A stretch of 64,000 nucleotides of DNA, from assembly GCA_947632435.1 (NCBI GenBank), contig CANRPC010000010.1:1-64000 (forward strand), in the 5' to 3' direction. The notes beneath the pieces are model-generated. The model did not search any database, was not told where the DNA came from, and saw only the letters and a list, made by a program, of their open reading frames with translations. Positions 1 to 64,000 of this stretch are shown here, piece by piece (the stretch's first letter is position 1; each line of letters starts with the position of its first letter). This stretch comes from an uncultured Bacilli bacterium. Lineage in GTDB: Bacteria; Bacillota_I; Bacilli_A; RFN20; CAG-449. The position numbers and the translations under genes are program-made.

Positions 1-130
1 TCTTCTTTCATTTATATACGTAGTATATACTTCTTTATTTTTTCTCTTATTTTTATTACAAAACCTCCAAAGATCCGTTTGATCACAAAGATGAAGTAAT
101 ACAAATTAACATTTCTAAGAATTAAATAAT

Positions 131-163
131 GCCTCTAGCCAATCAAAGCTGGAGGCTATTTTT
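131..163 (+). terminator. Rho-independent terminator
   Basis: A 9-bp stem (GCCTCTAGC at 131-139 with GCTGGAGGC at 148-156, one G-U pair) is followed by a T-rich tract. It would terminate a transcript entering from upstream of the window. Confidence 0.7.
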
Positions 164-181
164 AACTAGGAAAAATAATAA

Positions 182-219
182 ACAAGTAGGGACAATGGGA
201 AGCAAACTACTTGTATTTT
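182..219 (+). other. Stem-loop with T-tract, possible second terminator
   Basis: ACAAGTAG (182-189) pairs perfectly with CTACTTGT (207-214) across a 17-nt loop, and ATTTTT follows. The large loop makes it a weaker terminator than the one at 131-163. It could also be an inverted repeat belonging to a mobile element. Confidence 0.35.
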
Positions 220-238
220 TCGATAAATTGGTGTAAAC

Positions 239-288
239 TGGTATTATAAGCGTACGGATTAAAGCAAAATTGGTATTATTTCAGTACG
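239..288. repeat. Pair of imperfect 18-bp direct repeats
   Basis: TGGTATTATAAGCGTACG at 239-256 and TGGTATTATTTCAGTACG at 271-288 match at 14 of 18 positions and are spaced 32 bp apart. Repeated binding motifs of this size occur at the ends of some insertion sequences, but nothing here proves that origin. Confidence 0.4.
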
Positions 289-383
289 CAAAAGACATTA
301 TTTGAAAATAGTTGTTAATTTTTTAACAATTTTATAGATTTTAAGAAAATAAAAAAGAGCATTGATTATAAAGAAAACGAAGA

Positions 384-2708
384 ATGATTGATTTAAATAT
401 TATAAACGATGATTGTGTCTTGATTTGCCCTAACGAATTAAAAAATGCTTTAATACAGAAAAAATCTCTTGATTTTCCGACCAAGAGAATTAAATTTATT
501 TCTAAAAGTGAAGTGCTAAATAACGGAAAATATAATTATGATTTTAAAGCTATTTTGTATTTAAAAGATAAATATCATTATAGTTTTGATAATGCTGAAG
601 AAATTTTAAATAATCTTTATGATGTAGATTTATCAAATAGCAAATTTAAAAAACTTAGTTTAATAATAGATGATTTAAAAGAACAAAATTTAATTAGTAA
701 AAATAATTATTTTAAATATTTATTTAATAATAAAAAATGCTTTATTTATGGCTATTCAAAAAATGATGAAGAATTAAAATATTTTTTAGCTAAATTAAAT
801 ATTAATTATCAGTATTTAGAGGATAAAATAGAACAAAATTTTTCTCATACAATTATTAATTATGAAACTTTAGAAGATGAAGTTCGTGGATTATTTATAA
901 AAATAATGACCTTAATTAAAAATGGAGTTAATTTGAATAATATTTATTTATATAAATTCCCAAGTGATTATAATTTTATTTTGAAAAAATACGCATATTA
1001 TCATAATATTCCTATCGAATTTGAAGATGATATTATTTTATATGATGCTCCTTTATTTAAAAAATATTTAACATATTTGAATGATTTAGATTTTAAAGAT
1101 GCTTTAGATAAACTTAAATTAGAGGTAAAAAAAGATCATTTTGGTGTTATTAATGCGATAGTGAATAATTTGAATCAATTTTTATATTTAAAATTGGAAA
1201 AAGAAAAAGCAATTAACGCATTAATATATTTATCAAAAAAAACACTTTTAAAAAAAATAAAATATGAAGAATCTATAAAAATATGTAGTTTTTCTTCATT
1301 TATAAAAGATGATGATTATGTATTTATGCTTGGATTTTCTTTAGGTGATTATCCAAATATTTATAAGGATATAGATTTTTTTACCGATAAAGAAAAAAGC
1401 ATTTTGCATTTAAATAGTTCAAAATTGAAAACCCAAATCAATTATGAACAACTTGAAAAATTTATTCTTACAACAAAAAATTTAAGAATATCGTTTAAAG
1501 AAAAATATAATAATACAAGATATTTTAAATCTCTTTTAAAAGATAAATTAAATTTAAAAGAAGAAAAATATATTGATGAAAAAAATCGTTATTCAAAAAA
1601 TTTATGTGAAATAGAAATTGCAAATTATATTGATGATTATTATAAATATGGTACCTTAAATAAGTTCATGAAAACTTTTGATGAAAAAAATTTAAACTAC
1701 AATTTATATGATCATCGATTTAAAGGTTTAAAACCATTTGAATTACCAATGATTAATCTTTCATATTCCCAAATAAATAATTACAATACTTGCCCTTTCA
1801 TGTATTTTGTTAAAAGATTTTTAAAATTAGATACTTCATCTGATACTTTTGAGCTTAATGTAGGAAATCTATTTCATAAAATTCTTGAAGATTCTTTGAC
1901 TAAAGAAATCTCTTTAAATGATTATGAAGAATTTATCAACGAAAAATTTAAAACTCCCAAGGATTTATTTTTCTTGTATCGATTATTGCCTCAAGTAGAA
2001 AAAGTGATTCAAAAAAATAAAAAATTTTTGCTTAACAGCGATTATCAAAAGCAAATATCTGAAAAAGTATTAAAAATCGACATAGATAATGATTTAAGTA
2101 TTAATGGTAAAATTGACAAAATTATGATTGATGAGAATAATAAAAGTCTAATCGTTGTTGATTATAAAACGGGTAATTTTGCTTTTAACATAAACAAAGT
2201 AAATTATGGAATAAATTTGCAACTTCCACTTTATTCACTCTTATTAAAAGATTCTTTTAAAAATTATCATATCTCAGGGATATATATACAAAATATTTTG
2301 GTTAATGAAGAAAAAAATGATGATTATAACTATTTGCTAAATGGTTTTAGTTTTGATGAAAAAAAACTTATTAATATTGATCGAAGTTTAGGCACATATT
2401 ACCATAATAAAAAATGTTGTTCAGAATTTTTAAGTGGTATTATTTTGAATAAAGATGGAACATTATCAAAATTAAGTCAACGAAAAATTTATGATGAAGA
2501 AAAATTTTCTAAACTTCTTTATTTGACTAAAGAACAAATAAAAAAAACAGCTTGGAATATTAAATCGTTAAAATTTGATATTAGACCAATAAAATTTAAC
2601 TCTGAAAATTTGCCATGTGAAAATTGCAATTGCCTAGACATTTGCTTTAAAAAGGCTGAAGATGTTTTTTACGTTGATTTAAAAGAGGAAAAAAAAGATG
2701 AGATTTGA
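384..2708 (+). CDS. addB: AddB-type helicase/nuclease subunit
   Basis: Subunit B of the AddAB double-strand-break resection complex, which acts on cytoplasmic DNA. The C-terminal half holds a RecB-type PD-(D/E)xK nuclease: D578 and the D593-Y-K595 triad after a hydrophobic strand. Four cysteines (C470, then C745-x2-C748-x5-C754) match the AddB iron-sulfur staple. The 774-aa length is well below the roughly 1,160 aa of the Bacillus protein. The N-terminal helicase-like part is shortened and shows no Walker A motif, so ATP-driven unwinding probably rests on AddA. It overlaps addA by 11 bp, which suggests translational coupling. The start ATG has only a weak purine-rich upstream region. Confidence 0.85.
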   Translation: MIDLNIINDDCVLICPNELKNALIQKKSLDFPTKRIKFISKSEVLNNGKYNYDFKAILYLKDKYHYSFDNAEEILNNLYDVDLSNSKFKKLSLIIDDLKEQNLISKNNYFKYLFNNKKCFIYGYSKNDEELKYFLAKLNINYQYLEDKIEQNFSHTIINYETLEDEVRGLFIKIMTLIKNGVNLNNIYLYKFPSDYNFILKKYAYYHNIPIEFEDDIILYDAPLFKKYLTYLNDLDFKDALDKLKLEVKKDHFGVINAIVNNLNQFLYLKLEKEKAINALIYLSKKTLLKKIKYEESIKICSFSSFIKDDDYVFMLGFSLGDYPNIYKDIDFFTDKEKSILHLNSSKLKTQINYEQLEKFILTTKNLRISFKEKYNNTRYFKSLLKDKLNLKEEKYIDEKNRYSKNLCEIEIANYIDDYYKYGTLNKFMKTFDEKNLNYNLYDHRFKGLKPFELPMINLSYSQINNYNTCPFMYFVKRFLKLDTSSDTFELNVGNLFHKILEDSLTKEISLNDYEEFINEKFKTPKDLFFLYRLLPQVEKVIQKNKKFLLNSDYQKQISEKVLKIDIDNDLSINGKIDKIMIDENNKSLIVVDYKTGNFAFNINKVNYGINLQLPLYSLLLKDSFKNYHISGIYIQNILVNEEKNDDYNYLLNGFSFDEKKLINIDRSLGTYYHNKKCCSEFLSGIILNKDGTLSKLSQRKIYDEEKFSKLLYLTKEQIKKTAWNIKSLKFDIRPIKFNSENLPCENCNCLDICFKKAEDVFYVDLKEEKKDEI

Positions 2709-5700
2709 AGATTATACTAAAGCTCAGCAAGAAGCCATTATCTCACATGGAAATAATATTTTAGTTTCTGCAGGGGCAGGAAGTGGTAAAACTCAAGTAT
2801 TGACGGAAAGAGTTGTTTATTTTATCAAAAATAAAAACTACCAGTTAGAAAATTTTCTCATTTTGACTTTTACTAATCTTGCGGCCAAAGAAATGAAAGA
2901 AAGAATTCGTAAAAATTTAAGTTTAGAAAATTTAAAAGATGCGGAAAATGTTGATTTTGCTGATATTTGTACTTTTGATTCTTTTTCTTTAGCGCTTGTA
3001 AAAAAATATCATCTTTTATTAAATTTATCAGAAAATTTAAATATTGTTGATTCCAATATTATCGCGGTTAAAAAGAAAACTATTATTAACGAAATTTTTA
3101 ATAGATTATATAAAGAAAAAGATAATGATTTTTTATCTTTAATTAATAAATATTGTTTTAAAAAAGATGATGATATTCAAAATTTAATATTTGAAATATA
3201 TGAAAAAGCATCAAAAGAATTAGATACTGAAAAATATTTAGAAAATTTTTTAGATAACTATTATAGCGATAAACATTTAGATTTTATTTGCGATTCTTTA
3301 GTAAAGCATATTATTCATCAAAAAAATATTTTATTAAAACTTAGTAATTGTTTACCAAATGAATATTATGACGAAAAAAGTCGTTTCACTTATCAAGAAC
3401 AAATTCAAAAAACATTTGAATCCTTCTTTTTTGCTAAAGATTATGATAATTTAATTGCTAATTTTCCTTTATCTATAAAAGAAATTAAAAAACCGAAAAA
3501 TATTTCTATTTTAGATGCTCAATATATCTTACTATTTGAAGATAGTTATAAATCTTTATTAAATTTGCTAAAAAAAATACCTCAAAATAAAGATGAATTA
3601 TTTATTTATTGTAAAAACAATCAACTTGAAGCCAAAAAATTAATTGAAATTACTTTAAATCTCCATGAATTAATTATGGCATATAAAAAAGAATATCAAG
3701 TTTTTGAATTTGATGATATTGCCAAATTTGCTCTTCAATTAGTGCAAAAAGATTCAGATATTCGTCAAGAACTAAAAGAAAAATATAAAATGATTATGAT
3801 TGATGAATATCAGGACACTAGTTTATTGCAAGATACTTTTGTTTCCTTGATTTCTAATAATAATGTTTATATGGTTGGTGATATTAAACAATCCATTTAT
3901 CGTTTTCGTAATGCTAGAAGCGATATATTTAAAGCTAAATATGATGAATATAAAAATCATAATGGTGGAAGAGCTATTGATTTAAACACAAATTTTCGTT
4001 CACGTCGTGAAGTTTTACAAGATATTAATTATATTTTTCAAAATATTATGCTTGATGAAATTGGAGGCGCAAATTACAAAAAAGATCACATGATAGAATA
4101 TGGAAACAAAACATATCTTCAAGCAATTAAAGATGAAATTAATTATCATGCTGATTTTTTGTTATATAATGATTTAAAAAGTAGTACAAATATAGAAATT
4201 GAAGCAAAATTAACCGCGAATGATATTATTAAAAAAATTAATAATCATTATCAAGTTATGGAAAAAGGAACATTAAGAGATTGTCGCTTTTCTGATTTTG
4301 TAATTTTAATGGATCGTGGAACTAATTTTGAAACAATTGCCAAAATATTTAGTGATTATAAAATACCTTTATTTGTTGAAAATGACGAAAATATAGCAAA
4401 AAATGATATTCTTTTTATTTTAGCTAATTTATTAAGAATAATAAAAGCTATATTTAATTTTGATTTTAATAACGATGAATTTAAAAAAGCTTTTGTATCT
4501 TTAGCCCGTTCCTTTATTTTTAATTATAGTGATGAAAAAATTTATCAAATTTGTCATAATGATTTATTTTTAGAAGATAAAATAATGCTTGATTTACAAA
4601 ATATTATCAAGGAAAATAAGCATCTTCCAATCGCTGATCTATTTATTTTAATAATATTTAAACTTGATATTTATCATCGCTTGATTACAATAGGTAATAT
4701 TAAGAAAAATGAAAGTTATTTAGATTCCATTATTAATATGTTTTTGAATATGTCAAAATTAGATTATAATATTGAAGAATTTATCTCATATATTGAAAAT
4801 GTTGAAAATTATGATTTAAAAATTACTTTATCAAGTGTTGCCACTTCCTTAGATAGCGTGCGAATAATGAATATTCATAAATCTAAAGGTTTAGAATTTA
4901 ATATTGTTTATTTTTTAGGTTTAGAAAAAAAATTTAATCGTCAAGAATTAAAAAATAGCTTTGGTTTATCGAAAAAATTTGGTCTTATTTTGAAAAAATT
5001 GGATTCAGATTATATTGATGTAATTAAATACCTTAATACTTTAGAGGAAGAAAAAGAAGATATATCTGAAAAAATACGTTTGTTTTATGTTATGTTAACT
5101 AGAACCAAAGAAAAAATGATTTTTCTTTATAATATAAATGGACTTAATAATTACAATAAAGATTATTATTTAAATATATTTAAAAATAATTTATCAGATG
5201 AAAATAAAACTCTAAAATTATTTAATTATTTTTTGTATGATTTAAAATTTAATGCGTATGATTTTGATTATGCTTTAAAAGAAAAAAATATTAAATTACC
5301 ATATAAAATAAAAGAAAAATTAGATTCTGAAATAGCAAAGCTACCATATGATAAAATCAGTTATGATGAAACTATAGAAGATAGATTTAAAAATGAAACA
5401 TCTTATAATCTTTCTTATCCTATTGAAGAAGAAGATTTATTAAAATGCAAATCCTTAAAAGATTTAATTTTTGACTTATATAAAAACAAAATGTTTAATA
5501 AAAGATTTCTTGATATTAATTTAGAAGCTCAAGAAAATTTGATTTTTAATCAAAAGATAAATTTTGAAAATTTAAATTTACAACAAATTAACATTAATGT
5601 AAAAGAACAAGAAGTTTTAAGAGCTAGTAAAGAGTTGAGCATTGATGCTAATCAAGAAAATTTAAATTTTGGTACTAAAATCCATTTAATGTTAGAAATT

Positions 5701-6051
5701 ATGGATTTAAAAAAGCCTGATTATAGTATTATAGAAAATGATTTTTATAAATTTGTAATTAAACGCTTTTTAAATTCCCCTATTATGAAAAACATACACA
5801 ATGGTACTATTTATAAAGAATATGAATTCTTTGATGAAATAAATAACTCTAATGGAATTATCGATTTAATGATAGTTTATAATGATTATATTGATATCAT
5901 TGATTATAAAACTAAAAATATTAATGATGAAGCTTATGATAAGCAATTAAGTATATACGAAAAATACATTTCTTTAACTTTTCATAAAAAAGTTAATACT
6001 TATTTATATTCTTTGTTAAATGGAGAATATCGAAAAGGAGATTTAAAATGA
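2698..6051 (+). CDS. addA: AddA ATP-dependent helicase/nuclease subunit
   Basis: A UvrD-superfamily 1 helicase with a C-terminal nuclease, 1,117 aa. Visible motifs are Walker A AGAGSGKT (residues 25-32), DEYQD (369-373), motif III GDIKQSIYRFR shortly after it, motif V with HKSKGLEF, and motif VI FYVMLTRTKEK. Near the end, D1056 and the D1069-Y-K1071 triad form the nuclease centre. With AddB it resects double-strand breaks for RecA loading. The start codon lies inside the end of addB and the stop overlaps the ung start as ATGA, so the three repair genes are one tightly coupled operon. Confidence 0.95.
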   Translation: MRFEDYTKAQQEAIISHGNNILVSAGAGSGKTQVLTERVVYFIKNKNYQLENFLILTFTNLAAKEMKERIRKNLSLENLKDAENVDFADICTFDSFSLALVKKYHLLLNLSENLNIVDSNIIAVKKKTIINEIFNRLYKEKDNDFLSLINKYCFKKDDDIQNLIFEIYEKASKELDTEKYLENFLDNYYSDKHLDFICDSLVKHIIHQKNILLKLSNCLPNEYYDEKSRFTYQEQIQKTFESFFFAKDYDNLIANFPLSIKEIKKPKNISILDAQYILLFEDSYKSLLNLLKKIPQNKDELFIYCKNNQLEAKKLIEITLNLHELIMAYKKEYQVFEFDDIAKFALQLVQKDSDIRQELKEKYKMIMIDEYQDTSLLQDTFVSLISNNNVYMVGDIKQSIYRFRNARSDIFKAKYDEYKNHNGGRAIDLNTNFRSRREVLQDINYIFQNIMLDEIGGANYKKDHMIEYGNKTYLQAIKDEINYHADFLLYNDLKSSTNIEIEAKLTANDIIKKINNHYQVMEKGTLRDCRFSDFVILMDRGTNFETIAKIFSDYKIPLFVENDENIAKNDILFILANLLRIIKAIFNFDFNNDEFKKAFVSLARSFIFNYSDEKIYQICHNDLFLEDKIMLDLQNIIKENKHLPIADLFILIIFKLDIYHRLITIGNIKKNESYLDSIINMFLNMSKLDYNIEEFISYIENVENYDLKITLSSVATSLDSVRIMNIHKSKGLEFNIVYFLGLEKKFNRQELKNSFGLSKKFGLILKKLDSDYIDVIKYLNTLEEEKEDISEKIRLFYVMLTRTKEKMIFLYNINGLNNYNKDYYLNIFKNNLSDENKTLKLFNYFLYDLKFNAYDFDYALKEKNIKLPYKIKEKLDSEIAKLPYDKISYDETIEDRFKNETSYNLSYPIEEEDLLKCKSLKDLIFDLYKNKMFNKRFLDINLEAQENLIFNQKINFENLNLQQININVKEQEVLRASKELSIDANQENLNFGTKIHLMLEIMDLKKPDYSIIENDFYKFVIKRFLNSPIMKNIHNGTIYKEYEFFDEINNSNGIIDLMIVYNDYIDIIDYKTKNINDEAYDKQLSIYEKYISLTFHKKVNTYLYSLLNGEYRKGDLK

Positions 6052-6701
6052 TTACTAGTTTTAAAGAATTTATTGATCAAGAAAGTAAAAAAGAATATTA
6101 CATTAATTTAAAAAAATTTGTTCAAGAAGAATATCAAAATTATCGTTGCTATCCACCATATAAAAATATTTTTCATGCGCTTAGTATAACTCCATTATCT
6201 AAAGTAAAAGTTGTAATTTTAGGACAAGATCCTTATCATGAAGAAAATCAAGCACATGGTTTAGCCTTCAGCGTTCTTTGTGATAAATTACCTCCATCAT
6301 TAATAAATATTTACAAAGAAATGTCAGATGATTTGAAACAAGAAGTTCATCAAAATGGTGATTTAACTTATTTAGCTTTGCAGGGAGTTTTACTTTTAAA
6401 TACTTCTTTAACTGTTAGAGAGCATCTTGCTAATTCTCATTCTAATAAAGGATGGGAAATTTTTACCGACAATTGTCTCAAACTTTTGAATGAACAAAAT
6501 AGACCAATTGTTTATATATTATGGGGAAGAAATGCTATATCCAAAAAAAGATTTCTTAATAATCCTATGCATTTAGTATTAACATCTAGTCATCCTTCTC
6601 CTCTTTCTGCTTATAATGGCTTTTTTGGGTCAAAACCTTTTTCAAAAACTAATAAATTTTTGAAAGAACATGGTGTAGAAGAAATTAAGTGGATTAAATA
6701 A
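6048..6701 (+). CDS. ung: Uracil-DNA glycosylase
   Basis: Family 1 uracil-DNA glycosylase of normal length (217 aa), which removes uracil from DNA at the start of base-excision repair. The water-activating loop GQDPYH is present with catalytic D61 and H64. The uracil-binding loop HPSPLSAYNGFFG begins at H182. A 4-bp ATGA overlap with addA and an upstream AAAGGAGA ribosome site support the start and show co-transcription with addAB. No regulatory site of its own is visible. Confidence 0.97.
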   Translation: MITSFKEFIDQESKKEYYINLKKFVQEEYQNYRCYPPYKNIFHALSITPLSKVKVVILGQDPYHEENQAHGLAFSVLCDKLPPSLINIYKEMSDDLKQEVHQNGDLTYLALQGVLLLNTSLTVREHLANSHSNKGWEIFTDNCLKLLNEQNRPIVYILWGRNAISKKRFLNNPMHLVLTSSHPSPLSAYNGFFGSKPFSKTNKFLKEHGVEEIKWIK

Positions 6702-6746
6702 AATATTGCAATTAAAAAAAATTTGATGCATTATTAATTTGTATTT

Positions 6747-6822
6747 GCCCCTGTAGTTCAATGGATAGAGCATTGGTCTTCGGAACCAAGTGTTGCACGT
6801 TCGAGTCGTGTCAGGGGTGCCA
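6747..6822 (+). tRNA. tRNA-Arg (anticodon UCG)
   Basis: A 76-nt cloverleaf. The acceptor stem GCCCCTG/CAGGGGT has one terminal G-U pair; G73 is followed by an encoded CCA. The D stem is GTTC/GAGC, the anticodon stem TTGGT/ACCAA with loop CTTCGGA, and the T stem GCACG/CGTGT. Positions 34-36 are UCG, which reads CGA and probably, by U34 wobble, other CGN codons. An A in the D loop agrees with bacterial tRNA-Arg identity. A possible promoter (TTGCAA at 6706-6711, N17, CATTAT at 6729-6734) lies just upstream. Confidence 0.93.
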
Positions 6823-6857
6823 AAAAAAAGCCTAAGAATTAAAAAGGGCTTTTTTTA
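6823..6857 (+). terminator. Rho-independent terminator of tRNA-Arg
   Basis: An A-run plus GCC (6823-6832) pairs with GGC plus a T-run (6847-6857), directly after the tRNA CCA end. Confidence 0.75.
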
Positions 6858-6878
6858 TTATTAAGTAAAGGAGATTAT

Positions 6879-7745
6879 ATGAAAGGTTTTTTAGTAGTTA
6901 ATAGCTTTATGAATAATAAAAAATTTCAAGAGCAATATTTATTATTACAAAATGCTGCAAAAAAATTTAACTTCGATTTAGAAATAAAAACAGGAATTTC
7001 TTTACTTTGTGACATTGAAAATAATTTTTCTAATATTAAAATTCCAGATTTTATTTTATTTTGGGATAAAGATATTTATTTAGCTAAGCGTTTAGAAGAA
7101 CTTAAAATTCCTTTTTTTAATTCTTCAAAGGCAATAGAAATTTGTGATAATAAAATCTTAACTTATTTATGTTTAAAAAACAAAGTAAAAATACCTAAGA
7201 CAATAATCGCCCCTAAAACATTTGAAGGAATTAATTATTCAGATTTATCTTTTCTTGATAAAGCAATTGAAATATTAAAATTACCATTTATTATTAAAGA
7301 AGCATATGGTTCTTTTGGTCAACAAGTTTATCTTGTAAATAATAAAGAAGAAGCTAAAAAAGTAATTTCAAAAATTGGATATAAAGATTTTTTAATGCAA
7401 GAATTTATTAAATCAAGTTATGGAAAAGACTTACGGATAAATGTTGTCGGGGGCAAAGTAATTTCTTCAATGCTTAGATATAATGAAAATGATTTTCGCT
7501 CGAACATTTCTAATGGAGGAAAATCTTTAAATTATCAAATAAATGAAAAGCAAAAAGAAATTGCTATTAAAACATGTGATATTATTGGATTAGATTATGC
7601 TGGTGTTGATATTTTATTTGGCGAAAATGATGAACCAATTGTCTGCGAAGTAAATTCCAATCCTCACTTTAAAAGCAGTTTTTTAGCAACAGGAATTGAT
7701 ATGAGTTTAAAAATTATGGAGTATATTAAAAATAAATTATGTTAG
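6879..7745 (+). CDS. RimK-like ATP-grasp ligase, copy 1
   Basis: 288 aa with the RimK/ATP-grasp layout: an N-terminal Rossmann-like domain, the ATP-binding segment around PFIIKEAYGSFGQQV (about residues 137-151), QEF before the second nucleotide-contact region, DLRINVVGGKV, FRSNISNGGK, and the metal-binding end with GVDIL and CEVNSNPHF. The family forms amide bonds by activating a carboxylate as an acyl phosphate, as in glutamate addition to ribosomal protein S6, F420 or tetrahydromethanopterin. The substrate here is unknown. A GGAG ribosome site sits 9 nt before the ATG. A 7-bp overlap with a paralog indicates joint expression. Confidence 0.8.
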   Translation: MKGFLVVNSFMNNKKFQEQYLLLQNAAKKFNFDLEIKTGISLLCDIENNFSNIKIPDFILFWDKDIYLAKRLEELKIPFFNSSKAIEICDNKILTYLCLKNKVKIPKTIIAPKTFEGINYSDLSFLDKAIEILKLPFIIKEAYGSFGQQVYLVNNKEEAKKVISKIGYKDFLMQEFIKSSYGKDLRINVVGGKVISSMLRYNENDFRSNISNGGKSLNYQINEKQKEIAIKTCDIIGLDYAGVDILFGENDEPIVCEVNSNPHFKSSFLATGIDMSLKIMEYIKNKLC

Positions 7746-8569
7746 GTTTTTTAATATATGAAGATTCAAGTGCAAAATATAATAAATTTTTTGTTGATGA
7801 ATTAATTAAAAATGCTAAAAATGAAGGGATTGATTTAATTTTAAAATGCGATATAGATTCCTTATTTAAATTAAAGGAAAATGAACTTCCAGATTTTGCA
7901 ATTATTAGAGTTATAAATCCTAAACTTAATGCCTTTTTTGAAACTCAAAATATTCCATGTTTTAATAATTATAAAACTTCGTTAATCGCTAATGATAAAT
8001 ATAAAACATATCAATTAGCAAAAAAATTGAATATAAAAGTTATGGATACATTATTATTTGATAATAAGTGTTTAAATGATGATTACCCTTTTATTTTAAA
8101 AAGTGTAGATGGTCATGGAGGAAAAGAAGTATTTTTTATAAATAATCAAGAAAATTTAAAAAATGCTTTATTAAAATTAAATCATAAAAAATGTATTAAA
8201 CAAAAAATTGCTTCATCATTAGGATTAGATATGCGCATTTATGTTTTAAATCAAAAAATTCTTGCAGCAATATTAAGAGAATCTAAAACAGATTTTCGAA
8301 GTAATTTTTCTTTAGGTGGAGAAGTAAAATTAGTTACTATAAATAAAGAACAAGAAGAAGTTGTCAAAAAAATTTGTCAAAATTTAGATCCTGCTTTTAT
8401 TGGAATTGATTTTATTAGGCATCATGGAAAATGGATACTTAATGAAATCGAGGATGTAGTTGGTTCAAGAATGCTTTACAAATGCACCAAAATTGATGTT
8501 GCTCTTATATATATAAAATATATAAAAAACAAATTACAATCTTTAAATATCGAAAAAAAAGGTAAATAA
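7739..8569 (+). CDS. RimK-like ATP-grasp ligase, copy 2
   Basis: 276 aa, a diverged paralog of the preceding gene with the same order of motifs: PFILKSVDGHGGKEVFF for ATP binding, DLRIYV-type strand (DMRIYVLNQKI), FRSNFSLGGEV, IGIDF, and the metal-binding LNEIEDVVGSRML. The final Asn-x-Asn of copy 1 (EVNSNP) is replaced by EIEDVVGS, so metal or substrate handling may differ. It starts inside the previous gene, with no separate ribosome site, and relies on translational coupling. Two ligases in tandem may add different residues to one acceptor or form a heteromer; this is inference. Confidence 0.75.
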   Translation: MLGFLIYEDSSAKYNKFFVDELIKNAKNEGIDLILKCDIDSLFKLKENELPDFAIIRVINPKLNAFFETQNIPCFNNYKTSLIANDKYKTYQLAKKLNIKVMDTLLFDNKCLNDDYPFILKSVDGHGGKEVFFINNQENLKNALLKLNHKKCIKQKIASSLGLDMRIYVLNQKILAAILRESKTDFRSNFSLGGEVKLVTINKEQEEVVKKICQNLDPAFIGIDFIRHHGKWILNEIEDVVGSRMLYKCTKIDVALIYIKYIKNKLQSLNIEKKGK

Positions 8570-8605
8570 TAATATTGATAATTAATAAAAGGAGAAATTA
8601 TAAAT

Positions 8606-9583
8606 ATGTGTACAGCCGTTTCCTATAAAACTAAAGATTTCTATTTTGGAAGAAATCTTGATTATGAATTTTCATATCATGAAGAAGTTGTAATTACACC
8701 AAGGAATTTTATTTTAAAATTTAAAAAGTTAAAAACTATAAAAGAGCATTTTGCTTTTTTAGGTATGGCATATGTTGTTGATAATTATCCTTTATATTAC
8801 GATGGATGTAATGAAAAAGGCTTAGCAATCGCAGGATTAAATTTTGTCGGTAATGCTTGTTATCATAATGTGAAAAAAGATAAGAAAAATATTGCTCAAT
8901 ATGAATTTATTCCTTTAATTTTAGCTACTTGTTCCTCGGTTAAAGAGGCTATAAATCTCATTAAAGAATTAAATATTTTAAAAACACCATTTTCTAAATC
9001 TTTACCAGTAGCAAAACTTCATTATTTAATTAGTGATAAACATCAATCTATAACCGTTGAACCAAGAGAGGATGGTATTAAAATTTATGATAATCCTGTC
9101 GGGGTATTAACGAATAACCCACCTTTTGATGTGCAATTATTCGCATTAAATAATTATTTAAATGTTTCAAATGAAGATCCATTAAAAAATAAATTTTTAA
9201 AAACTTATGATATAAACATTTATAGTCGTGGTATGGGAGGCATTGGTTTACCTGGAGATTTATCTTCGCAATCTCGTTTTGTCAAAGCAAGTTTTGTGAA
9301 AATGAATGCCATTTCAAAGGATGATGAAATTTCATCTGTTAATCAATTTTTTCACATATTGCATTCTGTTGAGCAACAAAGAGGCGTTACTAAATTAGAA
9401 GAAAATAAATATGAAATAACTATTTATTCATCATGTATGAATCCTAAAAAAGGTTTATATTATTATACCACTTATAACAATCATCAAATCAATGTTATAA
9501 ATATGTTTAAAACTGATTTAAATTCAGATACATTATTTATTTATCCTTTAAATGACCAAGAAAAAATTAATTTTCAAAATTAA
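8606..9583 (+). CDS. cbh: Choloylglycine hydrolase family enzyme, copy 1
   Basis: An Ntn-hydrolase of the bile-salt hydrolase/penicillin V acylase family, 325 aa, acting on linear C-N amide bonds. The catalytic set is present: Cys2 exposed after Met removal, R16 and D19 in FGRNLDYE, Asn in AGLNFVGN, Asn in VLTNNPPF, and Arg in SSQSRFVKASF. There is no signal peptide, as usual for Gram-positive members. An AAGGAG ribosome site precedes the ATG. Bile-salt cleavage is plausible for a gut organism, but substrate cannot be read from the sequence. The gene abuts the polymerase gene with a 1-bp overlap, so it probably belongs to the ligase-hydrolase-polymerase transcription unit. Confidence 0.85.
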   Translation: MCTAVSYKTKDFYFGRNLDYEFSYHEEVVITPRNFILKFKKLKTIKEHFAFLGMAYVVDNYPLYYDGCNEKGLAIAGLNFVGNACYHNVKKDKKNIAQYEFIPLILATCSSVKEAINLIKELNILKTPFSKSLPVAKLHYLISDKHQSITVEPREDGIKIYDNPVGVLTNNPPFDVQLFALNNYLNVSNEDPLKNKFLKTYDINIYSRGMGGIGLPGDLSSQSRFVKASFVKMNAISKDDEISSVNQFFHILHSVEQQRGVTKLEENKYEITIYSSCMNPKKGLYYYTTYNNHQINVINMFKTDLNSDTLFIYPLNDQEKINFQN

Positions 9584-11082
9584 TGATGAAAAAATATCTT
9601 TGCATTGATTTAAAATCTTTTTATGCTTCTGTTGAATGTGCCGAAAGAGGATTAGATCCTTTAACAACTAATCTTGTAGTTGCTGATTCATCAAGAACTG
9701 ATAAGACAATTTGTTTAGCTATAACACCTTCTTTAAAAAAATATGGTTTAGGTGGCAGAGCTAGACTTTTTGAAGTAGTTCAAAAAATTAAAGAAGTAAA
9801 TAATCAAAGAAGAAAAGTAGCTAAAAATTATCGATTTATAAAAAAATCAAACAATATTTTAGAAATTGAAAATGATCCAAATGTTGAAATAGATTTTATA
9901 ATTGCAACACCTCGTATGGCACATTATATTGAAATAAGTTCTAAAATCTATAATATTTATTTAAAATATATAGCTCCTGAAGATATTCATGTCTATTCTA
10001 TTGATGAAGTTTTTATTGATGCGACTAAATATTTAAAAACATATGGATTATCCGCGCATGAATTAACTTTGAAAATGATAAAAGAAGTTTTAAAAGAAAC
10101 TAATATTACCGCGACGGCAGGTATAGGAACTAATTTATACCTTGCTAAAATCGCTATGGATATCGTAGCAAAAAAAATTCCTGCTGATAAAGATGGTGTT
10201 CGAATCGCGGAATTAGATGAAATGAGTTATCGTAAAAAATTATGGGAACATCGACCTTTACAAGATTTTTGGAGAGTTGGAAAAGGTTATGCTTCAAAAT
10301 TAGAAGCATATGGAATTTATACTATGGGTGATATTGCTTTACAATCAATTAAAGATGAAGATTTATTATATCAATTATTTGGTGTTAATGCTGAACTTTT
10401 AATTGATCATGCTTGGGGTTTTGAACCATGTACAATTAAAGATATTAAAAATTATAAGCCAGAAAATAGATCTTTAGGTAGTGGTCAAGTTTTACCTGAA
10501 CCATATGATTATTGTAAAGGACAACTTATTGTAAAAGAAATGGCTGATGCATTAGCTTTAGATTTATGTGAAAAAGAATTAGTAACAAATCAATTAGTGC
10601 TTACCATTTATTATGATGTTGAAAATTTAACAAATAAAAATTCATCTCAATATATCAAAGAAACTAAATTAGATTACATAGGAAGAAAAATGCCTAAGCC
10701 TGCACATGGAACGATTTCTTTAAATCGCTTTACTTCTTCATCAAAAACTTTACGCGAAAAAATTATGTTGCTATATGATCAAATAATCAATAAGCATCTT
10801 TTAATTAGAAAAGTTAATATTACGGCGATAAATATTTTTTTGAAAAATGATGTTAAAAATTTTACAAAATTTACTCAATTAAGTTTGTTTGATAATAATG
10901 AATTACAAGAAGATGAAATAAAAAAAGAAAATAGAAATGAAGAATTAGATAATAAAGAACAAAAAGCTCTTATTGCTATTAAAAAGAAATTTGGAAAAAA
11001 TGCAATTATTAAAGGTATGAATCTTGAAGAAGGGGCTACCATGACAAAAAGAAATAAGCAAATTGGAGGTCATAAAGCATAA
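9583..11082 (+). CDS. Y-family DNA polymerase (UvrX/UmuC-like)
   Basis: 499 aa translesion polymerase of the UmuC/UvrX (YqjW) subgroup. It has the palm motif CIDLKSFYASVEC with metal-binding D9, then YSIDEVFID with D141 and E142, a TGIGTN-type helix-hairpin-helix entry (TAGIGTNLYLAKIA), and a C-terminal sliding-clamp peptide QLSLF at 432-436. It replicates past DNA damage and is error-prone. Two ATGs are adjacent (9583 and 9586) and either may be used. The next gene is a YolD-like protein, the usual partner of this polymerase subgroup in Firmicutes. No LexA box is evident directly upstream, because the start abuts the hydrolase gene. Confidence 0.88.
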   Translation: MMKKYLCIDLKSFYASVECAERGLDPLTTNLVVADSSRTDKTICLAITPSLKKYGLGGRARLFEVVQKIKEVNNQRRKVAKNYRFIKKSNNILEIENDPNVEIDFIIATPRMAHYIEISSKIYNIYLKYIAPEDIHVYSIDEVFIDATKYLKTYGLSAHELTLKMIKEVLKETNITATAGIGTNLYLAKIAMDIVAKKIPADKDGVRIAELDEMSYRKKLWEHRPLQDFWRVGKGYASKLEAYGIYTMGDIALQSIKDEDLLYQLFGVNAELLIDHAWGFEPCTIKDIKNYKPENRSLGSGQVLPEPYDYCKGQLIVKEMADALALDLCEKELVTNQLVLTIYYDVENLTNKNSSQYIKETKLDYIGRKMPKPAHGTISLNRFTSSSKTLREKIMLLYDQIINKHLLIRKVNITAINIFLKNDVKNFTKFTQLSLFDNNELQEDEIKKENRNEELDNKEQKALIAIKKKFGKNAIIKGMNLEEGATMTKRNKQIGGHKA

Positions 11083-11513
11083 TGTCTAAATATGATGAAA
11101 TAATAAATTTACCTCATCACGTTTCATTAAATCATAAGCAGATGAATTTATATAATCGGGCAGCTCAATTTGCTCCCTTTGCAGCATTAAAAGGTTATAA
11201 TGAAGCTATAAAAGAAACCTCAAGAGAAACTTATAAAAAAATTGAAATTTCTGAAGAAGAAAAAGAATTAATTGACATGAAATTAAACTATTTAAAAACC
11301 ACAAATTCTAAAGAAGAAATATTTGTTATTTATTATTTTAAAGATTTAAAAAAAGCTGGAGGAATTTATAAAACTTATCTTGGTATAATTCATTCAATAG
11401 ATGAAATTAACAAAATTATAATTTTTGAAGATAATACAAAAATAAAAATTGATGATATTAAAAATATTACCAGTAAAACGTTAGATTATATATTTAATCA
11501 ATATAATATCTAA
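11082..11513 (+). CDS. YolD-like protein
   Basis: 143 aa with the YolD/YqjX hallmark: an N-terminal INLPHHVSLNHKQM stretch and RAAQFAPFAALKGY, followed by a small beta-rich C-terminal part (about residues 80-140). Family members sit beside UvrX/YqjW-type polymerases and are thought to support or regulate translesion synthesis; the mechanism is not established. A 1-bp overlap with the polymerase gene shows coupling. The end converges on the second choloylglycine hydrolase gene only 10 bp away, without a clear terminator. Confidence 0.85.
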   Translation: MSKYDEIINLPHHVSLNHKQMNLYNRAAQFAPFAALKGYNEAIKETSRETYKKIEISEEEKELIDMKLNYLKTTNSKEEIFVIYYFKDLKKAGGIYKTYLGIIHSIDEINKIIIFEDNTKIKIDDIKNITSKTLDYIFNQYNI

Positions 11514-11523
11514 AGCTACTTTA

Positions 11524-12504
11524 TTAATTTTGATATTTAATTTGTTCTTCTTTGTTAATTTTATATTCTTGCATTAAATTGCCTTCTAAATTTACATGAA
11601 ACAAATTAATCGCACTTATTTGATGATTATTATATGAAGAATAATAATAAATACCTTTTGAAGCATTGTAGCAAGAATTATATAAAGTGGCCATACATTC
11701 TTGTTCATTGATTCTTACACATCCTTTAGGTTCATTGACCGTTTCTAAGATGTGAAAGAATTGACTGATATTTTCTTTTTCATTGTCGCTAAATAAAGAA
11801 TTATATTTAACAAAAGCCGCGCGGATAAATCTTGATTGCGAAGAATAATCACCAGGGAGACCAAAAGCACCCAAACCATAACTATATTCTTTAATAGGTA
11901 AATCTTTTAAAAAGCTATTTTTTGGTGGTAAAGGTGATAGTTGAAAATAATTATTAAGTTGAAATAATTGAATATTAAAGGGAGGATTATTTGTTAAAAT
12001 ACCAACAGGATTATCGTAAATATTTATTCCTTCTTTCATAGCTTCAATAGTAACACTTTTATCAGAATCCGCTAAAAGCCAATGCAATTGACTAACATCA
12101 ACATTTTCACTAAATTTGATATTTGTAATATTTACTTTTTTCATTAATTCTAATGCTTCAACAACATTTTTGCATCTGCTTAAAATATAAGGGATTAATT
12201 CAAATGTTGCTACATTTTCGGTATTTTTAATTTCGATATTATATTTTGCATTTCCTACAAAATTTAATGCTGCTATAGCTAATCCTTTTTCATTACAAGC
12301 ATCAAAAAATAAAGGATAATTATCAATTATCGAACACATACCATACATGGCATAATGTCTTTTGATGTCCTTAGTATTTTTATCTTTAAAACTGAAGGAA
12401 AAGTTTCTAGGTATAACAACAATTTTTTCATGAAAACTATGGGAAAAATCTAAAGTTCTGCCAAAATAAAAATCTTTCGCTTTATAAGTTAACGCTGTAC
12501 ACAT
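11524..12504 (-). CDS. cbh: Choloylglycine hydrolase family enzyme, copy 2
   Basis: 326 aa Ntn-hydrolase, clearly paralogous to the gene at 8606. Cys2 follows Met, FGRTLDFS carries the Arg/Asp pair, and AALNFVGN, ILTNNPPF and SSQSRFIRAAF carry the Asn, Asn and Arg of the active site. It has no signal peptide. It is encoded alone on the minus strand, facing the polymerase/YolD pair. The start ATG (12502-12504) has no strong ribosome site. It may hydrolyse conjugated bile salts, penicillin V-like amides or acylated amino acids. Retention of two copies suggests different substrates or regulation. Confidence 0.85.
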   Translation of the reverse strand: MCTALTYKAKDFYFGRTLDFSHSFHEKIVVIPRNFSFSFKDKNTKDIKRHYAMYGMCSIIDNYPLFFDACNEKGLAIAALNFVGNAKYNIEIKNTENVATFELIPYILSRCKNVVEALELMKKVNITNIKFSENVDVSQLHWLLADSDKSVTIEAMKEGINIYDNPVGILTNNPPFNIQLFQLNNYFQLSPLPPKNSFLKDLPIKEYSYGLGAFGLPGDYSSQSRFIRAAFVKYNSLFSDNEKENISQFFHILETVNEPKGCVRINEQECMATLYNSCYNASKGIYYYSSYNNHQISAINLFHVNLEGNLMQEYKINKEEQIKYQN

Positions 12505-12574
12505 ATTTCAATATATGCTTCATAAAAAAAATATTGCTAAAAAATTTTAAATTTCTGTTTTATATAAAAACATA

Positions 12575-12603
12575 TTGATTTTATATTTGTATATATTTAT
12601 AAT
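12575..12603 (+). promoter_or_regulatory. Sigma-A-type promoter of the regulator/pot operon
   Basis: TTGATT (12575-12580), a 17-bp spacer, and a perfect TATAAT (12598-12603). Transcription should begin near 12610, leaving about 50 nt of leader before the regulator gene. Confidence 0.75.
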
Positions 12604-12626
12604 GCTTTCGTAAAAGTTAAAACAAA

Positions 12627-12643
12627 TTTTAGTATTACTAAAA
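12627..12643 (+). promoter_or_regulatory. Perfect 17-bp palindrome, candidate operator
   Basis: TTTTAGTA, T, TACTAAAA: 8-bp arms around one base, in the leader between the promoter and the ribosome site. Its place fits an autoregulatory operator for the XRE-cupin protein encoded just downstream. Confidence 0.55.
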
Positions 12644-12658
12644 AAATGAGGTGATTTT

Positions 12659-13192
12659 ATGGATATAGGTGCAAGATTAAAAATGTTAAGGAAGAAAAAT
12701 GGATTAACACTTTCAGAATTAGCATCAAGATGCGAGTTAACAACAGGTTTTTTATCGCAAATCGAAAATAATATTTCTTCACCTTCAATTGTTACCCTTG
12801 AAGATATTATCTTAGCATTAGGTACAACTTTAAAAGAATTTTTTAATGATTCTGAAGAAAAGAAAATAATATTTCAAAAAGATGATTTTTTTGAACATGA
12901 AACAAATGATTATATTATTAAATGGGTTGTGCCAGATGCTCAAAAAAGAGCAATTGAGCCTATTGTAATTACTATTAAACCACATGGCAAATCACAAATT
13001 ATTCAACCTCATGATGGAGAAGAATTTGGTTATGTCTTAAAAGGTAAAGCCACTCTTATTTATGGTAAAGAAGAGAAAATTATTAAAAATGGTCAAACAT
13101 TTTATCTTGAAGGTGATAAAACACATTATATAGAGAATAAAGGTGAGGATTTGGTTACTATTTTATGGATATCAACTCCTCCATCATTTTAA
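12659..13192 (+). CDS. XRE-family regulator with cupin domain (PuuR-like)
   Basis: 177 aa. Residues about 5-60 form an HTH_3 domain ([17 protein letters not shown] ... [11 protein letters not shown]). Residues about 105-173 form a cupin_2 barrel with [14 protein letters not shown] and a ligand/metal-type HYI near the end. This architecture is shared with PuuR and other small-molecule-sensing repressors commonly found beside polyamine transporters. The ribosome site GAGGTGAT lies about 6 nt before the ATG. It leads the potABC genes with an 11-nt gap, so it most likely senses polyamine or a related metabolite and controls its own operon. That is inference from position and family. Confidence 0.88.
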
Positions 13193-13203
13193 GGAGAATT
13201 AAT

Positions 13204-14343
13204 ATGTCAGAAACTAATGAAATTCAAGAAAGAAAAGCTATTATCCAAATAAGTGACTTAACTAAAGAATACGATGGTCAAATTGTCTTAAAAGGTATTG
13301 ATTTGACAATATATGAAAATGAATTTGTAACATTTCTTGGACCTTCTGGATGTGGTAAAACAACTACTTTAAGAATTATTGGAGGCTTTGAAGAACCAAC
13401 AAGTGGCTCTGTTATTTTTGATGGTAAAGATATGCATAATGTGCCTTGCTATGAAAGAGCAACAAATACAGTATTTCAACGTTATGCTTTATTTCCACAT
13501 TTAAATGTTTTTGATAACGTTGCTTTTGGTCTTAAAATACAAAATTCGAAAAACAAAGGTATTAAAGGTTTTATTAAACAAAAGATTAGAAAAAAAGATT
13601 TGAAAATCTTTACAAAATCAGAAATTGAACAAGAAGTAAAAAGAGTTTTACATTTAGTTGGTCTAGATGGCTTTGAAAAAAGATCAATCGCTAAAATGAG
13701 TGGTGGTCAACAACAGCGTGTTGCAATTGCAAGAGCTTTAATAAATAAGCCACGCGTTTTATTACTTGATGAACCTTTAAGTGCATTAGATTTAAAGTTA
13801 CGTCAAGAAATGCAATATGAATTAAAAGAAATGCAAAGAAGAACAGGTATAACTTTTATTTTTGTTACTCATGATCAAGAAGAAGCTTTGACAATGTCAG
13901 ATAAAATTGTGGTTATGAATAAAGGTGAAATCCAACAAGTAGGAACTCCTGAAGAAATATATAATGAACCAATAAATAAGTTTGTTGCCCAATTTATTGG
14001 TGAATCAAATATTATTGAAGGTAAAATGCTTAAAGATTATCTTGTTGAATTTGATGGCAAAAAATATGAATGTGTCGATCGTGGATTTTCGGAAAATGAA
14101 ATTGTTGATGTTGTAATTCGACCAGAAGATATCGATATAGTGGAAAAAGGTAAAGGTTATATAAGTGGTGTTGTAGATTCAATCATTTTTAAAGGGGTAC
14201 ATTTTGAAATAGATGTAAAAACAAAAGATAGAATTTACACGATTCATACTACTGATTATCATAAAGAAGGAACTGAAGTAGATCTTATTTTTACACCAGA
14301 AGATTTACATATTATGGAGAAATGGACTTATGTCGACATTTAA
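13204..14343 (+). CDS. potA: Spermidine/putrescine ABC transporter ATPase
   Basis: 379-aa ATPase energising polyamine import. Walker [10 protein letters not shown], a Q-loop at VFQRYALFP, the signature [10 protein letters not shown], Walker [12 protein letters not shown], the switch His in FVTHDQEEA, and a C-terminal TOBE/OB regulatory domain are all present. The ATG at 13204 is chosen because TAAGGAGAATTAAT precedes it; an in-frame ATG at 13165 lies inside the regulator gene and lacks a ribosome site. A Lys-rich insert of about 25 aa sits between the Q-loop and the signature, and E. coli PotA lacks it. The gene overlaps potB by 14 bp. Confidence 0.93.
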
Positions 14344-15214
14344 AAAATCTTTAAAAAGACACGTTAAATTAAAATTTCATAAACCCGATGTTGTTAAATC
14401 TTTAGCGTTACCTACTTTACTAGTCATTTTAGTTTTAATTGTTTTACCAATGCTTTTGCTATTAGGATATAGTTTTATTAATAAAGAAGGTATAGCTTTT
14501 AAACTTACATTTAATAATTACGTTGTTGCTTTTGCAACATCTTATTATTGGGATTCTTTATTTGTTTCATTTAAATATGCTTTGATTGCAACATTAATAT
14601 GCCTTTTAATAGGATATCCTTTTGCATATTTTTTAAGTAAAGTTCATCCACGTTATCAAGGGATTATTTTATTATTAATTAATGCACCAATGTGGGTTAA
14701 TATGACATTGAGAGTTTTTGGCTTAAAAGCATTACTTGGAAATGGGGGAATTATTCAACAATTTCTCGTAGAGAATTTTCATTTTGATGTTTATAATAAT
14801 GGTGTTGCTTTAGTAATTGGTTTAGTCTATATTTATTTACCATTTATGATAATACCTATTTATACTACATTAATTAAAATTGATCCTGCACATATTGAAG
14901 CAGGATATGATTTAGGTGCAAATCCTTTTAAAGTCTTTCAAAAAATTACTTTTCCATTGTCATTCTCTGGAGTTTTAAGTGGAATTACAATGGTATTTTT
15001 ACCAACGGCAACGGCAATTGTCGCTCCACATTATTTATATAATTGGTCTTCTGGTGGTCAATTTATAGGGCAAATTATCGAAGCAAAAGTAAATAAAGGT
15101 TATTATGGAGAAGGCAGCGCAATTTCCATTTTTCTTGCAATTTTAATAACTATTATGTCATTAACAGCAAATAAATTTGATAGATATGCTACTTTGAGTG
15201 AAGGAGAAGAATAA
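14330..15214 (+). CDS. potB: Spermidine/putrescine ABC permease PotB
   Basis: 294-aa inner-membrane permease with six predicted hydrophobic segments (first about residues 24-48). Near residue 188 is the EAA loop [20 protein letters not shown], which docks on the ATPase. Together with PotC it forms the translocation pore for polyamines. The start lies within the last codons of potA and the stop shares one base with potC, so stoichiometry is probably set by translational coupling. Confidence 0.93.
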
Positions 15215-16020
15215 TGAAAGTTTCTAAGACCACTAAACGCTTCCGTATTATCTTTTTAAGCGTGATAATATTATTTCTTTATATTCCTCTTTTTTACATT
15301 GTTATTTTTTCTTTTAATAAATCTAGTTCATTATTGAAAATGTCAGGTTTTTCTTTTAAATGGTACTCTCAAATGTTTGATAATGATCAATTGATGGATG
15401 CCATTTGGAATACTATTTCTTGTGCTATAATAGCAACAGTAGTATCCACCATAATTGGTACATTAGGTGCAATTGGTTTATCAAAATATAAAAAAAATAG
15501 CCGAAATATTTTATTAGCGGCGACAAATTTTCCCGTATTAAATCCCGATATTGTTACTGCTATTGGTTTATTATTAGTATTCTTACTTTTCAATATTAAA
15601 GGTGGCTATTTTACAATGATTTTAGCTCATATTAGTTTCTGTACACCATTTGTAATAATAACAATATATCCAAAATTAAAAACGTTAGATTCAAATACTT
15701 TAGAAGCTGCTATGGATTTAGGTGCAAAACCATTAAATGCAGTCGTAAGAGTTTTGATTCCTCAATTAAAGTCAGCAATTTTTGCCGCGGCAAGTATGGC
15801 ATTTACGATGTCCTTTGATGATTTTGTAATTACTTATTTTGTTACAGGTGCCTCTATTAATAATATTTCAACTTATTTATATACAGTTGTATTAAGAAAA
15901 ACTAAAGATTTAACAGTAAATGCATTTTCCACAATATTAATTATTTTCATTGTAATTATAGTTATAATTAGATTTATAATTGATCAACAAAAATATAAAT
16001 CTAAAAAAATTAAAAATTAA
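15214..16020 (+). CDS. potC: Spermidine/putrescine ABC permease PotC
   Basis: 268 aa with six hydrophobic segments. The EAA-type loop is EAAMDLGAKPLNAVVRVLIPQ at about residues 168-188, and MSFDDFVITYFVTG follows, a stretch typical of PotC. A ribosome site GAAGGAGAAGA precedes the ATG. A terminator follows at 16043, so potD is transcribed from its own promoter about 6 kb away and not as the fourth gene of this operon, unlike in E. coli. Confidence 0.93.
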   Translation: MKVSKTTKRFRIIFLSVIILFLYIPLFYIVIFSFNKSSSLLKMSGFSFKWYSQMFDNDQLMDAIWNTISCAIIATVVSTIIGTLGAIGLSKYKKNSRNILLAATNFPVLNPDIVTAIGLLLVFLLFNIKGGYFTMILAHISFCTPFVIITIYPKLKTLDSNTLEAAMDLGAKPLNAVVRVLIPQLKSAIFAAASMAFTMSFDDFVITYFVTGASINNISTYLYTVVLRKTKDLTVNAFSTILIIFIVIIVIIRFIIDQQKYKSKKIKN

Positions 16021-16042
16021 ATTATTTTTAATAGATTTTATT

Positions 16043-16066
16043 AGGAAGCTTTTGCTTTCTTTTTTT
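16043..16066 (+). terminator. Terminator after potC
   Basis: AGGAAGC (16043-16049), TTTT loop, GCTTTCT (16054-16060) with one G-U pair, then six more Ts. Confidence 0.8.
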
Positions 16067-16199
16067 GAATTTACTTTGTCATTTAACTTAAAAAATTTTT
16101 TTAATGATGTTTTTCTTGATTTTTATTTTCTACATAATTATAATTTTTCACATAAATTTTGTATTTTAACTTTACTATTAAATTATTCATCATGAAAAT

Positions 16200-16229
16200 T
16201 TGATAAAAAATTTAAGATTTACATAATTT
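16200..16229 (+). promoter_or_regulatory. Candidate promoter for surface-protein gene
   Basis: TTGATA (16200-16205) with TAATTT (16224-16229) after an 18-bp spacer, about 19 nt before the lipoprotein start. The -10 match is only moderate. Confidence 0.4.
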
Positions 16230-16247
16230 ATATAAATGGGGGAAATT

Positions 16248-19220
16248 ATGAAAAAAAGATTATTTGTTCTTGGTGTTGCTTCCTTATTAGCATTAATGGG
16301 ATGTAATAATAGTAAAAATAGTTCTACAAATTCTTCTTTTGAATCAGTTTCTGTTACGGATTCATCTTCATTATCTGAGGAAGAAAGTTTTACTATTAAA
16401 ATTGAAACATCAAATTTTGCTATATTACATTGTGATCATACTGAAGCTAAATTTGGTGAACAAGTTGTTTTAACTTATGAACTAGAAGAAAATTGTGTTT
16501 TATTATCAGTAAAAATGAATGATACAGAATTAAAAGAAGATAGTGAACATCGTTTTGTCTTTGAAATGCCTAAAGAAAACGTAGTTATAACTTATGAAGC
16601 TAAATTAACTCATGAAGTGGAATTTGTTTCTTCACATGCAAGTGCATCTTTAAAAGGTGATAAAACTCGTTTTTATGAAGGTGAAACAGTATTATTTTCG
16701 GTAGATAAAGTTGATGAAGATTATACTTTTGATCGTTTTGAAATTAAAGATTTAAAAAATAATGTCATTAGTTATACTCATGTTGAAGATTTAGTTTATT
16801 CTTTTGAAATGCCTGATGATAAAGTTACAATTACTGCTATCGCGGAATTGACAAAATATGATATTACTTTACCTTCTTCATTACCTCAAGGAATTGAGTT
16901 TATGCTTGTTAATAATAAAGTTTTACCAGAAGAAATGGTTTCTCTTTATGTTAAAAATGATGTTAAAGAAGAAAAACGTATTGTTTCCGTTTCAAAAGAT
17001 GGTACACCTTTAGAAGGCAAAGCTACAAATGAAAAAAATGTTACCCTATATACATTTGAAATGCCTAAAAATGCTGTTGTAATAACTGCAGAAATTATCG
17101 ATGTTTATGTTGTTTCATTAAAAGAAGAACTTCAAGATATTTTAGCTTTAGAGGGTAATTTAATCGCTGCAGAAGGTGAACAAGTTGAATTTACTCCAGT
17201 ATTTTATAAAGATAATTACTGGGCTAAAAAATTTAAAGCAGTAGAACAAGATGTTGAAGTTGTTCCATCTAGTAAACAAGGATATTTTACTTTTACAATG
17301 CCAAATCATGCCGTAACTATTGATGCTGAAATTGGAAAAATTGGACATGCCGTAATATTTGATAAAGAATCAAGTTACTATAGCATTGAACTTAAAGATG
17401 ATACCACTGATGGTATTTATAAAGAAGGAGATGAAGTAAAAGTAAAAGTCACTCCAAAAAATATAAATGATACTAAAATAACAGGATTAAAAGTAAATGA
17501 TTCATTATTTGAAGAACTTGATGATGAAGGTTATTATACTTTTACAATGTTAGATGAAAATGTTACTCTTGATCCAGTTTTAGAATTTAATTATAAAGAA
17601 ATCGTGGTAGATCAATTTGAAGGATTTACATTTACTGTAACCACCTTTAAAGATGATCAAGAAGTTACATGGGAAAATAATGTATTATCTAATCAAGACA
17701 TTACTATTAATGTTTCTCAATTAGATTTAGAAACAAGTGCTTATACTTTATTAGGCTTTAGAGTTTATTATGGAGAAGATGAGAATAACACTAGTGTAAG
17801 TAGTACAAAATTAACATCTAATGATGATAAATATACTTATAAAGTTCAAGAGGATCACTATTATCGTTTTGAACCAATTGTTGTTAAGAAATCTTATTCA
17901 ACAGAAGAAATCGTTGGTGAATATGAAGCAGGATATAGACCTTATTGGGAAAAGAATTATCCATTTACATTTTCTGAAACAGGTTCAATAAATTGTTCTG
18001 ACATGGGTGCTAGTATAAGTAATAAAACTGTTTATGTTGATCCTCAAAATGAAAATCATTATACATTTGATGGTGGATCTTCATATATAGGACAAATATT
18101 CTATAATGGCAATGGCACTATGTTGGTGGTTAATTCCGATACAAGAGGAAATACATATTTATTAACTAAAGGTCATGGCAATATTGATATTGATCAATCA
18201 TTTAGTTATTATTCTTTAATCCCTGAAAGTACAACTATCATTAGTAAACAATTTATTAATATGGTAACAACTGATGGAACAAATGTAACTGCTTTATATG
18301 ATTATGTATTAAATAAAGTTTACTTTAATCCAACAATGGAAGTTATTTCTGGAACTGATGGAAAAACTTTAAATGATGAAGTTTTAATTAAAGATAATCA
18401 AGATAATGTTTTAGCGTTATTTAAAATTACAAAAATTAGTTCTAAAGGTGATGGTTATCAACATGCTGCAGTAGAAGAAAGTCTTGATTCATATGCTGGC
18501 AATTATACGCCATTTGCTGAAGAAGATGGAACTGATAATTTACTTGTTACAGGTTATGGCAAAGTAAAAATTGGTGAAAATACATATTCTTATACTCTTG
18601 AAGATAATATTCTTTGTGTAGAAATTGAAGGAGTTACAAAGTATTATGTTTTAAATAAAGAAGATTTTACATATAAAAAATCTTTAGGACCAACAGATAG
18701 TTATGAAGGAACATATTCATTAGATGGCCAAGATGTAGTTTTAGATGGCTATGGGAATGCGACTAAAGGCGAAGAAACATTTACTTATGAAATAAAAAAT
18801 GATAAGTATTTGGTTTTGACAAGTTCCACAAGTGAAATAACTTATTATTTAATTGATAAAGATAGTTTTACTTTAACGCAAATTGAAGAACTTTTAAATC
18901 CATATGTTGATAAAACTTATGAAGCAGCCTTTGATTTTAACTCACTTAAATGTAAAGCAATAATAACTTTTACTTCAGAAACAGAATGTGATTTTAAATA
19001 TACAAAAGAAGATGGTGGTTATCCAACTGTTCATTCTTGTAAAGGAACTTATGAAATTAAAGATGGTGGAATAGTTACTATTAATATTACAAAAGTTACT
19101 GGTGCAAAACTAAGTTTTGATCTTCAAGATAATGGACAAGGTGCATTAATTATGCTTCAAGAAGAAGTTATTGGAAATGGTTATAGTATTCCAGTAAATG
19201 CTAAATTTGAAGTTAAATAA
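16248..19220 (+). CDS. Large InlB-repeat surface lipoprotein
   Basis: 990 aa. A signal peptide ends in the lipobox LALMGC (C19), then a Ser/Asn-rich linker. The N-terminal half carries about five repeats of a roughly 75-aa beta domain, each ending in a motif like FxMPxxxVxIxAxI (for example FEMPKENVVITYEA, FEMPDDKVTITAIA, FTMPNHAVTIDAEI). This resembles the divergent InlB B-repeat (Flg_new) family. The C-terminal half has repeated 'GNATKGEETFTYEI'-like beta units. Binding or adhesion is likely, but no ligand can be named. The start at 16248 follows GGGGGAAATT; an ATG 12 nt upstream overlaps that ribosome site. It is followed, 18 nt later, by a paralog. Confidence 0.75.
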   Translation: MKKRLFVLGVASLLALMGCNNSKNSSTNSSFESVSVTDSSSLSEEESFTIKIETSNFAILHCDHTEAKFGEQVVLTYELEENCVLLSVKMNDTELKEDSEHRFVFEMPKENVVITYEAKLTHEVEFVSSHASASLKGDKTRFYEGETVLFSVDKVDEDYTFDRFEIKDLKNNVISYTHVEDLVYSFEMPDDKVTITAIAELTKYDITLPSSLPQGIEFMLVNNKVLPEEMVSLYVKNDVKEEKRIVSVSKDGTPLEGKATNEKNVTLYTFEMPKNAVVITAEIIDVYVVSLKEELQDILALEGNLIAAEGEQVEFTPVFYKDNYWAKKFKAVEQDVEVVPSSKQGYFTFTMPNHAVTIDAEIGKIGHAVIFDKESSYYSIELKDDTTDGIYKEGDEVKVKVTPKNINDTKITGLKVNDSLFEELDDEGYYTFTMLDENVTLDPVLEFNYKEIVVDQFEGFTFTVTTFKDDQEVTWENNVLSNQDITINVSQLDLETSAYTLLGFRVYYGEDENNTSVSSTKLTSNDDKYTYKVQEDHYYRFEPIVVKKSYSTEEIVGEYEAGYRPYWEKNYPFTFSETGSINCSDMGASISNKTVYVDPQNENHYTFDGGSSYIGQIFYNGNGTMLVVNSDTRGNTYLLTKGHGNIDIDQSFSYYSLIPESTTIISKQFINMVTTDGTNVTALYDYVLNKVYFNPTMEVISGTDGKTLNDEVLIKDNQDNVLALFKITKISSKGDGYQHAAVEESLDSYAGNYTPFAEEDGTDNLLVTGYGKVKIGENTYSYTLEDNILCVEIEGVTKYYVLNKEDFTYKKSLGPTDSYEGTYSLDGQDVVLDGYGNATKGEETFTYEIKNDKYLVLTSSTSEITYYLIDKDSFTLTQIEELLNPYVDKTYEAAFDFNSLKCKAIITFTSETECDFKYTKEDGGYPTVHSCKGTYEIKDGGIVTINITKVTGAKLSFDLQDNGQGALIMLQEEVIGNGYSIPVNAKFEVK

Positions 19221-19238
19221 AAGGAGATATATTGTTAT

Positions 19239-21815
19239 ATGAAAAGAAAAATATTATTAACCACGACAGTTTTAACTTTAACTTGCTTAATGGGGTGGAA
19301 TCAATTATCTCACATAAAAGAAACAGATGATCAAAAAGTAAATCTTTTGGATAATCAACAAAAAGGTTTAATTTTACCTCAAATTGAGGGTGTAAATATT
19401 GTTAGTGATAAATTAGAACCAATGGCTAATGAATTAGTTAAATTAACAATTTCACCTAAAGATCCATTGTCAAAAAGAATTAATGAAGTTAGGGTAAATA
19501 ATAAGATTATTAAAGGACAAAAATCTTTAGAAGATGATACTATTTCTTATGAATTTAAGATGCCAGATAATGATGTGGCTATTGTCGATGTATTCGCTGT
19601 TGATTTGCATAAAATTTTAATTGATGAAAGTGTTAAAGATAGCTTAAGCATTTATGGTGTTGAAAATAATGTTGCTGCAGAAAATGAGGTTGTGGAATTT
19701 AGACCAGTTAGTTATGCAGGATATTATTTTAAACAAGTTGAAGCTATTGATGATGATGTTGAAATTACTCCAGTTGAAGGAAAAAGCAATTGGTATAAAT
19801 TTACAATGCCTTCTCATGATGTTACTTTAACTTCTGTAGTTGGAAAAAATATATATCAACTAAGTTTTGCAGATAATTTTGTTGTCGAAGGTGAAACAAA
19901 AGAAGTAATTTGGAATTTAGATACTGAAAGTGAAGTTAAAGATGGTAAGTATTATGAATATGGCAAAGAATTATCATTTAAAATTGACAGTGTTTCAAAT
20001 AAATATAAAATTGGAAATACTTATTTAGATGATACATTACTTACTTTAAATGAAGAAGATGGAAAATATCATTTCACAATGCCTTCTTACGATGCAAAAA
20101 TTAATTTTACTTATGATTTATGGTATCGTAACTTAACATTAAATGATTTATCAGATAATCTTTCATTCAGTTTAAAAACTTTAGTGGATGATGAAGAAAA
20201 AGATGTAACAGATAACAATTTAGTTGCAGGCAATGAAGTTAGAATCTATGTTACAAATGATGTTGCTAATCCTCATTTTTTACCAACATTTGCTTTTAAA
20301 GGTAAAAATAGTGATGATGAAGAATTTAAAAATATTAATGTTTCAGTAACGGAACCAAGTTTAGATAAAGACTATTATTCTTTCATTGTTCCAACTTATG
20401 ATGAAATAGATTTAACTCTTCAAGATAGATATGGAGTTATTGAAGAAGATGCTATATATGGTGAGTATGAAGGTGGATATAATTTAAATAGTTCAAGTAA
20501 TGCTTCTGCAAGTGTTACAAGCAATTTTAAATTCAGATCTTCTAGTTATTCATCTTATGAAGATAAAGGTTTGATAGAATTTGTAAATCAAGGTGATTAT
20601 TCTTCTTTAAAAACAAGTACAAATCAAATTTTCTATGATGGAGTTGATACTTTATTTACATTTGATTTAAATGCGCCTCAATTAGCTAATATAAAATTAT
20701 TTTCTAAAGGACATAATAATTTTAGTTCTAGTAACTCTTTTGCTTATTATGTATCAAGTGAAACTAATACAAATAATGTTAGTAAATTGTTTATACATGC
20801 AGAATTTTCTGATCAAACTGTTAAAGAACTTTACTTTGATTTTGAAACATTAACAATATATTGGGATGCAAACTATAGTTTAGTAAGTGGAACAAATGGT
20901 AGTACAGTTGGAGATGTTTTAGAAATAACTACGGAAGATAATACTTTATTATCAGTATTTGAAATTGAAACTAAAGGCTCTTCATATTCAGGTTCTGCAC
21001 ATAAAGTTAAAAGTTATGTTATTGATGAATATCGAGGTACTTATTTACCAAGTGAAGGAGAAAGCGAAACTGACAATTTATTTATCAATGGATATGGTGA
21101 ATTAACAATTGGTGAAAATAAATATTCATACACATTAGAGGATAATCTTTTAATTACTTTTGTTAATGATGAAACAAGATATTATTTATTAAATAAAGAA
21201 GATTTTACATATTCAAGAAGTGATGATCAACTTTCAGGTACTTATCAGTTTAATAGTGATGAAGGAAATAAAACTTTAATATTAGATGGTAAAGGTAATG
21301 CCACACTTGATGAAGTTCAAGGAACTTATATTAGATTAGCAAAAGATAAAATAGCGTTAAAAGTTGAAAATCAAACTTACTATGTTAAACTTGATACTTC
21401 ACTAAATACTTTTGAATTTAAAATTATTGATCAGTTATATGAATGGGTTGAAAGTTCAACTGAATATACATTTGATAATGAAAATGGTGTTTTAAAATCT
21501 AATAATTATCACCAAAATAGTTCTTCTGCTGAAATTGGTATACGTGCTTTAGAAAACGTTACGATATCTTTTACTTATAATGTATCTTCAGAAGGTTCTT
21601 ATACAATTTATGATTATTTAACTATAAAACGTAATGATGAAGTAATTTTAACTAAACTTGGTGGAAAACAAGGCACAGGAGATGTCGATTATTCTATTGA
21701 ACTTCAAGCAGGTGATACTTTAACATTTATCTATTCTAAAGATAGCTCTGGTGATGGTGGAGATGATTGTGCATTAATTAAAAACTTGAAGATTTATGGA
21801 ATTAGCATCCTTTAA
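19239..21815 (+). CDS. InlB-repeat surface protein, paralog lacking lipobox Cys
   Basis: 858 aa, the tandem paralog of the preceding gene. It shares the FxMPxxxV repeats (FKMPDNDVAIVDVF, FTMPSHDVTLTSVV, FTMPSYDAKINFTY) and the C-terminal units (NGYGELTIGENKYSYTLEDN in this protein). The signal sequence ends CLMGW where the paralog has ALMGC, so the lipid-attachment cysteine is lost. The protein may stay anchored by its N-terminal helix or be released. The last 110 residues add a jelly-roll-like domain (VTISFTYNVSSEG ... GDTLTFIYSKD) absent from the first copy. AAGGAGATATATTGTTAT precedes the ATG. Co-transcription with the first copy is likely. Confidence 0.7.
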   Translation: MKRKILLTTTVLTLTCLMGWNQLSHIKETDDQKVNLLDNQQKGLILPQIEGVNIVSDKLEPMANELVKLTISPKDPLSKRINEVRVNNKIIKGQKSLEDDTISYEFKMPDNDVAIVDVFAVDLHKILIDESVKDSLSIYGVENNVAAENEVVEFRPVSYAGYYFKQVEAIDDDVEITPVEGKSNWYKFTMPSHDVTLTSVVGKNIYQLSFADNFVVEGETKEVIWNLDTESEVKDGKYYEYGKELSFKIDSVSNKYKIGNTYLDDTLLTLNEEDGKYHFTMPSYDAKINFTYDLWYRNLTLNDLSDNLSFSLKTLVDDEEKDVTDNNLVAGNEVRIYVTNDVANPHFLPTFAFKGKNSDDEEFKNINVSVTEPSLDKDYYSFIVPTYDEIDLTLQDRYGVIEEDAIYGEYEGGYNLNSSSNASASVTSNFKFRSSSYSSYEDKGLIEFVNQGDYSSLKTSTNQIFYDGVDTLFTFDLNAPQLANIKLFSKGHNNFSSSNSFAYYVSSETNTNNVSKLFIHAEFSDQTVKELYFDFETLTIYWDANYSLVSGTNGSTVGDVLEITTEDNTLLSVFEIETKGSSYSGSAHKVKSYVIDEYRGTYLPSEGESETDNLFINGYGELTIGENKYSYTLEDNLLITFVNDETRYYLLNKEDFTYSRSDDQLSGTYQFNSDEGNKTLILDGKGNATLDEVQGTYIRLAKDKIALKVENQTYYVKLDTSLNTFEFKIIDQLYEWVESSTEYTFDNENGVLKSNNYHQNSSSAEIGIRALENVTISFTYNVSSEGSYTIYDYLTIKRNDEVILTKLGGKQGTGDVDYSIELQAGDTLTFIYSKDSSGDGGDDCALIKNLKIYGISIL

Positions 21816-21839
21816 AAAATAATAAAAAAAACAAAAAAA

Positions 21840-21878
21840 GGGTATTACAATTTAATAAAGTAATATCCTTTATTTTTT
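21840..21878 (+). terminator. Terminator after the InlB-repeat genes
   Basis: GGGTATTAC (21840-21848) pairs with GTAATATCC (21860-21868, one G-U), followed by a T-rich run. Confidence 0.8.
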
Positions 21879-21948
21879 GCTTAAAAAATCGATTTATTAC
21901 TTAAAATAATTTTTAGCAAAAGTAAAATCAAATTTTTTAAAATTATTC

Positions 21949-21977
21949 TTGCATATACATATTAATTTTATTATTAT
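21949..21977 (+). promoter_or_regulatory. potD promoter
   Basis: TTGCAT (21949-21954), 17-bp spacer, TATTAT (21972-21977). The same TTCTTGCAT box recurs at the promoter at 29348. Confidence 0.6.
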
Positions 21978-22012
21978 TTTATCGTGATTTTCATAAGGGA
22001 GGTTTAAATAAA

Positions 22013-23149
22013 ATGAAAAGAAAAATTTTATTTGTTGCTACTTTAGCATTATCGACATTTGCTATGCAGATGAGTTTAACTTCATGTTCTTCAAAAACTA
22101 CGTTAAAAGTTTTTAACTGGGGAGAATATATCCAAATGGATTTATTAAAGCAATTTGAAAAAGAATATGATTGTAAAGTAAAATACTCTACTTTTAATTC
22201 TAATGAAGATGCTTTAATTCAAATGGAAAACAATTCATTTGATGTTGTTGTTCCAAGTGATTATGCTATTGAAGAACTTGCTTCTAAAAATATGATTCAA
22301 GAACTTGATTGGAATAAAATATATCAAGAATATGCAAAAAGCGAAGAATTAACTTTAGAAGTTACTGATCCTTTAGCTGCTATGAAAGAGCAATATACTG
22401 ATTTTGTAAATAAAATTACCACTGACTTAAAAAATGATACTAATTCATTTGACTTTTTTAAATATGCAGCACCTTATTTTTCAGGAAATGTAGGAATAGT
22501 TTATGATGCAGATAAAATTTCTGCCGAAGAAATAGCACAAGATGGTTGGAATATTGTTCGTAATGGCTCATATAAAGTTGCCTATTATGATTCTTCACGT
22601 GATGGTTTTATGCCACCTTTAAAAGAATTAGGAAAATCAATGAATACTACTTCAAAAAGTGATATCGATGAAGCTGTAAATTGGTTAAAAGAACAAAAAC
22701 AATCTGTAGGTAAAAATTTATCTTATGTAACTGATGAAGTATTAGATGGTGTTATAAATGGTGTCTATGATATTGCATTAGTTTATTCTGGTGATGCTTG
22801 TTATATGATGAGTGAATCAAATCGTAATCTTGATTTTTATGTACCAACAAACGGCACAAATGTCTGGGTTGATGGGATGGTAATTCCAACTAGTTCAAAA
22901 CAAGTTGATTTAGCTTATAAATTTATTGCTTTTATGACTAGATCTAATTCTTCTTATCAAAATGCTTTAGAAGTTTGTTATACTCCTACAACAAAAAAGG
23001 CTTTAGATTTATTTTTAAATGATGATGACTTTAAAGATTATCAATCTTATTATTCATATGAAATTCAACCACTTGATGAAATATATCGTTATAACTCATC
23101 AATTAAAAAATATATGGATGATAAATGGCAAGATGTCATGAATGCTTAA
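22013..23149 (+). CDS. potD: Spermidine/putrescine-binding lipoprotein
   Basis: 378-aa substrate-binding protein of the polyamine importer, held outside the membrane by a lipid on C25 (LTSC lipobox). The mature start TLKVFNWGEYI and the segments FDVVVPSDYAIEEL, YAAPYFSGNVGIVYD, NGVYDIALVYSGDA and VWVDGMVIPTSSK are characteristic of PotD/PotF. A good ribosome site (AAGGGAGG) lies 8-12 nt before the ATG. It has its own promoter and terminator. It is separated from potABC by two surface-protein genes, although it must work with them. Confidence 0.93.
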   Translation: MKRKILFVATLALSTFAMQMSLTSCSSKTTLKVFNWGEYIQMDLLKQFEKEYDCKVKYSTFNSNEDALIQMENNSFDVVVPSDYAIEELASKNMIQELDWNKIYQEYAKSEELTLEVTDPLAAMKEQYTDFVNKITTDLKNDTNSFDFFKYAAPYFSGNVGIVYDADKISAEEIAQDGWNIVRNGSYKVAYYDSSRDGFMPPLKELGKSMNTTSKSDIDEAVNWLKEQKQSVGKNLSYVTDEVLDGVINGVYDIALVYSGDACYMMSESNRNLDFYVPTNGTNVWVDGMVIPTSSKQVDLAYKFIAFMTRSNSSYQNALEVCYTPTTKKALDLFLNDDDFKDYQSYYSYEIQPLDEIYRYNSSIKKYMDDKWQDVMNA

Positions 23150-23172
23150 ATATTAAATAATAAATTAATTTG

Positions 23173-23209
23173 AGAGGTGCAATTAAATTTTATTTACACC
23201 TCTTTTTTT
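23173..23209 (+). terminator. Terminator after potD
   Basis: AGAGGTG (23173-23179) pairs with CACCTCT (23197-23203), then a T-run. Confidence 0.85.
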
Positions 23210-23212
23210 ATA

Positions 23213-23241
23213 TTCACATATTTTGATTTTTTAAATATAAT
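23213..23241 (+). promoter_or_regulatory. Promoter for the DUF3737-malY genes
   Basis: TTCACA (23213-23218), 17-bp spacer, TATAAT (23236-23241). The leader to the first gene is about 105 nt. Confidence 0.6.
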
Positions 23242-23352
23242 TGATTAGAGAATTATAGATATTTAGTTTATGATTTTAAAGGTTAATTTTCCTATATTAT
23301 TTAATGTATTTTGTTCCAAAAAGGAGTAAAATTAAATTAATGGTGAATTAAA

Positions 23353-24192
23353 ATGAAAATGGTAGAGAATCAAAAATTTAATAGCGAAAGAGATTTATTT
23401 CAAAGCCGTGAAATTGAAGTTAAAAATTGTGAATTTTATGATGGTGAATCACCATTAAAAGAATCATTAAATATAAAAGTTATTTCTTCTAAATTCGCTT
23501 GGAAATATCCGATTTGGTATAGCAATAATGTAGAAGTAAATAATTGCCTTTTTTTAGAAACTGCTCGTTCAGGAATTTGGTATACTAATAATTTAAATTT
23601 TTTTGATAATGATTTAAGAGCACCAAAATATTTTCGCCGTTGTAATAATATTAAAATTACAAATTGTAAAATGTTTAATGCTCTTGAAACATTATGGAAT
23701 TCACAAAATATTTTTATAAAAGATTGTGAAGTTAAAGGAGATTATTTTGGTTTTAATTCTTCTTTTGCTACGATAGAAAATCTTCATCTTGAGGGTAATT
23801 ATTTTTTTGATGGAGGAAAAAATATTAAAGTATATAATTCACGTTTAATTTCAAAAGATGCATTTTGGAATTGTGAAAATGTGTACGTAAAAGATTCTTA
23901 TATTGATGGAGAATATCTTGGTTGGAATTCCAAAAATGTTACATTTGAAAATTGCACTATTACTTCTTTACAAGGATTATGCTATATGCAAAATGTCAAA
24001 TTAATAAATTGCAAATTAATCAATACTACTTTGGCATTTGAATATTCCTCTGTCGATGCAGAAATTATTAATGTCATCGATAGCGTTTTTAATCCTTTAT
24101 CAGGAAAAATTATTGCAAAAGGTATTAATGAACTTACTCTTGATGAAACAAAAATTGATCCTTCAAAAACAGAAATAATTATAAAGGGATGA
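23353..24192 (+). CDS. DUF3737 family protein
   Basis: 279 aa of the DUF3737 family, a parallel beta-helix of short repeats with many Asn, Cys and aromatic residues (NVEVNNCLF, NIKITNCKMF, NVTFENCTI, NVKLINCKL). Each repeat gives one coil. It has no signal peptide, so it is cytoplasmic. Its function is unknown. A start at 23359 is also possible. It overlaps or abuts the aminotransferase gene and should be co-expressed with it. The repeat pattern recalls pectin-active beta-helices, but no catalytic residues of those families are evident. Confidence 0.8.
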   Translation: MKMVENQKFNSERDLFQSREIEVKNCEFYDGESPLKESLNIKVISSKFAWKYPIWYSNNVEVNNCLFLETARSGIWYTNNLNFFDNDLRAPKYFRRCNNIKITNCKMFNALETLWNSQNIFIKDCEVKGDYFGFNSSFATIENLHLEGNYFFDGGKNIKVYNSRLISKDAFWNCENVYVKDSYIDGEYLGWNSKNVTFENCTITSLQGLCYMQNVKLINCKLINTTLAFEYSSVDAEIINVIDSVFNPLSGKIIAKGINELTLDETKIDPSKTEIIIKG

Positions 24193-24197
24193 TTAAA

Positions 24198-25361
24198 ATG
24201 AAATATGATTTTGATAAAGAAACTAATCGCTTAAATAAAGACTCATTAAAATGGAATGTCAAAGAAAATGAACTTCCAATGTGGGTAGCGGATATGGATT
24301 TTGAAACTGCTCCATTTATTAAAGAAGACTTAGCTAAAAGAGTTGAAGAAGGTATTTTTGGTTATAATGAAGTCAGTGATAATTGGTATGAAGCATATAT
24401 AAATTTTTGGCAAAAAAGGCATCATTTTAGCATAAAAAAAGAATGGATGATGTTTTGTTTAGGTGTTGTTCCTGCAATTTCATCAATTGTTAGAAGAGTA
24501 ACATCAATTGGTGACTTTGTTGTTTTATTAACACCTACTTATAATATATTTTTTAATTCGATAATTAATAATGGTAGACATCCTTTAGAATCAAAATTAA
24601 CTTATAAAAATCATAAATACTCTATTGATTTTGCCGATTTAGAAAATAAATTAAAGGATCCTTTAACAACGTTATTTATTCTTTGTAATCCACATAATCC
24701 AATTGGTAAAATATGGGATAAAAAAACATTAAAAAAGATTGGTGATCTTTGTTATAAATATAATGTTTTAGTTCTATCTGATGAAATTCATTGTGATTTA
24801 GTTGATCCAAATAAAGAATATATTCCTTTTGCATCTATATCGAAAATTAATCAAAAAATTTCTTTGACTTGTATTTCTGTTTCCAAAGCCTTTAATTTAG
24901 CAGGTATTCAAACTGCTGCTATAATTGTTCCTGATAAATTTCTTTTTAATAAAGTTAATAGAGCCATCAATAGCGATGAAATAGCGGAACCTAATTCTTT
25001 TGCTCAAGTTGCTGTTATATCTGCATTGACAAAAGGTGAAGATTATCTTGATCAATTAAGAAATTATATTTTTGAAAATAAAAAGTTTGTGCGCGAACAA
25101 TTAAAACATTTTCATGGAATAAAAGTAATTGATTCAGATGCTACTTATTTGTTATGGATTGATATTTCTGCTTTAAAAACTAATGCAAATGATTTATGCA
25201 CTTTTATTAGAGAAAAAACAGGATTATATTTATCAAATGGTGAACAATTTAAAGGAAATGGAAAATATTTCATTAGAATGAATGTTGCCACTCAAAGATA
25301 TCGTGTTGTAGATGGAATAAAACGATTTAAAAATGCCATTGAGGAATTTATTAATCTCTAA
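24198..25361 (+). CDS. MalY/PatB family aminotransferase (C-S lyase)
   Basis: 387-aa PLP enzyme of fold-type I. The opening MWVADMDFETAP is typical of MalY/PatB. FILCNPHNPIGKIW, LSDEIHCDL and SVSKAFNLAGIQ (PLP lysine at about K230) form the cofactor site, and the final FIRMNVAT holds the carboxylate-binding Arg. Members cleave cystathionine or cysteine conjugates and some act in regulation. The ATG at 24198 is preferred because AAAGGG lies about 9 nt upstream; an ATG at 24189 overlaps the DUF3737 stop. The last 11 bp overlap the convergent ABC transporter gene. Confidence 0.87.
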   Translation: MKYDFDKETNRLNKDSLKWNVKENELPMWVADMDFETAPFIKEDLAKRVEEGIFGYNEVSDNWYEAYINFWQKRHHFSIKKEWMMFCLGVVPAISSIVRRVTSIGDFVVLLTPTYNIFFNSIINNGRHPLESKLTYKNHKYSIDFADLENKLKDPLTTLFILCNPHNPIGKIWDKKTLKKIGDLCYKYNVLVLSDEIHCDLVDPNKEYIPFASISKINQKISLTCISVSKAFNLAGIQTAAIIVPDKFLFNKVNRAINSDEIAEPNSFAQVAVISALTKGEDYLDQLRNYIFENKKFVREQLKHFHGIKVIDSDATYLLWIDISALKTNANDLCTFIREKTGLYLSNGEQFKGNGKYFIRMNVATQRYRVVDGIKRFKNAIEEFINL

Positions 25362-27072
25362 ATTGGTATTGATATAATCTAGCGTAAATACCATTTAATT
25401 TTATTAAGGAATCGTGAGTTCCTTTTTCTTTTATTTCTCCATCGTTAATAACTATAATTTCATCTGCTTTTTTAACAGTTGATAATCTATGCGCTACAAC
25501 AATCGTAGTTCTTCCTTGACATAAATTTTCTAATGCTTGTTGAATTTGCATTTCCGTAACATTATCTAATGCAGATGTTGCTTCATCAAGAATTAAAATT
25601 TCAGGATTTTTTAAAAAAGCTCTAGCAATAGAAATACGTTGTTTTTGACCACCTGATAATTTTACCCCTCTTTCACCAACATATGTATCATATGTAAATT
25701 CAAGGCTCATAATAAATTCATGTATATTTGCTTTTTTTGCAGCTTCAATAATTTCTTCTTCAGTTGCATTAGGCTTTCCATAAGCAATATTTTCTTTAAC
25801 TGTACCAGCAAATAAAAATACATCTTGAGCAACTATACCAATGTGCTCTCTTAAAGATGAAAATGTAAATTTTTTAATATCAATTCCATCGATTGTTATT
25901 ATTCCATCATTAATTTCATAAAAGCGTGGTAATAAATGACAAATTGTTGTTTTACCTCCACCAGTAGGACCAACTAAAGCAATAGTAGATCCTTTTTTAA
26001 TTTTTAAAGAAAAATTTTTAAGCACTAAAGGTAGATTTTTTTTATAATTAAAATTAATATTTTTATATTCTATCTCCTCATTAAAATTTTTTAATATTAA
26101 AGGATTTTTATCTTCCTTTTCCTCTTCTTCATGCATTATTTCTACAAAACGTTCAAAGCCAGTCATACCTGATTGTATTTGTTCAAAAATATTAATAAAT
26201 GTTCTTATAGGATTTATAAGAGTAGCGATATATAGAATATACGCGGTCAATTCACCAATATCGATAATTTCAAAATAAAAGAATAATCCACCAGAAAAAA
26301 TAGCTACAAGATAAAGAAAATCTGTAAAAAAATTCATTCCTGAATTAAATATTCCCATTTGTTTATAAGCCTTTGCTCTTGCATCTTGAAATGCTAAATT
26401 TGAATTTTTAAATTTATTTTTTTCATATTCAAGTGCGTTATATGCTTTTAAAACTCTAATTCCCGCGACAGATGATTCTACTTGAGAATTAATTTCTCCA
26501 GTTTTAATACGCATTTCTTTAAATGCTTGTTTTTGTTTTTTTCTTCTATAAATTGCAAATGATACAATCAAAGGCACAATACATAAAATAATTAAAGCTA
26601 AATATATGTTAATTGTGCATAACATTATAAATGCTCCGATAAAAGTAATAATAGATAAAAATAAATCTTCGGGTCCATGATGGGCAAGTTCTGATATATC
26701 CATTAAGTCATTGATAATTCTTGACATTATTGTGCCAGTTTTATTGTTATCATAGTAATTAAAAGGTAGTTTTTCTAATTTTTCAAACATTGTTTGGCGC
26801 ATATCACCTTGAATTCTTACACCTACAATATGACCATAATATTGAATAAAATAATTTAAAAATAGTTTAACTACATAAATGAAAAAAAGAACAATACACC
26901 AAATAATTATAAGATTTAAGGCTTTATTTGGAACATAAATATTAATAATGTTTTTTACAATATTAGGATAGAATAAATTACAAAGTGCGACAATTAATGC
27001 ACATATAATATCCGCGATAAATAATTTTTTATGCGGTTTGTAAAAAGAAAAAAAATATTGTAAATTTCTCAT
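25351..27072 (-). CDS. ABC exporter with fused permease and ATPase
   Basis: 573 aa: six membrane helices in the first about 300 residues, then an ATPase with Walker A GPTGGGKTT, Q-loop VAQDVFLF, signature LSGGQKQR, Walker B ILILDEATSALD and the switch His in VVAHRLSTV. This is the MsbA/BmrA/LmrA-type half-transporter, probably a homodimer exporting lipids, drugs or peptides. No partner half-transporter is adjacent. The ATG at 27070-27072 is chosen because AGGTGATAATT precedes it; an in-frame GTG three codons upstream overlaps that site. It converges on malY with an 11-bp 3' overlap. Confidence 0.92.
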   Translation of the reverse strand: MRNLQYFFSFYKPHKKLFIADIICALIVALCNLFYPNIVKNIINIYVPNKALNLIIIWCIVLFFIYVVKLFLNYFIQYYGHIVGVRIQGDMRQTMFEKLEKLPFNYYDNNKTGTIMSRIINDLMDISELAHHGPEDLFLSIITFIGAFIMLCTINIYLALIILCIVPLIVSFAIYRRKKQKQAFKEMRIKTGEINSQVESSVAGIRVLKAYNALEYEKNKFKNSNLAFQDARAKAYKQMGIFNSGMNFFTDFLYLVAIFSGGLFFYFEIIDIGELTAYILYIATLINPIRTFINIFEQIQSGMTGFERFVEIMHEEEEKEDKNPLILKNFNEEIEYKNINFNYKKNLPLVLKNFSLKIKKGSTIALVGPTGGGKTTICHLLPRFYEINDGIITIDGIDIKKFTFSSLREHIGIVAQDVFLFAGTVKENIAYGKPNATEEEIIEAAKKANIHEFIMSLEFTYDTYVGERGVKLSGGQKQRISIARAFLKNPEILILDEATSALDNVTEMQIQQALENLCQGRTTIVVAHRLSTVKKADEIIVINDGEIKEKGTHDSLIKLNGIYARLYQYQFRD

Positions 27073-27104
27073 AATTATCACCTAAATATCTTTTATTTTA
27101 CTTC

Positions 27105-27227
27105 AGAAATATTGTTATTTCAAATAAAGATAACTCGATTACTAAAGAAATTAATCTTCAAAAATCAAATGAAAAAGAAAAAGCTATTATTAATGTTTTG
27201 AATGGAATAATGCAAGAATTAAAATAA
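27105..27227 (+). pseudogene. Possible 3' remnant of a gene
   Basis: A frame with coding-like composition runs to TAA at 27225-27227 and would encode a charged C-terminal tail (…TKEINLQKSNEKEKA…). It has no start codon or ribosome site, and its upstream side is cut off by the ABC transporter promoter region. Two TTGTATCAA repeats follow (27231-27256). Lying beside a tRNA gene, it may be the leftover end of an integrated element. No family was recognised. Confidence 0.25.
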
Positions 27228-27290
27228 AAATTGTATCAAAATTTGTATCAATAAGGTCTAAAAATCGCAAAAACGCAAAAAAACCATAAA

Positions 27291-27314
27291 AAAATGCCAT
27301 TTTTTTGGCATTTT
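27291..27314 (-). terminator. Bidirectional terminator after tRNA-Arg
   Basis: AAAATGCC (27291-27298) and GGCATTTT (27307-27314) form a stem with an A/T-only loop and flanking A and T runs, so it can act on both strands. It lies just past the CCA end of the minus-strand tRNA. Confidence 0.75.
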
Positions 27315-27322
27315 GAAAACAA

Positions 27323-27399
<77 letters not shown>

Positions 27400-27412
27400 A
27401 AATGCAATTTTT

Positions 27413-27440
27413 ATAATAACACAACGAAAAATTTAGTCAA
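27413..27440 (-). promoter_or_regulatory. Promoter of tRNA-Arg(UCU)
   Basis: On the minus strand, TTGACT (27440-27435), a 16-bp spacer, and TATTAT (27418-27413) with a TG extended -10. The start would lie a few bases before the tRNA 5' end. The rest of 27441-27649 is AT-rich sequence in which I see no gene. Confidence 0.65.
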
Positions 27441-27655
27441 GCAAATTTATTTTATTTTTTAACGTTTTCTTTGTTGAAGTTAATCAATTTAAAATCTTTA
27501 AAATTATATTGGATGAAAATTTTATTGTTTTTTCTTATTTTATTAAACCTTTTCTTTCTTTATTTAATAAAAATGTTTAAATTAACTATTTATTTTTTTA
27601 AATAGAATTGTTAAATTACATTTGTAGAGATTAAATATTTTAGAAAGGAATGTTT

Positions 27656-29269
27656 ATGAAAAAAGCAAAATTATTTTTACCTTTACTATCATTATCTTTA
27701 TTTGCATGTGCCACGAATAATTCAAGTTTATCAAGTGAAACAACAAGTAAAGAAACTGATACAAATTCTGTTCAAAATACATCAGAAAAAAAAGATTTAA
27801 AACCTACAACTTTATTTATGGTTGGTGATTCTACAGTCGCTTCTTTTGATGATAATTATTATTACCCACGTTATGGATATGGAACTCAAATGGCAAATTA
27901 TTTGGATTCAACTGTAACCGTTAATAATTTGGCACTTTCTGGTCGTTCTTCAAAATCATATATTGTTGAAGCCAATTATCAAACTTTAGTTAATAGCATT
28001 AAATCAGGCGATTATTTAATGATAGGATTTGGTCATAATGACGAAAAAAATGATGATGAACTACGTTTTACAAATCCAACAGGAGACAAAGAAGATACTA
28101 CATCTTTTAAATATTATCTTTATGAATATTATATTAAACTTGCTCAAGATAAAGGAGCAACTCCAATATTATGTACACCAATTGTTAGAGCAAGTACAAG
28201 TAATAGTTATACTGGTTCTGATGGACATATTACTTCAGATGGTGATTATGCAAGTTGTATAAGAAGTTTAGGTGAAGAATTAGGTGTTACAGTTATTGAT
28301 TTAACAACTTTAACAAAAAATTTATATACAGAAATTGGCTTTGATGAAGCAATTTATTACCATGCTTGGACAACATCTTCTAGTGCATCAGTTGATAAAA
28401 CACATTTAAATATTTATGGTGCTAAAAATACGGCTTATATGATTTGCAATGCATTAAAAGAAACATCAAATAATCTAAAAAATTATGTTTTAGATGATAT
28501 AGTTGCACCTACTAAGGAAAAAGATTTAGTGGTAAATCCTAATTACAAAGAATCAACATATACTGCTTTTGATCCTAATACATATCAAGCTAACCCACAT
28601 TTTGCAAATTTCATTTCTGAAGGATGGTATGGTACTGCATTTGGTGATACTGGAGGAAGCCCAGTTTCTGATTCTAATGGATTTGTCGCAGAAGAAACTC
28701 AAGAAGGTATATTTAAAGTTGGTCAAGAAGGAACAGCATCTCCAAAAGGTAAAATTACATCTTCAAGTGATGGTTTAGCAATGATATTTAAACAAGTTTC
28801 TGTTACGAAAAATTTTGAATTAAGTGCTAAAATAAAAGTTCTTACTCAAGCTGGTGTTAAACAAGCAGGATTTGGTTTGATGTTAAGAGATGATATTTAT
28901 GTTAATCAAGCCACGCAAAATGCTGCCATTGTATCAAATTATTTAGCTTCAGGTATTTATAATAATAGTGATACAACATCTTCTGTTTTATTTAGACGTG
29001 AAAATGCTAAATTAGCTAATGAAGGTAATGCTATTAATTCGATTTATGCTGTTGATGATGAAGCAACAGCTAAAATAACACGTTTAGGACAAGCTGTTAC
29101 ATTAGAATTTACATACAAAGATCAAACATATACTAAAACATATTATGATTTTGATTTAATGGCAATTGATCAAGATTATATGTATGTTGGCATGTTTGCA
29201 ACTCGTGGAACGACAATTGAATGTAGTGAAGTAACATTTAACATTACTTCAGATGCTCAAGGTGCATAA
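27656..29269 (+). CDS. Rhamnogalacturonan acetylesterase lipoprotein (SGNH, CE12-like)
   Basis: 537 aa. The lipobox LFAC (C18) and a Ser/Thr linker place it on the outer face of the membrane. Residues about 50-270 form an SGNH esterase: GDST with nucleophile S59, GRSS at 97-100, GHND at 126-129 and the D247-x2-H250 dyad in DKTHLN. This order fits CE12 rhamnogalacturonan/pectin acetylesterases, which remove acetyl groups so that lyases can act. Residues about 310-535 add a beta-sandwich-like domain (FELSAKIKVL, FGLMLRDD), perhaps carbohydrate binding. The start at 27656 follows AAAGGAATGTTT; an ATG at 27650 is too close to that site. Confidence 0.82.
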   Translation: MKKAKLFLPLLSLSLFACATNNSSLSSETTSKETDTNSVQNTSEKKDLKPTTLFMVGDSTVASFDDNYYYPRYGYGTQMANYLDSTVTVNNLALSGRSSKSYIVEANYQTLVNSIKSGDYLMIGFGHNDEKNDDELRFTNPTGDKEDTTSFKYYLYEYYIKLAQDKGATPILCTPIVRASTSNSYTGSDGHITSDGDYASCIRSLGEELGVTVIDLTTLTKNLYTEIGFDEAIYYHAWTTSSSASVDKTHLNIYGAKNTAYMICNALKETSNNLKNYVLDDIVAPTKEKDLVVNPNYKESTYTAFDPNTYQANPHFANFISEGWYGTAFGDTGGSPVSDSNGFVAEETQEGIFKVGQEGTASPKGKITSSSDGLAMIFKQVSVTKNFELSAKIKVLTQAGVKQAGFGLMLRDDIYVNQATQNAAIVSNYLASGIYNNSDTTSSVLFRRENAKLANEGNAINSIYAVDDEATAKITRLGQAVTLEFTYKDQTYTKTYYDFDLMAIDQDYMYVGMFATRGTTIECSEVTFNITSDAQGA

Positions 29270-29278
29270 TTAAAATTA

Positions 29279-29319
29279 AAAGCTATTGTTAACATTAATT
29301 AGTTAATGGTAGCTTTTTT
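29279..29319 (+). terminator. Terminator after the CE12-like gene
   Basis: AAAGCTATTGTTAAC (29279-29293) pairs with GTTAATGGTAGCTTT (29302-29316), 15 bp with three G-U pairs, then Ts. Confidence 0.85.
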
Positions 29320-29347
29320 ATTAAAAAATTTTTTTAAAATATAATTC

Positions 29348-29376
29348 TTGCATTTTGTAATATATTAAACTAAAAT
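29348..29376 (+). promoter_or_regulatory. Promoter of the lipoprotein/LRR gene pair
   Basis: TTGCAT (29348-29353), 17-bp spacer, TAAAAT (29371-29376). Confidence 0.65.
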
Positions 29377-29409
29377 TTTATTTATTATTTATAAGGAGAG
29401 GGAAATTTA

Positions 29410-30813
29410 ATGAAAAGGAATCGTATTGTATCCTTAATAACCTTGCTTTCTCTTGGTATTGTTGGTTGTACAAGTAATAGTTCGTCTAGTTCTATAAAAA
29501 GTACTAGTAATCAACAAACTTCTGAAACAACATCTAAAGATACTTCAGAAGCAACATCAGAAAGCACATCTATGACTCAAACAACAAGTGAAGTTAGTTC
29601 TAATAGTGAAGCTAGTTCTAGTAGTGAAGTAAGTTCTAGCAAAGAAGATAATAAACTTAAACAACAAATTTTGGATGAATTAAAAGGTAATGTTGCTTTT
29701 AAAGGTGAACTTTATAAAAAAACTACAAATGGCAATACTTTATTAAGTAATGCAGAACTTATTTATGGTAATGATAAAGTTTATTTTTCAAATGGTAATT
29801 CCGTTGGTGAAACAATTTATAAAAATAATGATGATGCTATGAAATATGCATTATCTTTAAAAAATCAAGTAAGTGAATCAAAAGTTGGTCAATGGACTGA
29901 CTATGCTAATGTCTTTGATTCTCTTCAAATTAGTGATTTTGAAAAAGTAGCAGATAATAAATTTGCACTTTCAAAAGAAAAATTTCAAGATGTTATCATG
30001 CTTTTGTCATTTTTTAAAGATGTTAAGTCTGAATTACAAGCTGTAGAAATATATACAAAAGAAGATGCATTTGAAAAAATGGAAATTACTTTAAAAGAAG
30101 TAAGTGAAACAGAATCAACATATGTTCCATTTGCTACATGGCAAAAAGAAACTTATAAAGAAGTTAAAAATAAACCTGTTCCTTATGAAGAAAAACAAGA
30201 ACATCAAACCTTACAGGACGCTTTGACAATGTTAAAAACAGCTTCTTATAAAGCTAGTTATAAAGTAGAGGAATCTGGACAAGAAGAAAATTTCACTTTT
30301 ACCTATGTTGAAAATGCTGTTGATTATTCTCAAAGTAATCGTGGCGAAGGCATTGCAAAAGTTGAAGATAAATATTTTTTCTATACTCGTTTATTAGATG
30401 AAATTACAAGAAGAGATGAAGCAACTGAAGAAGATTTCTTAGCTACTAGACCAAGTTTTGAAGGTGAATTTTCTTTTGCTTTATTTGAAGATAAAGGTAA
30501 TGGAAAATATGAAACATATGATGATTATGCAGATGGAAAATTAATTGCTAAACAATTAGCGCCTTATTTTGTTACTGAAGGAAAAGTTAAAGAACTTGCT
30601 TCATACGCGGTTGATTTATCTATTAGTTTAAGTTCTTCATTAGTTCAAGAGATTTCCTTTAATTTTACTAAAGATGATGGAACTAAAGGAAATGTAGTAA
30701 TAACTTATTCCGACATTAATTCTGCGACATTAGATTTTGATTTAAGTATTCTTTCTACTTTAGTAGATGGTGGTCAAGGCTCTTGGGGCGATGGACCTCA
30801 AGAAGATTTTTAA
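29410..30813 (+). CDS. Lipoprotein of unknown function
   Basis: 467 aa. The signal peptide ends GIVGC (C20), and a Ser/Thr/Glu-rich linker runs to about residue 78. The folded part has two similar halves, beginning LKGNVAFKGELYKK and LKTASYKASYKVEE, each a beta-rich module, with an overall look like lipid- or ligand-binding sandwich lipoproteins. I do not recognise the family. AAGGAGAGGG precedes the ATG. The next gene starts 10 nt later, so the two proteins may act together at the cell surface. Confidence 0.65.
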   Translation: MKRNRIVSLITLLSLGIVGCTSNSSSSSIKSTSNQQTSETTSKDTSEATSESTSMTQTTSEVSSNSEASSSSEVSSSKEDNKLKQQILDELKGNVAFKGELYKKTTNGNTLLSNAELIYGNDKVYFSNGNSVGETIYKNNDDAMKYALSLKNQVSESKVGQWTDYANVFDSLQISDFEKVADNKFALSKEKFQDVIMLLSFFKDVKSELQAVEIYTKEDAFEKMEITLKEVSETESTYVPFATWQKETYKEVKNKPVPYEEKQEHQTLQDALTMLKTASYKASYKVEESGQEENFTFTYVENAVDYSQSNRGEGIAKVEDKYFFYTRLLDEITRRDEATEEDFLATRPSFEGEFSFALFEDKGNGKYETYDDYADGKLIAKQLAPYFVTEGKVKELASYAVDLSISLSSSLVQEISFNFTKDDGTKGNVVITYSDINSATLDFDLSILSTLVDGGQGSWGDGPQEDF

Positions 30814-30823
30814 AGCGAGGTAA

Positions 30824-33772
30824 ATGAATATGAAAAAGAAATATGGTTTATTCATATGTGGTTCACTCCTTTTAACATTAGGATCATATCTTACTTATAA
30901 TTCTATAAAAAAACCAAATGAATTTTTTGAAAAAGGTCAATCAGGATTTCAAGAAAATGGACCTAAATTAATTCTTGGTAATGGTGAAGATTTAGGAGAA
31001 AGTGAAAATGTTTCTCCAACAATAAAAGTTCAAGTTAGTGATGTTAATGAAAGTAATCAACGTTCAATACGTTTTATCGCGGCAATATCAACATTAAATG
31101 TAAATGCTTCTTTTAAAAGAACAATGTATGATAAAACTACATCCTCTGTTACTAAAGAAGAAGAAACATTTAAAGTTACAACAGCTTATTCTTATCTTCA
31201 AGATGGAGAAGAAATTCTATATCCAAATGAATATGGTGAACAATATCATTATTTTATAACATATACGATGAACAATATTCCAGAAGAAAATTGGTTAGAT
31301 GTTTTAAATGTAACAGTCAAAGTCGATTCTCTTTCTAAAAATATTAAAGCAAATGTTGCAGGTAGTTTAATTTCAAATCTTAGTTTGAACCAAAATTTAA
31401 CTTATGAAGCACTTAGTGATGGAACTTATGAAGTAAAACCAGCTAGTACAAGTATTACTTCAGCACATATTTCAAGTTATTATGGAGAAATGCAAGAACC
31501 AAATGTTGCAAGTTCTTTTGGTAAAGTAAGTTCAATTGCAAGTCGTGCTTTTGATGGCTGTAGTTCATTAGTTGATTTAGTTATACCTGATACACTTGAA
31601 AAATTTGGAAATCAAGCTTTTAGAAATTGCTCTAGCCTTGTAGAATTAACATTACCTACATCATTGAAAAATGGTGGCGATGATTTGTGTTATTATGGAT
31701 TAACATCTTTAAAAACAATTTATTATAACGCCGCGGAAATGACTGGTAGTTTTACTGATGGTATTGAAGCAGAAATTGATGATATTTATTTTTCTAAGAG
31801 TGTTAAAAAAATTCCAAGTGGATTTTTCCGTGATAATTTTAAAGTTAAAAACATGCATTATGAAGGTAGTAAAGAGGAATGGGCTGATGTAGATAAAGGC
31901 TCAACAAATTATTGCTTTGATGATGGTATTGTTATTTGTCAAGATACTTTGGAAGTCACTATTAATTTCCATTTTGAAGGATATTCTTTAACTGTAGATG
32001 AAACTCAATATGAAGATTTATATACTTTAAAAGCATACGAAGGTGAAAAAATTAATATTCCTCAGTTAGATAATACTTTAGATAAGTTTTTTTCTGGTTG
32101 GTATAGTACAGAAACATTTGATGAAGATAGTAAATTAACTAGTAAACAACTTACTTTAGATGGATCAAGCCAAGAACTAAATTACTATGCTAAATTTGAG
32201 GAAATGAATACTAATGGTCTAACAGTTGAAAGTGCACTAAGTTTAACGCCTGGAATGACAAGTGAAGTTATTCATTTAACAAATGAATCTCCATGTGCAT
32301 ACTTTATTTATACACCTCAAGAAACTGATTATTATTACTTTAAAGATATTTATAAAGAGTCAACATTTGATAGTAAAGTTTTTTTACAAGATGTTACTGA
32401 TTATATGAGTGAAGGTAAAATTACTACTAGTCAATATAATGCAATTTCTTCTGATGTTAAAGATAAAATTTATAATGATGATGGTAATGGTAATAGCAAA
32501 TGTGGATTAGGTTATTTATTAGAAAAAGATCATACTTATATTTATAGAATACAAAAATATAATTTATCTGGTAATATTGAAGGTGATGTAAAAGTAAATT
32601 TCTTTACTCAAGATGGTGATAGAGAAGAAGAAGCTGAAGTCATTAATTATTTAGAGGAAAAAGATTCCGCGATTCATGCTCCAGGAACTTCTAGATATTA
32701 TTCATTTACACCTAGTGAAAATAAAGTTGCACGTGTTGAAGTAACTTCAACTTTAGCTATATCTAGTTGCAAAATTAGTATTTCCAAAGATGGTTCAGAA
32801 ATAAAGAGTATAACATATTCATCTACATCATCTCATATTGATATGGAATTTGAAGCAAATCAAACTTATCTTATTTCTGTTGCTAATACAAGTTCATTTA
32901 GTGTTGGGGCTATTACTACAGATGGTAAAGGTGAATTTAAAATATCAATTGGTGAAGTTCCAGCTGGTGAAACTCCAGAAAATGGAATACCATTTTATGA
33001 TGATGAAGAACATTTAGGACAAGACATTCAAGTTGATTGGGCAAAAGGTTCAACAATACAATATTACACGTCTAGTTATGGTAATGATAAAGTAACTTTC
33101 TCAGATGTATATTATTCATTTAAACCAACAAAAAATGTAAGTTATAGATTTGAAACAACAGGTATTTCAACTAGTAGTAGTAAATTTATGGTACAAATTA
33201 CTCAAGGTGTTTCAACTATTGCCTCTACAGGTTCACTTTATAAAAGAAGTTCTTCATATGGTTCTTCATCTAATGATTATTATATAAGTCCTGCGTATAA
33301 CGATATTTCAAAAATTATAAATTTTGAAGCTGATAAAGAATATGTTATTCGTTTCTTAGGTCAAGTTAATGGTTCTGTTTGTACTCAAAATGTAACATTT
33401 AAATTTACGGAATTAGAATCTACATCTTCTTTAGAATCACCTCATGAATTAATAGGTGATGGATATAAAACAACATCTACTTCTGAAATTGTAAATTTCC
33501 AAGAAACTGGAATAAATGGATATGGCGTTACAGAATATTTCAAAATTACAATAGCAAATTTAGATTGTAATTATATTGACTTAAGAAGTGATGCTGATAT
33601 TGAAATTTATTCTTTAGAAACTTCTTCTCCTGTTAGTATTTTTAGTGGCAGAACTTCAAATGGTACTTTGACTGGTGATTTTAAATTGGAAGTTGGTAAA
33701 ACTTATATTATCGCTATTAAAAATTATTCAGCAGATGAAGGAATTCGTATTCGCTTTAAAAATAGCCAATAA
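30824..33772 (+). CDS. BspA-like leucine-rich-repeat surface protein
   Basis: 982 aa (a start at 30830, MKKKYG, is equally possible; GCGAGGT lies upstream). An N-terminal hydrophobic helix without a lipobox cysteine acts as signal or anchor. Residues about 225-330 hold LRR_5/BspA repeats (ASRAFDGCSSLVDLVIPDTL, NQAFRNCSSLVELTLP). An InlB B-type repeat follows (ISGWY-like FFSGWYSTETFDEDSKLT), then three or more beta-sandwich domains with the YYSFTPSENK/YYSFKPTKNV pattern typical of PPC-like domains. It probably binds host or plant-fibre ligands. No LPxTG sorting signal is present. Confidence 0.75.
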   Translation: MNMKKKYGLFICGSLLLTLGSYLTYNSIKKPNEFFEKGQSGFQENGPKLILGNGEDLGESENVSPTIKVQVSDVNESNQRSIRFIAAISTLNVNASFKRTMYDKTTSSVTKEEETFKVTTAYSYLQDGEEILYPNEYGEQYHYFITYTMNNIPEENWLDVLNVTVKVDSLSKNIKANVAGSLISNLSLNQNLTYEALSDGTYEVKPASTSITSAHISSYYGEMQEPNVASSFGKVSSIASRAFDGCSSLVDLVIPDTLEKFGNQAFRNCSSLVELTLPTSLKNGGDDLCYYGLTSLKTIYYNAAEMTGSFTDGIEAEIDDIYFSKSVKKIPSGFFRDNFKVKNMHYEGSKEEWADVDKGSTNYCFDDGIVICQDTLEVTINFHFEGYSLTVDETQYEDLYTLKAYEGEKINIPQLDNTLDKFFSGWYSTETFDEDSKLTSKQLTLDGSSQELNYYAKFEEMNTNGLTVESALSLTPGMTSEVIHLTNESPCAYFIYTPQETDYYYFKDIYKESTFDSKVFLQDVTDYMSEGKITTSQYNAISSDVKDKIYNDDGNGNSKCGLGYLLEKDHTYIYRIQKYNLSGNIEGDVKVNFFTQDGDREEEAEVINYLEEKDSAIHAPGTSRYYSFTPSENKVARVEVTSTLAISSCKISISKDGSEIKSITYSSTSSHIDMEFEANQTYLISVANTSSFSVGAITTDGKGEFKISIGEVPAGETPENGIPFYDDEEHLGQDIQVDWAKGSTIQYYTSSYGNDKVTFSDVYYSFKPTKNVSYRFETTGISTSSSKFMVQITQGVSTIASTGSLYKRSSSYGSSSNDYYISPAYNDISKIINFEADKEYVIRFLGQVNGSVCTQNVTFKFTELESTSSLESPHELIGDGYKTTSTSEIVNFQETGINGYGVTEYFKITIANLDCNYIDLRSDADIEIYSLETSSPVSIFSGRTSNGTLTGDFKLEVGKTYIIAIKNYSADEGIRIRFKNSQ

Positions 33773-33790
33773 TTAAAAAATATTAATAAA

Positions 33791-33828
33791 AAAATCCTGC
33801 TTTAATTTAATATGGCAGGATTTTTTTT
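33791..33828. terminator. Bidirectional terminator
   Basis: AAAATCCTGC (33791-33800) pairs with GCAGGATTTT (33815-33824), flanked by A and T runs. It serves both the LRR gene and the convergent gene at 33842. Confidence 0.85.
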
Positions 33829-33841
33829 AAATTAAATTTTA

Positions 33842-34357
33842 TTATTTTCTTTTAAATTTATCTTTTAAATTATTTTTTAATATCGTTCTTGCTTCTTCTA
33901 AAGAGCCATGAGTTATTGATGATTTATTAATAATATGATATTGCATTTTTGATATATATAAATAAAAATAATTATTGTCTTCGATTACTCCATATAAATC
34001 AGTATATTTTGCTTTAACAATGGTTTGAAAAAGATTACCTTTTGCTTGAGTAATTGTTAAATATTCATCATCTAAGGTATATATTTCTATAGCCTCATAT
34101 ATCGCATTTTTATAATTCTTTTTATAAAAATAATTACAAACTAAAAAACAAAGTGGTGCAAATAACACTGCTAATACAATTAATATAATTCCTGAAATGA
34201 TATCTTGATCAAAGGTTTTATTTAAAATGCTATTGAAACCTAAAATTAAAAATGTTAGAGAAAAAATAATAATTATTACTCCTGATAAAATTCTTAAGGG
34301 AAATTTAGCAAATACATAGTTTTTATTATTATTTAATTTTGCTTTAAATTCAACCAT
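33842..34357 (-). CDS. YcxB-like membrane protein
   Basis: 171 aa. Two membrane segments (about residues 21-44 and 53-80) are followed by a C-terminal domain of about 80 residues (EIYTLDDEYLTITQAKGN ... FYLYISKMQYHIINKSSI) resembling the YcxB/bacterial PH-like domain. Function is unknown. AAGGAGATATATT precedes the ATG. It has its own bidirectional terminator and is probably monocistronic, since another terminator lies between it and the gene at 34479. Confidence 0.65.
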   Translation of the reverse strand: MVEFKAKLNNNKNYVFAKFPLRILSGVIIIIFSLTFLILGFNSILNKTFDQDIISGIILIVLAVLFAPLCFLVCNYFYKKNYKNAIYEAIEIYTLDDEYLTITQAKGNLFQTIVKAKYTDLYGVIEDNNYFYLYISKMQYHIINKSSITHGSLEEARTILKNNLKDKFKRK

Positions 34358-34425
34358 AATATATCTCCTTAAAATATAAATATTTTTGACAAAATTATTT
34401 TAACATAAAATAAATAATAATTAAT

Positions 34426-34467
34426 AAAAAAAGAGAAACTTACTTAATATTAGTTTATTTCTCTTTT
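34426..34467 (-). terminator. Terminator after the 34479-34937 gene
   Basis: On the minus strand AAAAGAGAAA pairs with TTTCTCTTTT (34467-34458 with 34438-34429), followed by Ts. Confidence 0.75.
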
Positions 34468-34478
34468 CACGTAATTAT

Positions 34479-34937
34479 TTATTTTTTATTAAAATTCCCT
34501 TTATATAAATAATATTTATTTCCTGCTTTTATAACATCTACTTCTTCTAAATCATTTTTTAAATAAATTTTCATGCCATCTTTAATATAAGCTTGATTAT
34601 CAAAATTAATACAAATTTTAATTTCCTCTAATTTATAAATATAATAAGGAGTTTTATTTTTATCTAGTACTACACTATATAAATCTAAATTATGTTTACC
34701 ATAAATTACTAGTACTAAATTATTCATTTCTCCATATACAGTTTGAGAAAGTAAAGCATCTTTTTTATAGATAACAAATTCATCATGATTTTTTTTGTAA
34801 ATGTTTTCAATTTTAATATCCATTAGGGATTCATTTAAATTCTTTTTTGTTTTTTTCCAAAATTTTTGAATTGCGTTGTCTTTTTTTTGACCTTTTTGAT
34901 CAACTATTTCAACATCAACAACTTCTTTTTCTTGCAT
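34479..34937 (-). CDS. Hypothetical protein
   Basis: 152 aa, no signal peptide or membrane segment. It is Lys-rich at the N-terminus, with a beta-rich body (FVIYKKDALLSQTVYGEMNN, KTPYYIYKLEEIKI, GNKYYLYKGN). Not recognised. The ATG at 34935-34937 follows GAGGTTTTATT. It lies between a pectate-lyase-like lipoprotein gene 38 bp upstream and the YcxB-like gene; expression from the lyase promoter is possible because no terminator separates those two. Confidence 0.55.
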   Translation of the reverse strand: MQEKEVVDVEIVDQKGQKKDNAIQKFWKKTKKNLNESLMDIKIENIYKKNHDEFVIYKKDALLSQTVYGEMNNLVLVIYGKHNLDLYSVVLDKNKTPYYIYKLEEIKICINFDNQAYIKDGMKIYLKNDLEEVDVIKAGNKYYLYKGNFNKK

Positions 34938-34975
34938 AATAAAACCTCATTTATTTATATGTAAGAAAATATAAA

Positions 34976-36706
34976 CTATGCTTCAATTGCTCCAATATCG
35001 ACATTATTTTTAACTCTTTGATTTAAATTAAAATCATAATTTCCTAATGAAGAATCACTTTCACCTTTGTTAATTACATATGGTGAATCACTTATAAAAT
35101 TATTATCAACAGTAAATTCTTGATAAATCATTTGACAATTAAATAGTGAATTAAAAGCATTAACACCTATTTGTTCCTTATTAAACATTGCAAAATTAAC
35201 ATCGCTTTCATTTACATTTAATTGATAAATTAAATTATTTGTAAATTTTAAATTCTTAGTATAATTTTCATTAAAATCTGTAGCAATAAATGAACCACTT
35301 GTTTTTTTAAGAATTAAATTATTTTTTAATTCAATATTATCTACTTTAGCAAAAATTACTTCTGCATATTTAGTTTCTAATGAATTATCAATAAAAGTGT
35401 TATTTAAAATTAAAGTATCTTTTACTACACCCGTTGCATTTTCTTCATATCCGCCTATTCTTAAAGCAGTTACTCGATTATCATGGCATAAATTGCTTCT
35501 AACAATAATATTTTTTACAGGGTAATTATCTTGTCTTTCTTCACTTCCGATTTCAATTCCATATTGACAATCAACAACTTCATTATATTGTAAAAGGATA
35601 TCTCTTGCTCCATCTACATATAAACCTGCACAATCTGCATAACTACAATCACTGTGATAAATATAATTTTTTGCGGCTAAGCAATAACGAGGTTGATCTA
35701 ATTCTTTTGTTGAACAATAACCAGCATTTCCGTAAAAATCAATTCCAATGTTTGTGTTATTTTCTACACGATTTTCTAAAACATAAATATATTCACAATT
35801 TCCACTTACTGAGATATTTTCTGACCAACCATTAATGTTGTCATGGCAATAATTATTGATTAAAGCAACATTATTTATCGCTTTTGATTGCTCACCAAAA
35901 AGCAAAATTGCATTTGCTCCAGCATTTGTATCTTTTTCAGGATTAGTTGAAGTTGTTTCAATATGATGAACTTCACAATTTCTAATAATTATATGATTTT
36001 GATTGTTGCCCCAAAAAGCAATACCACAGGCACTATTTCCTTTAATATCTTTAATTTCGATATTTTCTAAAATGAAATAGCAAGAATTTCCATCAACTTG
36101 AAATCCGTATGATTCTTTACCTCTTGAAGAATTTGTAATTATTACTTTTTCATCTTTATAAGGACGAATTGAAACATAAGCATCTTCTCTTCCTTGACAA
36201 TTGATAAAATATCCATCGCCATTTTTGCGATCATAAGTTCCACCTTTTAAATATAAAGTCATTCCTGGTTTTAAATTATCAAATGCTTCTTGTAATTCAT
36301 AAGGAGAATTAAAAGAACCATCACCATTTCCATCAGGTGAAGCATAAATAACATTATTTGTTACTTCTTTTGAACTATCATATTCACCTAATGTTTTGAC
36401 TTTATTTACAAAATTAGTATCTTGTATTGTTGCTCCATCAAAATAAGCATTCATTTTTGTTTCATAAGGTGTATTAATTCCTTCAAAAGAAGATTGAAAA
36501 CTACTAGAAGAAGAATTTTCACTTGAACTTGTTTGATTTAAGGTTGAAGTTTCATTTGTAGTTTGGCTATTAATACTTTCTTGTTGTTCACTTGTAGAAT
36601 ATGATGTTTCTTGCGATTCTTTATCTTTTAAAGAAGAAGAAGCATTTTGTGAACAAGAAAATAAGACACATAATAATGCTAAAGATGTTAATTTTAATTT
36701 TTTCAT
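34976..36706 (-). CDS. Pectate-lyase-like (PL9-type) beta-helix lipoprotein
   Basis: 576 aa. Lipobox LFSC (C18), then a Ser/Thr/Gln linker to about residue 75. The segment IYASPDGNGDGSFNSPYELQEA and PGMTLYLKGGTYD are characteristic of the N-terminal coil of PL9 pectate lyases and related right-handed beta-helices. The remaining 400 residues are coils rich in Asn ladders (HIIIRNCEVHHI, ILLQYNEVVDCQ, LILNNTFIDN). It is probably a surface enzyme cleaving polygalacturonate or rhamnogalacturonan. Catalytic residues were not identified with certainty. The ATG at 36704-36706 follows GGAGAT; an upstream in-frame ATG overlaps that site. Confidence 0.75.
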   Translation of the reverse strand: MKKLKLTSLALLCVLFSCSQNASSSLKDKESQETSYSTSEQQESINSQTTNETSTLNQTSSSENSSSSSFQSSFEGINTPYETKMNAYFDGATIQDTNFVNKVKTLGEYDSSKEVTNNVIYASPDGNGDGSFNSPYELQEAFDNLKPGMTLYLKGGTYDRKNGDGYFINCQGREDAYVSIRPYKDEKVIITNSSRGKESYGFQVDGNSCYFILENIEIKDIKGNSACGIAFWGNNQNHIIIRNCEVHHIETTSTNPEKDTNAGANAILLFGEQSKAINNVALINNYCHDNINGWSENISVSGNCEYIYVLENRVENNTNIGIDFYGNAGYCSTKELDQPRYCLAAKNYIYHSDCSYADCAGLYVDGARDILLQYNEVVDCQYGIEIGSEERQDNYPVKNIIVRSNLCHDNRVTALRIGGYEENATGVVKDTLILNNTFIDNSLETKYAEVIFAKVDNIELKNNLILKKTSGSFIATDFNENYTKNLKFTNNLIYQLNVNESDVNFAMFNKEQIGVNAFNSLFNCQMIYQEFTVDNNFISDSPYVINKGESDSSLGNYDFNLNQRVKNNVDIGAIEA

Positions 36707-36737
36707 AATAATAATCTCCAATAAACAAATCTATAGT

Positions 36738-36749
36738 AACAAATTTGTT
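36738..36749. promoter_or_regulatory. 12-bp perfect palindrome upstream of the PL9-like gene
   Basis: AACAAATTTGTT lies in the 110-bp space between the divergent PL9-like and SpoIVFA-like genes, 32 bp from the lyase start. A regulator could bind here, but short AT palindromes arise easily by chance. Confidence 0.3.
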
Positions 36750-36816
36750 TGTTTTTATATATGTATATTAGCATAAATAAGATTTAAAAATCATATGTAT
36801 TAATGAGGAAATAGAA

Positions 36817-37395
36817 ATGAATACGTATGAAGAAATAAAAAATAAAATTGAAGGCAAGAAAAAAACACATAAGATCTTAAGAATTATAGAGGTATTTTTT
36901 ATTATTCTTATCTTTGTTTTATCTTTTATGATTTATGCTGATAAAGATGAAGATGGAAAATTTTTTAAAAAATATTTTAACATTGATATTTCTTTTAAAG
37001 ATTTTAATGATAAAGTTGGTTTATTTATGTCTAATATGTTAGCCAATTTTAATATTTTTATTAAAGATGAACCTTCAATAAAAGAAGTTGATGCATCGAT
37101 ATATTATCAAAAATTAGGGAATAATTATTTTGCATATGAAAGTCAAGAAATCCCTATGCTTTTTTATGGTAAAATTCTTTCAGTTGAAGAATCTTTAAAT
37201 TCCTATAATGTGAATGTCTATTATAAAAACGGAATTAATGCTTGTTATTATGAAGTTATAAATTCCCATGTAAAAAAAGGTGATTTATTAAATAAAGGTG
37301 ATTCTTTAGGAACATATGAAGAAAAATTTAAAGCAATATTTGCTAAAGATAATAAAATTATAAGTTATGAGGAAGTTTTACTTGCCAAAGATTAG
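36817..37395 (+). CDS. SpoIVFA-like membrane protein
   Basis: 192 aa. One membrane helix (about residues 20-41), then an exported region ending in a degenerate LytM/lipoyl-like domain (FYGKILSVEE ... GDLLNKGDSLGTYEEKF). This layout and the following site-2 protease gene match SpoIVFA, which in Bacillus holds and regulates the SpoIVFB protease. The Zn ligands of true M23 peptidases are missing, as in SpoIVFA. It overlaps the protease gene by 14 bp when the TTG start of that gene is used. Whether this organism forms spores is not shown by the window. Confidence 0.6.
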   Translation: MNTYEEIKNKIEGKKKTHKILRIIEVFFIILIFVLSFMIYADKDEDGKFFKKYFNIDISFKDFNDKVGLFMSNMLANFNIFIKDEPSIKEVDASIYYQKLGNNYFAYESQEIPMLFYGKILSVEESLNSYNVNVYYKNGINACYYEVINSHVKKGDLLNKGDSLGTYEEKFKAIFAKDNKIISYEEVLLAKD

Positions 37396-38146
37396 AGTTT
37401 TATTTTCAAGTGTAGTTTTTATTGCATTAGGATTATTTTTTAATGCATTTAATTATATTTTTATTTTTTATCTTTTAGCTTTAATTCATGAATTATGTCA
37501 TATATTATTTGCCCTTATTTTCCATGTTAAAGTTAACGAAATATCATTTCATGCTTTAGGTTTTTCAGCAGAGTTAAAAGATGTTGAATTTTTACCATTA
37601 GCAAAACAATTAATTATTTTCTTAGCAGGTCCTTTATCCTTTATTCCTTCATATTTAATTATTAATTATTTATACAAAATTGATTTTTTGTCTATATATA
37701 GTTATAAGGTTGCTTTAAATGATAATATTTCTCTTTTAATTTTTAATCTATTACCATTTTACCCTCTTGATGGAGGAAGAATTTTTGAAGCAGTTTTATT
37801 AAAATTTTTAGATGCCTTTAAAACTAAAGTAATTCGTAGTATTGTTTCATGTATTGTATCAGTATTTTTACTTATTTCTTGTTTAAAAGAATATCAATAT
37901 TTATTATTCTTTTTCATATTATTTAATGCTTTAACAAGCATATTTTTCTTCAAAAAAGAATATCATAATTATTTATTAAATCGTGTTGGGAAAATTTCAA
38001 ATTACCCTATTAGAAATACTAATTATCCTAAAATTTATCATTTTTATTACAATTATTATCAATTTAAAGATAAAATCATTTCTGAAGAAGATTATTTAAT
38101 TGTTAGTGAAATAGATCTTATGCGAAAAAAAATTAAAAAAAGTTAA
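37382..38146 (+). CDS. M50 site-2 protease (SpoIVFB-like)
   Basis: 254 aa polytopic zinc protease. HELCH (H36, E37, H40) is the HExxH metal site, and FYPLDGGR supplies the third ligand and the M50 DGG motif. SpoIVFB-family proteases cut membrane-bound substrates such as pro-sigma-K. A TTG start at 37382 is proposed because GAGGAAG lies 8-10 nt upstream; the alternative ATG at 37367 has no ribosome site and lies deeper inside the preceding gene. Its likely partner is the SpoIVFA-like protein next to it. Confidence 0.8.
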   Translation: MPKIRVLFSSVVFIALGLFFNAFNYIFIFYLLALIHELCHILFALIFHVKVNEISFHALGFSAELKDVEFLPLAKQLIIFLAGPLSFIPSYLIINYLYKIDFLSIYSYKVALNDNISLLIFNLLPFYPLDGGRIFEAVLLKFLDAFKTKVIRSIVSCIVSVFLLISCLKEYQYLLFFFILFNALTSIFFFKKEYHNYLLNRVGKISNYPIRNTNYPKIYHFYYNYYQFKDKIISEEDYLIVSEIDLMRKKIKKS

Positions 38147-38202
38147 TAATCTTTTAATGAATGTTAATTTGTGGTATTTTTTATAAATGTAGGAGCAAAA
38201 TA

Positions 38203-40017
38203 ATGAAAAAATATCAGCAAAAAAACATTCGAAATTTTTCTATTATTGCCCATATAGATCATGGTAAATCGACACTTGCAGATCGCATTTTAGAACTTAC
38301 TGGAGCAATTTCTAAACGTGAAATGAAAGAGCAAATACTAGATAGTATGGATTTAGAAAGAGAAAGAGGTATTACTATTAAATTAAATGCTGTTTCTTTA
38401 TCTTACCATGCTAAAGATGGACAAGAATATTTATTTAATTTAATTGACACTCCAGGACATGTTGATTTTACATATGAAGTATCGCGTTCTTTAGCTGCTT
38501 GTGAAGGGGCAATACTTGTTGTGGATGCTACTCAAGGAGTAGAGGCTCAAACACTTGCCAATGTCTATTTAGCTTTTGATAATGATTTAGAGATAATTCC
38601 CGTGATAAATAAGGTTGATTTACCAAGTGCTGATATAGAAAGAACAAAAAAAGAAATTGAAGAAACAATCGGACTAGATTGCTCTAATGTTATAAATGTG
38701 TCGGCAAAAACTGGATTAAATGTTGAAGAAATCTTAGAAGCTATAGTAAAAAAGATTCCTGCTCCTAAAGGAAAAAATGAAAATCCTTTAAAAGCTTTAA
38801 TTTTTGATTCATTTTATGATTCATATCGTGGAGTTGTTGCCCAAATATCAATTAAAGAAGGTTGTTTAAAAGTTGGTGAACATATTATATTTATGTCCAA
38901 TGGTCTAGAATTTGAAGTAACAGAACTTGGAATACGTACACCAAAAGAAGAAAAAGTTGATATTCTTAATGCTGGTGAAGTTGGATATGTTGCGGCTCAA
39001 ATAAAAGCGATTGAAGATGTTCGTCCAGGGGATACAATTACTAAAAAAGAAAATAAAGCTGATGTTCCTCTTCCTGGATATCGAAAAATGAATCCTATGG
39101 TCTACTGCGGACTTTATCCTTGTGATTCGAAAAAATATTTAGATTTAAAAGATGCTCTTGAAAAATTGTCTTTAAATGATGCTTCATTGACTTATGAACC
39201 TGAAACTTCACAAGCTCTTGGCTTTGGGTTTCGTGTTGGTTTTTTAGGCTTATTACATATGGATGTTATTCAAGAAAGACTTGAAAGAGAATATAATATC
39301 GATTTAATTTTGACCGCGCCTAGTGTTATTTATAAAATTTATTTGACCGATGGCTCTATTATAGAACTTGATAATCCATCTAATATGCCTGATGTAACAA
39401 AAATTCAAGAAATTCAAGAACCATATGTTAGAGCAAGTATAATGACTCCTAAAGAATATTTAGGTTCATTAATGAATCTATGTCAAGATAGAAGAGGAAT
39501 TTATATTGATTTACAATATATTGATGATTCAAGAATGACAGTTATTTATGATTTACCACTTTCTGAAGTTATTTATAATTTTTTTGATAAATTAAAATCT
39601 TATTCTAAAGGATACGCTTCTTTAGATTATGAATTAAATGATTATCGACCTTCCAAACTTGTAAAAATGGATATACTTTTAAATGGTAATCCTATTGATG
39701 CATTATCAAGCATAGTTTATAAAGATTTTGCTTATAGTCGAGGCAGTGTTATTGTAAAAAAATTAAAAGATATTATTCCTCGTCAACAATTTGAAATCCC
39801 TGTTCAAGCTGCGATAAATAATAAAATAATTGCACGTAGTGACATAAAAGCAGTAAGAAAAGATGTTTTAGCAAAATGTTATGGTGGGGATATTTCACGT
39901 AAGAAAAAACTTTTAGAAAAACAAAAAGAAGGAAAAAAACGTATGAAATCTATTGGAACTGTAGAAGTTCCTCAAGATGCATTTATGGCAATTCTTTCCG
40001 TTGATGAAGATGAATAA
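38203..40017 (+). CDS. lepA: Elongation factor 4 (LepA)
   Basis: 604-aa translational GTPase that remodels stalled or mispositioned ribosomes. [10 protein letters not shown] (P-loop), DTPGHVDF (G3) and NKVD (G4) lie in the G domain. The C-terminal half contains [14 protein letters not shown] and the LepA-specific end ([22 protein letters not shown]). The start at 38203 follows TAGGAGCAAAATA. An in-frame ATG 42 nt upstream would add 14 unconserved residues. Its own terminator follows at once. Confidence 0.97.
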
Positions 40018-40044
40018 AAAATAGCATTTTTGCTATTTTTTTTT
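40018..40044 (+). terminator. Terminator after lepA
   Basis: AAAATAGCA and TGCTATTTT around a TTTT loop (stem 40018-40026 with 40031-40039), then more Ts. Confidence 0.85.
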
Positions 40045-40102
40045 CTAAATTTTCTTAAATTTAAAATATTTGTCATATTTTGTTAGTAAAAAATTAGTAA
40101 TT

Positions 40103-40139
40103 ATTTAGTTAGCAACTAGACAAAAAAATGTAACTAAAT
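40103..40139. promoter_or_regulatory. 9-bp inverted repeat upstream of the Fic-like gene
   Basis: ATTTAGTTA (40103-40111) and TAACTAAAT (40131-40139) are separated by 19 nt, 24 bp before the gene. It may be an operator for the HTH-containing product or an RNA hairpin in its leader. Confidence 0.35.
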
Positions 40140-40163
40140 TAAAATATTTTTTGAGGTGGAAAA

Positions 40164-41549
40164 ATGGAAAGAGACTTTGCTTATCGCTTTACTAATGAAG
40201 TATATGCGACTAAAGAAGTTGTAAAAAAAACATTGAATATTAATTCAATAGATCATATTTGGGATACTATCCTAGCGTATCGTAAACTTTACAATAAAGT
40301 TTTAGATTTATTTTCTAATGATAAAAAACCATTTACTGTTTGTCTTTGTGAAGGTATATTAAAACGTTATATTGATCTAGAGAAAAAAATTATGGATATA
40401 ACAGTTTTAAATGCTCAATATCAAAATAATCAAATTTTAAATAGTAAAACAATTTTACGCATTATTACCCAAATTTACGACTTTAAAGATGTAAGTGATA
40501 CCATTATAAATGGAATTGTTGAAAATACAATTGCTCAAATTCCATATCATTACCAAATTTTTAATAAATATTATTCTTGTTTAAAAGATATTGAAATTTG
40601 TTATGCCTCTTTATTAAACGAGAATACGATTAAAAGATTATTCTCTATATTGATGCATGGTGAGATTAATAAAATCGATGAAATAAATAAATTATATAGA
40701 GTTACAGAATTAGAATCAAATTTTGATCCGTATGAAAATTTTCGCCATTATGAAGGTTCACCAACAAAAAATATTCCATATCTTATGGAAATTTTATTTG
40801 ATGATATTAATGAGAATAAACTTGTATCCTTAATTGAAGGAGGGGTTTTGTTATTTTATATTTTATATTTTAAACCTTTTGAAATATATAATGAAGAAAT
40901 GGCAATATTATTAACTAAGTACTATTTAAAAAATCATAATGAGAATCTTGTTTATTTACCTCTTGAAGAATTGATATTAGATTTAAATTCTGATGAGATG
41001 AAAAAAGTTTTTTTAGAATGTGAAAAAAGTTTAGACTTAACTTATTTTATCGATATGTTTTTTACAAAACTTGATAAATTTTTACAAGAACAACAAAAAA
41101 ATCTTAAGCATCAACAAGAACTAGAAATGCAAAATGAAATTCTTGTAGAAGATGATATAAATAATCTTGATAATACTTCACAAACATTTTTAGATGATAA
41201 CAACCTAGTTAATCAAGATACAAAAGTTGAAATGTCAAGATTTGAAGGTGTGACTTTTGAAAGAAAAGTATCTATGCCTATTATTCCTAAAGGACTTGAT
41301 GAAAAAGATGCATCTTTAGTGGCTGAAAACCTTATTGAAATTTGTCCTACTTTAAAAAAAGGACAAGCTGAATTTTATGCACGTCATTGTACAATTGGCA
41401 AATATTACACTATTCAGCAATATAAAATAGCAAATAAAGTTGCTTATGAAACCGCGCGTACATCTATGGATAATCTTGCGGATTTAGGCTTTTATAAAAA
41501 AGAAAAAATCCGTAATAAATTTGTTTACACGCCTATTATTAGATCTTAA
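40164..41549 (+). CDS. Fic-fold protein with degenerate motif and C-terminal HTH
   Basis: 461 aa. The middle region (about residues 150-270) follows a Fic helical core: a GSPTKNIPYLME flap-like segment, then a hydrophobic helix and YFKPFEIYNEEMA where active Fic proteins have HPFx(D/E)GNGR. Here the catalytic His is K237 and the glycines are gone (PFEIYN, 238-243), so AMP transfer is unlikely. A Gln/Lys-rich linker (about 305-350) leads to a winged-helix-like end (YTIQQYKIANKVAYETARTS ... DLGFYKK) as in other Fic proteins with DNA-binding tails. It is probably regulatory. GAGGTGG precedes the ATG. Confidence 0.6.
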   Translation: MERDFAYRFTNEVYATKEVVKKTLNINSIDHIWDTILAYRKLYNKVLDLFSNDKKPFTVCLCEGILKRYIDLEKKIMDITVLNAQYQNNQILNSKTILRIITQIYDFKDVSDTIINGIVENTIAQIPYHYQIFNKYYSCLKDIEICYASLLNENTIKRLFSILMHGEINKIDEINKLYRVTELESNFDPYENFRHYEGSPTKNIPYLMEILFDDINENKLVSLIEGGVLLFYILYFKPFEIYNEEMAILLTKYYLKNHNENLVYLPLEELILDLNSDEMKKVFLECEKSLDLTYFIDMFFTKLDKFLQEQQKNLKHQQELEMQNEILVEDDINNLDNTSQTFLDDNNLVNQDTKVEMSRFEGVTFERKVSMPIIPKGLDEKDASLVAENLIEICPTLKKGQAEFYARHCTIGKYYTIQQYKIANKVAYETARTSMDNLADLGFYKKEKIRNKFVYTPIIRS

Positions 41550-41576
41550 ACTTTAATGTGATGGAGGATGAATTTT

Positions 41577-41780
41577 ATGTCAATGGAAATTATTTATATA
41601 ATTATTATTGTCTTAATTATTGGAGCGGTTGTATTTTTATTAAGAAAATTTATTCCAGGTTTAAAAGATGAAGAAGAAAAGGATGAAGCAAGACAAGTTG
41701 AAGAAGAAGTAAATCGTATGATTGTTAATCCTGAACCAGAAAAAGAAAATAAAGAAGAAGATGAGGACGAAAAAGAATAA
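41577..41780 (+). CDS. Small acidic single-pass membrane protein
   Basis: 67 aa. One N-terminal hydrophobic helix (about residues 5-24), then a short basic patch and a long Glu/Lys/Asp tail (about residues 32-67). Family unknown. The ATG at 41577 follows ATGGAGGATGAATTTT; an ATG at 41568 overlaps that GGAGG. It overlaps hemW by 20 bp in another frame, so the pair is coupled. The topology resembles small membrane scaffold proteins, but no function can be assigned. Confidence 0.65.
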   Translation: MSMEIIYIIIIVLIIGAVVFLLRKFIPGLKDEEEKDEARQVEEEVNRMIVNPEPEKENKEEDEDEKE

Positions 41781-42858
41781 GGGATTATATATACATATTC
41801 CCTTTTGTGATGAAATTTGCCCTTATTGTGGTTTTTCTCATATTTTATCTTCTTGTAATAAACAAAATTTATATATTAATAGACTTAAAGAAGATATTTT
41901 AAAATACCAAAATCAATTTTTTTCATCTATATATATTGGAGGTGGAACACCATCTTCTTTAAATTACAAGCAACTTGAAGAACTTTTAAAATCTCTTCAA
42001 GTTTTTATACATAAAAATATTTCGTTTTCATTTGAAGCTAATCCCCAATCACTTGATTTAGAAAAAATAAAATTGTTAGCAAAATATAATGTTAATCGTA
42101 TCTCTATTGGCGTACAAACTTTTCAAAAACCTTTGCAGAAGAAATTAATGCGGTTTGCAACTTATTCGCAAATTAAAAATATTATTGAACAACTACATCA
42201 ATTTGGAATAAATGATATTAATCTTGATTTGATGTATGGGATAAATGGTGAGAATTTAACGCAATTAGAAAATGATTTAAAATTATTTACTTCTTTAGAT
42301 ATTAAACATATATCTTGTTATTGTTTACAAGTAGAAGAACACACAATATTTTATAATCAAAAAATAGAAGAAATGAATCAAGATGATGCTGCGGATGAGT
42401 ATCAATTAATTTGTGAATATTTAAAGAAAAAAGGCTTTATACATTACGAAATTAGTAACTTTGCTAAAAAGGGCTATGAAAGCAAACATAATTTATTATA
42501 TTGGCATAATGATGAATATGTTGGTTTAGGTATTTCAAGTGCTGGTTATGAAAATAATATACGTTACGTTAATGAAAATTCATTAACACATTATTTAAAT
42601 AGTGAATCAAAAAAAGAAGAAGAAATATTGTCCATATTAGATATAGAAAAATATTATATAATTTTAAATCTCAGATTGGCTAAAGGTATAAATTTTTTAG
42701 ATTTTAAAAAGAAATTTCATAAAGATTTTTTAAAAACATATGAAAAACAAATTGAAGCACTAAAAAAATACGATTATTTAAAAATAAATAAAAATAATTT
42801 ATATGTTAAAGAAAAATATTTTTTTATATTGAATACTATCTTGTTATACTTTTTTTAA
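41761..42858 (+). CDS. hemW: HemW-type radical SAM protein
   Basis: 365 aa. The radical-SAM cluster motif is C16-x3-C20-x2-C23 (FCDEICPYC), followed by YIGGGTPSSL and NRISIGVQTF, and the HemW-type HYEISNFAKKG. HemW proteins bind heme and are thought to deliver it; they are often misannotated as coproporphyrinogen dehydrogenases. The ATG at 41761 is preferred to a start 13 codons upstream because conservation begins at GLYIHIPFC. Its 3' end overlaps the pectinesterase gene by 4 bp, convergently. Confidence 0.9.
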   Translation: MRTKKNKGLYIHIPFCDEICPYCGFSHILSSCNKQNLYINRLKEDILKYQNQFFSSIYIGGGTPSSLNYKQLEELLKSLQVFIHKNISFSFEANPQSLDLEKIKLLAKYNVNRISIGVQTFQKPLQKKLMRFATYSQIKNIIEQLHQFGINDINLDLMYGINGENLTQLENDLKLFTSLDIKHISCYCLQVEEHTIFYNQKIEEMNQDDAADEYQLICEYLKKKGFIHYEISNFAKKGYESKHNLLYWHNDEYVGLGISSAGYENNIRYVNENSLTHYLNSESKKEEEILSILDIEKYYIILNLRLAKGINFLDFKKKFHKDFLKTYEKQIEALKKYDYLKINKNNLYVKEKYFFILNTILLYFF

Positions 42859-43763
42859 AATTTAAATTTAATTTTAATTTCCTTAATAATATCTTGATAT
42901 TCTAAATCATTTAAAAAATGAATTAATTTATTTCGTTTGTTATTAAATGGATATTCATAAAAACGATTATATATTTCAGGATGTGGATTATTCCAAAAAT
43001 CATAGCCATCAATAATATGATTTTCAAAAAAACAATTTAAAATTATTGTCTTACCAAAACTTCTCCAAGGACGAGAGATATAAACATTGTTTACTGACTC
43101 ATTTTTCTTTTTAAAAGTACAATTTAATACGTAAAAGCCATCATTTTGGAATAAACTATGACTTGGTGCAAAAACATAACCTGAATCTGAAGAAATTAAA
43201 GTGCAATTTTCAAAAAGTGAAGATCCCGAACCAAAAATAAAATCAATAGCGCCTTCAATTTCACAATTTATAAATTTAGAATAAACATTTCCTTCAATAA
43301 ATAATTCTTCTTTTGATAAAAAATTGAAGTAACGAATTTTTAAATCATCAGGAAGTGGTCCAAGAAATAATGTATCTTGGTAAGAAGTAAAATAACAATT
43401 CTTTGCTTTAAAATTATTTCCTAAAACCTCTAATGCAATGGCTTGATGATATTTTTTTTCATTAGCTAAATTCATTATGGAAATATTTTCTAAAGAACAA
43501 TTATTTCCTTTAACAATCATTGTCGCGGTTCTAAAAGTATTATAATCTCTTTTGTCTTCGTGTATTTTTAAACTATAATCATCAAATGCTATAATAACAT
43601 TTTCTTTTGATTCACCAATTATTTTAATATTATCTTTTTTTATTATGATTTTTTCTTTATAAAATCCATTTTTAATAAAAATTTCACCATTTTTACTTAC
43701 TAAATCTAATGCTTTAGCTAAACTATCTATATCAGTATTTTTTTCTACAACAACTTTTTGCAT
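42855..43763 (-). CDS. Pectinesterase (CE8), cytoplasmic
   Basis: 302-aa carbohydrate esterase family 8 enzyme that removes methyl esters from galacturonate residues, releasing methanol. The catalytic set is visible: YQDTLF with Q129 and D130, GAIDFIFG with D174, and SRPWR with R231 and W233. There is no signal peptide, unlike most secreted pectinesterases, so it should act on imported oligomers. The start at 43763 follows AAAGGTGTTAATT; an in-frame GTG three codons upstream lies inside that site. It is divergent from the pectin operon and shares its control region. Confidence 0.92.
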   Translation of the reverse strand: MQKVVVEKNTDIDSLAKALDLVSKNGEIFIKNGFYKEKIIIKKDNIKIIGESKENVIIAFDDYSLKIHEDKRDYNTFRTATMIVKGNNCSLENISIMNLANEKKYHQAIALEVLGNNFKAKNCYFTSYQDTLFLGPLPDDLKIRYFNFLSKEELFIEGNVYSKFINCEIEGAIDFIFGSGSSLFENCTLISSDSGYVFAPSHSLFQNDGFYVLNCTFKKKNESVNNVYISRPWRSFGKTIILNCFFENHIIDGYDFWNNPHPEIYNRFYEYPFNNKRNKLIHFLNDLEYQDIIKEIKIKFKF

Positions 43764-43833
43764 AATTAACACCTTTATATATTTTGCCTTTTTTTGAAGT
43801 AAAAAACAACTTTTGATTTAACCAAGAATTATA

Positions 43834-43862
43834 TTTATATAATTTAACTTATTTAAATCCAA
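43834..43862 (-). promoter_or_regulatory. Promoter of the pectinesterase gene
   Basis: On the minus strand TTGGAT (43862-43857), 17-bp spacer, TATAAA (43839-43834), leaving a leader of about 65-70 nt. Confidence 0.55.
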
Positions 43863-43886
43863 GTTCATATTTCCGTAATTTCTATA

Positions 43887-43915
43887 TTGACAAAAGGTGG
43901 TTGTCACTTTAAAAT
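43887..43915 (+). promoter_or_regulatory. Strong promoter of the pectin operon
   Basis: A consensus TTGACA (43887-43892), an exact 17-bp spacer, and TAAAAT (43910-43915). Transcription should start near 43922. Confidence 0.85.
43888..43906. promoter_or_regulatory. Candidate pectin-operon operator (TGACAA-N7-TTGTCA)
   Basis: Inverted 6-bp arms TGACAA and TTGTCA with a 7-nt spacer overlap the -35 box and spacer of the pectin promoter. A repressor or activator bound here would also lie about 25 bp behind the divergent pectinesterase promoter. Confidence 0.5.
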
Positions 43916-43926
43916 TATTATGTAAG

Positions 43927-43940
43927 TGAAAGCGCTTAAT
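43927..43940 (+). promoter_or_regulatory. cre/LacI-type operator in the operon leader
   Basis: TGAAAGCGCTTAAT matches 8 of 10 fixed positions of the CcpA cre consensus and has the AAGCGCTT core shared by LacI-family sites. It lies about 5-19 nt after the predicted transcription start, a position where a bound protein blocks elongation. Confidence 0.6.
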
Positions 43941-43955
43941 CTCGAGGTAATTAAA

Positions 43956-44732
43956 TTGTCTAAAGATACTTTTAAAATGATAGACCTAGCCATTTTCTCA
44001 ATTATAGCTATGATTTTAGAAGTAGTAATTTATTACTCCTCACAAGCATTTAAAATGGAAATGCCTGTGTTTGTATCTTTTACAATTGTTTTGTCTTTGA
44101 TTGCCATTTTTCGTTGGGGCATTGCAGGGACAATTGTTTGTATAGTTGGAGGACTTACTTCAGCTTTTGTACAAAATATTTCCTCTGGAGCACAATTTAA
44201 TCTTTTTTTGATTTATGGTGTTGGCAATGCTTTTGTTGCGATTGCTTATTTATTACTGATAAAAGATGGAAGAAAAAGAATATCTTCTAACACTGGCTTT
44301 TTATTTATTTATGAATTGGTCGGATATATATCAGTGATAAGTGGTCGATCATTACTTGGTGTATTGCTTTATAGAGGTTCATTTACTGATTATCTTCTTG
44401 CATTTATTGGACCAGAATGTCTTGGTGTATTATTAGGTACAATTGTTCTAATAATTGCCAATAAACCAAATGGTATTCTTGTTGAAATGAATGAATACAT
44501 TGTTAAGGTTCATGAAGAAATGAAAGAAGACAAGTTACATTTAAGAGCAATTAAAGATAGTGACCGCTACGATGTATCAGATGTAACAAAAAAAGACATG
44601 ATTAATGATGCTTCTTTATTAGATGGAGGTAATCTTAATCAAAATCAGCTTGACGAATTACAAATAATGCTTGATGAATCGTTAAGTGAAACTAAGGGGG
44701 AGGACTTGTTAAACGATGGAAAAAAAGATTGA
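43956..44732 (+). CDS. Polytopic membrane protein of the pectin operon
   Basis: 258 aa with five or six membrane segments in the first about 180 residues, followed by an acidic cytoplasmic tail of about 75 residues. It somewhat resembles small-molecule (ECF S-type) or YesL-like membrane proteins but is not firmly recognised. A TTG start at 43956 is proposed: GAGGT lies 7 nt upstream, while an in-frame GTG at 43926 sits in the cre-like operator with no ribosome site. As the first gene of the operon and overlapping the permease gene by 17 bp, it probably serves the transporter or senses its substrate. Confidence 0.6.
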   Translation: MSKDTFKMIDLAIFSIIAMILEVVIYYSSQAFKMEMPVFVSFTIVLSLIAIFRWGIAGTIVCIVGGLTSAFVQNISSGAQFNLFLIYGVGNAFVAIAYLLLIKDGRKRISSNTGFLFIYELVGYISVISGRSLLGVLLYRGSFTDYLLAFIGPECLGVLLGTIVLIIANKPNGILVEMNEYIVKVHEEMKEDKLHLRAIKDSDRYDVSDVTKKDMINDASLLDGGNLNQNQLDELQIMLDESLSETKGEDLLNDGKKD

Positions 44733-45738
44733 TGAAAGAGTCGTTGATGAAATCGAACGAAACCATTGGAAGACCGTAGGAAAAAGAATTTTAAAGGATT
44801 GGCGTGTATACGTCATGGCAATTCCATTAATTTTCTTCTTCATTTGTTGGCGATATTTACCTATGTCAGGTTTATTGATTGCTTTCAAAAGTTATGATGG
44901 TAAAGATGTTATTGGATCTCCTTGGAATGGATTTGCTGGTTTTAAAGAGTTGATGACTGGAAGTTATGCAACAACGGAAAATTCATTCTGGAAAGCGTTC
45001 AGAAACACATTTACATTAAGTTTCTATAGTATGATTTTCGGCTTTCCAATGCCAATTATTTTAGCACTATTATTTAGTGAAATTAAAAATGAAACATATA
45101 GAAGTGTGCTTCAAGTTTTATCATATTTACCTAAATTTGTTTCCTTAGTTGTTATTACTACATTAGTTAATTTAATGTGTAGTAATGGTAGTGAAACAAT
45201 GCATACAAGTGGTGGTCCAATTACGGTATTGCTTGAAACAATTCATATGATACCAAAGGGCACTAAATTGATGTATCAATCTGAATATTTTAGACCAATT
45301 TATCAAATTTCAGGAATTTGGGAAACTGCTGGTTATGGTTCTATTGTTTATTTCGCTGCGATTTTGAGCATTTCGCCAACATCTTATGAAGCTGCAAGAA
45401 TGGACGGTGCATCTAAATGGGCACAAATTAAATATGTTACTTTCCCTGGTATTGCTTCAACATTGACAATTATGTTAATTCTTGAAATCGGACATTTATT
45501 AACTGTTGGTTATGAAAAAGTTATGTTATTGTATTCACAAGAAACATATGAAACTGCAGATGTTATCTCAACATTTGTTATGCGTACTGGCGGTGTAGGA
45601 GATACAGGTTCAAATACTGGTACAATTGGTAAAACAATTGCTTCGGCTGCTGATTTATTTAATTCCTTGATAGCTATGTTATTAGTTATTGGTTCAAATA
45701 CTATTGCTAGACGTGTTTCGTCTACATCATTATATTAA
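44716..45738 (+). CDS. LplB-type sugar ABC permease
   Basis: 340 aa permease of the LplB/YtcP class (carbohydrate uptake 1). It has six membrane helices, the family marker YLPMSGLLIAFKSYDG near residues 47-62, and the EAA loop EAARMDGASKWAQIKYVTFPG. The C-terminal region carries ATADVISTFVMRTG-type sequence (ETADVISTFVMR) common to oligogalacturonide/rhamnogalacturonide systems. It pairs with the next permease. A Gly-rich stretch near the C-terminus is a small peculiarity. Confidence 0.88.
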   Translation: MEKKIDERVVDEIERNHWKTVGKRILKDWRVYVMAIPLIFFFICWRYLPMSGLLIAFKSYDGKDVIGSPWNGFAGFKELMTGSYATTENSFWKAFRNTFTLSFYSMIFGFPMPIILALLFSEIKNETYRSVLQVLSYLPKFVSLVVITTLVNLMCSNGSETMHTSGGPITVLLETIHMIPKGTKLMYQSEYFRPIYQISGIWETAGYGSIVYFAAILSISPTSYEAARMDGASKWAQIKYVTFPGIASTLTIMLILEIGHLLTVGYEKVMLLYSQETYETADVISTFVMRTGGVGDTGSNTGTIGKTIASAADLFNSLIAMLLVIGSNTIARRVSSTSLY

Positions 45739-45753
45739 AAAGGAGAATGAAAT

Positions 45754-46644
45754 ATGGGTGGTCGTTTAGATAGATCAGAGATAATTTTCAAAATTATTTC
45801 TTACACTTTATTAACTATATTCGCATTATTTTGTTTATATCCATTTATTTATACCATTTCCGCGGCTATTTCATCACAGGATGCTGTAGATGCTGGTAAA
45901 GTTGTTATTTTTCCAATAGGATTACAATTCGATGCATTTAAATATGTCTTTGAAGATAGAAGCTTCTGGTTAGCATATACATCTACTTTATTTGTTACTC
46001 TTTGGGGTACAGTTTGGTCAATGTTTATTTCGATTTTTGGTGGCTATGCACTTTCTAAAAAAAGAATACCATTTAATAAAGGTTTGAATTTCTTCTTAGT
46101 ATTTACAATGTGGTTCTCAGCTGGTATGATTCCAACTTTAATTAACTATCAACAAACAAGAGATATTTTCCAAAATATTGGTATTGTTGACCAAAAATGG
46201 GTTGTTGTTATCGCAATGGGACTTGCTGCTTATAATATTATCTTATTAAGAAATGCTTTCTCTGGCGTACCAAAAGAAATCGAAGAAGCAGCAACTGTTG
46301 ATGGTGCAAATGAATTCCAAATTGCAACTAAAGTTTTTATACCTATGTCTAAGGCTTCAATTGCAACAGTAGCATTGTTCTATGGTATCTCACGTTGGAA
46401 TGGTTACTTCTGGGCAAAGCAAATCATGGTTGGTGAAGATCAAATACCACCATTACAAGTTTTTATCCGTAATACTTTAGATAAAGTTCTTGGTGGTGAA
46501 GAAACTCACTCTTATGATGGATTCTCGGTTAGTTCATTATTCTATGCAATGATTGTTTGCGCTGTTGTTCCAATTATTATTATTTATCCATTTATTCAAA
46601 AATATTTTGCTGCTGGTGTTAACCTCGGTGGCGTTAAAGAATAA
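45754..46644 (+). CDS. YtcP-type sugar ABC permease
   Basis: 296 aa, six membrane helices. The opening GRLDRSEIIFKIISYTLLTIFALFCLYPF is the YtcP/LplC start, and EEAATVDGANEFQIATKVFIPMSK is the ATPase-docking EAA loop. It forms the pore with the LplB-like protein. AAAGGAG sits 8 nt before the ATG and 15 nt separate it from the previous gene. The 70 nt that follow contain a small AT hairpin (CTATTT/AAATAG) but no terminator. Confidence 0.9.
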   Translation: MGGRLDRSEIIFKIISYTLLTIFALFCLYPFIYTISAAISSQDAVDAGKVVIFPIGLQFDAFKYVFEDRSFWLAYTSTLFVTLWGTVWSMFISIFGGYALSKKRIPFNKGLNFFLVFTMWFSAGMIPTLINYQQTRDIFQNIGIVDQKWVVVIAMGLAAYNIILLRNAFSGVPKEIEEAATVDGANEFQIATKVFIPMSKASIATVALFYGISRWNGYFWAKQIMVGEDQIPPLQVFIRNTLDKVLGGEETHSYDGFSVSSLFYAMIVCAVVPIIIIYPFIQKYFAAGVNLGGVKE

Positions 46645-46714
46645 TTTATTTGGTTATTTCTATTTATTTTAAATAGTTATAATAAATTTTGATTTTTATG
46701 AAAGGAGAAAAAAA

Positions 46715-48931
46715 ATGAAAAAAATCAATCTTATCAAAGTATTAGCTTTTTCCAGTTTACTACTTGTTGGCTGTAATAGCACTACTACAACTTCATCTAA
46801 ATCAAGTGGATCAAATGGTTCTGGTGATTTATGTTATGATTTTACTTATGAACCTGCTGATAGACCTGCAAATCCACAACATGCTGAAGGTGATTTAGTT
46901 CGTTATACAGAATCATGGAGATCTGTTAAAACAGAAGGATGGGGAATCACAAAAGCAGTGGAAAGAGATCCTAAAAAATTAGAAGCTGCTTTAAAATTAT
47001 TTGATTACATGTATTCTGATGCTGGAAATGAATTAATGTCATATGGACCTTCTGAATATGGCTACCTTGCAATGGAAGGTGATGAAGTAAAAACTATTGA
47101 TTATCAAGGTAAAAAGGTTCCAGAATTATCTCAAGGAACATTAGCTCAACTTGCTGATCCAAAATTAGGAAATAACAACTATACTAACTATTATCGTTAT
47201 TTCGTTGGTGCTACATTACCTATTGGTTATGTTAAAGAGCAAGGTATGGAATATCAATGTACTCATGAAGGTGGTAAAGAAGGTTTAGCAAGAATTAATA
47301 AAAACATTGAAGTTGGTACTTTTGAACATCCATATGCTGGTGGAAATGCTGATTCAGAAAATGTTGATGTTTCTCCAATGGATCAAAGAACAACATTGAA
47401 TTTATCTATTCTTTATCAACAAAACGATTCAGAACCAAAATTTACTCCAGCAGGTAAAATTGGTAACGATGGTTATTTAGATCCAAAAGGAAATAAATAT
47501 TCTGTTGGTGACTGGAAACCTACATGGAAAGCACTTCAAGAAAGATTAAATCTTTCCTTTACTAATGCTACAGCAGGTAATAATGTCGATAATAACTATA
47601 CTGCTTATAAAGCACAAGGATTTGGCAATATTGATATTATTACAGGTAAAGCAAGTAGCTTTGCTGTTGATGGACCAACTAGCTTTGTTAATTTAATGTG
47701 CTATCTTGATAGAATGCCTAATTTCTTGAATTTCTTAGTTAATCACCCAATCGTTTTAAAAACAGTTACTTCACTTGGTGATAACAACCAAGATGCTATT
47801 TATTATGCACCATATTTTGATGGATATGATGACATTGAACGTATGACTCTTTTAAGAGAAGATTGGTTAGTTAAATTACTTGATGGAACAGATACTAATT
47901 TTGATACTGATACAACTTTAGAAACTCATTACACAGCAAAAATTGCTAAAAAAGATTATACAGTTAAAGTTGCTGCATCATTAGATAATACAGAAACTAA
48001 AGAAATTAAGAAAAATCAATCTACAAAAAATATTATTGAAATTCAAAATGCTCTTGAAGTTAAAAATGGTGAAACATTAACCAAAGCATTATTGCAATAC
48101 ATCAAAGATGTCTATGGTGAACAATACAAAAAACCATCTGATTTATTTATGGGAGTAGATGCTGCTTATGATGCTGATGAATTTATTGCATTATTAAGAT
48201 GTGTAAAAACAAATCCAGTATTATTAAGTGGTGATAAAACAAAAGAAATTATTCCATTCTATCCTCGTGCTGTTTCTAATGATCGTCTTTCTGATATCTT
48301 TAGATGGGGTGCTCATTTATGGGGTGTCCAAGGTGTTGAATCAAGAAGTGGATTCTTATTTATCGATAACGAAGATGAAAGAACCGTTAAAGATGCTCGT
48401 GGTCAATTAAGCACAGCTCAAATGCTTGACAATTTACATCAAATTTATGATGAAGGCTTAATTTTGAAAAACTTTACTGATAAAACTGCAACAGGTGGTA
48501 CATCAGGTAACTTTAATACTGATTTAGGTACTGCAAATAAAGGTTTTGCAACTTATGACTACTGTCAAACACAAACAGCTTTAAATACATATGGCTATGC
48601 AAATAATGAATTTAAATTAATTCCAGTTATTGGTGCATTTACAAATTGGGGAAATAAATTACAATACGTATTAACACCAACAACGTTTAAATTAACATCA
48701 GAAACAAATGATAGTCTTACAACTGATTATGTTGATTTAAATACAATTACTGTTGAAAAAGGAAAAACAAATCTTTGGACAAAATATGTTATTGCTGGAT
48801 TTGGTGGAACATATGAAGCTACACATGAAACATTATGTGCAACTCCTGAAGAATATGTTGAGCTTATGAAACAATATAAAGTTCAAGATTTAGAACAAAT
48901 TTATTCAAGTGCTTACCAAGTAATGTATTAA
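46715..48931 (+). CDS. Large sugar-binding lipoprotein with permuted segment order
   Basis: 738 aa, lipobox LLLVGC (C20). It belongs to the LplA/LipO-type binding proteins that serve LplB/YtcP permeases. Segment order is abnormal. Residues about 41-210 (RYTESWRSVKTEGWGITK, AALKLFDYMYSDAGN, GATLPIGYVKEQGMEYQC) form the block usually found late in the protein. Residues about 224-645 (DWKPTWKALQERLN, REDWLVKLLDG, YDADEFIALLR) form the usual first lobe. Residue 646 onward (LQYVLTPTTFKLTSE ... SSAYQVMY) is the usual end. The late block would normally sit at about residue 646. AAAGGAG precedes the ATG. It should capture oligogalacturonides. Confidence 0.88.
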   Translation: MKKINLIKVLAFSSLLLVGCNSTTTTSSKSSGSNGSGDLCYDFTYEPADRPANPQHAEGDLVRYTESWRSVKTEGWGITKAVERDPKKLEAALKLFDYMYSDAGNELMSYGPSEYGYLAMEGDEVKTIDYQGKKVPELSQGTLAQLADPKLGNNNYTNYYRYFVGATLPIGYVKEQGMEYQCTHEGGKEGLARINKNIEVGTFEHPYAGGNADSENVDVSPMDQRTTLNLSILYQQNDSEPKFTPAGKIGNDGYLDPKGNKYSVGDWKPTWKALQERLNLSFTNATAGNNVDNNYTAYKAQGFGNIDIITGKASSFAVDGPTSFVNLMCYLDRMPNFLNFLVNHPIVLKTVTSLGDNNQDAIYYAPYFDGYDDIERMTLLREDWLVKLLDGTDTNFDTDTTLETHYTAKIAKKDYTVKVAASLDNTETKEIKKNQSTKNIIEIQNALEVKNGETLTKALLQYIKDVYGEQYKKPSDLFMGVDAAYDADEFIALLRCVKTNPVLLSGDKTKEIIPFYPRAVSNDRLSDIFRWGAHLWGVQGVESRSGFLFIDNEDERTVKDARGQLSTAQMLDNLHQIYDEGLILKNFTDKTATGGTSGNFNTDLGTANKGFATYDYCQTQTALNTYGYANNEFKLIPVIGAFTNWGNKLQYVLTPTTFKLTSETNDSLTTDYVDLNTITVEKGKTNLWTKYVIAGFGGTYEATHETLCATPEEYVELMKQYKVQDLEQIYSSAYQVMY

Positions 48932-48944
48932 AATTGATTTTATT

Positions 48945-48983
48945 GATTAGGGTTGGAGATATTCAACTTCTCCAACTCTAATT
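48945..48983 (+). other. Strong intercistronic stem-loop after the binding-protein gene
   Basis: ATTAGGGTTGGAGA (48946-48959) pairs with TCTCCAACTCTAAT (48969-48982), 14 bp with one G-U and a 9-nt loop. No T-tract follows, so it fits an mRNA-stabilising or partially attenuating hairpin that raises binding-protein levels over the genes downstream. Confidence 0.65.
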
Positions 48984-49003
48984 TCATTAAAAAGGAGGTA
49001 TAT

Positions 49004-49834
49004 ATGTTAGAAGAAAATAAGTCAGTAAAAATGGCAAAAAGAATTTCTAAATTTCAAAAGATTTTTGTAATTTTATTTATGTTATCTTTTGTTTTGCTAT
49101 TTATTTATTGTTTAGGATTTGCAACGCCATTTATTGATGTAAAAAAAGTTAATTCAATTGCACCTGTTACTCAACTTGGCGAAGGCATGAAAGATGTACT
49201 AGTATCAAAATATTGTGTCGAAGGTGTTGATGCTAAAACTTGTGGCGGAGTATTTACAAATTCCAGTCATAATATTGTAAATTTAGCTTATTTTGTTAAA
49301 TTTGCATCAGATGATGTTCAAAATTTAAATCATTTGTTATTTGGTTTATCAATTGGTGGAATTTTAATTTCTTTATTATTATTTGTATATCGTGCTCAAA
49401 TAAGAAAAAGATATTATATAACTAATTATATTGCTGCAGGTATATGTACAATTTATTCTCTTGTAACATGTATTGTTCTCTTTGTATTATTTGGAAATTA
49501 TAATAATCAATTAAATAATGTTGAATATGATATTATTAATAAAGGTAATGCTGTGACAATTAATTTAAAAACAACATTTTCTAAAGCATCATTTGATTAT
49601 ATTTACGCTATTGGAAATGTAATTTTAATTATTATGTTAATTGCTGCGGCAGCTCTTGTATTTTTGCATATCATGAAATTTATTGCTTATAAAGATTTTG
49701 ATAAGATATATAATTCTACGACATCTGAAAATGCTACAGCTTATTCTTTAGATTATATTAAAGAAGAACAAAGCACTGCTAAAAATGTTTCTAGTGAAAT
49801 AAAAGAAGAAGTTAAAAAGGAGGATGAACAATAA
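49004..49834 (+). CDS. Four-helix membrane protein, pectin operon
   Basis: 276 aa with membrane segments at about 15-37, 100-122, 135-160 and 197-225, a loop of about 65 residues with two cysteines (YCVEGVDAKTCGG) between the first two, and an acidic Lys/Glu tail. Family not recognised. The ATG at 49004 follows a perfect AAGGAGGT; an upstream in-frame ATG at 48953 lies inside the stem-loop. It shares one base with the next gene. Its position between binding protein and ATPase genes suggests an accessory part of the transporter. Confidence 0.6.
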   Translation: MLEENKSVKMAKRISKFQKIFVILFMLSFVLLFIYCLGFATPFIDVKKVNSIAPVTQLGEGMKDVLVSKYCVEGVDAKTCGGVFTNSSHNIVNLAYFVKFASDDVQNLNHLLFGLSIGGILISLLLFVYRAQIRKRYYITNYIAAGICTIYSLVTCIVLFVLFGNYNNQLNNVEYDIINKGNAVTINLKTTFSKASFDYIYAIGNVILIIMLIAAAALVFLHIMKFIAYKDFDKIYNSTTSENATAYSLDYIKEEQSTAKNVSSEIKEEVKKEDEQ

Positions 49835-50415
49835 TGGAAAAAGAAAAAGTTATTGATTCTGTAAATGAAGAAGAAACTGCTACAGAATTAAATTCTTCTA
49901 CAGAAAATAATCAAAATTCTGAAGATAATAATGAACTTCCTAAACATACATTACTTCATCCAAATCCAGAAATTTTAAGATATTCAACAAATAAATTAAG
50001 TTTCTGGCTTGTTATATTAGCAATTATTTTAAATTGTTTAGCATTTCTTGATTATTATGGAAAAAGAAATGTCAAACCAGATATGGTACTTGGTGTTGAT
50101 GTTATTATTAATATTTTAGTTTTACTTGCTTGTTTTGTTACAGCAGAAGAAGTTAAAGCATATAGAAAACGTTTTGCTTATGTATCATTTCTTTTAGCAG
50201 TAGTTCAAATTGCTAGAATTTTCTTTATTCCATTAAGATATTACAAAGTTTTAATGGAATACAATAGTTTTGTTTATATTGTTATGCTTTATGTTTTAGG
50301 CGCAGTATTTCTTACTCTTGCAGGATTAATTTGTATTTTCCGTTCAAATATTTTAGTTAACTATTTAAATAGCATTAAAGATGAACCTGCAGAATCTAAA
50401 GGTGAGGTAGAATAA
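49834..50415 (+). CDS. Four-helix membrane protein, pectin operon (second)
   Basis: 193 aa. An acidic N-terminal tail of about 40 residues is followed by four hydrophobic segments at about 52-70, 83-100, 113-132 and 145-170. No known family. AAGGAGGATGAACA lies just before the ATG, and the stop is one base before the start of the ATPase gene, so expression is tightly linked to that ATPase. It shares four-helix topology, but no obvious sequence, with its upstream neighbour. Confidence 0.6.
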   Translation: MEKEKVIDSVNEEETATELNSSTENNQNSEDNNELPKHTLLHPNPEILRYSTNKLSFWLVILAIILNCLAFLDYYGKRNVKPDMVLGVDVIINILVLLACFVTAEEVKAYRKRFAYVSFLLAVVQIARIFFIPLRYYKVLMEYNSFVYIVMLYVLGAVFLTLAGLICIFRSNILVNYLNSIKDEPAESKGEVE

Positions 50416-50416
50416 A

Positions 50417-51514
50417 ATGGCACAAGTAAGATTAGATCACTTAAAAAAAATATATCCTGCAGAAAAAGGTACCGATGGTGGCAAAGGAGTTCTTGCTGTT
50501 GAAGATTTCAATATTGATATTGAAGATGGTGAGTTTATTGTTTTAGTTGGTCCATCTGGATGTGGTAAATCCACAACATTAAGAATGATTGCAGGTCTAG
50601 AAGAAATTTCAGAAGGACATGCATATGTTGATGGTAAAGAAGTAACAAATTTAGCCGCTAAAGATCGTGATATGGCAATGGTTTTCCAAAACTATGCTTT
50701 ATATGCACATATGACAATTTATCAAAATATGGCTTTCTCTCTTGTATTACGTAAGGAGAAAAAAGAAGTTATCCATGAAAAAGTCATGTATGCAGCAAAA
50801 GTTTTGGATTTAGTTTCTCAATTAAATAAAAAACCAGCTGCTTTATCAGGTGGTCAAAGACAAAGAGTTGCTGTTGGTAGAGCAATTGTAAGAAATCCAA
50901 AGGTATTCTTATTTGATGAGCCTTTATCAAATCTTGATGCTAAATTAAGAAGTTCTATGCGTCGTGAATTAAAATTATTACATAGAAAATTACATTCTAC
51001 AATTATCTATGTTACACATGACCAAATAGAAGCTTTAACTTTAGCAAATCGTATTGTTGTTATGTCAATGGGTAAAGTTCAACAAATTGATACCCCATTA
51101 AAAATTTATTCCGATCCAAATAATTTGTTTGTTGCAGGTTTTATTGGTAATCCACCTATGAATTTTATTAAAGGATATGTTGATGAAAAAGGAATATTTA
51201 TTAATGAAACTTGTCAATTTAAAATTCCAAATGAAAGTTTTGATTTCTTAAAGCAAAAAAATTATTTGAATAAAGAATTAGTATTAGGCTTTAGACCTGA
51301 ACATTGTATGGAAAACGGACATATTCCATGTCGCGTAGATTTATTAGAACATTTAGGACAAGCTACATTAATTCATTGCTATCTAGGTGAAAATAAAATT
51401 ATTGTTAAATTGCCTGGTTGGTTAGATTATGAACACGATTCAAATATTAATATTGATTTAAATAGTAAATTAATTTGTTTCTTCGATGGAATTACCGAAG
51501 ATAGAATTAGATAG
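50417..51514 (+). CDS. MsmX/UgpC-like sugar ABC ATPase, first copy
   Basis: 365 aa. Walker A GPSGCGKST, Q-loop VFQNYALYAHMT, signature LSGGQRQRVAVGRA, Walker B VFLFDEPLSNLDAK, switch His in YVTHDQIEAL, and a C-terminal MalK-like OB domain with GFRPEHC. It energises carbohydrate uptake with the LplB/YtcP permeases. The usual MalK sequence YPHM after the Q-loop is YAHM here. A second ATPase of the same family lies 1.2 kb downstream, so the two may form a heterodimer or serve different permeases. Confidence 0.92.
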   Translation: MAQVRLDHLKKIYPAEKGTDGGKGVLAVEDFNIDIEDGEFIVLVGPSGCGKSTTLRMIAGLEEISEGHAYVDGKEVTNLAAKDRDMAMVFQNYALYAHMTIYQNMAFSLVLRKEKKEVIHEKVMYAAKVLDLVSQLNKKPAALSGGQRQRVAVGRAIVRNPKVFLFDEPLSNLDAKLRSSMRRELKLLHRKLHSTIIYVTHDQIEALTLANRIVVMSMGKVQQIDTPLKIYSDPNNLFVAGFIGNPPMNFIKGYVDEKGIFINETCQFKIPNESFDFLKQKNYLNKELVLGFRPEHCMENGHIPCRVDLLEHLGQATLIHCYLGENKIIVKLPGWLDYEHDSNINIDLNSKLICFFDGITEDRIR

Positions 51515-51522
51515 GAGGATGT

Positions 51523-52131
51523 ATGGATTTTAAAGGTTACGCAAGAAAAAAGGCAATTGCTTTAAAAAGAAATTTCTATACTATTCCATTTGTCTTTAAT
51601 ATAATTACTCTTGTCATATTTACATGTGCAATTTATGTACATGCTCAAGTATGTCCTCGTGTGGATTATCAAGAAACAAATAAATTTATTTTACAACTTA
51701 ATCACTTGAATGCTTTATTCTTATTTATTATTACTTTATTTTCTATTTTAGCAGTTGTTGCTTATATAAAATATATGGGAAGAATCAAGAATTATTTCAT
51801 GTTATTTATCTATTATGTTCTTTCAATTTCTCAAATTATTCTTGAAGTATTCTTACTAATCGGTATTCAAAAAGATTACCAAGTGAAAAAAGTTGCCGAT
51901 AATCCAAGCGCAGCATTATTACAAACTATATCATTAGAAAAAAATTCAATTTTCTTAATTTATTTACATTTCGTTTTTTTAGGAATTACATTAATTATTG
52001 TTAGCTTTGCACCTCTTATTCAAAAATTATTAAAATCTGTTAAATTTTCACATATTAGTGAAGATGGTTCTATAGAAGTAAATGCTACTGAAGAAACTAT
52101 TAGTGAAACAGTTAATAGTGAAGAAAAATAA
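51523..52131 (+). CDS. Four-helix membrane protein, pectin operon (third)
   Basis: 202 aa with hydrophobic segments at about 20-38, 62-82, 92-113 and 143-168, a basic N-terminus and an acidic Thr/Glu tail. No recognised family. TAGGAGGATGT precedes the ATG 8 nt after the ATPase stop. It resembles the proteins at 49004 and 49834 in size, helix number and acidic tail, which suggests a related role, but direct homology is not evident by eye. Confidence 0.6.
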   Translation: MDFKGYARKKAIALKRNFYTIPFVFNIITLVIFTCAIYVHAQVCPRVDYQETNKFILQLNHLNALFLFIITLFSILAVVAYIKYMGRIKNYFMLFIYYVLSISQIILEVFLLIGIQKDYQVKKVADNPSAALLQTISLEKNSIFLIYLHFVFLGITLIIVSFAPLIQKLLKSVKFSHISEDGSIEVNATEETISETVNSEEK

Positions 52132-52133
52132 TA

Positions 52134-52673
52134 ATGAAAAAAGATAAAAAAACAAAAGAAACTATAGAAATGGATCCTTATGCAATTGATAAGTTGCATA
52201 AGGTTCCTTTTTGGCTTAAGGTGCTTTTTCTAAAATATTGGTTTTATGGAGCATTAAACTTTTATACTCTTATTGGAATATATGCTTCTGATACTAATTG
52301 GCAATGGAGAGCTATTTTTACTGGTTTAATTGGTGGTGCATTCCATGATGTTGTTATTAATAAAATTATTTTATTATGGGAAACAGATAAGCACGAAGGA
52401 CAGCATTTTACAATGATGCTTTCTAAAAAATATATTTCATTTATAGTGAATATAATTTATTTTGTGGTAGTAATGGTAATTTCTTATATTTTAATTAACT
52501 GGTTAGGATTTATTTTTAATGAAAAATTAAAAGTTAATTTTGTTCCAGGACAAGAGCCATTTTCTTTTGCATTAATAATATTAATTGTTGATGGCATATT
52601 TTTAATTATTAAGTATATAATTAAACGTATTATTAATTTAATTAAAAGTAAAAAAAATGCTAGCGATAACTAG
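52134..52673 (+). CDS. Membrane protein, pectin operon (fourth)
   Basis: 179 aa. After a Lys-rich N-terminus come hydrophobic segments at about 32-50, 58-78, 97-125 and 140-166, ending in a basic tail. Distinctive stretches are KYWFYGALNFYTLIGIY and GGAFHDVVINKIILLWE. No family is recognised. It starts 2 nt after the previous gene and has no ribosome site of its own apart from the GAAGAAAAA run, so it is translationally coupled. It may complete a membrane complex around the transporter. Confidence 0.6.
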   Translation: MKKDKKTKETIEMDPYAIDKLHKVPFWLKVLFLKYWFYGALNFYTLIGIYASDTNWQWRAIFTGLIGGAFHDVVINKIILLWETDKHEGQHFTMMLSKKYISFIVNIIYFVVVMVISYILINWLGFIFNEKLKVNFVPGQEPFSFALIILIVDGIFLIIKYIIKRIINLIKSKKNASDN

Positions 52674-52744
52674 AAATTTGTGCTTTGAATACTATAAATA
52701 AATTTATAAAATAACTATAATATTTATGAACAAGGAGGTTTATT

Positions 52745-53833
52745 ATGGCTGAATTAAAATTAGTCAATATTGATAAAATTTATGATAATGGCTTTGAAGC
52801 AGTTCATAAATTTAATCTTGATATTAAAAATAATGAATTTATTATTTTTGTTGGTCCATCTGGATGTGGTAAATCAACAACTTTAAGAATGATTGCTGGA
52901 CTTGAAGAAATTACCAAAGGTGAATTATATATTGATGGTAAATTAGTTAATAATTTGTCACCTAATGAAAGAGGCATTGCGATGGTTTTCCAAAGTTATG
53001 CTTTGTATCCTACAATGACTGTTTATGATAATTTGGCATTTGGATTGCGATTAAAAGGTTTTGATGAAGATGAAATTGAAGAAAGAGTTAATGAAGTTTC
53101 TAAAATTTTAGGTCTTGAAAAATATCTTCAAAGAAAACCAAAAAATTTATCTGGTGGACAAAGACAAAGAGTGGCACTTGGTAGATCCTTAATTCGCCAT
53201 ACGAAAGTCTTCTTAATGGATGAACCTTTATCAAATTTGGATGCAATTCAAAGAGTTAATATGCGTTCTGAAATTATTAAAATTCATCGTCGTGTTGGAG
53301 CAACAACTATTTATGTTACCCATGACCAAGTTGAAGCAATGACAATGGCAGATAGAATTGTTGTTATGAAAGATGGTTATATTCAACAAGTTGGTACACC
53401 AAAAGAATTATATTTTAAGCCATATAATTTATTCGTTGCAGGATTTATTGGTGATCCTCCTATGAATTTCTTTAATGGCAAAATAGATGGTGAAAATTTT
53501 GTAACTGAGGATGGATATGTATTTAAACTTTCAGGATATGATAAAGAGCATTTAAGTCGTATTGCTGAACATGAACATGTTGTTATGGGCTTTAGACCAG
53601 AAGATTGTTCTACTGAATTTCTTTCAGTTCCTGCGATAAAAGAAAATATGATTGTGGAAATCAATGAAATGCTTGGTGATACTTTAAATATATATGGTGA
53701 TATTGGTTGCAATAAGATGGTTGTTCGTACTAACCCATTTACAAAATTTGAGTTAGATAAAGAATTCCATTTTGAAGTTGCCTACGAACATTTACATTTC
53801 TTTGATAAAGATACAACAAATAGAATTTATTAA
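52745..53833 (+). CDS. MsmX/UgpC-like sugar ABC ATPase, second copy
   Basis: 362 aa with Walker A GPSGCGKST, Q-loop VFQSYALYPTMT, signature LSGGQRQRVALGRS, Walker B VFLMDEPLSNLDA, switch His in YVTHDQVEAM, and the MalK-like C-terminal domain with GFRPEDC. It has its own AAGGAGG ribosome site after a 71-bp gap that shows no terminator. Bacterial uptake operons of this type usually have no ATPase gene or one; this operon has two, both with intact motifs. Confidence 0.92.
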   Translation: MAELKLVNIDKIYDNGFEAVHKFNLDIKNNEFIIFVGPSGCGKSTTLRMIAGLEEITKGELYIDGKLVNNLSPNERGIAMVFQSYALYPTMTVYDNLAFGLRLKGFDEDEIEERVNEVSKILGLEKYLQRKPKNLSGGQRQRVALGRSLIRHTKVFLMDEPLSNLDAIQRVNMRSEIIKIHRRVGATTIYVTHDQVEAMTMADRIVVMKDGYIQQVGTPKELYFKPYNLFVAGFIGDPPMNFFNGKIDGENFVTEDGYVFKLSGYDKEHLSRIAEHEHVVMGFRPEDCSTEFLSVPAIKENMIVEINEMLGDTLNIYGDIGCNKMVVRTNPFTKFELDKEFHFEVAYEHLHFFDKDTTNRIY

Positions 53834-53843
53834 TTTTTTATTC

Positions 53844-53891
53844 ACTCATATACTCTTTTATTGATTAGAGTATATGAGTTTCTTATTTTTT
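53844..53891 (+). terminator. Perfect 12-bp hairpin with T-rich tract before the GH28 gene
   Basis: ACTCATATACTC (53844-53855) pairs with GAGTATATGAGT (53868-53879) and is followed by TTCTTATTTTTT. It looks like an intrinsic terminator or attenuator inside the operon. No new promoter is visible before the next gene, so partial read-through is expected. Confidence 0.6.
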
Positions 53892-53903
53892 AGGAGGAAA
53901 AAT

Positions 53904-55445
53904 ATGTTTGAATTTATTTTTGTTTCGCCTACTTCACTAACTATTGAATTAATTAATAAAGATATTTATTACACGAAAAAAGAATATGATGTTTATCTTG
54001 ATGATAAATTATTAAAAAAAGGTGTAAAAACAAATGTTGTTTCTTTATATGATTTGATTCCAAATAGAGAGTATAAAGTAAGAATAGATGATTGCGAAAA
54101 AAAAGTCCGTACAAAAAATGTAAGCTGCATTTTTGATATTATGGATTTTGGTGTTCATAAAAATGGAACCGATGATGACACAAAAGCTATTAATCAAGCC
54201 ATTATGATGACTCCTGAAAATGGTTTACTTGTTTTTCCTGAAGGAGTTTATAGAATTACATCTTTATTTTTGAAATCAAATATTTTTATTGAACTAAAAA
54301 AAGGTGCAATATTATTAGCTTCCGAAAATGTGGATGATTATCCTATATTTACTGGTGAATTACCTAGATATGATATTGATGATAATGTTCAATTAGGACA
54401 ATGGGAAGGAAGTCCGTTCCCTAATAAAGCTTCTATTATTGCAGGTTATTGGTTAAATAATGTTTATTTATATGGCGAAGGCACTATTGATGGCAATGCA
54501 CAAAATAGTACATGGTGGATTAATCATAAAACTCATCCATGGGGACGTCCAAGATTATTATTTTTAGATGGTTGTAATGATGTTCAAATTCAAGGTTTAT
54601 CTTTTCAAAATACTCCTTGTTGGACACTTCATCCTTTCTTTTCAAAAAAAATTGGATTTTATGATATTAGAGTAACAAATCCCAAAGATTCACCTAATAC
54701 AGATGGAATGGATCCTGAATCTTGTGATGATGTAAAAATTATTGGTGTTATTTTCTCTGTTGGCGATGATTGTATTGCTATTAAATCTGGAAAAATGTAT
54801 ATGGGAATGAAATATAAAACACCAAGTTCTAATTTTATCATCCGCAATTGTTTAATGAAAGATGGTCATGGTGCTATAGTTTTAGGATCAGAGATGTCTG
54901 GTGGAATAAATAATTTGCAAGTGGAAAGATGTATTTTCCAAAATACTGATCGCGGATTAAGAATTAAAACCCGTAGGGGAAGAGGAAAATATGCCATTAT
55001 AGATGGTGTTGAATTTAAAGATATAATTATGGATGGAGTATTAACACCACTTGTCATTAATATGTTTTATTTTTGTGATCCTGATGGAAAAACAGAATAT
55101 GTTTATTCTAAAGAAAAATTGCCAGTCGATGATAGAACTCCATATTTAGGTAAATTTACTTTTAAAAATATTGTGGCGACAAATGTTGAATGGGCTGCAG
55201 GATATTTTTACGGTTTACCAGAAAGACCAATTGAAGAAATAAATATTGAAAATTGTACCTTTGAATATAAATTAGATGCTACTGAAGGATGCCCTGCAAT
55301 GATGTCATTTGCAGAAAAAGTTTCTAAACGTGGTTTTTCTTTAAATTATGTTAATAAAGTTTCATTAAAAAATGTAAAACTATTTGGTAATGTCGGCGAA
55401 AGAGTTATAATAAATAATGTAGAAAGCATTACTGATGATGAATAA
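53904..55445 (+). CDS. Polygalacturonase (GH28), cytoplasmic
   Basis: 513 aa. An N-terminal FN3-like domain of about 75 residues precedes the GH28 beta-helix. Catalytic motifs are N265-T-D267, G287-D288-D289, G321-H322-G323 and R353-I354-K355. It hydrolyses alpha-1,4 galacturonosyl links; without a signal peptide it must work on imported oligomers and is probably exo-acting. The start at 53904 follows AGGAGGAAAAAT; an ATG at 53874 falls inside the upstream hairpin. It overlaps the next gene by 11 bp. Confidence 0.92.
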   Translation: MFEFIFVSPTSLTIELINKDIYYTKKEYDVYLDDKLLKKGVKTNVVSLYDLIPNREYKVRIDDCEKKVRTKNVSCIFDIMDFGVHKNGTDDDTKAINQAIMMTPENGLLVFPEGVYRITSLFLKSNIFIELKKGAILLASENVDDYPIFTGELPRYDIDDNVQLGQWEGSPFPNKASIIAGYWLNNVYLYGEGTIDGNAQNSTWWINHKTHPWGRPRLLFLDGCNDVQIQGLSFQNTPCWTLHPFFSKKIGFYDIRVTNPKDSPNTDGMDPESCDDVKIIGVIFSVGDDCIAIKSGKMYMGMKYKTPSSNFIIRNCLMKDGHGAIVLGSEMSGGINNLQVERCIFQNTDRGLRIKTRRGRGKYAIIDGVEFKDIIMDGVLTPLVINMFYFCDPDGKTEYVYSKEKLPVDDRTPYLGKFTFKNIVATNVEWAAGYFYGLPERPIEEINIENCTFEYKLDATEGCPAMMSFAEKVSKRGFSLNYVNKVSLKNVKLFGNVGERVIINNVESITDDE

Positions 55446-56037
55446 TTTGAATCTATATATCAAGTTAAATAAAGAATTGAGTCATAGAAAAGCAGAATTT
55501 GTTTTTAAATCAATTATAGGTAATTCTTTTCAATTAAATTGGGGTGATGATGAGATATTTGGGAGTTTAGTACTAGAACATCCAACTACTCAATTTGTTA
55601 ATTTAAAGTTAAATTATGATGCTTTATGTTCTGATTTAATGGATGATGTTACTATCGTCATTGTTCCAAGATTTGAAGATACATTAGAAAAAATTGTTCG
55701 TGAAAAATGTCAACCTGGACTTTATCCTATTGTAAAAATTCTTCCTCAACTTTTAAATGAAGATGAAGAATTGTTTGAAAAATTAAGTGAATTTAAAAAT
55801 AAGGTTAATGAAGATATTCTTGAAACGGTAAAAGTTTATTTAGAGTTAAATATGTCTGTGAATATGGTTGCTAGGCTTGTCTATACACACCGTAATACGG
55901 TAAATTACCGAATTACAAGATTTATTGAAATGACAGGGATAGATATACGTTCATCATTAAACGGTTATTATGTTTATATGCTTATATCCTGGAAGAATCC
56001 AGTTTATAATAAAATTAAAGAGGAGGAAAATTTATGA
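55435..56037 (+). CDS. Stand-alone PucR/CdaR-type HTH protein
   Basis: 200 aa. The C-terminal third (LELNMSVNMVARLVYTHRNTVNYRITRF) is the PucR/CdaR helix-turn-helix, which in CdaR controls sugar-diacid use. The N-terminal part is too short for the usual sensor domain and resembles only the linker region. It starts inside the polygalacturonase gene and overlaps eda as ATGA. It is a good candidate for the local regulator of pectin genes, perhaps binding the palindrome at 43888-43906. That link is inference. Confidence 0.8.
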   Translation: MMNNLNLYIKLNKELSHRKAEFVFKSIIGNSFQLNWGDDEIFGSLVLEHPTTQFVNLKLNYDALCSDLMDDVTIVIVPRFEDTLEKIVREKCQPGLYPIVKILPQLLNEDEELFEKLSEFKNKVNEDILETVKVYLELNMSVNMVARLVYTHRNTVNYRITRFIEMTGIDIRSSLNGYYVYMLISWKNPVYNKIKEEENL

Positions 56038-56645
56038 CTATTCTAGAAAAAATTCAAGAAGTCAAATTAGTACCAGTTGTTGTACTAAACAAAGTAGAAG
56101 ATACTTTACCAACAATTAAAGCTTTGCATGATGGCGATGTTCCAGTTGCAGAAATTTGTTTTAGAACACCTTGTGCAGCTGAATGCATTAAAAAAGCATG
56201 TGAAGCATATCCTAATGATTTAATTGGTGCTGGTACTGTAATTAACGCTAAACAATGTGAAGAAGCTATTGCTTGTGGCGCAAAATTTATTGTATCACCT
56301 GGTTTATCAAGATCAGTATACGAAGTTTGTAAAAAACATAATGTTCCATATTTACCAGGTATTGTCACACCTACTGAAATTATGGAAGCATTAGAATTAG
56401 GTTTAACAACATTGAAATTCTTCCCTGCAGGAGTATTTGGAGGACTTAAAGCAATTAAAGCTTTAGGTGCAGCATTCCCATCTGTTAAATTCATGCCTAC
56501 TGGTGGAGTTAATAATGAAAATTTAAAAGAATTTGTTGAATGTGATAAAATTCTTGCATGTGGCGGTTCTTGGTTAGTAAAAAAAGATCCTGCAGAAACT
56601 GTAAAAGTTTGCTTAGAAGCTAGAAAGATTATTAAAGGAGAATAA
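56034..56645 (+). CDS. eda: KDPG aldolase
   Basis: 203-aa class I aldolase cleaving 2-keto-3-deoxy-6-phosphogluconate to pyruvate and glyceraldehyde-3-phosphate. E40 in PVAEICFRT is the catalytic acid/base with R44-T45 next to it, and the Schiff-base lysine is K128 in TLKFFPAG. GAGGAGG precedes the ATG. It is followed 4 nt later by kdgK, which makes its substrate, so this is the end of the galacturonate pathway. Confidence 0.96.
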   Translation: MTILEKIQEVKLVPVVVLNKVEDTLPTIKALHDGDVPVAEICFRTPCAAECIKKACEAYPNDLIGAGTVINAKQCEEAIACGAKFIVSPGLSRSVYEVCKKHNVPYLPGIVTPTEIMEALELGLTTLKFFPAGVFGGLKAIKALGAAFPSVKFMPTGGVNNENLKEFVECDKILACGGSWLVKKDPAETVKVCLEARKIIKGE

Positions 56646-56648
56646 AAA

Positions 56649-57674
56649 ATGGCAAAAGTAGTTACAATGGGCGAAATAATGCTTCGCTTATCAACACCTG
56701 GAAATAAAAGATTTGTACAATCTGATGTATTTGATGTAGTTTATGGCGGTGGTGAAGCTAATGTTGCAGTCAGCTGCGCTAATTATGGACACGATGCATA
56801 TTTTGTATCAAAATTACCTACTCATGAAATTGGTCAATCAGCAGTAAATGCTTTAAGAAAATATGGAGTTCATACAGATTATATTGCTCGTGGTGGCGAT
56901 AGAGTTGGTATTTATTATCTTGAAACAGGTGCTTCAATGCGCCCTTCAAAAGTAATTTATGATCGTGCACATTCTGCAATTGCTGAAGCAGATGTTAAAG
57001 ATTTTGATTTTGATAAAATTATGGAAGGTGCTTCTTGGTTCCACTGGTCAGGAATTACACCTGCAATTTCTGATAAAGCAGCAGAACTTGTTAAATTAGC
57101 TTGTCAAGCTGCAAAACGTCATGGAGTTACAGTATCTTGTGATTTAAATTTCCGTAAAAAATTATGGACATCAGAAAAAGCAATTTCTATTATGCGTCCA
57201 TTAATGGAATATGTAGATGTTTGTATTGGTAATGAAGAAGATGCTGAATTATGTTTAGGCTTTAAACCAGAAGCTAATGTTGAAGCTGGTGAAACAGGTG
57301 CTGAAGGTTATAAAGGCATTTTTAAACAAATGGCTAAAGAATTTAATTTTAAATATGTAATTTCTACATTGCGTGAATCATTTTCCGCAACACATAATGG
57401 TTGGAAAGCATTAATTTATAACGGAAAAGAATTCTATGAATCAAAACGTTATGATATTAATCCAATTATTGATCGTGTTGGTGGAGGAGATTCCTTCTCT
57501 GGTGGAATTATTCATGGATTATTAACTTATCCTAATGATCAAGGAAAAGCATTAGAGTTTGCAGTTGCAGCATCAGCTTTAAAGCATACAATTAATGGTG
57601 ATTTCAATTTAGTATCAACTTCAGAAGTTGAATCACTTGCTGGTGGCAATGCAAATGGACGTGTACAACGTTAA
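56649..57674 (+). CDS. kdgK: 2-keto-3-deoxygluconate kinase
   Basis: 341-aa PfkB-family kinase that phosphorylates KDG to KDPG. YGGGEANVAVSCANYG is the N-terminal sugar-binding motif, GDLNF-like SCDLNFRKKLW follows, and GGGDSFSGG carries the catalytic base D281. It ends in a Gly/Asn-rich tail. AAAGGAGAATAAAA precedes the ATG. Codon use is richer in GC-ending codons than in addAB, as expected of a highly expressed gene. It is the last gene before the operon terminator. Confidence 0.95.
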   Translation: MAKVVTMGEIMLRLSTPGNKRFVQSDVFDVVYGGGEANVAVSCANYGHDAYFVSKLPTHEIGQSAVNALRKYGVHTDYIARGGDRVGIYYLETGASMRPSKVIYDRAHSAIAEADVKDFDFDKIMEGASWFHWSGITPAISDKAAELVKLACQAAKRHGVTVSCDLNFRKKLWTSEKAISIMRPLMEYVDVCIGNEEDAELCLGFKPEANVEAGETGAEGYKGIFKQMAKEFNFKYVISTLRESFSATHNGWKALIYNGKEFYESKRYDINPIIDRVGGGDSFSGGIIHGLLTYPNDQGKALEFAVAASALKHTINGDFNLVSTSEVESLAGGNANGRVQR

Positions 57675-57697
57675 TTAAATAACTTAAAATTAATTTT

Positions 57698-57737
57698 AAA
57701 GCAGGAGAATTAATTTATCTTCTGCTTTTTATTTTTT
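57698..57737 (+). terminator. Terminator of the pectin operon
   Basis: AAAGCAGGAGA (57698-57708) pairs with TCTTCTGCTTT (57718-57728, one G-U), followed by a T-rich run. Confidence 0.85.
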
Positions 57738-57765
57738 GATAAAAGATACTTGATTATGCTAAAAT
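57736..57765 (+). promoter_or_regulatory. Promoter for the small membrane protein/nrnA genes
   Basis: TTGATA (57736-57741), 18-bp spacer, TAAAAT (57760-57765), 20 bp before the next start codon. Confidence 0.6.
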
Positions 57766-57785
57766 AATAATTAATGGAGAAAGTT

Positions 57786-57950
57786 ATGCGATTTAAAGAA
57801 ATAAAACCAATTGAAAGACCAGAAGATGAAAAAAAATTTTCTTTAAAAAATCCAGAAGATAGAGCAATCATTATTTCATTAGCAATTGTTATCACTATTG
57901 TAATTATAATTATTGTTCTTCTTGTTCTTTTTGGTGGATTTTTCAATTAA
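57786..57950 (+). CDS. 54-aa single-pass membrane protein
   Basis: A short gene with its own promoter and a ribosome site (GGAGAAAGTT). The first about 29 residues are charged (RFKEIKPIERPEDEKKF), and the rest is one membrane helix of Ile, Val and Leu ending GGFFN. It ends 14 nt before nrnA and is probably co-transcribed with it. Function unknown. The N-in, charged tail plus helix pattern is common in small membrane regulators, but that is only an analogy. Confidence 0.6.
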   Translation: MRFKEIKPIERPEDEKKFSLKNPEDRAIIISLAIVITIVIIIIVLLVLFGGFFN

Positions 57951-57964
57951 CTTAGGAGGTAATT

Positions 57965-58939
57965 ATGGATTATCAAAAAATATTAGAAAAAATAGAAGAA
58001 TATTCAAAAATTATTGTTTTTCGACATGAAATGCCTGATTTTGATGCACTTGGATCACAATTTGGTTTATTTACTTGGCTTAAAGATAATTTTAAAAATA
58101 AAGATATTTATATAACGGGTTCAGATCATGTTACGTTTACTCCTAATTTATATCCGCATATTGAAATTTTAAATGATAGTTACTTTGATGATGATTTTTT
58201 AGCAATTGTTTTAGATACTGGTAATACAAAACGTATTGATGATAAACGTTATTCAAGAGCTACAGAAATTATTAAAATCGATCATCATCCAAATCTTGAG
58301 CCATATGGAACAATTAATTATGTTGTTGATGATGCTTCTTCATGTGGTGAAATAGTCGCAGACTTTATTTTCTATTTTTCAAACAAATATAAAATAAGTA
58401 AAGAATGCGCTAAATATTTGTATTCCGCTATTGTGGGTGATACAGGACGTTTTTTATATGCCTCAACTAGTGCTTCTACTTTAGAAATTGGTGCAAAATT
58501 AATTAAGATTGGCTTTAATCCTTCTTTAGATGTTTATTTAAAAATGTATCAAAAAACTTATCATGATTTAGAAATAATGAAACATGTTTTGAATTCATGT
58601 GTATTTTTAGATAATGGAATTGCTTATTACATATTGATGGATGAAGATTTGAAAAAGTTAAATATTCCTGTAGAAAGAGGAAAAGAAAATTTATCATTAA
58701 TGTCTAATTTAGAAGATATAGAAGTTTGGATGTCAATTACTGAAAATAAAATTAAGGGTGAATTTAAAGTATCTATTCGCTCTAAACGCATTCCAATTAA
58801 TGATATTGCTAATAATTATCAAGGTGGAGGTCATGATCTTGCAAGTGGAGCTACATTAGTTACAATTGATGAATTAGATAATTTAATTAATGATTTAGCA
58901 AAACGAATTGCAGAATATAAAAACAAATATTTATCTTAA
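57965..58939 (+). CDS. nrnA: NrnA-like DHH phosphoesterase
   Basis: 324 aa. Metal-binding motifs: H21-x3-D25-x-D27, D106-H107-H108 and G287-G-G-H290, giving the DHH and DHHA1 domains. NrnA-type enzymes degrade nanoRNAs and, in Gram-positives, pAp and sometimes linear c-di-nucleotide products. It lacks the PAS/GGDEF and membrane parts of GdpP. AGGAGGTAATT precedes the ATG. The preceding small membrane protein gene is 14 bp upstream. Confidence 0.88.
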   Translation: MDYQKILEKIEEYSKIIVFRHEMPDFDALGSQFGLFTWLKDNFKNKDIYITGSDHVTFTPNLYPHIEILNDSYFDDDFLAIVLDTGNTKRIDDKRYSRATEIIKIDHHPNLEPYGTINYVVDDASSCGEIVADFIFYFSNKYKISKECAKYLYSAIVGDTGRFLYASTSASTLEIGAKLIKIGFNPSLDVYLKMYQKTYHDLEIMKHVLNSCVFLDNGIAYYILMDEDLKKLNIPVERGKENLSLMSNLEDIEVWMSITENKIKGEFKVSIRSKRIPINDIANNYQGGGHDLASGATLVTIDELDNLINDLAKRIAEYKNKYLS

Positions 58940-58942
58940 AAC

Positions 58943-58972
58943 GTTGATTAATCAACAATAAATATGTATATT
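58943..58972 (+). promoter_or_regulatory. Promoter overlapped by a 14-bp palindrome
   Basis: TTGATT (58944-58949), 17-bp spacer, TATATT (58967-58972). The perfect palindrome GTTGATTAATCAAC (58943-58956) covers the -35 box, an arrangement typical of a repressor site. It precedes the Pr6Pr gene. Confidence 0.5.
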
Positions 58973-59015
58973 ATCTCTAGATTAAATTTTTATTAATTTA
59001 TGAAGGAGATTTTTT

Positions 59016-59723
59016 ATGTGTAAAAATTTAATAACTCAATTGATTTATAGAGTTATATTATGTCTTGTTTCAGCTTTTGCTTGTTTATTATCACTTGGTA
59101 TATTTTATATTGGCGAAGATAAAGCAATTAATTTTTCATTTAATTTTCTAAAATATTATACAAACATCAGTAATTATTTTGTTTTAATTGTTTCTTTAAT
59201 TGTTTTAATTGACACTATTAAGCGTGTAAGAAATGGAGAAAAAGAAGGATATAATCGCAAATTAAGAACCTTTAAATTTATGACTGTAATTATGATTTTA
59301 GTTACTTTTTTAGTAGTAATTTTTTTATTAAATTCACCTTTAAAGGTTTCCTATTGGTTAAATGTTGGAAATATGTCTTATCATTTTTTAGCGCCCTTAT
59401 TATTTATTCTTGATTATATATTTTTTGATGAAAAAAGAACAATTAGTGTTTTTGCACCTCTTTATAGTTTGATTATTCCATTAATATATGTTATTTATAT
59501 TTTTATTTTAGGAAAGGTTATTCCAAATTTTGAATATCCATATTTTTTTCTTAATGTAAATAAAATAGGTTATATTGGAGTTTTAGGATGGGTTGGTATT
59601 CTGTTATTAATTTTTATAGTTTTAGGGTATTTACTTTGGTTTTATAATAGAGTTTATAAAATTGATGGGAAATGGAAATTAGATTTTAAGAAAAATATGT
59701 ACAAATTAGAAAAAAATAAATAA
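59016..59723 (+). CDS. Pr6Pr family membrane protein
   Basis: 235 aa with six membrane helices. The pattern FLKYYTNISNYFV, SYHFLAPLLFILDYIFFDE and YPYFFLNVNKIGYIG is typical of Pr6Pr (FAR-17a/AIG1-like) proteins, whose biochemical role in bacteria is uncertain. GAAGGAG lies about 7 nt before the ATG. It is likely monocistronic, with a palindrome-covered promoter upstream. Confidence 0.8.
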   Translation: MCKNLITQLIYRVILCLVSAFACLLSLGIFYIGEDKAINFSFNFLKYYTNISNYFVLIVSLIVLIDTIKRVRNGEKEGYNRKLRTFKFMTVIMILVTFLVVIFLLNSPLKVSYWLNVGNMSYHFLAPLLFILDYIFFDEKRTISVFAPLYSLIIPLIYVIYIFILGKVIPNFEYPYFFLNVNKIGYIGVLGWVGILLLIFIVLGYLLWFYNRVYKIDGKWKLDFKKNMYKLEKNK

Positions 59724-59773
59724 ATTTTTAGCTACTTTTTAATAAATATGATTTTATGCCCATATAATTTTAT

Positions 59774-60139
59774 ATGACAGAAACAGAAATTAAAGAGCAA
59801 ATTGGTCGTTATAAAAATCAAATTATCGCAATTATTTTTGTAATTTTAGCGTTGCTTATATCAATTTATGTATTAAATATATTAATTAGAATTGCTAAAT
59901 ATGGTGATAGAAATAATGAATATAAAGATGTGATAAAAAAAAGCCAAATTGCTTCACTTATAATTTTAATTACTACTTTATATTTTGCATATGTAGCGTA
60001 TGATACTTATAAAAAAAGTGAAACTAAGGCAAATTTTAATTTCTTAGTCGCAGTTATTTTTGTAACAATCGCAGCATTTATAAGATTTATTACAATCACA
60101 AATAATGGAGATGTAACAGGTGCTGAAGATGTTATTTAG
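59774..60139 (+). CDS. Three-helix membrane protein, possibly leaderless
   Basis: 121 aa with hydrophobic segments at about 17-40, 55-78 and 89-109 and Lys/Asp/Glu loops. Not recognised. A perfect TATAAT at 59763-59768 ends 5 nt before the ATG and there is no ribosome site, so transcription may start at or beside the start codon. The -35 region is poor. Its last 8 bp overlap the convergent guanylate-kinase-like gene. Confidence 0.6.
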   Translation: MTETEIKEQIGRYKNQIIAIIFVILALLISIYVLNILIRIAKYGDRNNEYKDVIKKSQIASLIILITTLYFAYVAYDTYKKSETKANFNFLVAVIFVTIAAFIRFITITNNGDVTGAEDVI

Positions 60140-60659
60140 AAATGTATTTTTGATAAATTTCTTCTGTAACTTCTTTTAGAGATTTATTTTCATTATTAAT
60201 GAAAAAATCAACACCATTTTTAGATTCATTATTAAAATTTATACGATCAAATAAAATTCTATTTTTAATGGTTTCTTCACTATCACCACGACTTTTCATA
60301 CGTTCAATGCGTTTATTTTCATCTGCCATAATATAAAAAATTACAATATCTTTATCATGTAAATTTAAAAAATTATTTTTTCCATTGGTGTCAACAATTA
60401 AAACTTTATCATTTTTAATTTCTTCTTTACTTGTTCCATAATAATTACCATTGTAAATTGTGGTTTCTACAAAGTAATTTTGATTTTTTAATTTAATAAA
60501 TTCTTCTACAGTTACAAAATGATAATCGACATCATTAATTTCATTTTGTCTTTTTTTTCTTGTTGTGTGAGTAATGACCTTTTGAATATTATATAAATTT
60601 TTTAATTCTTTAGCAATTTCTGTTTTTCCAACTGCACTTGGTCCAATTAAAAGTATCAT
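60132..60659 (-). CDS. gmk: Guanylate kinase family protein
   Basis: 175 aa. P-loop GPSAVGKT (6-13), the GMP-contact THTTRKKRQNE (T32, T33, R34, R37), DYHFVTVEEF, and YYGTSKEEI for the GMP domain, and ERMKSRGDSEETIKNR for the lid. It should phosphorylate GMP to GDP in the cytoplasm. It is shorter than the usual about 200 aa, lacking C-terminal sequence, so it could be a specialised paralog, with the main gmk elsewhere. GAGGAAAAAAA precedes the ATG. Confidence 0.82.
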   Translation of the reverse strand: MILLIGPSAVGKTEIAKELKNLYNIQKVITHTTRKKRQNEINDVDYHFVTVEEFIKLKNQNYFVETTIYNGNYYGTSKEEIKNDKVLIVDTNGKNNFLNLHDKDIVIFYIMADENKRIERMKSRGDSEETIKNRILFDRINFNNESKNGVDFFINNENKSLKEVTEEIYQKYISK

Positions 60660-60758
60660 TTTTTTTCCTCATTTCTTATAATAAAAAAAATAAAAAAAGT
60701 TTGCAAGAAATAATAAATTATTATTTTGCTTAATAAATTAATTTATTATAATAAGAAT

Positions 60759-61931
60759 ATGAAAAAAGTCGCAATTATAGGTGCTGGTCCAAGTGGCCTC
60801 ATGAGTATTTATTCTTTATTAGAAACCAAAGAAAAAATTGAAATTTTCTTGTTTGATGAACAAGATGATATTGGAAAAAGAATTAAAATATCTGGAAATG
60901 GAAGATGTAATTTTTTTCATAATCCAATTGATTATAATCATTATTCTTCACCAGAAAATGCAGAAAAATATTTTCATTTATTTTTAACTAAATGTAAAGA
61001 AATTTTTTCTAACTTAGGATTAATATATTATGAAGATAATGAAGGTAGAATGTATCCATTGTCAAATTCTAGTAAAACATTAATATATCTTTTTAAAATA
61101 ATGTTAAAAAATAGCAATGTAAATGTTCATTTAAATACAAAAATAAAAAGAATAACTCCTAATTTAAATAAAATTAATATCGAAACTAAAGATAATATTT
61201 ATGCTTTTGATGCTGTAATTCTTGCTACTGGTGGTTTTTCTTATTTATATAATAAAGATGAAAAAGTACAATTTTTAAAAGATAATAATATTGCTATTAC
61301 AAAATTAACTCCTTCTTTAACTCCGATTAGAACTGAAAAATATTTTAATAAAGCTTTAGAAGGAAAACGTTTTAAAGTTAAATTAAGTTTAACTTATTTT
61401 GATAAATTAATTTTTGAAGAAAATGGAGAAATTCTTTTAAAAAAAGATGGAATTTCTGGAATTGTAACTTTTAATTTAAGTGCTTTGCTTGCAAGAAAGC
61501 ATTTAGATTCTTATGATAATTATTTAATTCATATAGATTTTGCATCTAATTATAGTTTTGATAAATTAAAAGATATTATTTATGATAAAAAATTTAGTAT
61601 TGAAGATAACTTATCACGTTTATTTATTAAAGAATTAAAGGATGAATTACTTTTGCATAAAGGGAAAAATATTTTATCTTTAATAAAAGACTTTACATTG
61701 AAAATTAAAGAACTTTATACATTCAAAGATTCTCAAGTAACATCTGGAGGAATTGATATATCCTTAATCAATGAAGATTTTTCTTTAAAAAATAACCCAT
61801 TAGTGTTTCCATGTGGTGAATTATTAGATATAGATGGAGATTCAGGTGGTTATAATATTGCTTTTTGTTTTGCTTCAGGATATCAAGTGGGAAAAAGTGT
61901 AATTGATAAATTAAAAAAAATAGATGAGTAG
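60759..61931 (+). CDS. YhiN/HI0933-family flavoprotein
   Basis: 390 aa. N-terminal Rossmann FAD site GAGPSG, then the family signature KRIKISGNGRCNFF, and near the end SGGIDISL and GELLDIDGDSGGYNIAFCFASG closing the FAD site. The family includes aminoacetone oxidases and BaiN, so the reaction is uncertain. The start at 60759 is chosen because the Rossmann motif begins at once. No ribosome site is present, and TATAAT (60747-60752) ends 6 nt before the ATG, so the message may be leaderless. Confidence 0.87.
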   Translation: MKKVAIIGAGPSGLMSIYSLLETKEKIEIFLFDEQDDIGKRIKISGNGRCNFFHNPIDYNHYSSPENAEKYFHLFLTKCKEIFSNLGLIYYEDNEGRMYPLSNSSKTLIYLFKIMLKNSNVNVHLNTKIKRITPNLNKINIETKDNIYAFDAVILATGGFSYLYNKDEKVQFLKDNNIAITKLTPSLTPIRTEKYFNKALEGKRFKVKLSLTYFDKLIFEENGEILLKKDGISGIVTFNLSALLARKHLDSYDNYLIHIDFASNYSFDKLKDIIYDKKFSIEDNLSRLFIKELKDELLLHKGKNILSLIKDFTLKIKELYTFKDSQVTSGGIDISLINEDFSLKNNPLVFPCGELLDIDGDSGGYNIAFCFASGYQVGKSVIDKLKKIDE

Positions 61932-61948
61932 CTCACCTATTTTTTATT
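61915..61948. terminator. Bidirectional terminator between the flavoprotein gene and typA
   Basis: AAAAAATAG plus TGAG pair with CTCA plus CTATTTTTT across a 3-nt loop, with one A/C internal mismatch. The stem includes the flavoprotein stop codon. Confidence 0.75.
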
Positions 61949-63770
61949 GATTTTCTTTTTTCATCCTTGCATCATATTTTTTTCGTTCAACAGTGTCAAG
62001 AATCTTTTTTCTTAAACGGAATGTTAAAGGAGTTACCTCGACTAATTCATCGGTATTTATATAATCCAAACATTCTTCAAGAGACATTTTTCGAGGAGTT
62101 TTTAAAACTACTGTTGTATCTTTTGATGATGAACGCATGTTTGTTAAATTTTTTTCTTTAACAACAGTTACAGCAAGATCCATATCATATTTATTTTCAC
62201 CAACAATCATTCCTTCATATACTTGAATTCCTGGACTTATAAATAAGGTTCCTCTTTCTTCAACATGTTGAATTGCATATGGAGTTGCTTGACCAGTTTC
62301 TGTGGAAACTAAAACACCTAGAGAACGTTCACCAACATTCATTTTTAATTTTTCACGATATTCTTTAAAAGTATGATTTATGATACCATACCCTTTTGTC
62401 ATAGTTAAAAATGAGGTTGCAAAGCCTAATAAAGCTCGTGAAGGAACAACATAGTTAACGCGTACTTGATTTTGATTATATGTCATATGGATTAATTCAC
62501 CGCCGCGTGAACCAAAAGTATCCATGATACTTCCTAAATAATCTTCAGGACAATCAATTTGTACATCTTCAAAAGGTTCTTTAACAATTCCATCTTCTTC
62601 TTTTAAAATTACTTCTGGTTTTGAAACTTGTAATTCAAAACCTTCTCTTCTCATATTTTCTATTAAAATAGATAAGTGTAATTCACCTCTACCAGAGACG
62701 ATAAATGATTCACTATTAGGAATTTTTTCAACACGTAAAGAAACATCTCTTTGACATTCTTTGAATAATCTTTCTTCGATTTTCGAATAAGTTAATAATT
62801 TTCCATCTTGCCCTGCAAAAGGTGAAGAATTAACACCAAATGTCATTTGTAATGTTGGAGGATCAATTCTTAATTTTGGTAATGGAATGATATTATTAAT
62901 ATCACATAATGTTTCTCCAACTGATAAATCTTCTAAACCTGCTACTGCAACAATATTACCTGCAGTTGCTTCTTTAATTTCTACTTTTTTAAGGCCAAAA
63001 AAACCATATAATTTTTGTATTTTGAAATTTTTAATGCTTCCATCTAAACGACAACATGCAACCATTTCGTTGACTTTAATTGTACCTGATTTTACTCTTC
63101 CAATACCAATTCTACCAACATAATCGTTGTAATCTAAAAGTGCTGGTTGAAATTGAAGCGGTTTATTTACATCAGTGTCTGGAGCAGGAATTTCTTTTAT
63201 TATTGTTTCAAATATTGGGTCCATGCCTTGTTTTTGATCCTCAAGTTTATTGGAATATGAAGATGTTCCTTTTAAAGCAGAACAATATATTGTTTTAAAT
63301 TCGAGTAAATCATCATCTGCGCCTAATTCCATAAATAATTCTAATACTTCATCGACAACGCGATTAACATCAGCATTTGGTCTATCAACTTTATTAACAA
63401 CAACAACAGGTTTAACGTGTGCCTCTAATGCTTTTTTTAAAACAAAACGTGTCTGAGGCATTGTTCCTTCAAAAGCATCGACAACAAGCAAAACCCCATC
63501 AACCATATTCATAATTCTTTCAACTTCGCCACCAAAATCAGCATGACCTGGAGTATCTAAAATATTAATTCTTGTATCTTTATAATTTATTGATGTCGGT
63601 TTAGCCAGAATAGTAATTCCTCTTTCACGCTCAATATCATCACTATCCATAACTCTATCAAGAATTTCTTCATTTTCACGAAATGTTCCAGAATATTTAA
63701 GTAATTGATTTACAAGTGTTGTTTTACCATGATCAACATGTGCAATAATGGCAATATTTCTTATATCCAT
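61944..63770 (-). CDS. typA: Translational GTPase TypA/BipA
   Basis: 608 aa ribosome-binding GTPase used in stress and cold growth and in large-subunit assembly. AHVDHGKTT (P-loop), DTPGHADFGGEVER (G3), NKVDRPNAD (G4) and the BipA-type C-terminal end (EEGIVKEPFEDVQIDCPEDYLG, ERGTLFISPGIQVYEGMIVGE) are present. GAGGTTATATATTT precedes the ATG, and an extended -10 promoter lies upstream. Confidence 0.97.
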   Translation of the reverse strand: MDIRNIAIIAHVDHGKTTLVNQLLKYSGTFRENEEILDRVMDSDDIERERGITILAKPTSINYKDTRINILDTPGHADFGGEVERIMNMVDGVLLVVDAFEGTMPQTRFVLKKALEAHVKPVVVVNKVDRPNADVNRVVDEVLELFMELGADDDLLEFKTIYCSALKGTSSYSNKLEDQKQGMDPIFETIIKEIPAPDTDVNKPLQFQPALLDYNDYVGRIGIGRVKSGTIKVNEMVACCRLDGSIKNFKIQKLYGFFGLKKVEIKEATAGNIVAVAGLEDLSVGETLCDINNIIPLPKLRIDPPTLQMTFGVNSSPFAGQDGKLLTYSKIEERLFKECQRDVSLRVEKIPNSESFIVSGRGELHLSILIENMRREGFELQVSKPEVILKEEDGIVKEPFEDVQIDCPEDYLGSIMDTFGSRGGELIHMTYNQNQVRVNYVVPSRALLGFATSFLTMTKGYGIINHTFKEYREKLKMNVGERSLGVLVSTETGQATPYAIQHVEERGTLFISPGIQVYEGMIVGENKYDMDLAVTVVKEKNLTNMRSSSKDTTVVLKTPRKMSLEECLDYINTDELVEVTPLTFRLRKKILDTVERKKYDARMKKENQ

Positions 63771-63795
63771 AAATATATAACCTCACAACCTTTTT

Positions 63796-63804
63796 AGTAT
63801 AACA
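63796..63804 (-). promoter_or_regulatory. Extended -10 promoter of typA
   Basis: On the minus strand TGT followed by TATACT (63804-63796), about 26 bp before the start codon. The -35 region is weak, as is common with extended -10 sites. Confidence 0.5.
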
Positions 63805-63843
63805 CATAGTTATTTAATTTAAAGAAAATTTCTATTTTTTGTT

Positions 63844-64000
63844 TTAATCGATTTCTATAATATGAGGAATTATAAGAGGATTTTTTCCTGTTTCTTTACG
63901 TACATATTTATAAATTCTATCTTTTATACGCTCAATAATAACATTTTTATCTCCATAATAATCAGTTAAATAAACATCAACCTGTGCATTAAAAATCGAT
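63844..64000 (-). CDS. 3' end of a ribonuclease J-type gene (partial)
   Basis: The last 52 residues run from the window edge to TAA at 63846-63844. The end RIKDRIYKYVRKETGKNPLI followed by IPHIIEID matches the C-terminal dimer tail of RNase J (compare the conserved 'R-x-P-x-I-x-P-x-I-x-E' ending). RNase J is a metallo-beta-lactamase-fold exo/endonuclease in mRNA turnover. The catalytic domain lies outside the window, so the identification rests only on this tail. Confidence 0.65.
   Translation of the reverse strand, partial: SIFNAQVDVYLTDYYGDKNVIIERIKDRIYKYVRKETGKNPLIIPHIIEID

Follow-up and report, generated by a model that had tools for sequence, protein, structure and literature searches.

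The literature search, which took in few subscription papers and is limited evidence to that extent, returned a single clade of naturally permuted binding proteins, that of the type I protein TpMglB-2, and no naturally permuted binding protein of the AlgQ type or of type II. The glucose-binding lipoprotein TpMglB-2 (Tp0684) is circularly permuted, yet it retains sugar binding and closure; proteins with this topology occur mainly in treponemes and Gram-positive gut bacteria, and the subclass has been named Type Ic (PMC4990184). Permutation by duplication, in which a tandem duplication is followed by the loss of redundant pieces, is an established route to such arrangements and is exemplified by swaposin and the DNA methyltransferases (PMC3320104).

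The gene described here lies at 46715-48931 of the window, i.e., the whole stretch of 64,000 nucleotides that was analysed, and its product most likely represents a natural, lineage-specific, internal circular permutation of an AlgQ-like, lipid-anchored, operon-encoded sugar-binding protein. TpMglB-2 offers a parallel, being likewise a naturally occurring ABC binding protein that is anchored by a lipid and has a permuted chain order. However, TpMglB-2 has a type I/cluster B fold whereas the window protein is AlgQ-type, which places the latter outside Type Ic; the first three N-lobe strands of TpMglB-2 are C-terminal, whereas the window protein displaces a different block and keeps its C-terminal block in place; and the topology of TpMglB-2 is clade-wide, whereas the order seen here was found in one genome only. 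The swapped segment order of swaposin and the DNA methyltransferases is attributed to duplication and loss, as is proposed below for the window protein, in which, by contrast, the signal peptide and C-terminal block are unmoved and the permutation is internal.

The best solved relatives of the family are AlgQ1 and AlgQ2, the alginate oligosaccharide-binding proteins of Sphingomonas sp. A1 (PDB 1y3n, 3vlw, 1kwh, 4tqu). The profile of the canonical family members matched AlgQ1 at 8.6e-31, and blocks A and B of the window protein (defined in the table) both aligned to it. AlgQ1 has the canonical order, in contrast to the window protein, where A comes before B; the family is also some 200 residues longer than AlgQ1 and 17% identical to it over the fold.

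Block order in the window protein and its relatives

The gene is a single unbroken reading frame of 738 codons, starting ATGAAAAAAATC and with a ribosome-binding site (GAAAGGAG) just before the start; as read from the sequence, a lipobox (LLVGC) at residues 16-20 indicates an N-terminal lipoprotein signal peptide. A family HMM of 716 columns, built from 20 canonical relatives with the window protein left out, matched the product in three pieces: HMM 464-630 at residues 42-218 (235 bits), HMM 49-483 at residues 218-651 (490 bits) and HMM 629-715 at residues 651-738 (33 bits). Columns 49-715 were covered once, in swapped order and with no part missing, only about 20 columns (464-483) being double; this three-piece match gives the order S-A-B-C, as opposed to S-B-A-C in the relatives. 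The window protein therefore carries the complete profile of the AlgQ-like carbohydrate-binding lipoprotein family and is a homologous but rearranged protein, outside the canonical B-A-C members. The original prediction had set the boundaries at residues 41-210, at 224 onward and at a break near 646-650, and the edges of the HMM matches bore these out to within a few residues.

Segments of the window protein and neighbouring genes
Feature	Residues	Positions	Strand	Basis
S: lipoprotein signal peptide and Ser/Thr-rich linker	1-41	46715..46837	+	sequence; usual N-terminal location
x': probable duplicate of the hinge strand, degenerate (HMM 464-483)	42-61	46838..46897	+	gapless alignment, codon-position GC
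A: displaced block, VRYTESWRSVKTEGWGI ... GTFEHP, about HMM 484-617	62-207	46898..47335	+	profile match
New A/B linker, YAGGNADSENVDVSPM region	208-223	47336..47383	+	joint without counterpart in any relative
B: main block	224-631	47384..48607	+	490-bit profile match; adjoins signal-peptide linker in all relatives
x: intact hinge strand, FKLIPVIGAFTNWGN region	632-650	48608..48664	+	family position HMM 464-483; runs straight into C
C: C-terminal block and stop codon	651-738	48665..48931	+	HMM 629-715, 33 bits; usual C-terminal location
ABC permease subunit (BPD_transp_1)		44716..45738	+	48-64% identical in syntenic loci
ABC permease subunit (BPD_transp_1)		45754..46644	+	56-68% identical in syntenic loci
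MalK-type ATPase (ABC_tran + OB_MalK)		50417..51514	+	
Second MalK-type ATPase		52745..53833	+	
GH28 polygalacturonase-family protein		53874..55445	+	substrate context
Pectinesterase-family protein		42855..43772	-	substrate context
KDPG/KHG aldolase and PfkB-family sugar kinase		56034..57674	+	galacturonate catabolism context

Relatives were gathered from whole genomes and GTDB contigs, and searched block by block after dividing the window protein into S (residues 1-40), A (41-215), B (216-648) and C (649-738). B preceded A in every relative where both blocks were found, amounting to about 60 genes at the level of order, class and phylum and including the paralogue in the window genome (G000:C3); these were compared by their A and B match coordinates, genomes with two copies among them. 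C followed A wherever it was detectable. The A-first order was not found in any of these approximately 60 homologous genes, and only the window genome displays S-A-B-C. Block A was itself about 46-66% identical to the block located after B in order-level relatives, while the first part of S resembled the beginning of a G268 gene (23 amino acids, 70% identical). The same swap was evident against the PDB sequence of AlgQ1: residues 314-397 of the window protein corresponded to AlgQ1 81-158, residues 488-642 to 158-297, and residues 63-197 to 303-414.

Two segments are thus in exchanged order with both retained, which is a feature of circularly permuted proteins, and the initial description of a circularly permuted or segment-swapped solute-binding protein is supported by the profile and by the relatives, all of which are canonical. 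The old termini are not joined, nor have new ones been formed, as they would be in a strict circular permutation; the permutation is internal because both ends of the protein, the signal peptide and the C-terminal 90 residues, are unmoved. It had also been proposed that one lobe was moved. A segment is displaced, although it is not a whole lobe but just the part following the hinge strand FxLxPVLPxVxxW (HMM 484-630).

Pfam and NCBIfam scans of the whole window protein found no family, and four canonical relatives scanned with Pfam gave no meaningful score, from which it follows that the family is not covered by these libraries. This applies to the AlgQ-like binding lipoproteins of about 700 amino acids as a group (the window protein and L038-L057, from Bacilli and Clostridia genomes), the tested canonical members included. 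The LplA/LipO type had served as the reference at the outset; the assignment to solute-binding proteins stands, but the closest solved relatives are AlgQ1 and AlgQ2 and no library model matches. The lack of a library family might suggest an ordinary collinear binding protein misread by eye. However, no collinear alignment with the family was obtained; the matches to the profile, to the separate blocks and to AlgQ1 were high-scoring and non-collinear, so that this reading is already refuted and has practically no chance of being correct.

Two apparent exceptions among the relatives were dismissed. G064:C111, a candidate second permuted or intermediate gene on account of a single match at 81-309 with a TAA, proved to be the A-C end of a canonical gene split by a contig edge. 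G524:C4 had a match beginning at 161 with a TAG, but this TAG divides an upstream permease gene from a 708-codon frame with an ordinary start, and the match is read as a spurious extension. A viral contig collection was also searched for relatives and produced no match.

Operon context, orthology and predicted substrate

The window gene adjoins two ABC permease genes and has MalK-type ATPases nearby, as is typical of the family. Among the full-gene loci on GTDB contigs, as far as these were fetched, the arrangement permease-permease-binding protein-membrane proteins-ATPase surrounded the canonical gene in 19 of 20, bearing in mind that L044 is a short contig without neighbours and that L038 stops soon after the gene. 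The permeases of the window were closest (64-68%) to those of L050 and L055, which belong to the same family, and in the tree of block B the window protein adjoined the corresponding genes of the same family in L004 and L014, weakly (57% bootstrap). By its position, the window gene is the orthologue of the canonical syntenic genes; this position and the placement in the B tree together imply that the order changed on the window lineage.

Several unnamed small membrane proteins (48953-49834, 49834-50415, 51523-52131, 52134-52673 and 43926-44732) occurred in the same order in most syntenic loci, with approximately 22-37% identity; the upstream one, at 43926, had no Pfam match. These conserved proteins may have an accessory role in transporters of this class. 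Two MalK-type ATPases were present in one operon; the ATPase in the operons of relatives resembled the first more closely (56-65%) and the second less so (46-51%). An additional ATPase, closer to the second MalK-type ATPase of the window, was located upstream in L049 and L056.

The neighbouring GH28, pectinesterase, KDPG aldolase and PfkB-type kinase genes point to oligogalacturonides as the cargo, and kinship with the alginate-binding AlgQ proteins would agree with this, since alginate is also a polyuronate. Elsewhere in the window, the ORF list showed two choloylglycine-hydrolase-like proteins (MCTA..., Ntn-type) at 8606-9583 and 11524-12504, in opposite orientations on either side of a DinB/UmuC-like polymerase gene (9583-11082).

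Junctions and the probable origin of the rearrangement

The assembly is a fragmented draft of 42 contigs, probably derived from a metagenome, and the S-A-B-C order is unique to the window genome; both facts speak for a true gene in the order S-B-A-C, with a block transposed by the assembler. All 63 columns that were invariant in the 20 relatives were kept by the window protein (35 in B, 26 in A and 2 in C), which fits a functional protein, though a merely shuffled artefact of a normal gene would be expected to pass the same comparison. However, an artefact of this kind requires three false joins, with a repeat at all three boundaries. There were no shared 10-mers among the 200-base windows around the joints and no near-identical copies of the junctions elsewhere in the genome, where near matches were short (longest exact match, 19 nt); with repeats absent, the assembly graph would have had no means to swap the blocks. 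The gene is, moreover, interior to its contig (46.7 of 66.8 kb) rather than at an edge. The lack of repeats applies equally to a programmed or reversible DNA rearrangement that toggles between the canonical and permuted orders. Beyond the swapped order itself nothing favours such a system: no notable inverted or direct repeats were seen at the junctions, there was no second cassette, and no adjacent recombinase gene was noted in the ORF list. It was rejected for the repeat-free junctions, and is highly improbable.

All three junctions were in frame. Pure transposition would need the same codon phase at all three cuts, which would occur by chance in 1 of 9 cases, and an assembly error would in addition have had to fall in variable linkers. 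At the S/B cut the profile is at its least conserved (columns 49-55), while the x/A cut coincides with an insertion site (483) and the A/C cut falls within 622-630; the effect of conservation was clear at S/B and modest at the other two, which ranged from the 8th to the 35th percentile of local conservation. The peptide spanning the A/B joint is GTFEHPYAGGNADSENVDVSPMDQRTTLNLS. The new linkers carry a coding signature in the correct frame, in that G-C content at the first, second and third codon positions was 70/45/0 for residues 42-61 and 69/44/6 for residues 208-223, compared with 43/36/13 for B.

Residues 42-61 (x') amount to about 20 coding residues beyond what pure transposition would give, and an assembly swap leaves them unexplained. 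Their alignment with the hinge strand of class-level homologues, DFxYQAILPPVxDWLGDG, was gapless (FTYEPADRPANPQHAEGDLVRYTES against FKYQAILPPVVDWLGDGEYFHFSES). A shuffling test of this likeness was weak, its score being reached by 10 of 400 shuffles with a broad profile and by 29 of 400 with a narrow one. The alignment is suggestive of a degenerate duplicate of the hinge segment; if real, this would fit duplication followed by loss and not a simple swap during assembly. Considering the junctions together, a misassembled gene is a distinctly unlikely explanation.

Blocks A and B may have had different histories. The branch leading to the window protein was long in the tree of B (0.73) and short in that of A (0.19), and A was nearer to L012 and L029 than B predicts (z = 3.3-3.6). 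This unexpected similarity, along with a flanking hinge segment that is possibly double but diverged, could reflect a hybrid gene, in which x' and A came from another parent (a paralogue or horizontal donor) and were inserted after the signal peptide, with the native A deleted. Such a hybrid would be a natural sub-case that overlaps with the preferred permutation. Against it, both trees placed the protein loosely near L004 and L014 (supports 18-57), the codon-position GC of A matched that of B, and the sole paralogue in the window genome was only about 32% identical in A. Almost every order-level relative gave a positive residual for A, and faster evolution of B would account for this equally well. 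The pattern in the trees could be due to B having evolved faster once the rearrangement had occurred, or to A having had an origin of its own; a hybrid origin is considered improbable, if less so than an error of assembly.

The most economical route to the permuted gene would be permutation by duplication. Starting from an ancestral order of signal-B-A-C, either the whole gene or only its B-A part would have been duplicated in tandem, after which the B of the first copy and the A of the second were lost. The hinge segment would thereby remain in two copies, and block A, with the probable x', would come to lie between the signal-peptide linker and B. Two family copies only about 4 kb apart (49086-50513 and 53643-55241) are carried by G441:C2, an arrangement from which permutation by duplication could start; two copies per genome were also present in G436, G565, G575 and G506.

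Predicted structure and significance

The AlphaFold2 model of a canonical relative, L041, was confident (mean pLDDT 90.6, pTM 0.91) and aligned over its full length with AlgQ2 and AlgQ1 (about 700 columns, 699; TM by target 0.75-0.81), predicting a two-lobed binding-protein fold for the canonical proteins. The window protein was modelled from the separate A and B fragments of its relatives as rows, of which four covered A and none covered C, and the result, which with so few rows says little about packing, had a mean pLDDT of 64.6 and a pTM of 0.58. This model was confident in B and in the first strand and helices of A, and low in the remainder of A and in C, where the alignment was shallow. 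It gave about 441 aligned columns against the PDB, as opposed to 699 for the canonical model; a shorter match is expected from a sequential aligner applied to a model that is reliable mainly in B.

In folds like that of maltose-binding protein, the segment FxLxPVLP...W...TESWRSVKTEGWGI would form the crossing from lobe to lobe, so that the displaced block would begin at a hinge. The tether would then enter on the hinge side of A, at the lobe crossing, with A packed in its usual place; a flexible, 16-residue linker rich in Gly, Asn, Asp and Ser (GGNADSENVDVS) would bridge A to the first strand of B, and after B the chain would pass from the hinge strand straight into C. The rearranged pieces are presumed to pack as they do in the relatives, and the protein probably still binds pectin-derived oligogalacturonides and hands them to the two permeases encoded just upstream. 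It seems reasonably likely that this is the first AlgQ-type (type II) sugar-binding protein to be found permuted in nature: a functional, operon-encoded lipoprotein in which the post-hinge segment became N-terminal through duplication and loss, the entry of the tether was changed, and the degenerate hinge copy is the scar.

Binding proteins must open, close and dock on a permease, and a natural permutation is therefore a strong test of the role of chain order. If the interpretation is correct, the window protein would add an independent example to that of TpMglB-2, from another fold class and with about 20 canonical relatives in syntenic loci for comparison; the proposed route of duplication and loss, and the influence that the position of the tether has on ligand binding, would become directly testable. 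Since sequential search tools catch permuted genes only piecewise, others may have been overlooked.
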